Origin: Candidatus Hydrogenedentota bacterium
GTDB taxonomy: Bacteria; UBA8481; J006
NCBI GenBank assembly: GCA_003697085.1
Contig: RFFU01000014.1
Coordinates: 1 to 28,357 of the forward strand
Length of the DNA stretch: 28,357 nt
Direction of reading: 5' to 3'
The position numbers and the translations under genes were made by a program. This document shows positions 1 to 28,357 of the stretch, piece by piece; the stretch's first letter is position 1, and each line of letters opens with the position of its first letter. Under the pieces are notes generated by a model, which saw only the letters and a program-made list of their open reading frames with translations, was not told the origin of the DNA and made no database searches.

Positions 1-971
1 GAAGCGAAGGCGTAAAAGGCTCCCTGAGGCGGCGCGATTTCGAAACCGATTCTTTCGAGCGCATCGCGGACGATTCGGCGCCGACGGGCGTAATCGCGCT
101 TCATCTCGGCCACGGCACGTTTTCCCGATTGGAGCGCCTCGCAGGCCGCCATTTGAGAAACAATCGACGGGCAGAGGATCGTGTACTGATGAATCTTTGT
201 CATCGCTGCGATCAGCGGTGCCGGCCCACAGGCATAACCGATCCGCCAGCCGGTCATGGCGTGTCCTTTCGAGAATCCATTGAGCAGAAGCGTGGCTGGT
301 TTTGCCCTCGGCAAAGACGGGAAAGAAGTGTGTTTGAAATCGTAGGTCAGATCGCCGTAGATTTCGTCGGAGATGCAAAGAATCTTGTGCCGGAGAAGAA
401 CGTTCTTAAGCGCGTTGAGTTCCTTGCGCGTGTAGGTGACTCCGGTCGGATTGTTGGGGTAGTTGAGAAGCAACGCCTTGGTTCGCGGTCTGATCGCCTT
501 TTCCAAGGTTTTTGGAGTCAAACGGAAGCCGTCTTTCTCGGTGTCGATGAAGACGGGAATTCCGCCGGCCAATTCGACCGTCGGACCATAGGAGACGTAC
601 GAGGGGAGAGGGATGAGAACGCGGTCTCCGGGGTCGAGCAACGCGCGCATCGCTAAATCCACCGCCTCGCTGACGCCCACCGTAATCAGAATCTCCTCCT
701 CGGGATCGTATGAGACTCCGGTCTCCTTTTGAATATGACGGGCTATGTAGAGCCGCAGCTTCATAAGCCCCTTGTTGGATGTGTAAGACGTATAGCCCTG
801 TTCAATGGCCGTGATCCCCGCTTCTCGGATCACCCAGGGAGTGACGTGGTCCGGCTCGCCGACACCGAGTGAGATGACGTCTTTCATTCCGAGGACGAGG
901 TCGAAGAAGACGCGGATCCCGGAGGGCTTCATTTCGCGAACTTTTTTGGCGATCATCGATTCGGTCTTCAT
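1..971 (-). CDS. Class I/II pyridoxal-phosphate aminotransferase, 3' end cut by window edge
   Basis: A PLP-dependent aminotransferase of the aspartate/aromatic fold, transferring amino groups between an amino acid and a 2-oxo acid in the cytoplasm; the substrate cannot be read from the sequence. About 323 residues are visible and the C-terminus runs off the window. From the start at 971 one sees the substrate-loop motif SLGVGEPD (about 34-41), NNPTG (173-177), SDEIYGDL with the PLP-ring Asp near 202, and NGFSKGHAMTGWRIGY with the Schiff-base Lys near 235 and the phosphate Arg near 243. The start at 971 is preferred because AAAGGA lies 11-16 bases upstream and the protein then begins just before the typical KPSGIRVFFDL segment. 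An in-frame ATG at 1001 is the alternative. It lies just downstream of an Lrp/AsnC gene on the same strand, a common pairing suggesting amino-acid responsive control. Confidence 0.9.
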   Translation of the reverse strand, partial: MKTESMIAKKVREMKPSGIRVFFDLVLGMKDVISLGVGEPDHVTPWVIREAGITAIEQGYTSYTSNKGLMKLRLYIARHIQKETGVSYDPEEEILITVGVSEAVDLAMRALLDPGDRVLIPLPSYVSYGPTVELAGGIPVFIDTEKDGFRLTPKTLEKAIRPRTKALLLNYPNNPTGVTYTRKELNALKNVLLRHKILCISDEIYGDLTYDFKHTSFPSLPRAKPATLLLNGFSKGHAMTGWRIGYACGPAPLIAAMTKIHQYTILCPSIVSQMAACEALQSGKRAVAEMKRDYARRRRIVRDALERIGFEIAPPQGAFYAFA

Positions 972-1022
972 GGCCGTGGGAATTCCTTTCTTACGGGGCA
1001 TGCCATCGATCGGGGGCGTGGA

Positions 1023-1508
1023 TCAATAGGAGATCGCGATCCGCTTGTCGTCTTCGCGCCCCTTCATGATGACGTTGTCTTCCTTGTACGTCTTGAGGAA
1101 GAAGTGAGTGACGGTCTTGTTGACGTTCTTGAGCGGAGCGAGTTTTTCATGGACGAAGGTCGTGACGGTGTGAAGGTCGGGACCTTCGACGACGACGAGA
1201 AGATCGTAGGCGCCGGAGAGGAGGTAACAACTTTTGACCTCGGGATACCGGTAAATCCGCTCGGCGACCTTGTCGAAGCCGAGATCCTTTTCCGGAGAGA
1301 CGCTGACCTCGATCAGCGCCTTGACGGAGGAACCGGCCTGTTTGTGAAGTTCATCATTGATGATGGCCTTGTAGCCGAGGATGATGCCCTTCTTTTCGAA
1401 TTGACGGATGGCGCGCTTCACGTCCGCGGGGTTGCGTCCCAGCATCCGGGCGATCTCTTCGGGGGTGGTCCGCGCATCCTTCTCGAGAATCTCCAGAATT
1501 TCATCCAT
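1023..1508 (-). CDS. Lrp/AsnC family transcriptional regulator
   Basis: A 161-residue DNA-binding regulator of the leucine-responsive (Lrp/AsnC) family. Residues 1-55 form the winged helix-turn-helix (EEIARMLG, then the recognition segment around DVKRAIRQFEKKGII). The second half is an AsnC-type RAM ligand-binding domain with the pattern VKSCYLLSGAYDLLVVVEG. Members form octamers and sense amino acids. Length is normal for the family, although the N-terminal HTH starts almost at residue 1. The start at 1508 is supported by TAGGAGAA just upstream. Its stop lies 21 bases before the aminotransferase ATG at 1001 (51 before the preferred start), so the two are probably cotranscribed and the regulator likely acts on this operon; the target itself is inference. 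Confidence 0.92.
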   Translation of the reverse strand: MDEILEILEKDARTTPEEIARMLGRNPADVKRAIRQFEKKGIILGYKAIINDELHKQAGSSVKALIEVSVSPEKDLGFDKVAERIYRYPEVKSCYLLSGAYDLLVVVEGPDLHTVTTFVHEKLAPLKNVNKTVTHFFLKTYKEDNVIMKGREDDKRIAISY

Positions 1509-1564
1509 TGTTTTTCTCCTAAATCAACCTCGTGGGAGGTATTCCGATTTGTCGTCGCGCCTTT

Positions 1565-1584
1565 TTCGTTCGAGATTCAACGAA
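1565..1584. promoter_or_regulatory. Inverted repeat upstream of the Lrp-type gene, possible operator
   Basis: TTCGTT and AACGAA form a perfect 6+6 inverted repeat around an 8-base AT-balanced centre, 57-76 bases upstream of the regulator start. Lrp/AsnC proteins commonly autoregulate through dyads of this size. No clear -35/-10 pair was seen beside it, so the assignment is tentative. Confidence 0.3.
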
Positions 1585-1804
1585 ACGTCGCAACACCTTA
1601 TGAGCATCTTTATTCGCCAGGAGTATCTCCGAAAAAGAAGGCGACGACGTAAAAAAGTGTATGACCGTGAAGACAGGGCATCAAGTCGGAAAAAACGAAC
1701 GGAGGAATGAAATTTTTTCTTTACGAGACAGCGGGAGTCAGTTTCGTCGAGAGTGGGCTTGAAGCGGGGCAGGTGAAATTTCGGCCAGGGTCGAATTTCG
1801 GTAA

Positions 1805-2003
1805 GGAAGCCTTCCTGGAAGTGCAGGGATCTTGCCTGCTCCCATCATGTCATTCCGAGCCGCTCGCATTCGCTCGGGACAGCCTCCGCGAGGAATCCCC
1901 CGCTCTCGCCATCCTGTCCGCCCCCGGCAGTGCACGCGTCCTGCCTGCGGGAAGGACGCGCGGGTTCTCCCCCCCCCTGGGAGCGCAGGCATCTTGCCTG
2001 CAA
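1805..2003. repeat. Cluster of REP-like hairpins in the 1509-2184 spacer
   Basis: The 676-base spacer between the regulator and the tRNA holds no convincing gene. It contains palindromic units: GCAGGCA-TCT-TGCCTGC at 1985-2001 is a perfect 7-bp hairpin preceded by CTGGGAGC, a degenerate copy lies at 1823-1839, and GCGTCCT/AGGACGC (1936-1942 and 1953-1959) forms another stem. The segment 1852-1905 (CATTCCGAGC ... GAGGAATCC) resembles another class of dispersed bacterial repeat. Related units recur at 18529-18605 in this window. Translations across this area are G/R/P-rich frames in several registers, as expected of repeats and not of genes. Confidence 0.7.
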
Positions 2004-2068
2004 AAACGGGTTCGTAGAGGATCGCCTATCGGTTGTCCCGATTAATGCGGGGTTTTGCCCAGGAGTGA

Positions 2069-2100
2069 ACCGACACGATCGGAAGTGGACCGACACGATC
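2069..2100. repeat. 12-bp direct repeat
   Basis: ACCGACACGATC occurs at 2069-2080 and again at 2089-2100 (20-base period, intervening GGAAGTGG). It lies upstream of the tRNA promoter. It may be a remnant of a mobile-element end or a protein-binding site; nothing else identifies it. Confidence 0.5.
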
Positions 2101-2149
2101 CAGCAAGAGGTGCCCAATTTTCGGCGTGCACCTAAAGTGAGACCGGGGC

Positions 2150-2178
2150 TTGAAGCGCCACGAGGATTTTGGTATTTA
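2150..2178 (+). promoter_or_regulatory. Sigma70-type promoter of tRNA-Lys
   Basis: TTGAAG (2150-2155) and TATTTA (2173-2178) are separated by exactly 17 bases, and the mature tRNA begins 7 bases after the -10 box. A TTGAAG-17-TAGATT promoter of the same form precedes the outer-membrane gene at 18293. Confidence 0.6.
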
Positions 2179-2184
2179 ATATGT

Positions 2185-2260
<76 letters not shown>

Positions 2261-2300
2261 AAGGGATACAAAAAAGAAACATCTTCCAACCAGCCTAGGA

Positions 2301-2327
2301 GAAGAGAAAGCGGGCTCGAAGCCCCGC
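2301..2327 (-). terminator. Probable intrinsic terminator after purU
   Basis: Read on the minus strand, GCGGGGCTTCGAGCCCGC (2327-2310) forms a GC-rich stem-loop followed by the T-rich run TTTCTCTTC. It lies about 30 bases past the purU stop. A second hairpin without a T run, CCAGCC/GGCTGG, occurs at 2334-2349. Confidence 0.45.
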
Positions 2328-2355
2328 GAACGTCCAGCCCGGCGGCTGGCGAGGG

Positions 2356-3246
2356 TCACGTAAAGACGACGGTTCGATTTCCTTGCACGAAGACGCGGTC
2401 TTCCATCACAAGGCGCAAGGCACGCGCAAGCACGCTCCGCTCGATTTCCCGCCCGGCTCGGGTCATCTCTTCGACATCGAGAACTCTTTCGACCGGAATT
2501 ACGTCCTGAACAATGATCGGACCTTCGTCAAGCGACGGGGTGACGAAATGGGCCGTGGCACCGATGACTTTGACTCCGCGTTCAAAGGCTTGGTGATACG
2601 GACGGGCTCCCTGAAATGCCGGAAGAAACGAGTGGTGGATATTGAGAATGCGGTTTGGATAGCGTAAGACGAAATCCTTGGAGAGAACCCTCATATACTT
2701 CGCCAGGACGAGGTATTCCGGTTGCAGAGAGTCCAGTATTTCGAGAATACGACGTTCCGATTCCAGGTGGTTCTCCGGCGGCGTTGGAATGTAATGAAAG
2801 GGAATCTCGAATCGTCGGCAAAGTGGCTCAAGAATCCGGTGATTGCTGATGACGGCGAGAATGTCTCCCTTGAGATCGCCGAAAGAATGGCGAAGAAGGA
2901 GATCGCCCAAGCAGTGGTATTCCCTGGAGGCAAGGATGACGATTCGTTTTCTTCGAGGAAGGAGGACCGCGACTTCGGCCTGTGACGGAAGTGCCGATTG
3001 GAGCAAGGATTGGAGAGATGCGGTAACGGAGGAAGTAAAAACGGGCGTTGATGGCAGAGTGGGCTCCACACAGGTACGCATGAAAAATGTACGGCTCGAA
3101 GCAAGTACCGCTTCATGGTTTTCGATGATGTTGAGGTGGTTGTCGAAGAGGACTCCGGTGATCCTCCGGATCAGTCCTGGTTCATCCGGCGCGGTGACGC
3201 GGATGATGAGACACGGCCGGCGGGGGTCCGTTGTTGTTTCTTCCAT
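2356..3246 (-). CDS. purU: Formyltetrahydrofolate deformylase
   Basis: Hydrolyses 10-formyl-tetrahydrofolate to formate and tetrahydrofolate in the cytoplasm, balancing one-carbon pools and supplying formate. The 296-residue protein has an N-terminal ACT domain (about 12-90, with APDEPGLIRRITGVLF) and a formyltransferase-like catalytic domain (about 100-296). Catalytic residues are visible as N202 and H204 in NIHHSFLPAF and D240 in LDEGPII, and the family signature AFQGARPYHQAFERGVKVIGATAH is intact across 209-233. The start at 3246 is chosen because AAAGGAGT sits 4-5 bases upstream. A frame extension to 3309 is open but lacks a comparable site. Length matches the family (about 280-300). It is transcribed on the same strand as the small peptide gene upstream. 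Confidence 0.95.
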   Translation of the reverse strand: MEETTTDPRRPCLIIRVTAPDEPGLIRRITGVLFDNHLNIIENHEAVLASSRTFFMRTCVEPTLPSTPVFTSSVTASLQSLLQSALPSQAEVAVLLPRRKRIVILASREYHCLGDLLLRHSFGDLKGDILAVISNHRILEPLCRRFEIPFHYIPTPPENHLESERRILEILDSLQPEYLVLAKYMRVLSKDFVLRYPNRILNIHHSFLPAFQGARPYHQAFERGVKVIGATAHFVTPSLDEGPIIVQDVIPVERVLDVEEMTRAGREIERSVLARALRLVMEDRVFVQGNRTVVFT

Positions 3247-3384
3247 TTCGACTCCTTTCGAAACGCGTTTGGTTGGGTTGTCCGCAAGCGGCCCTGCTTC
3301 ATCCTCCATCCCTTGCTCCCATCGAACGCGGCCGTCCTGCCTCGATGAGCCGTCACTGGAAGAACGAAGGGCGGCAGCCGGCTC

Positions 3385-3567
3385 CTAACCTAAAATATCC
3401 CCGTATCTTGCTGTATCCGAGGAGATATTTCGGGTTTGTTGCGTTCTTGACCTAAAACGCCTGGTTTGTTTTTGATCGTCAATTTTGCTGCCTCCCTGAA
3501 CTTTTTTCAAATTTTCTGCCGAGAGTGTTTTCGCGTCTTTGTTTTCTTGTTGTTGTTCCTGCGACAT
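3385..3567 (-). CDS. Small peptide with double-glycine type leader, putative bacteriocin/RiPP-like precursor
   Basis: A 60-residue peptide. Residues 1-26 carry a hydrophilic start followed by KTLSAENLKKVQGG, which fits the pattern LS-x-E-x-L-x-x-V-x-GG of leaders cleaved by C39-peptidase ABC transporters. The predicted mature part (27-60) is rich in Arg, Gln, Ser, Thr and Asp, lacks Cys and hydrophobic stretches, and ends RYGDILG, so it is not a typical pore-forming bacteriocin. The start at 3567 has AAGGGAAG upstream and a possible promoter at 3605-3633. No transporter, peptidase, immunity gene or modifying enzyme is visible within the window, so the function is open. It could instead be an unrelated small protein whose leader match is accidental. 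Confidence 0.6.
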   Translation of the reverse strand: MSQEQQQENKDAKTLSAENLKKVQGGSKIDDQKQTRRFRSRTQQTRNISSDTARYGDILG

Positions 3568-3604
3568 TCTTGATCACTTCCCTTCTTGATTGACATACTA
3601 CTAA

Positions 3605-3633
3605 AAAATGTCCGGTTACCTTCGGCATGTCAA
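3605..3633 (-). promoter_or_regulatory. Possible promoter of the small peptide gene
   Basis: On the minus strand a perfect TTGACA (3633-3628) is followed after 17 bases by CATTTT (3610-3605), which keeps the A2 and T6 positions of a -10 box. The peptide start lies about 40 bases downstream. The -35 is excellent and the -10 is weak. Confidence 0.4.
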
Positions 3634-3985
3634 GGTGAAACATTTCACGACTGAGAGAAGTGGGCATTGACTCGAAAATTGAAGAGTTCTTCTTTTCATC
3701 TTTTGATTTCGGAAATGCGGCACCGGTCGTTCTTCCAAGGCGATCTTCTCTCGCATGTTGAATTTCAAGGGACGGCTCCGCTCCACGGGTTCAGGACTTG
3801 AGATGAAAAAGATCCTCCGCTGAAAGCGAGGAGCGACGAGAAGAAGCAAAGAGTCGAGGAGCCGATACCAAGGCACGAGAAAATCAGGGAAGGGGCGGAA
3901 GAGAGAAATCGGGAGGGCGGAAAAGAAACAATTGTATCGAAAACGAGACGGATAAGAGAGATGAAGTTTTGAAAAAAGGGAAGTT
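3634..3985. other. Gene-poor spacer between the divergent peptide gene and recA
   Basis: No gene can be supported here. A minus-strand frame of 126 codons (3616-3996) overlaps the peptide promoter, has no convincing ribosome site and shows no recognisable motif. The plus strand is purine-rich over 3830-3960. With 3568-3633 and 3986-4086 this forms a divergent regulatory region of about 520 bases. Confidence 0.5.
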
Positions 3986-3990
3986 GTCTT

Positions 3991-4006
3991 TGGCACGCAA
4001 TATGCT
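3991..4006 (+). promoter_or_regulatory. Sigma54-like promoter upstream of recA
   Basis: TGGCACG-N4-ATGCT matches the sigma54 (RpoN) consensus TGGCACG-N4-TTGCW at every position but one, with the GG and GC dinucleotides at the required spacing. It ends 80 bases before the recA ATG at 4087. A weaker sigma70 alternative, TTGGCA-17-TATTGA, overlaps it. Between it and the gene, CCGAATCG is repeated at 4032-4039 and 4058-4065. No LexA-type box was recognised. Confidence 0.45.
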
Positions 4007-4086
4007 ATTTCTTATTGAGACGGTGCTGTTGCCGAATCGGCCCCGGGCAGGGCACGTCCGAATCGTTGAGGGAAAGGAGCAAGGAT

Positions 4087-5526
4087 ATGGCGGTTTTTGG
4101 TGGAGGAAATGTCTCGAGGAATATGGCGGCAAGGAAGGGGGAGAGGAAGGAGCGTGGTGCGTTAGCGAGCGGAGGCGTAAGGAGTGAAAATGGAAATAGG
4201 GGTGACAAGGGGAGCGGGAGGGAGGGGAGTGGTTCCAATTCGAGGTCGAATGGGAGGGATGAGGCGCGGCGAAAGGCCCTCAAGGCTGCCGTGGACCAGA
4301 TCACGAAGGATTTCGGAAAAGGCGCGATTATGCTGTTGGGGGAGGGGCATCGAATGGATGTGGAGACGATGCCGACGGGTTTGATCGGTCTTGATTTGAT
4401 TCTTGGGGTCGGCGGTTTGCCTCGGGGGCGGGTGATCGAAGTTTTCGGGCCAGAATCGAGTGGGAAGACGACGTTATGTCTTCACGCGATTGCGGCCGCG
4501 CAACGTGAGGGAGGAACCGCGGCCTTTATCGATGCCGAACATGCCTTGGATCCTGTCTATGCTTCCCGATTGGGCGTCGATTTGAAGGAACTTTTGGTTT
4601 CGCAACCGGGTTGCGGTGAGGAAGCGTTGGAGATTACGGACGCGTTGGTACGCTCGGGAGCGGTGGATATGGTGGTGGTTGATTCGGTTGCGGCGCTTGT
4701 GCCGCGAGCCGAATTGGAAGGGGAGATGGGGGATTCTCATGTCGGACTGCAGGCGCGCTTGATGAGTCAAGCCTTGAGGAAATTGACGGCGACGGTATCC
4801 CGTTCCGGAACAATCTGTATCTTTATCAACCAGTTGCGGGAAAAGATCGGCGTGATGTTCGGTAATCCCGAGACGACCCCCGGCGGCCGCGCCTTGAAAT
4901 TCTATTCTTCCGTCCGGATCGATGTTCGTGGTGGCGAATGGATCAAGAATGGCTCGGAAGTCAGCGGGAAGAGAATGAAGGTCAAGGTAGTAAAGAACAA
5001 GGTAGCTCCTCCTTTCAAGACCGCCGTTTTCGATGTGATCTATGGCGAGGGAATTTCGAATGAAAGTTCCTTGATCGAATTGGGACTTCAACATCAGATA
5101 CTTCAAGCGCGAGGAGCGTGGATTCGTTGGGACGAGGAGCCTCTTGGTCAGGGGAGAGATCAAGCGAGAAAGTTTCTGATCGAGAACCCGGAAAAAGCAG
5201 CTCGTTTGGAAGAAATTCTTCGAAGCAGACTCTTCACGGTGGAAGCGGCGGGCCCGGATGAGGAAGCGTTGTTAACCCCGGCGGCAGGAGTCTCTACCAA
5301 AAGCAGGAAAATGGAAAATGGGAATGAAGAAACCAAAGCTCCAGTGAACGGAACACCAAACGGAAGTGGAGTCAAAGATGGGACCCGAAGAGGAGGCGGT
5401 CGTTTGCGCGAAGCAACAGCCTCGGCGGCGCCCCCTGTTCCCTCAACGCCGTCGTCCGCTGTATCAGATGGAATCGGTTCTCCAAGCCGACCGGTGGGGA
5501 AAAGGCGAATTCCGGTGGCCGTATAG
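4087..5526 (+). CDS. recA: Recombinase RecA with long N- and C-terminal extensions
   Basis: ATP-dependent strand-exchange protein for homologous recombination and SOS co-protease activity. The core spans about residues 60-383 of 479: Walker [10 protein letters not shown] (121-129), Walker B region [10 protein letters not shown] (195-204), L1 around [21 protein letters not shown], and L2 in [21 protein letters not shown] (248-268). Normal RecA has about 330-350 residues. Here about 58 Gly/Arg/Ser/Asn-rich residues precede the core and about 96 low-complexity Pro/Ser/Thr/Gly/Arg residues follow it, the latter in place of the usual acidic tail. The motif usually SQPDTGEQALEI reads [12 protein letters not shown], with Gly and Cys replacing Asp and Thr. 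AAAGGAG 9 bases before the ATG supports the start. An open frame back to 4015 lacks such a site. Confidence 0.95.
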
Positions 5527-5874
5527 AGTTTTCATTGGCGGGAAGGTATACCTTTGAAGTAAGAATTACGCTGTTGTGTGAGTGGGGACGACCGAAGAAT
5601 AGTGAGAAAGAGAAAGGTGATTTCCGTGATGGAGTGATTGCTATAGTAAGAGTGTTTTTTCGACCCGCAACGAGGAAGTCATTTGCAGATGCGGAGTAAG
5701 GAAAGAGAAGAAAAAATCGTCTCCATCTATTGTTCCTTGTTATTCGGGGTGTTCCGTGGAGTTCTGTTCATTCCGGGCTTCTTTTTTCCGGGAGTTTCGG
5801 GGACCTTTCTTCCGCACGCTGTGGAAAAACAACAAAAAATTCCTGGAATTCCGAAATGAAAGAGGCCGATAGGC
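5527..5874. other. Spacer downstream of recA without recognisable gene
   Basis: About 350 bases hold no supported gene. AAGGTATACCTT, a perfect 12-bp palindrome, lies just after the recA stop (about 5545-5557). No hairpin with a T run that would clearly terminate recA was found. Confidence 0.5.
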
Positions 5875-5880
5875 TATAAT
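5875..5880 (+). promoter_or_regulatory. Consensus -10 box before the 5901 lipoprotein gene
   Basis: A perfect TATAAT precedes the ribosome site AGGAGAAGG and the ATG at 5901. No good -35 lies 16-18 bases upstream (the nearest, TTCCGA, is at 20 bases), so the promoter may need an activator. If transcription begins about 7 bases after the box, the ATG at 5883 would be excluded as a start. Confidence 0.45.
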
Positions 5881-5900
5881 ATATGGTAGGAGAAGGAAAT

Positions 5901-6785
5901 ATGGTGCGATGCGGGTTGCGAAAGGGCGCGAGCGGCGACCGGTTCGGAAGACACCGTAGTCGCTGGGAGCTCCATTCAGCCTGGCAGGCCGGTGGTCGAA
6001 AGGCCGGGAGGTCCGGCCGTTGTCTTCTCGGGTTCCTTCTTCTCTTCTCTTTCATTCCACTTCTTTTCGGCTGTTCGGGGACCAAGAACGCGGTGGTCGA
6101 GACGCCTCCCGTTCCGGAGCACGTGGAATCGATTCTGATCAATCCTCCAGAGGACTATTCCGCACAGGTCGTGCGAGAGTATCTCGATGGAAAAGAATAT
6201 GGAATCGTGGCTGAGTATTTTCGGCCGGGAGTGTCGCGGAACCCTGTGACACCGCGCCTTCTGACCCGCGCGGTGAAGAGGTTGGGGAAGGATGTGGCCG
6301 CGCTGAGGTCTCCTACGGTCGGAGAATTAGTGGACAATTACGAGGAGGACATCGAACGGTTGGTACGGCGGTATTCCCGGGTGGAGGGCGTTGTGGCGAA
6401 GGCGGGAATCGATCGTGAAGAGGCTCGTATTGGATTGGGAGCGACAGCCGCGGCCGCCGTAACGACGGTCGGGGCGGTTCACCTTCTCAAACCGCAAGCC
6501 TCTTTCCGGCGGCCTTTCGGACTCGATCTTGAAGTCGGTTATGATGTGAGCCGGATCGACGATCCTCGCATTCTTGTGGGGTACGACGAGAACATCGCTT
6601 TTCTTCTCGGGAAACACGGATTGGGAGGGAAGATTCGCGGAAAGAACGCCGTGTACCTCGCTAACATCGATGTGAAGGACCGCGAAGCGTGGGCCAATAT
6701 GCAAATGGCAAACGGTGTTGTTTTCGGTTCTCGCCTTTCCTATGACCAGGAATCGGTGAAAGGATATGTGCAACTGCCGTTTTGA
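5901..6785 (+). CDS. Putative lipoprotein of unknown function
   Basis: A 294-residue protein not recognised as a known family. An unusually long basic N-region (1-40) precedes a hydrophobic segment (about 41-57) and lipobox LLFGC, with the lipidated Cys at 58, so the mature part should be anchored in a membrane facing the periplasm. A short Ala/Val/Gly hydrophobic patch (GATAAAAVTTVGAVHLL) lies near the middle. The C-terminal half, containing RPFGLDLEVGYDVSRID and ending YVQLPF, alternates charged and hydrophobic residues as beta-structure would. The start at 5901 is preferred over 5883 because AGGAGAAGG sits just before it. A short hairpin CGCGG-TGTTT-CCGCG (6791-6805) follows the stop but has no T run. 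Confidence 0.75.
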   Translation: MVRCGLRKGASGDRFGRHRSRWELHSAWQAGGRKAGRSGRCLLGFLLLFSFIPLLFGCSGTKNAVVETPPVPEHVESILINPPEDYSAQVVREYLDGKEYGIVAEYFRPGVSRNPVTPRLLTRAVKRLGKDVAALRSPTVGELVDNYEEDIERLVRRYSRVEGVVAKAGIDREEARIGLGATAAAAVTTVGAVHLLKPQASFRRPFGLDLEVGYDVSRIDDPRILVGYDENIAFLLGKHGLGGKIRGKNAVYLANIDVKDREAWANMQMANGVVFGSRLSYDQESVKGYVQLPF

Positions 6786-6834
6786 TTTCCCGCGGTGTTT
6801 CCGCGCCGATACAAGGAAAAGTCGTGCGGAGGAA

Positions 6835-6864
6835 TTGACAGGCGACGAAACGGGGGCGTAAACT
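6835..6864 (+). promoter_or_regulatory. Sigma70 promoter of the HU/IHF gene
   Basis: TTGACA (6835-6840), an 18-base spacer and TAAACT (6859-6864) lie about 85 bases before the start at 6949. The -35 is perfect and the -10 keeps four of six consensus positions. Confidence 0.55.
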
Positions 6865-6948
6865 TCGAAAAGATAGTTGCTTTGACGTGAGAGGAAAGGG
6901 CGGCTCAATACGGGGGCGGCTTATCGATGGAGGGAAGGAGCGGAGAAG

Positions 6949-7269
6949 ATGAACAAGGCGAGACTGGTGGACCACGTCAGGGAGAAGACGGGATTGCCGC
7001 GCGAGGCAGCGAAAAAAGCGGTGGAAAAGTTCATCGATACCATCAAAGACAGCCTTCGGCGGGGGGAAGAGGTTCATATCGTTGGATTCGGGACGTTCAA
7101 GGTTGTTAACCGTCGGCCTCGGCGTGGGAGAAATCCAAGATCGGGAGAGGTAATCCAGGTACAAGCAAAGCGCGCTGTAAGGTTCCTTCCGGGAAAAGAC
7201 TTCCGACAACGCATCGCCGCTTCTCGTCCTTTGGAAGAGGAGCCGAATGATTCTGCACCAAAGGATTAA
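6949..7269 (+). CDS. HU/IHF family nucleoid DNA-binding protein
   Basis: A 106-residue histone-like protein that bends DNA as a dimer. The N-terminal helices (MNKARLVDHVREKTGL ... VEKFIDTIKDSL) are followed by the signature EEVHIVGFGTFKVVNRRPR and the beta-arm motif RRGRNPRSGEVIQVQAKRAVRF, where the Pro in RNP is the residue that intercalates into DNA. KTGLPREAAKKAVEKF resembles IHF-alpha more than HU, but the assignment between them is uncertain. A 13-residue acidic tail extends beyond the usual 90-95 residue length. GGAAGGAG precedes the ATG. The gene for a MerR-type regulator follows 93 bases later; an ihf-merR order is common in several proteobacterial groups, there usually after pheT, which is absent here. 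Confidence 0.95.
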   Translation: MNKARLVDHVREKTGLPREAAKKAVEKFIDTIKDSLRRGEEVHIVGFGTFKVVNRRPRRGRNPRSGEVIQVQAKRAVRFLPGKDFRQRIAASRPLEEEPNDSAPKD

Positions 7270-7362
7270 TCTTCGGAAAAACTCGAATTTGGGACTGCCG
7301 TAATCCTTGACCTGCCGAAAAAAACCGATGACCGAGGGGAAGGAAGTTTCGTAGACGACATT

Positions 7363-7731
7363 ATGACCGAGAAGAAAAAGAAACTTTATTTTACAATCGG
7401 CGAAGTTGCGCGAATCCTCGGACTCAAACCGCACGTTTTGAGGTATTGGGAGGAGGAATTTCCAAGCCTAAATCCGCGGAAGGACGATGCCGGGCGTAGA
7501 GTCTATCGCCGCAGGGATATTGAGGAGATCATCAGAATTCGCGAACTGTTATACGAGAGGAAATTTACAATCGCGGGGGCCAGAAGGGTTCTTTTGGGAG
7601 TTAAGCGTTCGAATGGAAAGAAGCGGGGAGCCGACAGCGAACCGGAAAAGGGAGGCGATGCCCTGGGACTTCGACGCGAGGAATTGAAGCGCGATCTGGA
7701 ATTCGTCCTGGCTCTCTTGCGGGAACGCTGA
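7363..7731 (+). CDS. MerR-type HTH regulator
   Basis: A 122-residue DNA-binding protein. Residues 8-75 are a MerR winged helix-turn-helix: YFTIGEVARILGLKPHVLRYWEEEF with the recognition helix, then RRVYRRRDIEEIIRIRELLYERKFTIAGARRVL. The C-terminal part is a short Lys/Glu-rich linker and a single predicted helix (LRREELKRDLEFVLALLRER) that could form the dimerisation coiled coil. No metal- or ligand-binding Cys is present, so it is not a metal-sensing MerR. No strong ribosome site precedes the ATG (GGGGAAGGAAG lies about 16 bases upstream). The target is unknown. Confidence 0.9.
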   Translation: MTEKKKKLYFTIGEVARILGLKPHVLRYWEEEFPSLNPRKDDAGRRVYRRRDIEEIIRIRELLYERKFTIAGARRVLLGVKRSNGKKRGADSEPEKGGDALGLRREELKRDLEFVLALLRER

Positions 7732-7804
7732 ACGAACGAAAAAGAAAGTACTTCTGATGTTCTGATTTCTCGTTTCTTCTTTTTCCTTTTTTTTGGTTCC
7801 TCCC

Positions 7805-8200
7805 TTTCCGTGAATTCGGTGTCTTCTGTGGTTCCCTTCTTCTCCGTGTCATTCCGTGTCTTCCGTGTTTTTTTCGTTCACCGTTCTTCGTTACCGTTAT
7901 CCGTTTTTCATCCTTGGAAATTGATCGGTGAATTTGAAACGTTAAACGATAAACGGTGAACGGTAGACCCGAAACGGGCACTCCCTCGTTTGTTCCCTTT
8001 TTCTTTTTTCCTTTTGCCTTTTAATTTTCTCTTTTTTTCCGTGTCTTCTGTGGTTCCCCCTTTCCTTTCCTTTCCTTTCCTTTCCTTTCCTTTCCTTTCC
8101 TTTCCTTTCCTTTCCTTTCCTTTCCTTTCCGTGAATTCAGTGTCTTCCGTGGTTCTTCCCTCTCCTCTCTTCGTGAATTCAGTGTATTCCGTGGGAAATT
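7805..8200. repeat. Degenerate repeat field in the 7732-8566 gene-free region
   Basis: At least four copies of a unit resembling CCGTGAATTCAGTGTCTTC followed by CGTGGTTCC occur near 7807-7835, 8037-8057, 8127-8155 and 8170-8192, in varying states of decay. Between them lie AAACGATAAACGG/GTGAACGG-like segments (7940-7962) and Pyr-rich runs. Decayed relatives of the unit also appear at about 17485-17547. No gene is supported; frames here encode only F/L/S/P repeats. Confidence 0.75.
8061..8130. repeat. Microsatellite (TTTCC)x14
   Basis: Fourteen uninterrupted copies of the pentanucleotide TTTCC, a pure polypyrimidine tract of 70 bases flanked by CCCCC and by a GTGAATTC repeat unit. Such tracts are slippage-prone and can form triplex structures. 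It is about 180 bases upstream of the respiratory operon promoter. Confidence 0.98.
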
Positions 8201-8249
8201 GTCCTTCTCGGTGGGAAATTGCCCTTTTCGCCTATTCCGTGGTCTGGTA

Positions 8250-8281
8250 GCGCGAAATTGACAAAATGTAAAAATGACCCC
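8250..8281. repeat. 32-base dispersed repeat, copy A
   Basis: Begins GCGCGAAATTGACAAAATG and ends AATGACCCC. It is identical at 30 of 32 positions to 20758-20789, both in the same orientation and both just upstream of an operon. It contains a TTGACA. Its origin, as a mobile-element end or a regulatory element, is unknown. Confidence 0.85.
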
Positions 8282-8308
8282 CCCTTCTTTAAAAGTGAAA
8301 AAGAGAAC

Positions 8309-8338
8309 TTGACAGGAAACATTTGGATGAATTAGAGT
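8309..8338 (+). promoter_or_regulatory. Promoter of the Nap-like operon
   Basis: TTGACA (8309-8314), an 18-base spacer and TAGAGT (8333-8338). The start codon of the cytochrome gene is about 230 bases downstream, leaving a long leader. No FNR-type TTGAT-N4-ATCAA site was found near it. Confidence 0.55.
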
Positions 8339-8566
8339 AAATAACGGATAAAAAACTCTATTGACTGGTCCGGGTACGGGCCTCGGGAAACCCCGAAATG
8401 GCTGTGAGTGAAAATGGGAAGAAGGAGGTTGGAATTTTCAAGGGTCTCGGTTGAGAAAATTCTCGATTTTCACCTCGGAAACAAGGTCAAAGGAGAAGAA
8501 AAGCAATTCTAGTTTTGTTTTCGTTTGTTTCGTGGTGAAGTTCAGGGTAAAGGAGGAAGAGGGACG
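8339..8566 (+). promoter_or_regulatory. Long untranslated leader with hairpin before the cytochrome gene
   Basis: The roughly 220-base leader contains TCGGG-AAAC-CCCGA (8383-8396), extended by GCC/GGC at 8380-8382 and 8400-8402, and a GAGAA/TTCTC dyad near 8452-8463. I could not match it to a known riboswitch, including the molybdenum-cofactor class, by eye. Confidence 0.35.
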
Positions 8567-9337
8567 ATGGCGGCTAGATTTAGGTGTCGGAGATGGGGTC
8601 TTTTCATTTTCGTTCTCTTCTCGACGGCAATAATCGTTTTGGCTTCGGGATGCGGCGAAGCGGGTTCGGGCTCGAAAAAGCCGGGTACCGATTTGGCAAA
8701 GGCGCCGCTGTCGCGGGAGAAGGGCGTGGCGCCTCCTCGGTGGGTCAAGGCCAAGAGGGAAGTAACGTTGTCGGACGAAAAAATAGCGAAAGGAAAAGCG
8801 CTCTTCGCGGCCTGCGCGGCGTGCCACGGTACCGCCGGGGAAGGAAAGGTTGGCACCGGACCGCGGTTGGCGAGTAAGAGTTTTCTCGAAGCCGCGGGCG
8901 ACGATTTCTTGAAGAAAACGATCAGCGAGGGACGCGCGGGGACGACGATGATTGCCTGGAAGAATAGTTACAGTCCGGAGCAGATCGAGGCGTTGGTGGC
9001 CTACATTCGTTCCCTTCTTCCGACCGAGCCGGCGGAACTGAACGAGGCGCCGCTCCGAGGTGATTCCGCGCGCGGCGGGAAAATTTTCTCAAAGGTTTGT
9101 GCGAAGTGCCACGGAAGAAACGGCGCCGGTTACCAGGAATCGAGCAGCGGGACGGGAATCGGGAGGAAAGCCTTTTTGGAGACGGCTTCGAATGGGTATC
9201 TCCGGTACATTCTCAAGCATGGGAAATCGCTTACGCCGATGCGACCGTTTGACAAGAATGAGCCGACGGCGGAGGCGAACCTGACGGACCAGGAGATCGA
9301 CGATATTATCGCGTATCTCCGGGCGAACGCGTGGTAG
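8567..9337 (+). CDS. Di-haem class I cytochrome c lipoprotein
   Basis: A 256-residue periplasmic electron carrier. A hydrophobic signal (about 10-28) ends in lipobox LASGC, so the protein is probably lipid-anchored. Two cytochrome c domains follow: haem 1 at CAACHG with candidate distal Met in GTTMIAW, and haem 2 at CAKCHG with candidate distal Met in LTPMRPF. His/Met ligation points to a class I, higher-potential carrier, unlike NapB, which is bis-His. AAAGGAGG upstream of the ATG at 8567 supports the start. It is first in the operon, 14 bases before the NapA-like gene, so it is the likely direct electron donor to or acceptor from that enzyme. Confidence 0.93.
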   Translation: MAARFRCRRWGLFIFVLFSTAIIVLASGCGEAGSGSKKPGTDLAKAPLSREKGVAPPRWVKAKREVTLSDEKIAKGKALFAACAACHGTAGEGKVGTGPRLASKSFLEAAGDDFLKKTISEGRAGTTMIAWKNSYSPEQIEALVAYIRSLLPTEPAELNEAPLRGDSARGGKIFSKVCAKCHGRNGAGYQESSSGTGIGRKAFLETASNGYLRYILKHGKSLTPMRPFDKNEPTAEANLTDQEIDDIIAYLRANAW

Positions 9338-9351
9338 AAAGGAGTGGGGAG

Positions 9352-12093
9352 ATGACGAGACAGTTGAATCGGGAGAAGGTGGCTCAAGAAAGGAAGGAAG
9401 AGATTCTGGATCGGATGCCGGATAACCCGCCGGTGACAGGTTTGACGCGCCGCGGGTTTCTCAAGGCATCGTTGGCCACGTCGGCGGCCGTGGCGGCGGT
9501 TTCCTGTGGGGGCGGTGCGGAGCGTCCGGTCGCGAAGCCTTCAGGGGATCGAGTCGTTATGGCGGAAAACTCGGCTCCTCCGGAGAAAGATGTTCCGAAC
9601 AATATCTTGAGCGCGTGCCCCTACTGCGGAGTCGGATGTGGGACGATGATTCAGACGGAGAAAGGGAAGATCGTCGGTATGAAACCGGATCCGAAACATC
9701 CAACGAACAAGGGGCTTCAATGCATCAAAGGTTTGACATCGAATGAGGCGATTTATGTCGATCGTTTGACGAAACCTTTGATCCGGAAGGACTACAGCGA
9801 TCCACTTCGGGGCCATATCAGTGGTACGAAAGGCCGTTTCGACGATTCGGTCTTCCGGGAAGCGACCTGGGAGGAAGCCGAGGAACTAATCGTCGAGCAG
9901 ATCGCGGGAATCGTGAAGAAGTTTGGCGGGAACGCTGTTGGGCTTTACGGATCCGGACAACTACCCGTGGAGGGGCAATGGTTGGAGAATCTCTTTATGA
10001 AGGGGGTTCTGGGTTCGAACACAATCGAGGCAAACGCCCGGATGTGTATGACGTCTGCCGTCACAGGATACTTCAAGAGCCTCGGGAGTGATACCCCTCC
10101 TACGGCCTACGAGGACATCGAGTTGGCGGATATGGTGACGCATTGGGGGCACAATGCTCGCGGAGCGCACCCGATCGTCTTCTGGCGGATCGCGGATCAT
10201 AAGGCTCGAACCGGAATCCCGACACTCGTTGTCGATCCCCGCCGAACGGGGACGGTTCAGGGGTACGAGGAGATCGATCCCAAGAGTTCGTATCATTTCG
10301 CGACGATCAACGGCGATATCGCGATCCACAACGCGATTGCGCACGTTCTCTTGACAAAGCATGAGGAAGCCGTGGCCTGGGATTTTCTGAAGAAGTACAC
10401 GACCGGGTGGAAGGAATATGTAAAGGCCTGCAAGGAGCGGTATTCCCCGGAAGCGGTTCAAGAGATTACAATGATCGATCCGGATTATCTTCGCGAGGTT
10501 GCGGCACGTTGGGCGGAGGCCTCCATCAAGGGGCGGAAGAACGGAAAGGGAGGCGTGTTGACTTTCTGGGGGATCGGTTACAACCAGCATATTCACGGAC
10601 AGAACAACACGGTGAGCCTCATTAATTTGATGGCGCTTTCCGGGAACATCGGACGTCCCGGATGCGGTCCGTTTTCGATGACCGGGCAGCCGAACGCGAT
10701 GGGGGAGCGTCTGACGGGAGGGCTGACGGGGCGGCTTCCCTTCAACCAGGGGCTCAAGAATGAGAAGTGGAGAGCCCATATCGCACAAGCCTGGCGTATT
10801 CCCCGGGAACGCTTGGATCAGGTTGCCTCCTCGAGCAATCCGGGATACGCCGTGGGGATGATGGAACGGGCCTTGAAGGGGGATGTCAAGGCTTTCTTTC
10901 TGATCTACGCGACGCATATCGATCTTCCGGATCAGAACAACCTTGTTCGTCCCGCCCTGACGAAGACATTCAACGTCGCCCAGGAGATTTACCGGCACGC
11001 GCCGAACAATCTCTATGCGGACGTTATTCTTCCGGCGGCGACGTGGGGAGAATGGGTCGGCGGAACCTATATCCAATCGGAGCGACGCTTCTATGTCTGT
11101 GACGGGACGGCCAATCCGATTCCGGGAACGAAACCCGATATCGATATGGTTATTGACAAAGGGAAAGCGATCGCCAAAGCCCTGGGCCTCGACGGAGACA
11201 AGATCTTCCCTTACAAGAAACGACCGGACGGTTTCTACGATCCGGAAGACATCTTTCGCGATTTCGTCAGAGCCTCGAAAGGATCCGATGCGGATCTCAC
11301 GGGTATGCTGGAAGTAGAGGAACGGGATGGAATCAGCCTTTACGAGCAGATTCGGCGGCACCGAGGAATCCAGTGGCCGGCTCCTACATATGAGATTGCG
11401 AAGCAAGGGGGGACGAAGCGGAGATACATGAACCAGGAAGGGCCGTGGGTCACCAAACCATATGGGGCTTTTCGTCACAAGGACGGAAAACTGCATATTC
11501 ATCTTTGCGAACAGGACTATTCGAATCGGAAAGAGTTGACGGCGGAGTTGATGAGGATGGGAGCCGAGAAGGATTTTTATGCCATCGATCATATTGCTCT
11601 CCTGAAAGAGGCGCGGGACAAGGGCCTGACTCCCGAACTTCCGGATGAGGAGTACCGGGGAAAACCATGGCAAGAGATACCGAAAGACAAATATCCCTAC
11701 TGGATCGGCCTGGGAGTCGTTTACGAACATTTTCACACATCAAAAACGATCCGCTCGGGAACGACCCGCCGTCTCGTTCCGGAACAGTATGTCGAGATGC
11801 ACCCGGAGGATGCGGCGGCGTTGGGCATTCGCGATGGGGATTGGGTCCGCATTATAACGCGGCGCGGATCCTACGAGGCGCGGGCTTCCATCGGCCTTGA
11901 TTCCAAGGTCCGGCCGGCGCGCAATACCGTTCCGAGAGGTTATATGTTCAGCCCGTGGAATCTTTCAGTGGCCGACTCGGCCGATCCCGCAAAGAACCGC
12001 TGGCTTGTCAATGCCGTGAGCCATCGCGCCTTCGATCCTGTCAGCGGTCAGGTGGATTTCAAGAAGCTGGCCTGTCGGATCGAGAAGGTGTGA
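9352..12093 (+). CDS. NapA-like periplasmic molybdopterin oxidoreductase (probable nitrate reductase)
   Basis: A 913-residue Mo-bisMGD enzyme. A twin-arginine signal LTRRGFLKAS (RR 33-34) is followed by a hydrophobic stretch ending VSC (Cys 52), which may be lipidated. The [4Fe-4S] ligands are CPYCGVGC (89, 92, 96) and C124. NARMCMTSAVTGY supplies the probable Mo ligand Cys 232. The C-terminus ...DPVSGQVDFKKLACRIEKV and the segment YEHFHTSKT ... TRRLVPEQ resemble NapA closely, which argues for nitrate reduction to nitrite. Formate dehydrogenase-like relatives are the main alternative. It is longer than enterobacterial NapA (about 830). GAAAGGAG precedes the ATG. NapB, NapC and NapD are missing nearby. 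Confidence 0.9.
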   Translation: MTRQLNREKVAQERKEEILDRMPDNPPVTGLTRRGFLKASLATSAAVAAVSCGGGAERPVAKPSGDRVVMAENSAPPEKDVPNNILSACPYCGVGCGTMIQTEKGKIVGMKPDPKHPTNKGLQCIKGLTSNEAIYVDRLTKPLIRKDYSDPLRGHISGTKGRFDDSVFREATWEEAEELIVEQIAGIVKKFGGNAVGLYGSGQLPVEGQWLENLFMKGVLGSNTIEANARMCMTSAVTGYFKSLGSDTPPTAYEDIELADMVTHWGHNARGAHPIVFWRIADHKARTGIPTLVVDPRRTGTVQGYEEIDPKSSYHFATINGDIAIHNAIAHVLLTKHEEAVAWDFLKKYTTGWKEYVKACKERYSPEAVQEITMIDPDYLREVAARWAEASIKGRKNGKGGVLTFWGIGYNQHIHGQNNTVSLINLMALSGNIGRPGCGPFSMTGQPNAMGERLTGGLTGRLPFNQGLKNEKWRAHIAQAWRIPRERLDQVASSSNPGYAVGMMERALKGDVKAFFLIYATHIDLPDQNNLVRPALTKTFNVAQEIYRHAPNNLYADVILPAATWGEWVGGTYIQSERRFYVCDGTANPIPGTKPDIDMVIDKGKAIAKALGLDGDKIFPYKKRPDGFYDPEDIFRDFVRASKGSDADLTGMLEVEERDGISLYEQIRRHRGIQWPAPTYEIAKQGGTKRRYMNQEGPWVTKPYGAFRHKDGKLHIHLCEQDYSNRKELTAELMRMGAEKDFYAIDHIALLKEARDKGLTPELPDEEYRGKPWQEIPKDKYPYWIGLGVVYEHFHTSKTIRSGTTRRLVPEQYVEMHPEDAAALGIRDGDWVRIITRRGSYEARASIGLDSKVRPARNTVPRGYMFSPWNLSVADSADPAKNRWLVNAVSHRAFDPVSGQVDFKKLACRIEKV

Positions 12094-12099
12094 GGAAGG

Positions 12100-12747
12100 A
12101 TGGGCGGGAGTCCTCGAGACGCGACTCCAGCCCGGATAGAGACGGAGAAGAATAGCATAAACACATCCGGTTCGAGGAGACGGTTCCTAGGAAGCGCGGT
12201 CGCTTCTCTGACGGCGTTTCTGGGTTGGAAGTCCGCTGGAAAGGATTCGACGGCGGGAGGATTCGAACTCCGGCCGCCGGGAGCTCTTTCAGAGAAGGAC
12301 TTTCTCGAAGCCTGCGTACGCTGTTTCCGCTGCGCCGAGGCCTGTCCGAACGACTGCATTCGTTTCCACGGCCTTGGGAAGGGATTACGGAAGGCCTTTA
12401 CTCCGTTCATCGAGGCGCGGGAGCGAGGGTGTATTCTCTGCGGCGAATGCGCGAAGGCCTGTCCGAGCGGAGCACTCGTTCCGTTCCAAGCAACCCGCGA
12501 CGGATGGCTTGCGAGTGTGAAGATGGGAACGGCGCGCGTCAACAAATCGATGTGTTATAGCTATAACGGGAGGACGTGCGGGGTTTGCTATCGTGCCTGC
12601 CCCTTGGCGGGACAGGCTATGACGATCGGAGTCTTCGAGACCCCGATTGTTCATCCCGAGGCTTGCGTGGGTTGCGGACTCTGCGAGCAGTCTTGTGTCC
12701 ACGTCCCTCAGGCGATACGGGTTATCCCTGAGCCGTCGGAAGCATGA
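12100..12747 (+). CDS. NapG-like (MauM/NapG) ferredoxin-type protein, four [4Fe-4S] clusters
   Basis: A 215-residue electron-transfer protein with a twin-arginine signal (SRRRFLGSA, 25-33), hence exported folded to the periplasm. After the family hallmark RPPGALSEKDFLEAC come four complete Cys sets: 72/75/78/82, 111/114/117/121, 152/160/163/167 and 189/192/195/199. NapG works with NapH to deliver quinol electrons to the periplasmic nitrate reductase. The gene starts 6 bases after the NapA-like stop, with GAGGAAGG directly before the ATG, and its end overlaps the next start by 4 bases (ATGA), indicating translational coupling. Confidence 0.93.
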   Translation: MGGSPRDATPARIETEKNSINTSGSRRRFLGSAVASLTAFLGWKSAGKDSTAGGFELRPPGALSEKDFLEACVRCFRCAEACPNDCIRFHGLGKGLRKAFTPFIEARERGCILCGECAKACPSGALVPFQATRDGWLASVKMGTARVNKSMCYSYNGRTCGVCYRACPLAGQAMTIGVFETPIVHPEACVGCGLCEQSCVHVPQAIRVIPEPSEA

Positions 12748-14354
12748 AAAGGGTTTCGCGGCTCCTCGGCTCACAGGGATTTCGGAAGATGGTTCAGATT
12801 TCGGTTATTCTCCTCGTTCTCTATGCCGCGCTCAACGTTTCTTGGCGGAACTTCAAACAGGCTCACAATAGTGCCAGGATCGTCGGACTTCTTCACGGCG
12901 CAGTTGCTGAGCGACTCTATTCCGCCAACGAAGCGCTTCTCTCTCTCTTCGGAGATTCGTATCGAGCTACCTTCGCCAACCTCGGTTTCCCCTGGACCTT
13001 TCGAACGTTCGGGATCGAGTCGGTCGATCCCATTTTGGCCCTGGACCTTTTTGCACGCCGCCACGCTCTTTCCAGTACGGTTCTTGTCGGGCTCATTCTT
13101 CCCCTCCTAATCGTTCTTATCGCGGGGAAGGTCTTCTGCTCTTACTTCTGTCCCGCGCGGCTCCTTTTCGAATTCTGCTCCGCGCTGCGTCGTGGATTGA
13201 TCAGATTGGGGCTTCCCTTGCCTGAATTTCACCCGCCGTTTCGTTTCGGAGGTTGGGTGCTTTTCGGGGGACTTCTTGCGTCGGTCGCCGGCGCGGGATC
13301 GATCTGGTATCTCCTTCTTCCGTATCTTTCCATCGCCGGTTCCCTCTTTCTGGCCATCACGGGAGGAACAACGGGAGGCCTTCTCTTCGTCGTCCTTGGC
13401 TGGTGTATCTTGGAAATCGTTCTTGCGCCAGGATGGGCCTGCCAAGGGCTCTGCCCCACGGGTTTCCTCCTCGAACGCTTCGCCGTCGAGCGATCGCTTG
13501 TTCTGGAAAATTTGCATTCGGGAGATTGTCCGCGACACTGTTCTTCTTGTCGCCAGGCCTGTCCCTATTCGCTCTACCCCCGCGCGGGTACGACGGCTTA
13601 TTTGAATTCCTGTGACAACTGCGGCCTTTGCGTTCAGCAGTGCCCTAAGGATTATCTCCGTCGCCGATGGAAGCCGTCTCCCATCCTTCCCCGTTTTCTG
13701 TTTCCACGCGGCACGGAAGAAGGAGGAGCCCGGAGGATCTCTTCTTTGGCTCTTCTGCTTCTCTTTCTTCCCGCTCTCGTTTACGCCCATCATAACAAGG
13801 GTCTCCCGCACTACGGTTATTTCGAGAACTACCCGCAGGTTCCGACGAAGGAATATGTCGAGATTCACGGGCGTTGGGAGATCGGTGCCACGATCTTCAA
13901 TTTCCAGGGGCTTGACCGCCGGAAGGCGGATACCCCCAACGACGTCAAAATTTACCTTTACATTTATGATTCCGAATCGGGAGCCAATTACTCCGGCCCC
14001 GTCGATTTTGTGATTCGACAAGGGGAGAGGGTCATTACGCGTTTTCATCGCGAAAAACCGGACGAAGAACTCGTGTATATCAGCCGAGAAACCTTGCCGC
14101 GATCGGGAGAGTATGTGATCGAGGCGCAACTACCCGGGGAAGCCGGGGGGGACGTGTTGCCCTTGAGATTTGAGATCAAGATCGCGGGGGAGGGATGGCA
14201 TCCGGTCTGGATCATCGGAGGGAGCATGGGGATTCTGGGGATGTTGATGCTTGGGGCCTACGGCCGACGAAGAAAAATCCGGAAAAAATCCTCGAATCGA
14301 AGAGAGAGATTTTCGGAGAACGTCAACGTTGAGGAAAAGAGGAAGCAGGAATGA
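12744..14354 (+). CDS. NapH-like membrane polyferredoxin fused to a C-terminal periplasmic domain
   Basis: A 536-residue integral membrane protein. The NapH-like part (1-310) has hydrophobic segments near 17-33, 110-128, 168-206 and 212-230, the CxxxCP motifs at 132-137 and 233-238, and two cytoplasmic [4Fe-4S] sets at 262/266/269/273 and 290/293/296/300. NapH is about 280 residues, so everything after about 330 is extra. The extra part begins with a signal-like segment (SLALLLLFLPALVYA), followed by HHNKGLPHYGYFENYPQVP, a beta-rich domain of about 120 residues, a final membrane helix (486-506) and a basic tail. That domain resembles FixH/YtkA-type Ig-like folds, by impression only. It presumably oxidises quinol and passes electrons to the NapG-like protein. 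Overlaps both neighbours by 4 bases. Confidence 0.85.
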   Translation: MKRVSRLLGSQGFRKMVQISVILLVLYAALNVSWRNFKQAHNSARIVGLLHGAVAERLYSANEALLSLFGDSYRATFANLGFPWTFRTFGIESVDPILALDLFARRHALSSTVLVGLILPLLIVLIAGKVFCSYFCPARLLFEFCSALRRGLIRLGLPLPEFHPPFRFGGWVLFGGLLASVAGAGSIWYLLLPYLSIAGSLFLAITGGTTGGLLFVVLGWCILEIVLAPGWACQGLCPTGFLLERFAVERSLVLENLHSGDCPRHCSSCRQACPYSLYPRAGTTAYLNSCDNCGLCVQQCPKDYLRRRWKPSPILPRFLFPRGTEEGGARRISSLALLLLFLPALVYAHHNKGLPHYGYFENYPQVPTKEYVEIHGRWEIGATIFNFQGLDRRKADTPNDVKIYLYIYDSESGANYSGPVDFVIRQGERVITRFHREKPDEELVYISRETLPRSGEYVIEAQLPGEAGGDVLPLRFEIKIAGEGWHPVWIIGGSMGILGMLMLGAYGRRRKIRKKSSNRRERFSENVNVEEKRKQE

Positions 14355-15934
14355 ACGGAATGTCGGGGATGGAGCCGGGGGCGATGGAAGGCGGCCGAAT
14401 GGTTATGGTTATGAAGGGAATACCCTTCTCCTGGTTCCTCTTCGGCTTTGTCTCGATCCTCCTCCTGTCGTTTCTTTTCGTCGAATTTCGGGGCACGGGC
14501 AAAGCAAGTCGAATGCGCTTTCTTCTCTTTTCTCCGCGGAAACGCGCCTTTCTCGCCCGTTCTCGTTCTCTTCAACCGTTTTTCCAAGGAATGATGGGGC
14601 TCATTCTTCTCGGGATCGTTTACGCGGGTTTTTTTGGCAGTCGTGTCCTCAATATCGCGCCTGTTCTCGTCTGGACGATTTGGTGGGCGCTTCTCATCTT
14701 CGTTATTGTTTTGCTTGGACCGCTGTTCTGTTTCGCCTGTCCCTGGGACGGCTTGGCGAATCTCGTGACGCGTCTCGGCGGTATTCGGGTTCTCCGACCG
14801 ATTTCAATGGAATGGAGGTTTCCAAAATTTCTCGAGAACCTCTGGCCGGCTACGATTCTTTTCGTCATCCTGACCTGGCTCGAACTGGGGTATGGTGTAA
14901 CGACGAATCCCGCTGCTACGGCGGCCATGGGACTGGCGATGGCCATCGGGGCCGCCGCGGCGGCCCTCTTGTGGTCCGGAAAAAGGTTTTGCCGGCATTT
15001 TTGTCCCGTTGGTAGGATCAGCGGGATGTACGCGAATTTCAGCCCCGTCGAAATCAGGGCGAACAAACCGGCCGCGTGTCGAACTTGTGAAACCGAGGAT
15101 TGTCTCAACGGTAACGAGAACGGCTATCCCTGCCCCGTGGGACTGTCGCTCAAATTTCTTGATGATTCCACCTATTGCACGATGTGTTTGGAATGTTTCA
15201 AGTCCTGCCGTAGATCGAATGTGGCCTTTCGCCTGCGGCCCTTTGGATCGGACCTGCCGCTGCGCCGGAGGGTGGCGTGGGACGAGGCCGGGCTTTGTTT
15301 GGCCCTCCTTGGGCTGACACTCTTCCATGGCTTCACGATGACCCCGGTCTGGGAGAATTTTACGCCCGGCGGATGGAGTCTCCTGAAGGCGATGGCCGTC
15401 CGTTGGGGGACTTCGAGAACCTTTAACTTTTCGGTGGCGATGGCGGCGGCTTTGGCGGTTCCTGTTGTTGCTTATTTTCTTGCGGGGACCGCGGCGGCCA
15501 AGGCGGCGCGGGTTCAAAATACGGGAGAGGTTTTGCGGACTTTTGCCCCTTCTCTTCTTCCCGTGGCGCTCTTCTATCATCTCGCGCATAATCTTATGCA
15601 CTTTGCGATGGAAGGTTCGAGTCTTGTTCCACTTCTGAGTGATCCGCTGGGGCGTGGTGCGAACCTTTTTGGAACGGCGTCTTACCATTACGGGGCGCTT
15701 TTGTCCCAACCTGCCGTCTGGATGCTTCAGGTGGCGCTGATTTTAACGGGGCATATTTTTGGTATCGTTGTGACGCATCAAACGGCCGAGTCGGTTATCG
15801 GGACCGAGGAAATTGATGCGCGAAGAAGACGATTCCTCCTTTCGCTTCCATTCCTTCTCTTGATGATCCTCATTTCGGTGACGGGACTCGGATTGATGCA
15901 TATGGATATGAATATGCGCGTGGGGCGGATGTGA
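14351..15934 (+). CDS. Second NapH-like 4Fe-4S membrane protein with His-containing C-terminal helices
   Basis: A 527-residue polytopic membrane protein distinct from its upstream neighbour. It has CxxCP at 127-131, CxxxCP at 214-219, a Cys group at 243/246/251/261 and a full ferredoxin set at 276/279/282/286. Beyond the Fe-S part, further hydrophobic segments carry H410, H413 and H417 (FYHLAHNLMHFAMEG), then H468 and H476, spaced as haem-b or quinone-site ligands might be. Both ends are Met-rich (eight Met in the first 21 residues; MHMDMNM near the end), a pattern seen in copper-binding proteins. Likely an electron-transfer partner between quinol and the periplasmic enzyme; haem or copper binding is inference. 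ATGA overlap with the preceding gene. Confidence 0.8.
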   Translation: MNGMSGMEPGAMEGGRMVMVMKGIPFSWFLFGFVSILLLSFLFVEFRGTGKASRMRFLLFSPRKRAFLARSRSLQPFFQGMMGLILLGIVYAGFFGSRVLNIAPVLVWTIWWALLIFVIVLLGPLFCFACPWDGLANLVTRLGGIRVLRPISMEWRFPKFLENLWPATILFVILTWLELGYGVTTNPAATAAMGLAMAIGAAAAALLWSGKRFCRHFCPVGRISGMYANFSPVEIRANKPAACRTCETEDCLNGNENGYPCPVGLSLKFLDDSTYCTMCLECFKSCRRSNVAFRLRPFGSDLPLRRRVAWDEAGLCLALLGLTLFHGFTMTPVWENFTPGGWSLLKAMAVRWGTSRTFNFSVAMAAALAVPVVAYFLAGTAAAKAARVQNTGEVLRTFAPSLLPVALFYHLAHNLMHFAMEGSSLVPLLSDPLGRGANLFGTASYHYGALLSQPAVWMLQVALILTGHIFGIVVTHQTAESVIGTEEIDARRRRFLLSLPFLLLMILISVTGLGLMHMDMNMRVGRM

Positions 15935-16497
15935 TGGGAGAAGAGACGCTTTCACGGCGGGAATGGTTGCTGAGCCTCGTTCCGAGGGCGGCCGATGTGG
16001 TGGAGAAGAGCGTGGAGGCGGGAAGTTCTCGCGCATTGCCCAGGCGCCTGCGTCCTCCCGGGGCTCTGAGTGAGGCTCTGTTCCTGGCGACCTGTGAGCG
16101 CGGTCATCAGTGCGCGGAGGCCTGTCCATGGAATGCGATCTTCTTTCTCGAGGAATCCCCGGGGAAGGGAACACCGGTGATGATTCCGGACGAGCGAGCC
16201 TGTCATTTCTGCGAAGGCTTTCCCTGCGCCGCCGCCTGTCCCTCCGGAGCACTGCTTCCACCGGCGGACGGAAAATGGCGTTTCGGAACGGTTCGCGTCC
16301 TGAGTGAGCATTGCCTTGTCTTTCAGGGGCCGGAGTGCGGGGCCTGTGCCGGCCTCTGCCCTGAAACGGCTGTCGGAGCATTGCGCCTGGTCGCGGGGAA
16401 GCCCGTCATCGAGGATGAAGCGTGTGTCGGGTGCGGGTTATGCATCGAGGCCTGCCCGACCGAGCCGAAGGCGATTGCTTTGGTCCCCGCACGCTGA
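15934..16497 (+). CDS. Second NapG/NapF-like ferredoxin with incomplete first cluster
   Basis: A 187-residue ferredoxin-type protein sharing RPPGALSEALFLATC with the NapG-like protein. Cys sets two to four are complete: 90/93/98/102, 127/135/138/142 and 164/167/170/174. The first set has C54, C60 and C64 but Gly 57 where the second Cys is expected, so it may hold a [3Fe-4S] cluster or none. A weak twin-arginine (LSRREWLL) is not followed by a clear hydrophobic signal, so a cytoplasmic, NapF-like site is possible. The ATG at 15934 overlaps the preceding stop as TGATG; a GTG at 15931 is the alternative. Last gene of the tight cluster. Confidence 0.85.
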   Translation: MGEETLSRREWLLSLVPRAADVVEKSVEAGSSRALPRRLRPPGALSEALFLATCERGHQCAEACPWNAIFFLEESPGKGTPVMIPDERACHFCEGFPCAAACPSGALLPPADGKWRFGTVRVLSEHCLVFQGPECGACAGLCPETAVGALRLVAGKPVIEDEACVGCGLCIEACPTEPKAIALVPAR

Positions 16498-16579
16498 ACG
16501 GGAAATCGAATAATGAAGGATTGCTTTTGCCGTTTGCGAAGGGTTCAGGAAAAAGAATTGGAAAAGGAGGTAGGGAAAG

Positions 16580-17179
16580 ATGATGAAAGCAGGTCAGGTC
16601 CTTGTGGAGGAACACAAGGTTATTCTGAAAGTGTTGGATTGTCTGGAGAAGGTGGTCCGGAGCGCTGAGGAGGGAGAGCCGATCGAAAAAATGGACGTGG
16701 AGGAGATTCTTGACTTCGTTAGGAATTTCGCTGACAAAACGCACCACGCCAAAGAAGAAGATCGGCTTTTTGTCGTGATGGAAGAACACGGATTTTCAAG
16801 ACAGATGGGACCGACAGGGGTGATGCTGTCCGAACATACAATGGGAAGACGTTGCGTGAAGGAGATGGCGGAGGCTTTGTCGGGAGCTGCGGAAGGCGAT
16901 GGAGAGCAGCGGAGGAGGTTTTGTGAAAGCGCCCGAGCGTTTCTGAGTCTGTTGCGCAATCATATTGCAAAAGAAGATCACTGCCTCTTTCCGATGGCGG
17001 AGAATGCTCTGGCGCCGGAAGAGCGGGAGCGGCTGTATGAGGATTTTGTCAGAATCGAGCGCGAGGCGGGGGGAAAGCGGCACGAAATATACATCGGAAA
17101 AGCCGAAGATCTTTGCAAAAAGTTTGGAGTTGATTTTGACAAGGAAGAGGTTCCGTTACTCTTCAAGTGGAAAATGTGA
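16580..17179 (+). CDS. Hemerythrin HHE-domain protein
   Basis: A 199-residue four-helix protein with a probable di-iron site. Candidate ligands follow the hemerythrin pattern: H12 (EEHK), H56 and E60 (HHAKEED), H86 (SEH), and H128/E132/H134 (NHIAKEDHCLFP). Such proteins bind O2 or NO, or take part in iron-sulfur repair under nitrosative stress. AAAGGAGGT precedes the ATG at 16580. Placed 82 bases after the Nap-like operon on the same strand, it may protect against NO arising from nitrite, or sense O2 for the pathway; that role is inferred from position only. Confidence 0.9.
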   Translation: MMKAGQVLVEEHKVILKVLDCLEKVVRSAEEGEPIEKMDVEEILDFVRNFADKTHHAKEEDRLFVVMEEHGFSRQMGPTGVMLSEHTMGRRCVKEMAEALSGAAEGDGEQRRRFCESARAFLSLLRNHIAKEDHCLFPMAENALAPEERERLYEDFVRIEREAGGKRHEIYIGKAEDLCKKFGVDFDKEEVPLLFKWKM

Positions 17180-17548
17180 ACCGCAATGGGAAATTCGGAA
17201 CGGGAATGATCCTCTCCCTCCTCACGGACTGACCGCGGCCTGCTCGGCGGAAGCGGGTCAGCGCGGAGGAATTTCCTTTCCGTAGAAGCGGTTTCATAAG
17301 GCTCCCTTCTCTATTGACATTGCAGGAGTTTCGAGGCCATAACGGTACTTATGAAACCGCTACGTGTGCGAGATGAAAGCGGTCCCTTTTTCCAGACACT
17401 CCCTTCCCGTTCGCCCCACCCGAGTCCTGTTTCAGCCCCTGGCGTTGCCGTTTTTACGGTCTTTTTTTCCGATTCGTTCCGCTTTCTTTGTGGTTCTCCT
17501 ACCTTCAGTGTCCTCCCAGGTTTTCTTCCTTCCGCCAATTCAGTGGTC
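17180..17548. other. Gene-free interval between hemerythrin and the outer-membrane gene
   Basis: No gene is supported. It contains a stem CTGACC/GGGTCAG around 17228-17261, the 14-bp inverted repeat at 17287-17361, and from about 17480 onward decayed copies of the GTGTCTTC/GTGGTTC repeat family seen at 7.8-8.2 kb. Confidence 0.6.
17287..17361. repeat. 75-bp element bounded by a perfect 14-bp inverted repeat
   Basis: AGCGGTTTCATAAG (17287-17300) and CTTATGAAACCGCT (17348-17361) are exact reverse complements around 47 bases. Inside, TTGACA (17314-17319) and CATAAC (17338-17343) with an 18-base spacer could be a plus-strand promoter, but no gene follows it. It may be a small mobile element or a paired operator. 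No target-site duplication is visible. Confidence 0.7.
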
Positions 17549-17586
17549 AAAAAAAAACCGTCCCGGTCGCGAGGACCGGAACGGTT
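17549..17586 (-). terminator. Intrinsic terminator of the outer-membrane protein gene
   Basis: On the minus strand AACCGTTCCGGTC, loop CTCGC and GACCGGGACGGTT form a stem of 13 pairs with one G-T pair, followed by a run of nine T. It lies just downstream of the stop of the gene at 17601-18293. Confidence 0.9.
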
Positions 17587-17600
17587 CCCTTCTTTGCCGT

Positions 17601-18293
17601 TTAGAAGCGGTACTGTACTCCTCCGCCGAAGGAGGTCTCGTCAACGAAGCGTCCCTCAAGATAACCGCTCCAGTTCCCGGAGAGGTTGAAGCCCGCACCG
17701 ACATAGACGCCGACGTTGTCGTCAGCCTCGAGATCCGGCGAAAGGTTGGTGTACTGAATGTTGGCATCCGAGTACTTCACGCCGAGATAGGGATAGAACT
17801 GATCGAACTGCGTCTGGGCCTGCAGACCGACTTGCCACTCCCAAAAGTCGGCGTCGTTCACGCCGATCGAATTAAGCGTGTGAGAGTTGTGCGCAAAATA
17901 GTTGGCGTCACCGGCCAGATTCCACGTTCCCGCATCGTAGATGACACCCTGAAGTCCCACGCCCCAGGCGAACTCGGTGCTTCCTCCGGCCGTACCGGTC
18001 CAGCCGAGGCCGCCCACCGTCGAACGAAGATCGAGATCCGCTCCTCCGAGACGGCCGTAAATCTCGACCTGGTCCGTCAAACCGTAGCCGATACGTCCGA
18101 CATAATAGACGCTCTGGTCAATCTCGGCGACGTTGTTTCCGGAGTTCCACTCCAAATCACGATTCGTGATTGCGCCCACCTCGCCGCCGACTCCAAAACG
18201 GCCCGCCTCCGGATGAATCCATCCCACAGGCGAGGCCAAAGCCGTTCCCGCCAAAACCACGCAGGCCAAAAGACCCGTTCCCAACTTCCTCAT
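17601..18293 (-). CDS. Outer-membrane beta-barrel protein (porin-like)
   Basis: A 230-residue protein with a Sec signal (MRKLGTGLLACVVLAGTALA, cleavage after ALA near 20). The mature chain has alternating hydrophobic/polar strands rich in Gly, Tyr, Trp and Asn, with motifs such as VYYVGRIGYGL, VEIYGRLGGAD, FYPYLGVKYS and VGVYVGAGFNLSGNWSGYLEGRF. It ends QYRF, the terminal Phe expected of BAM-assembled barrels, and its size suits 8-10 strands. No substrate or ligand can be assigned. AGGAGG precedes the ATG, and a promoter (18338-18366) and terminator (17549-17586) make it a single-gene transcription unit. Confidence 0.88.
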   Translation of the reverse strand: MRKLGTGLLACVVLAGTALASPVGWIHPEAGRFGVGGEVGAITNRDLEWNSGNNVAEIDQSVYYVGRIGYGLTDQVEIYGRLGGADLDLRSTVGGLGWTGTAGGSTEFAWGVGLQGVIYDAGTWNLAGDANYFAHNSHTLNSIGVNDADFWEWQVGLQAQTQFDQFYPYLGVKYSDANIQYTNLSPDLEADDNVGVYVGAGFNLSGNWSGYLEGRFVDETSFGGGVQYRF

Positions 18294-18337
18294 AACTCGA
18301 AACCTCCTCTTGCGCCGTATCGACGGCGGTTTTCCAA

Positions 18338-18366
18338 AATCTAACGTCGAGGTTCAGGAACTTCAA
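18338..18366 (-). promoter_or_regulatory. Promoter of the outer-membrane protein gene
   Basis: On the minus strand TTGAAG (18366-18361), a 17-base spacer and TAGATT (18343-18338) lie about 45 bases before the start. A second upstream candidate begins with a perfect TTGACA at 18441-18436, followed after 18 bases by TAGATA. Confidence 0.6.
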
Positions 18367-18528
18367 TCGAAATCCCGACGAAATTTCCGGATTCCCCGAA
18401 CCGCAAGACGCTATCTAAATTCTCGGCGCTCGGAATGTCAAGTTTATTTTTTTTTCCGGAAAAGTTCCGTTTCGGAGCCGGTGTGGAAAACTTCGTTGGT
18501 ATCTCCAAAATCGTCAAAACGGAGTAAC

Positions 18529-18605
18529 CTGGGAGCGCGGGCATCCTGCCCGCATAACAACCCGGCGAAAACGTAAAACCGCCGTAGCGCAGGCATCTTG
18601 CCTGC
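18529..18605. repeat. REP-like hairpins with compensating changes
   Basis: GCGGGCA-TCC-TGCCCGC (18537-18553) and GCAGGCA-TCT-TGCCTGC (18589-18605) are perfect 7-bp hairpins of the family also at 1985-2001. The first differs from the 2-kb copy by an A-T to G-C swap on both arms, preserving the stem. The first is preceded by CTGGGAGC as at 2 kb. The surrounding spacer (18294-18757) holds no gene. A CGGGGTT/AACCCCG dyad occurs at about 18672-18704. Confidence 0.75.
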
Positions 18606-18757
18606 TGGACCGAGGTCTCGATCCGCGGGCATCGCGAATCGGGAGTTGGCGGAAAGGAATATCCGCGCTCCGGGGTTTTTCGTAGGGGAGGAGCGTAACC
18701 CCGGCTAAAATGAAAGGAAAATGGGTATCAGTTGGAATAAAGAAATGATGATTCACG

Positions 18758-20686
18758 ATGTTTAATGGGATACTGATCGCTGTTCTCGGCTCCGTTATTA
18801 TGACGGGATTCGGAGGCGCCGTTCTCCGAGTCGCGCGATCGCCGAATCGTTCGCCCGCGTTGGGGTTTCTTGTCGGCAATATCACCTCCGGTACGATCTT
18901 CTTTCTCCTCGGCTGCTTTCGGCTTTTGACTCCGGCGGGACTGGGGTTCGCGTCCGGCTTCATTGTCGTCGCTTCCCTGGGCTTCGGAATGCTTTCCGCT
19001 CGTCTCCCTTCTGCCGAAAGAATCGCGGGTGAAACGGGAGAGAACCTCTTTCTCCTGGGGGGCATCGGAATTCTCGTCGTTTCCGCCGTTTGGCTCTTCG
19101 AGACGGTACGTCTTCCTCCCTTCGGAATGGATGCCTTGTCCTACCATCTTGCGCTTCCCGATCAGTTTCTTATCCGCCACTCGGTCCTGCCCATCGCGAA
19201 CGATTTCTATTATCTCTACCCGCTTCAATACGAAATGAGCCTTTTCCCTTTGCTTGCACTCGAACCTTCCGGTTCCGCGGCGCAAATGTGGGGCGTCTTC
19301 GTTTGGCTGAGCCTTATCTGGGGGGCGGGGGCTTTGGGAGCGCTTGCCGCGTCGAGAGTATCCATCGAACGGAAGACACAAAGCGCCTCGTCGTCTCTCG
19401 AGGCCGGAACTGCCGCGGCTCTTCTTGTTGCGACCCTTCCGCTGTTCTTCCTTCTCGTACCTCTGACGAAAAACGACCTCTTCGCCTCCGCGGCGGTCGT
19501 GTGGGGAATCGCGGTGTTATGGGGCGGCGGCGTGGAGCAAATTGAGCGACCAGAACCTCGACCGGGATATCGCTTCCTTGCCGGTCTTCTCTTCGGTGCG
19601 GCGCTGGCTTCGAAACCCACGACCGCCTTCTTTCTTCTTCCATTCGTGGTCCTTGTGTTGTTCCGGAAAGAAGAAGGGACGAGCAATTTCCAGAAGATCG
19701 GAGGTGGGAAGGATTCCCGAGAAAACGAAGAGAATCCGCCTCGTTCGGTCCTTACGAAAGGAGCGTCTTGGAGGACGGCGTTGACCGGCGGAACGCTCCT
19801 CCTTCCGGCTCTTTGGTTGGTTCGGAATTTCCTCGGCGCGGGAGAATTTCTTCCAAACCTTGACCGGACAACGGCCTTTTCTCCGCACGGCCCCCTTTCT
19901 TCGATGGAGAGAATTCTTCGCCTTGGTCAAGTCTTCCTTCGGCATTTCCCAAACCCGACGGATGGCCCTTTCGGCCCAGGCGCGATTCTCGGCTTGATGA
20001 CCTGCGTTTTTGCGTTCTTTCGAAGGAGAAAAGGTTTTTCCGGCCGGGTTCGGGAAATCCTTGGCGCTTCCGTGACCTCGGTCGTGCTCTGGGTCTTTTT
20101 CGGGAAGGGGATCGCTCGGTTTCTTCTTCCGGCGCTTGTGCCCCTCGTCGCCCTCGGCGGAGCCGTGCTTGCCCCATCACGTTTCGGACGGACGCTTGTC
20201 CTTCTTACTTCCGTCGTCTCTCTTTTGTGGGGCGGCATCCTTTCCGAGCGGGAGTTTCGGGTTACGGAATACCTTTCGGGGGAAATTACGAAAACTGATT
20301 TTCTCGGAGAATGGTACGATGCGGCTGCGCTTATGGATTCCGCTGCGCGCCTCCTGCCTCGCGATGCGAAGGTCGCAGCCGTAGGAGAAGCCGAACTCTT
20401 CTACCTCCACCGTCGAGCACGGACAAGCGGCTACTGGGAACCCGAATTCGTACTCGAATGGGCCCGGTCCGCGGAAAATCCGGAAGCCCTGCGGAGGAAG
20501 TTGCGTACCTCCGGATTCACCCACGTACTCTATAATCGAACCATCTTGCGCCGCCTTGTTCGTTCCGGCATCAAACCGCTTCCGTCGGAGATGTCGGTGA
20601 GACGATTCGAGGAGATGCTTTCGAATCTTCCAACGACCGTTGAAGACCCCCACCGAGGAATCGTGATCAAGACACTGGAGCCGTGA
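18758..20686 (+). CDS. GT-C type membrane glycosyltransferase-like protein
   Basis: A 642-residue polytopic membrane protein with many hydrophobic segments in the first 500 residues. Early in the chain FGMDALSYHLALPDQF (D125, H130) occupies the first large periplasmic loop, as the catalytic acidic residue does in polyprenyl-phosphate sugar transferases of the PMT/ArnT/GT-C fold. The loop continues NDFYYLYPLQYEMS, and SKPTTAFFLLPF is another pattern of this fold. A soluble C-terminal part (about 500-642) follows the membrane domain. Likely transfers a lipid-linked sugar to a protein or glycan at the outer face of the inner membrane; donor and acceptor are unknown. The ribosome site is weak. 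It stands alone between a repeat-bearing spacer and the next operon. Confidence 0.75.
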   Translation: MFNGILIAVLGSVIMTGFGGAVLRVARSPNRSPALGFLVGNITSGTIFFLLGCFRLLTPAGLGFASGFIVVASLGFGMLSARLPSAERIAGETGENLFLLGGIGILVVSAVWLFETVRLPPFGMDALSYHLALPDQFLIRHSVLPIANDFYYLYPLQYEMSLFPLLALEPSGSAAQMWGVFVWLSLIWGAGALGALAASRVSIERKTQSASSSLEAGTAAALLVATLPLFFLLVPLTKNDLFASAAVVWGIAVLWGGGVEQIERPEPRPGYRFLAGLLFGAALASKPTTAFFLLPFVVLVLFRKEEGTSNFQKIGGGKDSRENEENPPRSVLTKGASWRTALTGGTLLLPALWLVRNFLGAGEFLPNLDRTTAFSPHGPLSSMERILRLGQVFLRHFPNPTDGPFGPGAILGLMTCVFAFFRRRKGFSGRVREILGASVTSVVLWVFFGKGIARFLLPALVPLVALGGAVLAPSRFGRTLVLLTSVVSLLWGGILSEREFRVTEYLSGEITKTDFLGEWYDAAALMDSAARLLPRDAKVAAVGEAELFYLHRRARTSGYWEPEFVLEWARSAENPEALRRKLRTSGFTHVLYNRTILRRLVRSGIKPLPSEMSVRRFEEMLSNLPTTVEDPHRGIVIKTLEP

Positions 20687-20757
20687 AAAAGGGATACGGA
20701 CACCGACACAGTTGGAATGAACGGGAAGTTTCGGGCACGACCTGGAAGTGACTCCCG

Positions 20758-20789
20758 GCGCGAAATTGACAAAATGCAAGAATGACCCC
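20758..20789. repeat. 32-base dispersed repeat, copy B
   Basis: Second copy of the element at 8250-8281 (30 of 32 identical), starting GCGCGAAATTGACAAAATG. Here it is followed by CCCCTT-N7-AAGGGG, a small hairpin (about 20786-20804). It lies in the leader of the DHS-like gene. Confidence 0.85.
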
Positions 20790-20945
20790 TTTTTCTTGAA
20801 GGGGGAGAGGGGGTGTGGCAAGATGGTGCTTCTTTTTTGTGAAGAGGAGGGGAGAGAGGTGAGGCGGGGACGGGGGGATGACGGCGGAGGAAGGGGAACC
20901 GAAGGCGTGAGTGGGAAAGAAAAGGATGAAGGAGAAGGAAGACGA

Positions 20946-22001
20946 ATGGCGGAGGAAGTGAAAGAGGAACTCGGCCGCTATCTCAAGGACGGTTTCGCCG
21001 ACGGGTTGGAACCGTTGGAACCGATCGATGTGACGAAGACGCGCACCGTTTCCGCCATCCTTTCCGCGTACAAGAAGTGTGCTTTCGGGGCGCGGTCCTT
21101 GGGCGAAGCCGCCGACGTGCTCGAAACGATGATTCGCGACACGAAATGCGGAGTCATTCTGACGTTGTCCGGCGCGATGACGGTCGCGAAGATGGGCCTT
21201 TTGGTCTGTGAGATGATCGATCGGGGTTGGGTCCAAGGGATCGTTTCAACCGGCGCACTGATGGCGCATGGGTTGATCGAGGGGGCGGGAATGACACATT
21301 TCAAGGCCCGGCCCGATCTGGACGACGAGGCCCTCTTCGCCAACGGTTACGACCGTGTTTACGACACCTATGAACTCGAGAAGAACCTCGATGAGGCGGA
21401 AATAATTGTGCGTAACGTTCTCGCGGGACTGCCGGAGGGATCCGCCGTGGCGAGCTGGGAGATCAACCGGGAGTTGGGGCGTTATCTGAAAGAGAATGTT
21501 TCCGGACGCGCCATTCTGAAATCCGCCTTCGAGAAATCAGTGCCGGTCTTCGTGCCGGCGTTTACCGATTCCGAACTCGGGCTCGATCTCGCCACGTTCA
21601 ACCATCTGCAAAGGAAGGAAGGAAAACCGGAAATCCGTTTTGAACCTCTCTACGATCTCGAAGCGTTCACGGAATTGGTTTGTTCCTTCGAGTATCCAGG
21701 AATCTTTACGATCGGGGGGGGAGTTCCTCGGAACTGGGCTCAGCAGTTCGGGCCGTACCTCGATATTCTCAGCCTTCGTGTCGGCACGGAGGTTCCCCGG
21801 AAGCGATACCGATACGGGGTGCGGATCTGCCCCGAGCCTGTCCATTGGGGGGGACTTTCGGGGTGCACGTATTCGGAGGGCGTTTCGTGGGGGAAGTTCG
21901 TGCCGCCTTCGGAAGGCGGGCGATTCGCGGAGGTTTACTGCGATGCGACGATCGTGTGGCCGCTTCTCGTGAGGGCCTTGATCGAAAGACTCGAAGGATG
22001 A
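20946..22001 (+). CDS. Deoxyhypusine synthase-like protein
   Basis: A 351-residue enzyme of the deoxyhypusine synthase fold, NAD-dependent aminobutyl transfer from spermidine in characterised members. Recognisable blocks are LTLSGAMTVAKMG (73-85), STGALMAHGLIEG (101-113), PVFVPAFTDSELGLDL (200-215), FTIGGGVPRN (254-263) and, decisively, EGVSWGK (311-317) with the catalytic Lys 317, followed by EVYCDATIVWPLLVRAL. Bacteria lack eIF5A, so the physiological acceptor is probably a free polyamine (homospermidine-like chemistry) or another protein; this is inference. The start at 20946 has GGAGAAGGAAG upstream. The frame stays open to 20748, but that stretch includes the 32-base repeat and low-complexity codons. 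First gene of the long downstream operon. Confidence 0.88.
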   Translation: MAEEVKEELGRYLKDGFADGLEPLEPIDVTKTRTVSAILSAYKKCAFGARSLGEAADVLETMIRDTKCGVILTLSGAMTVAKMGLLVCEMIDRGWVQGIVSTGALMAHGLIEGAGMTHFKARPDLDDEALFANGYDRVYDTYELEKNLDEAEIIVRNVLAGLPEGSAVASWEINRELGRYLKENVSGRAILKSAFEKSVPVFVPAFTDSELGLDLATFNHLQRKEGKPEIRFEPLYDLEAFTELVCSFEYPGIFTIGGGVPRNWAQQFGPYLDILSLRVGTEVPRKRYRYGVRICPEPVHWGGLSGCTYSEGVSWGKFVPPSEGGRFAEVYCDATIVWPLLVRALIERLEG

Positions 22002-22044
22002 GCCGCTGCGGACCGAAAAAAGACTTTTGTGATCCACGCGCGTT

Positions 22045-23442
22045 ATGCTGAACCAGGTCGAGTATTACGCACATCCGGCGGTGCGGCGGAGGATCGCGGA
22101 GTATTGCGGCGGGGATCCGGATCACTCGGCGGGAATGACGGCGGAATACCTCGTCGGCTTCGGCGAATGTCTTCTTTGGGACGGACGTGCCGAGCCCTTC
22201 CTTTCGGTTGACACGAGCCGTTTTCACGAATTGCTGGATCGGGGTCTGGATGTTTTTCGTTCGAACTGGGACGCGGTCGCGACCCTGGGCGTTCTCGATA
22301 TCGAGTATTTCAACAACGATTATCCCGGCGAGATTTATCTTCGTCCTCAAAGATGCTTCGCGCTCCTGGAACCGGTGCGGCTGGCCGTGCGGGCCGTCTT
22401 TTCCGAATACGGAATCCCTTTTCTCGAGATCATGACGGGGCAGGGGTATCACTTCACGACGCGCGTTCTGAGGAACTCGGCGGCGGACGAAGGATTGATT
22501 CGCATTGGGCGGGTGAGGGACACCCTGGCGGGGAAGTACGCCCATCCCACAGGCCGGCGGAAACGCCGGGTCTCGATCTTTCACGGCCGTTCGTTCGACG
22601 GAATGGGGCGGTTGATGGAGTTCGTGGCCCATCAGGTGATCCGCCGTGCTCGTGATCGTTCGCGGCTTCCGATCGTCACGACCGATGTCGCCGTGGGGCC
22701 TGGGCGCTGCGGTCGCGAAGCCGTCTCGATCGACCTCTCGATGTACGCTGATCCGATCCATATGCGTGACATCCGCACGGCTTTCTCGACGCATCAGAAA
22801 CACAAGGTCTTTCGGGAAAAAGTGGGGCGGGGCATCGCCGACGGCACGCCGGTCCAGACCTGTTTCCCCACGGGTTCGATGACGCTTTATGAGCGGCTTC
22901 GGATGCGCCGGCATTTTCGCTGGACGGCGGAGTGGGCCCAGAGTTGCGGGCCGATGACGATCCCTGTCGGCAACGCCGGAATTCTTCGATTGCTCCGCGC
23001 CTACCGTTCGAGCCGACTCTACCGCTTCCACAGGGAGTTCGATTCCGTCGATCACGATCACTGGACGCGTTGGAGCGAAACCTATGATCGGTTCGATCTC
23101 TCGCGGATTCCTCCTTGCGTCCGCGAAATTCTCCTGCGTCCGAATCCGAACATACTCAAGCCGACCAACATTCAGACTTTGGTGCGGGTGCTTCTCTCTC
23201 TGGGATGGCATCCGAAACATGTTGCCGGGTTGATTCGAAGCAAACTGGAACGCGATTACGGCTGGACGGAGGATTGGACCAAATACGATGCCGGGTCCCG
23301 TGCGGATTTCTACGTCCGGCTCTTCGCCGGGCAACTGCGGTGCGGCCTGGACGGCCTTGCGGACCACAACTGCGTCAGCCATCAGGAAAAAGGTTATTGC
23401 GTGGAATCGTGGTGCGGTTATTCTCTTGGAAATTACCGTTGA
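22045..23442 (+). CDS. Probable archaeo-eukaryotic primase (AEP) family protein with PriL-like Cys-rich C-terminus
   Basis: A 465-residue protein. Three AEP-like motifs occur in order: VLDIEYFNNDYP (83-94, acidic pair D85/E87), MTGQGYHFTT (130-139, the Gly-x-His motif II) and SIDLSMYADPIHMRDIRTAF then STHQKHK (228-254, motif III acid plus RTAFS-x-H resembling R-x-PGS-x-H). The C-terminal part starts IPPCVREILL (355-364) and continues as a helical block, NIQTLVRVLLSLGWHPKHVAGLI, to C443/H446/C452/C457. This recalls the PriL Fe-S domain, where PPC supplies the first of four Cys. Predicted to synthesise or extend primers. The start has no good ribosome site and lies 43 bases after the DHS-like stop. 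Call rests on motif reading; a novel nucleic-acid enzyme is the fallback. Confidence 0.62.
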   Translation: MLNQVEYYAHPAVRRRIAEYCGGDPDHSAGMTAEYLVGFGECLLWDGRAEPFLSVDTSRFHELLDRGLDVFRSNWDAVATLGVLDIEYFNNDYPGEIYLRPQRCFALLEPVRLAVRAVFSEYGIPFLEIMTGQGYHFTTRVLRNSAADEGLIRIGRVRDTLAGKYAHPTGRRKRRVSIFHGRSFDGMGRLMEFVAHQVIRRARDRSRLPIVTTDVAVGPGRCGREAVSIDLSMYADPIHMRDIRTAFSTHQKHKVFREKVGRGIADGTPVQTCFPTGSMTLYERLRMRRHFRWTAEWAQSCGPMTIPVGNAGILRLLRAYRSSRLYRFHREFDSVDHDHWTRWSETYDRFDLSRIPPCVREILLRPNPNILKPTNIQTLVRVLLSLGWHPKHVAGLIRSKLERDYGWTEDWTKYDAGSRADFYVRLFAGQLRCGLDGLADHNCVSHQEKGYCVESWCGYSLGNYR

Positions 23443-23452
23443 GGCGATTGAC

Positions 23453-23872
23453 GTGAGAGATGAAGGAGCCGGGGCGGACGCCCCACCGGAACGAAGAGGC
23501 CGGGCGGACAGGAAATACGCTCGGGAATATATCGTTCTGCGGGCGATCGTCTTCTTCGACGACGAGCCTCCGCTTTCGTGCGGTCTGATGGACGTGTCGG
23601 TTGCGGGCGCGAAGGTGAAACTGGACGATTATTCGCCCGAGATCGGAACGAAAGTCCTGCTGCAGATCGATGCCCTCAAGGTGCGCGCCCGCGGCAAGGT
23701 CCTTCGCGTCTTTCCAACGCCCTCCGGAATTGAGGTCGCCATCAAGTTCGATCAAATCTATAATAATATCCCGGGCCGGCTCCTGGAATATAAACTCCGC
23801 AGTTTCCAGGATTCCCCCCGGGGAGGAGTCCAGGGGAGACCGGGCGGAGGGAAGAGAAGGGGATTTTTATGA
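23453..23872 (+). CDS. PilZ-domain protein, putative c-di-GMP receptor
   Basis: A 139-residue single-domain protein. RKYAR (20-24, RxxxR) and DVSVAGAKV (47-55, DxSxxG) are the two c-di-GMP contacting motifs of PilZ, followed by beta-strands (TKVLLQIDALKVRARGKVLRVF ... GIEVAIKFDQI). Such proteins relay second-messenger level to motility, secretion or polysaccharide machinery. A GTG start at 23453 is chosen because it lies 10 bases after the preceding stop with TTGAGG upstream. The frame continues farther back inside the primase-like gene, which is probably not translated. Its stop overlaps the next ATG by 4 bases. Confidence 0.85.
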   Translation: MRDEGAGADAPPERRGRADRKYAREYIVLRAIVFFDDEPPLSCGLMDVSVAGAKVKLDDYSPEIGTKVLLQIDALKVRARGKVLRVFPTPSGIEVAIKFDQIYNNIPGRLLEYKLRSFQDSPRGGVQGRPGGGKRRGFL

Positions 23873-24813
23873 CGAGGGAGGGGAGGATGATTCGTTTCGC
23901 AACGGGCCTGGTTGTGATGGGAGCGATCCTTTCGCTCTTCGGATGTGTCAGCGCGGCCGATCCCTACAATCTTCACCCCGCGGCGTTGCGTCTCGAACGC
24001 GCCATTACCGGCCCCGTCACGCTCGAACCTCAATCGGCAGCCTTGAGAAGGCAGTACGTTCTCTATGAGGGGGAGCCCCATCCCGGCGGGGGTATCACGT
24101 ACCGTCCCTTCGCCATGACAGGCGTGACGATGACCCCGGAACTCGGGGATGCGATCCTGGGAAGAAAGCGCCGTTTCGGGGAGGTCTTCGGTTTGCTTTC
24201 CCGAGGGGCCGCCGGGGAGAGCGCGGATAACGAACTCGTTCCGCGTGTGGCTCCGAGCGAGTTGACTCGTGCCGAGCAGGAGATTATCGACGCCGAGAAC
24301 AGGGATCGGAAGGTGATCGTGGAGACCTTCTTGAAGGAGCGAGGGCTTCCGGAGGCCGAAGCTTCCGCCGTCAAACGAGTGATGGCTTTCGCGCGGTATC
24401 AGGTTCTCCCGCGCGGAATCTGGGTCGAAAAGCAACCCGGGCATTGGGTCCTCAAGGGAGGCGCCGGGTTCCGCGAGAAGGTTCTCTCGGAACCGCCGAT
24501 GGAGATGGAACCGCTGCCGCAAAGATCCACCGCCCCTCCGCCTCCTCCTCCGCGCCCCGCCATCCTTGAAGCCAGCCCCACGGTGCGGAAATCCGATCAC
24601 GAGCCGAGCGGAGAACGGGAGGAGCGGGCGGAAAAAGAAACGAGAAGTCGTTCGGCGGTCGAGCAGGAGTCGCGCTCAACCGCGGAGGAAAACGAGCCGG
24701 TTTTGCTGGAGCCGGAGCCGACACTTCGGGGCGAGCCGGAAACGAAGTCGGAGGCGGCGGAAAGCGGGGAAGAGCCGATTGTGATTGAGTCTCCCGCCCC
24801 CCGGCTTCGCTGA
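23869..24813 (+). CDS. YdbL/DUF1318-like lipoprotein with Pro/Glu-rich tail
   Basis: A 314-residue lipoprotein. The signal segment MIRFATGLVVMGAILSLFGC places the lipidated Cys at 26. The middle (about 110-205) contains AELTRAEQ-like SELTRAEQEIIDAENRDRKVI and ends FARYQVLPRGIWVEKQPGHWVLK, the arrangement of DUF1318/YdbL proteins (AEN-x-DR then PG-x-W-x-GxW). The last 100 residues are low complexity, with a PPPPPP run and many Glu/Ser/Arg, probably disordered and periplasmic. Function of the family is not established. The start at 23869 forms an ATGA overlap with the PilZ gene and has GAAGGGG upstream; 23887 is an alternative. Confidence 0.7.
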   Translation: MTREGRMIRFATGLVVMGAILSLFGCVSAADPYNLHPAALRLERAITGPVTLEPQSAALRRQYVLYEGEPHPGGGITYRPFAMTGVTMTPELGDAILGRKRRFGEVFGLLSRGAAGESADNELVPRVAPSELTRAEQEIIDAENRDRKVIVETFLKERGLPEAEASAVKRVMAFARYQVLPRGIWVEKQPGHWVLKGGAGFREKVLSEPPMEMEPLPQRSTAPPPPPPRPAILEASPTVRKSDHEPSGEREERAEKETRSRSAVEQESRSTAEENEPVLLEPEPTLRGEPETKSEAAESGEEPIVIESPAPRLR

Positions 24814-24847
24814 CGATTTCATTGGAGAGAAAGTTTGCGATCCGCAG

Positions 24848-25438
24848 ATGATTCTTCTCGATCTCGATAATGTCCTGGCTGATTTCGAGACGGTATATCG
24901 CGGACTGATCAATGACATAACAAATCGGAACGCGACGCGGGAGGAGATAACGGATTATTCTTTCGCGAAGGCCTTGGGCCTTTCCCCGGAAGAGAATGCC
25001 CTCGTCTGGAGGACTTTCAATGAAAGGGAGATGTGGCGAGACCTCGAGCCGTTTCCCTACGCGCGGGAACTTGTGGAGAGACTGAAGCGATTCGCCGCTC
25101 TCGCCGTTGTCTCCAATCGTCCCGAGGCGGTGTTTGACCTTACGAGGGAATGGCTCGAGAGAAACGGCATCGAGGTGGACGAGGTTTATGTTACGGAGAG
25201 TCCCTCGAAGCGTGAGTACCTTCGTGGGAAGGGGAAACGGCCGGTGTTGGTCATCGAGGATGCTCCGGTTCACGCACGGGAGTTCTCGGAGGAAAGGATT
25301 CCCGTCATCCTGCTTGATGCACCGTGGAACCGCTTTTGCCGATCCGAGTGGATTTATCGCGTGCGGGATCTCGAGGAAGCGGCGTTTCTTGCCGAGCGGA
25401 TTCTCTCGCTGGTACCGGCGCGTGCCGGGGGATTATGA
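24848..25438 (+). CDS. HAD-superfamily 5'-nucleotidase-like phosphatase
   Basis: A 196-residue HAD hydrolase close in pattern to 5'(3')-deoxyribonucleotidases. Motif I is MILLDLDNVLADFE with nucleophile D5 and acid D7, motif II is AVVSNRPE (Ser), the motif III Lys is probably in ESPSKREYL, and motif IV is VLVIEDAP. A cap of helices lies between motifs I and II (residues about 15-80). Predicted to remove phosphate from nucleotides or a related small molecule in the cytoplasm. The start at 24848 is the first ATG before the hydrophobic strand; a TTG frame start at 24785 overlaps the previous gene and is unlikely. The stop overlaps the next ATG by 4 bases. Confidence 0.85.
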   Translation: MILLDLDNVLADFETVYRGLINDITNRNATREEITDYSFAKALGLSPEENALVWRTFNEREMWRDLEPFPYARELVERLKRFAALAVVSNRPEAVFDLTREWLERNGIEVDEVYVTESPSKREYLRGKGKRPVLVIEDAPVHAREFSEERIPVILLDAPWNRFCRSEWIYRVRDLEEAAFLAERILSLVPARAGGL

Positions 25439-25926
25439 AGAAGGTAAAACCACGTCTTTCTCAGGAACCGTGGTACGCGACCGGTTTGCGTTTCTCCTGC
25501 CAACCGGATTGTCACAAATGCTGTCTTCGAGAGGGCATCGTGGAGTTGAGAGAGGGGGAAGGGGAGGATAGACGCTTAGCGGAAGCCTTGGGTCTGTCTC
25601 TGAAGGCGTTTCGCGGCAAATTCACGGATAAGGATGATATGAACGGGCGGTTTATGGAGGACGGCCCCCACGGAGGATGTCCGTTGTGGAGAGACGGTTG
25701 TCGCGTTTATGACGTTCGCCCCTCACAATGTCGTTCCTATCCCTTCTGGCCGGAGATTCTCAAGTCGCGAAGGTCCTGGGAAAAGGAGGGCCGTTTCTGT
25801 CCCGGCATCGGTACCGGCCGATGGTATTCGCGAAGCGAGATAGCGGCGATTTTGGCCGGCGAGGGAGAGGCGACGGCGGAGAGAAAGGAAGGGGTGAAGC
25901 GGAGAGTGGTCGGAGGAGAGGAATGA
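25435..25926 (+). CDS. YkgJ family Cys-cluster protein
   Basis: A 163-residue protein of the YkgJ (Fe-S or zinc-binding, UPF0153) family. The N-terminal FSCQPDCHKCC gives Cys 22, 26, 29 and 30. CPLWRDGCRVYDVRPSQCRSYPFW contains the family hallmark CxxYxxRPxxCRxYPFW across its second part, and FCPGIG follows. The C-terminal 30 residues are charged. Biochemical role is not known for most members; metal binding is expected from eight conserved Cys. Overlaps both neighbours with ATGA junctions, so it is translationally coupled to the nucleotidase and the endonuclease III-like gene. Confidence 0.9.
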   Translation: MKKVKPRLSQEPWYATGLRFSCQPDCHKCCLREGIVELREGEGEDRRLAEALGLSLKAFRGKFTDKDDMNGRFMEDGPHGGCPLWRDGCRVYDVRPSQCRSYPFWPEILKSRRSWEKEGRFCPGIGTGRWYSRSEIAAILAGEGEATAERKEGVKRRVVGGEE

Positions 25927-26600
25927 CGGACTCCGGCGCGAGGATCCGCCGGCTCTTCGAAATTCTTCGGGCGAAGCACGGCCCGCAGGGCTGGTGGCCA
26001 ACGACGAGCCGCCATGGGCTTGAACCCCTCTACCGCCCGGGGCGCGAAGGACGGCGGACGGATTCCCGTGAGACGTTCGAGATCATTGTGGGGGCCATCC
26101 TGACGCAGAACACGGCCTGGCGCAATGCCGCCGCGGCCTTGAAAAACCTCAAGCGGAACGGGTTAATTTCTCCTCGAGAGGTCTGGAGATGTCGGAATCT
26201 GGAGGAGTTGATTCGCAGTGCCGGATATTTTAACCAGAAGGCTGACCGCCTTCGATGTCTGGCACGGGATATCGAGTCCGCAGGAGGAATCTGGCGGCTG
26301 CGGCGCCGGGATTCACAGGAACTTCGAAAATGGTTCCTCGAGAGAAAGGGAGTGGGGCCGGAAACGGCCGACTCGATCCTCTGCTACGGTTTCCAGCGTC
26401 CGGTCTTCGTCGTGGATGCCTACACGGCAAGGCTTTTTAGACGAGAAGGAATTCCTTTTTCGGGGTACGAGGAAACACGGAGGATGGTGGAGGAGTCGTT
26501 GCCGGCTGATTCCGCAATCCTGGGCGATTTCCATGCGCTGATCGTAGCCGAGATGAAGGGAGGGGGAAACGGTGCCGTTCGCGTTTCTGCGTCGCGATAA
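25923..26600 (+). CDS. Endonuclease III-related HhH-GPD protein lacking the Fe-S tail
   Basis: A 225-residue base-excision repair type protein of the group related to endonuclease III (COG2231-like: QGWWP, FEIIVGAILTQNTAW, GYFNQKADRL). The helix-hairpin-helix is ERKGVGPETADSIL (140-153) and the catalytic Asp is D165 in VFVVDAYTARL. The Lys used by bifunctional Nth for lyase chemistry is replaced by E147, so a monofunctional glycosylase is expected. Related proteins normally go on from HALIVxHGK to four Cys for a [4Fe-4S] cluster. Here HALIVAEMKGGGNGAV stops soon after, with no Cys. The last 29 bases overlap the sensor kinase gene. Confidence 0.85.
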   Translation: MTDSGARIRRLFEILRAKHGPQGWWPTTSRHGLEPLYRPGREGRRTDSRETFEIIVGAILTQNTAWRNAAAALKNLKRNGLISPREVWRCRNLEELIRSAGYFNQKADRLRCLARDIESAGGIWRLRRRDSQELRKWFLERKGVGPETADSILCYGFQRPVFVVDAYTARLFRREGIPFSGYEETRRMVEESLPADSAILGDFHALIVAEMKGGGNGAVRVSASR

Positions 26601-28227
26601 TCCTCGGTCATCGGGACGAGATGGTGGAGCCTGTCCTCCTCCATCTTCTTCCTGCCTACCCGTTCCCCTTTCCGCGCGGCGCCTCCCCTGTATCGTTTTT
26701 GTTCTTTCGCTGATCGCGACCCTGGGGACGACGGCGATCGGGTACTACTGGCAAGAGGCGGCGCAGGCGCTTCGACGGAATCGCTTGGAGTCGCGAACGG
26801 TTTACGACGCGATGCACGAGCTCGATCGGATCGAGTTCGTTCTCGAATCACTCCGAGGACTCTTTCGGGCCAGTCGGGAGGTCGAGCCGAACGAGTGGGA
26901 GGATTTTCTTTCGGCGCTCGAGGTTCCGGCCAAAGCCCCGTTGATCTCCGTCGTCGGGTTCGCCGAGATCAAGAAGAAAGGTGATACCGGTATTCTCGAA
27001 GTGGTTTATCGGGATGCTCTGGATACCTGGGGGAGAAATTGCGCCGACACCTGTCTTGCGGCTATGCGCGACTTCGTTGCGGAGGCAACGTCTCCTCCAA
27101 TTGTTCCGGCGCTCAGAGAGTTCTCTCGGATTGCGAGAAAAGGGAAGGAGGCGCGGATGAAAGAGGAGGGTTTCGTGCTTTTTCTTGAAGCGCCGCCGGC
27201 GAATCGAAAGAACACCGGCCTCGTCTTTGCTTGCTTTTCCCGCGCCCGCTTCGTCTCGTTGTTGCGGCGCGATCTTGGAACGGATTGGCTCGATGTCTCG
27301 CTCGGAAACGGATCGGCATCGGGATCGGAAGTAACGGTGCGAACGGTCGAGCGGTGGGGAAGACCCTGGTCGATTGTGTTCTATGTGACCGAACGAGCGG
27401 CACCGCAAAAATGGCTCTTGCCGGGAGGCCTCTTTCTCCTTGGCCTTCTCCTCTCCTTCGTTCTTTGCCGCTTGATCGGAAGAATCGAGCAAGGACGGTG
27501 GGAGGCCGAGGTTCTCGTGAGGGAATTGGATGCCGCGAACAGAAGGTGGAAAGAACTCGATGGCAGGAGACGGGAATTCCTTACAGCCGTCGCCCATGAG
27601 ATTCGTACTCCAGCAGCGACCATCGCTGGAAGCGTCGATCTTCTTCTTCGTGACCTTTCCGTCGATGACCCGCGCCTGAGCCGGGCGTTGGTCGGAACCA
27701 AGAACAGCGCGGAACGGCTGGAGAGTCTCATCGACCGCTTCCTCGATTTCACCGTCCTCGAAACCGGGCGACTCGAGATGAAGATGGAGGAAATTTCTCT
27801 GCGGGCGGTGGCGGAGGAGGCATTGGAGGACGCGCGGGCCGTTCTGCAGAAAAACTCCGTCGAGGCTTCGGTTCGAGAGGAGGGGAGCCGGGAGGGCGGG
27901 GAGTCGTTTCTGGTTCGCGGGGACCGCATCTGGTTGCGACAGGCGATCCGAAACCTTTTGGAGAACGCGGCGCGATATGCGAAGAGGCGAGTTGAGATCG
28001 TCTTACGACGCGGAAACGGACGTGTGGAGTGTCGAGTGATAGACGATGGGCCGGGGATCCCCGAAGACCTCCTGCCTCGGATTTTCGAACGGTACACAAC
28101 CGGGGCCCGCGGGGCCGGACTTGGCTTGGGCTTGGCGATCGCCGCCTCGGTCGTCAAGGCCCACGGCGCCACCATCGAGGCCTCGAATCTTCCTTCCGGC
28201 GGAGCCTGCTTCACCCTCCGATTTTAG
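26572..28227 (+). CDS. CHASE-domain sensor histidine kinase
   Basis: A 551-residue membrane sensor kinase. Two transmembrane segments (about 38-58 and 281-303) bracket a periplasmic domain with the CHASE pattern (DRIEFVLESLRGLFRASREV, then FLSALEVPAK and ISVVGFAEI). CHASE domains sense small extracellular molecules. Next come the phospho-acceptor HisKA (TAVAHEIRTPAATI, H342) and an HATPase: N box NLLENAARYA (461-470), G1 DDGPGIP (491-497) and G2 GLGLGLAIA (516-524). No response regulator lies in the window. GTG at 26572 is chosen because GGGAGGGGG sits just before it. The first 38 residues are Pro/Arg/Ser-rich and overlap the endonuclease III-like gene, so a later start is possible. Confidence 0.9.
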   Translation: MPFAFLRRDNPRSSGRDGGACPPPSSSCLPVPLSARRLPCIVFVLSLIATLGTTAIGYYWQEAAQALRRNRLESRTVYDAMHELDRIEFVLESLRGLFRASREVEPNEWEDFLSALEVPAKAPLISVVGFAEIKKKGDTGILEVVYRDALDTWGRNCADTCLAAMRDFVAEATSPPIVPALREFSRIARKGKEARMKEEGFVLFLEAPPANRKNTGLVFACFSRARFVSLLRRDLGTDWLDVSLGNGSASGSEVTVRTVERWGRPWSIVFYVTERAAPQKWLLPGGLFLLGLLLSFVLCRLIGRIEQGRWEAEVLVRELDAANRRWKELDGRRREFLTAVAHEIRTPAATIAGSVDLLLRDLSVDDPRLSRALVGTKNSAERLESLIDRFLDFTVLETGRLEMKMEEISLRAVAEEALEDARAVLQKNSVEASVREEGSREGGESFLVRGDRIWLRQAIRNLLENAARYAKRRVEIVLRRGNGRVECRVIDDGPGIPEDLLPRIFERYTTGARGAGLGLGLAIAASVVKAHGATIEASNLPSGGACFTLRF

Positions 28228-28232
28228 TAAAA

Positions 28233-28346
28233 GGTGCCGGGCATTAACTTTTTAACTTTTTCCCCATGAGTGCCTCCTGGAAAGAGAGCCTCCTGGAAAC
28301 GGCTGCTGGACTGTTCGCAAAAGTTAAAAAGTTAATGCCCGGCACC
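28233..28346. repeat. Perfect 28-bp inverted repeat around a 58-base centre (MITE/REP-like)
   Basis: The arm beginning GGTGCCGGGCATTAACTTTT (28233-28260) is exactly reverse-complemented at 28319-28346. The centre contains GCCTCCTGGAAA twice (28272-28283 and 28289-28300). The element starts 6 bases after the sensor kinase stop, and its T-rich inner arm could end transcription. GGTGCCGG-type palindromes often accompany IS200-like (RAYT) transposases, but none is in the window. Confidence 0.85.
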
Positions 28347-28357
28347 ATCTCCCGGCA

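Follow-up and report, generated by a model that had tools for sequence, protein, structure and literature searches.

Bacterial enzymes of the AEP superfamily are known mainly from NHEJ and BER ligase complexes, from CRISPR loci and from mobile elements, with DnaG as the normal primer-making enzyme, and PriL-type Fe-S domains are tied to the chromosomal primases of archaea and eukaryotes (PMC5862659). In eukaryotic primase the PriL domain supplies the site for the initiating nucleotide, and in Sulfolobus, where PriX replaces it, the Fe-S cluster was found dispensable for priming (PMC5700102); the purpose of the cluster is debated. In mycobacteria, Prim-PolC fills gaps of 1-3 nt together with glycosylases and endonuclease IV (PMC5663958), and PriS-PriL fusions of DPANN archaea provide a precedent for joining the two primase parts (PMC7414124).

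Here we analyzed a stretch of 28,357 nucleotides (the window), being one contig of a 3.2-Mb bacterial genome, in which a single chain of 465 residues combines an AEP core with a C-terminal cysteine domain that is very probably PriL-like (Table 1). Having both parts within 465 residues and naturally occurring Cys-less paralogues, the family would constitute a compact system for studying what the Fe-S cluster of primases is for, and an endonuclease-IV-like gene neighbor found at several loci suggests a testable repair pathway.

Table 1. Positions in the window of the primase-polymerase gene, its motifs and presumed ligands, and three genes downstream
Feature	Position	Strand	Remarks
Primase-polymerase, AEP core and PriL-like Cys domain	22045..23442	+	ATG ORF, 465 aa, single chain
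AEP motif I LDIEY (residues 84-88; presumed metal-binding D85, E87)	22294..22308	+	25/25 members
AEP motif II TGQGYHF (residues 131-137; H136)	22435..22455	+	G134 and H136 invariant; T131 is T/S
AEP motif III and following strip, SIDLSMYADP (228-237) to RTAFSTHQKH (244-253)	22726..22803	+	D230, R241, R244, S248, K252 invariant
Helical PriL-like C-terminal domain, residues 306-465	22960..23439	+	Fold search and weak PF04104 match
C358, presumed cluster ligand 1, in PPC motif (IPPC, 355-358)	23116..23118	+	21/21 Cys-bearing, 0/4 Cys-less members
C443, presumed ligand 2	23371..23373	+	21/21 Cys-bearing members
C452, presumed ligand 3	23398..23400	+	21/21 Cys-bearing members
C457, presumed ligand 4	23413..23415	+	20/21 Cys-bearing members
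PilZ-domain gene, next gene	23453..23872	+	PF07238; inferred GTG start 23453, mechanical ORF start 23288
DUF1318-like gene (weak match)	23869..24813	+	Kept in sister genome
HhH-GPD DNA glycosylase, 3-methyladenine-glycosylase-like	25728..26600	+	PF00730 4.4e-12; PRK13913 8.8e-28, below cut-off

Catalytic core and family

Searched on its own, the protein gave no match in Pfam, NCBIfam, PHROGs or PDB sequences and nothing in PADLOC, and the family profiles (from alignments A2 and A4) gave only chance matches in the PDB. A 537-residue ORF on the opposite strand (21769-23382) overlaps the gene, and because conservation across genomes tracks the plus frame we regard it as a mechanical overlap. The motifs that an earlier note had read from this DNA, including C443, H446, C452 and C457, were all located where it had placed them in the 465-residue ORF. 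The AlphaFold model obtained from alignment A2 (mean pLDDT 91.4, pTM 0.92) displayed the RRM-like AEP core that the note's reading required. Using VIA-align, the best match of this model was mycobacterial Prim-PolC (5op0; Z 17.5 over 254 residues, 3.5 A), followed by LigD-Pol (Z 15.4), the Methanocella NHEJ polymerase (15.0), CAPP (12.8), archaeal PriS (11.8; 1v33/1g71), human Pri1 (11.4), RepB' (9.0) and human PrimPol (6.6), and since these matches are AEP enzymes, with Prim-PolC at the top, we assigned the core to that superfamily. Foldseek against viral structure models returned nothing below E 0.001.

The core had been described as PriS-type, which agreed with these analyses in part. In its modeled structure it is nearer to Prim-PolC and LigD-Pol than to PriS, while the strip following motif III resembles that of PriS, with the consensus R.PFSxHQKH lining up with human PriS LLKSPFSVHPKTG and the family consensus PFSxHxK matching human PriS LDINVSKGINHLLKSPFSVHPK. 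A search for the PriS family PF01896 in the window's own genome gave none above cut-off.

The family profile was built from six relatives, and in a sampled set of 386 bacterial genomes from 327 genera it found the gene in 18 genomes and 15 genera, in chromosomal positions; all three genomes of one small phylum carried it, as did one of the 74 genomes of another. The one named relative, from the Candidatus Hydrogenedentes MAG PEWQ01000175, is 64% identical over its full length, and across the 25 members of alignment A2 the relatives are 25-64% identical to the window protein. Motif I DxD/E, the motif II His and motif III hD were found in all 25, and D85, E87, H136 and D230, which the note had singled out for a check across homologues, proved invariant, as did P237 and the further residues so marked in Table 1. 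Sequence and model together indicate a catalytic AEP core whose two-metal site is complete (D85, E87 and D230), and in which H136, R244, S248 and K252 would be residues of the nucleotide-binding type.

In four members C358 and the segment around C443 are missing, one of them having two stray terminal cysteines, whereas the catalytic residues are retained in all four; some genomes hold both the Cys-bearing and the Cys-less kind. The Cys-less members form one clade in the tree, so that the joint loss of the cysteines counts as one event and is weaker evidence than the 21 to 4 count implies. At one locus (L032 1587-4475, contig 105 of G001) a divergent AEP paralogue of 515 residues with intact motifs lies upstream of a Cys-less AEP gene at a distance of 9 bp, and a heteromer of these two proteins is possible. 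At another (L036 2443-5276, G232) two Cys-bearing AEP paralogues stand in tandem with a 4-bp overlap.

The C-terminal cysteine domain

The earlier note had also proposed a PriL-type domain at the C-terminus, containing C443, H446, C452 and C457. Of this set the three cysteines held, together with C358, which the note had listed separately for a conservation check, and all four were invariant or nearly so among the 21 Cys-bearing members (Table 1). H446 was found in 10 of the 21, being M, F, T, A, Y or Q elsewhere, and C433 in two, and both therefore fall outside the conserved set. Four conserved cysteines, the first of them in an (L/F)PxC turn, are a feature of PriL domains that the family shows. 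The spacing between the first and second is 85 residues in the family and 80 in human PriL, whereas the next two intervals are 9 and 5 residues as compared to 17 and 40 in the human protein.

Folded alone by AlphaFold (residues 296-465; pLDDT 85.4), the domain gave a VIA list in which the top 11 entries were all 4Fe-4S domains of primase large subunits. The best of these (6di6) reached Z 5.9, which is below 8, over 110 residues at 4.1 A, followed after the PriL domains by the pRN1 PriCT (Z 4.2) and then by the first unrelated row (Z 3.1). Foldseek likewise listed PriL 4Fe-4S domains first, but with E 2.5. In sequence the signal was weak. The primase large subunit family PF04104 was matched by 2 of 21 members, with a best E of 0.0085 against 24,736 families, which for one pre-named family is far rarer than chance, yet under the curated cut-off. 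With hhalign, the Cys domain gave a probability of 3% against one human PriL sequence, although the PPC segment was aligned, and the segment between the first two cysteines scored a shuffle z of 1.9 for profile against human PriL, with 17 of 400 shuffles being as good; for these reasons we do not claim sequence homology to PriL. The PriL part of pTN2, used as query against the PDB, also found no PriL. The ranking of the structural matches thus favored the proposal, and the direct comparison with the human PriL sequence was not significant. The domain is very probably PriL-like, and it is likely, though with somewhat less certainty, that it holds a real 4Fe-4S cluster. The AEP-core fold matches end at about residue 290-320 and the Cys-domain match begins at about 345, leaving no room for the N-terminal docking domain of PriL, and the protein therefore does not qualify, strictly speaking, as a fused PriSL primase.

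Genomic setting and the endonuclease-IV-like partner

In the window the AEP gene is followed by genes for a PilZ-domain protein, a DUF1318-like protein, an NT5C-type phosphatase and an HhH-GPD glycosylase. The same order is kept in the sister genome, minus the NT5C gene that occurs in the window only, with PilZ again as the next gene and the glycosylase at 8434-8922 of that locus (L001, G001). The operon with repair-type neighbors that had been proposed is hence borne out by the glycosylase but not by the genes immediately upstream, which are deoxyhypusine-synthase-like and PMT-like and are not repair genes. The former (20748-22001; PF01916 1.3e-74), ending 43 bp upstream of the AEP gene, encodes a protein of deoxyhypusine synthase fold that falls far under every NCBIfam equivalog cut-off. 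Elsewhere the window holds a respiratory cluster (8525-16497) that encodes a cytochrome c having two heme stretches, a TAT molybdopterin oxidoreductase of 920 residues, and two each of ferredoxin-like and Fer4_5 membrane proteins; a hemerythrin gene (16580-17179) comes next, and on the minus strand lies a PurU-like formyltransferase with an ACT domain (2356-3309) near recA (4015-5526).

At other loci the neighbors included HisRS, LpoB, DUF374, CstA, YbbR, ThiF, NamZ, a glycosyltransferase and a chromate transporter, with several of these (CstA, ThiF, NamZ and the chromate transporter) being among the unrelated neighbors found in many carriers. The Cys-less form stood in a conserved order PhoH(PIN)-PHP-AEP-ClpB/C-like in three related genomes (L051 3521-9917, L052 857-6789 and L053 7295-13251), and its PhoH and PHP neighbors suggest nucleic-acid work. 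None of the 24 loci had a CRISPR-like array nearby, neither cas genes nor a ligase were found among the annotated neighbors, and searches of phage, plasmid and viral collections turned up no relatives. A dnaG match was found in all 18 carriers, 17 of them above cut-off, while Ku was found in one of the 18, on a different contig from the gene, and LigD-Pol in none of eight carriers tested, with PF21686 being empty in the window's own genome. These findings make it most unlikely that the protein is a replicative primase or an NHEJ polymerase. They also support the chromosomal, non-CRISPR, non-mobile and non-NHEJ setting that had been read from the window.

At eight loci, which come from six taxonomic families and are spread over several of the deep branches in the tree, the next gene encodes an AP_endonuc_2 TIM barrel, directly downstream on the same strand with a gap of -4 to +66 bp. 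The partner is not adjacent in 13 of the 21 Cys-bearing genes, and a search of the genome to which the window belongs found none at E 1e-20. Its scores lie below the cut-offs for CbiR, deoxyribonuclease IV and epimerases, including the nfo family TIGR00587 (at most 34.2 bits against a cut-off of 129.65, in six partners tested), and its best solved relative is MJ1311. When the partner of one locus (L049) was compared with M. tuberculosis endonuclease IV (5zhz), the residues H, H, E, D, H, H, D, H and E matched at the nine positions of its trinuclear-metal ligands. All nine are kept in the eight adjacent partners, and some are missing from the sugar epimerases that the partner resembles. Because it resembles those epimerases and MJ1311 too, a metabolic role is possible.

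Proposed role and comparison with known systems

With Prim-PolC as the closest fold and a domain of the type that supplies the initiation site in PriL, we lean towards a primase-polymerase with built-in initiation that serves repair or damage tolerance alongside DnaG, and not as the replicative primase. The C-terminal domain would hold a 4Fe-4S cluster and bind the template and also, by its triphosphate, the initiating nucleotide, such that one chain could both start and extend a strand. Short gaps opened by glycosylases and enzymes of the endonuclease IV type might then be filled, or synthesis restarted, by the primase-polymerase, in a role modeled on mycobacterial Prim-PolC. In favor of repair we count the Prim-PolC and LigD-Pol folds, the invariant catalytic residues, the PriL-like domain matches, the presence of DnaG and the scarcity of Ku and LigD-Pol, along with the endonuclease-IV-like and glycosylase neighbors, which themselves suggest a DNA repair job. 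Against it stand the missing partner in the window's genome, the weak PriL sequence signal and the unrelated neighbors in many carriers. A more specific version, put forward tentatively, would be a bacterial cellular family in which a genuine PriL-type 4Fe-4S initiation domain and the endonuclease-IV-like partner make up a two-gene module for base-excision or gap repair.

The absence of base-excision neighbors at most loci would also suit an enzyme like PrimPol that primes afresh downstream of lesions where forks have stalled, and to which the base-excision link is incidental. An AEP core with a PriL-like module is fit for de novo initiation, and carriers that keep DnaG would have it as an extra primase; however, the fold of human PrimPol is a more distant match than that of Prim-PolC, and the partner that recurs is of the endonuclease IV type, so that we regard repriming as unlikely, though the most serious of the alternatives. 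A zinc finger of UL52-like type is present in human PrimPol (PMC10345425), and C443/H446/C452/C457 of the window protein does resemble a C-H-C-C pattern. That the C-terminal cysteines form such a finger instead of a PriL-type Fe-S site is nevertheless improbable, given that C358 is present in 21 of 21 members while H446 is not conserved, for which reason the reading using H446 was rejected, and that PriL domains rank first in the fold search. A role outside DNA, in nucleotidyl transfer or in RNA repair or signaling with a phosphodiesterase of EndoIV fold, appears slightly less probable still: besides endonuclease IV, the partner resembles the CbiR phosphodiesterase and sugar epimerases, and a function in RNA repair has been predicted for some AEPs (PMC5862659), but the closest structures are of enzymes working on gaps and breaks in DNA, and a PriL-like module suggests synthesis directed by a template. 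Least probable is that the primase was acquired from a plasmid, phage or integrated element, or works for one. Of the bacterial AEPs described for the PrimPol-PV1 group, most are encoded by mobile elements (PMC5862659), and the distribution is patchy, as in the phylum with 1 of 74 genomes. Yet no relatives were found in the mobile-element collections searched, housekeeping neighbors such as HisRS, PhoH, PHP, ClpB-like and LpoB are seen, one small phylum carries the gene in every genome, and gene order is common to sister genomes.

The repair primase-polymerase that we favor can finally be set against the known systems. With Prim-PolC and LigD-Pol it shares the closest AEP fold and the motif order D-x-D/E, GxxH-type and hD, and endonuclease IV and glycosylases are the working partners of Prim-PolC (PMC5663958). 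It differs from both in that no Pfam match to LigD_Prim-Pol (PF21686), no ligase among the annotated neighbors and no Ku operon were found, and by having the four-Cys C-terminal domain and the PriS-like strip after motif III. The AEP core, the probable PriL-type 4Fe-4S-like domain, the PPC cysteine and the PFSxHxK strip of human PriS are held in common with PriSL, whereas the family is bacterial, has no room for the N-terminal domain of PriL and coexists with DnaG in all carriers; compared to human PriL it also has no obvious counterpart of R306 and a shorter spacing from the second to the fourth cysteine. Human PrimPol has an AEP core and a C-terminal Cys-rich module too, with a weaker fold match (Z 6.6) and a zinc-pattern His that is not conserved in the family. 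PrimPol-PV1 primases belong to mobile elements, unlike this family with its housekeeping neighbors and its place outside the plasmid, phage and viral collections searched.

PolpTN2, from the Thermococcus plasmid pTN2, is likewise a single chain with a PriS-like core and a four-Cys PriL-like domain (PMC3973330), but it is archaeal and plasmid-borne where the present gene is chromosomal, its motif II His is replaced by Gln (PMC5862659) where the family keeps His, and it has further PriL and winged-helix parts. CAPP combines a bacterial AEP core (Z 12.8) with a C-terminal PriCT having conserved cysteines (PMC8211822). The window protein lacks its N-terminal TPR (no TPR match, with the AEP-core match starting at residue 1), the family loci lack a nearby CRISPR array, and the family profile fails to detect the CAPP core sequence. 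The broad architecture, which the earlier note had thought might be undescribed, is thus already known from CAPP, PolpTN2 and the DPANN PriS-PriL fusions. The open-access literature searched contained no description of this family or of an AEP/endonuclease-IV-like gene pair, and within what was searched there appears to be novelty both in a bacterial family that has all four cysteines outside CRISPR, mobile and NHEJ settings and in the nuclease-like protein that partners it.
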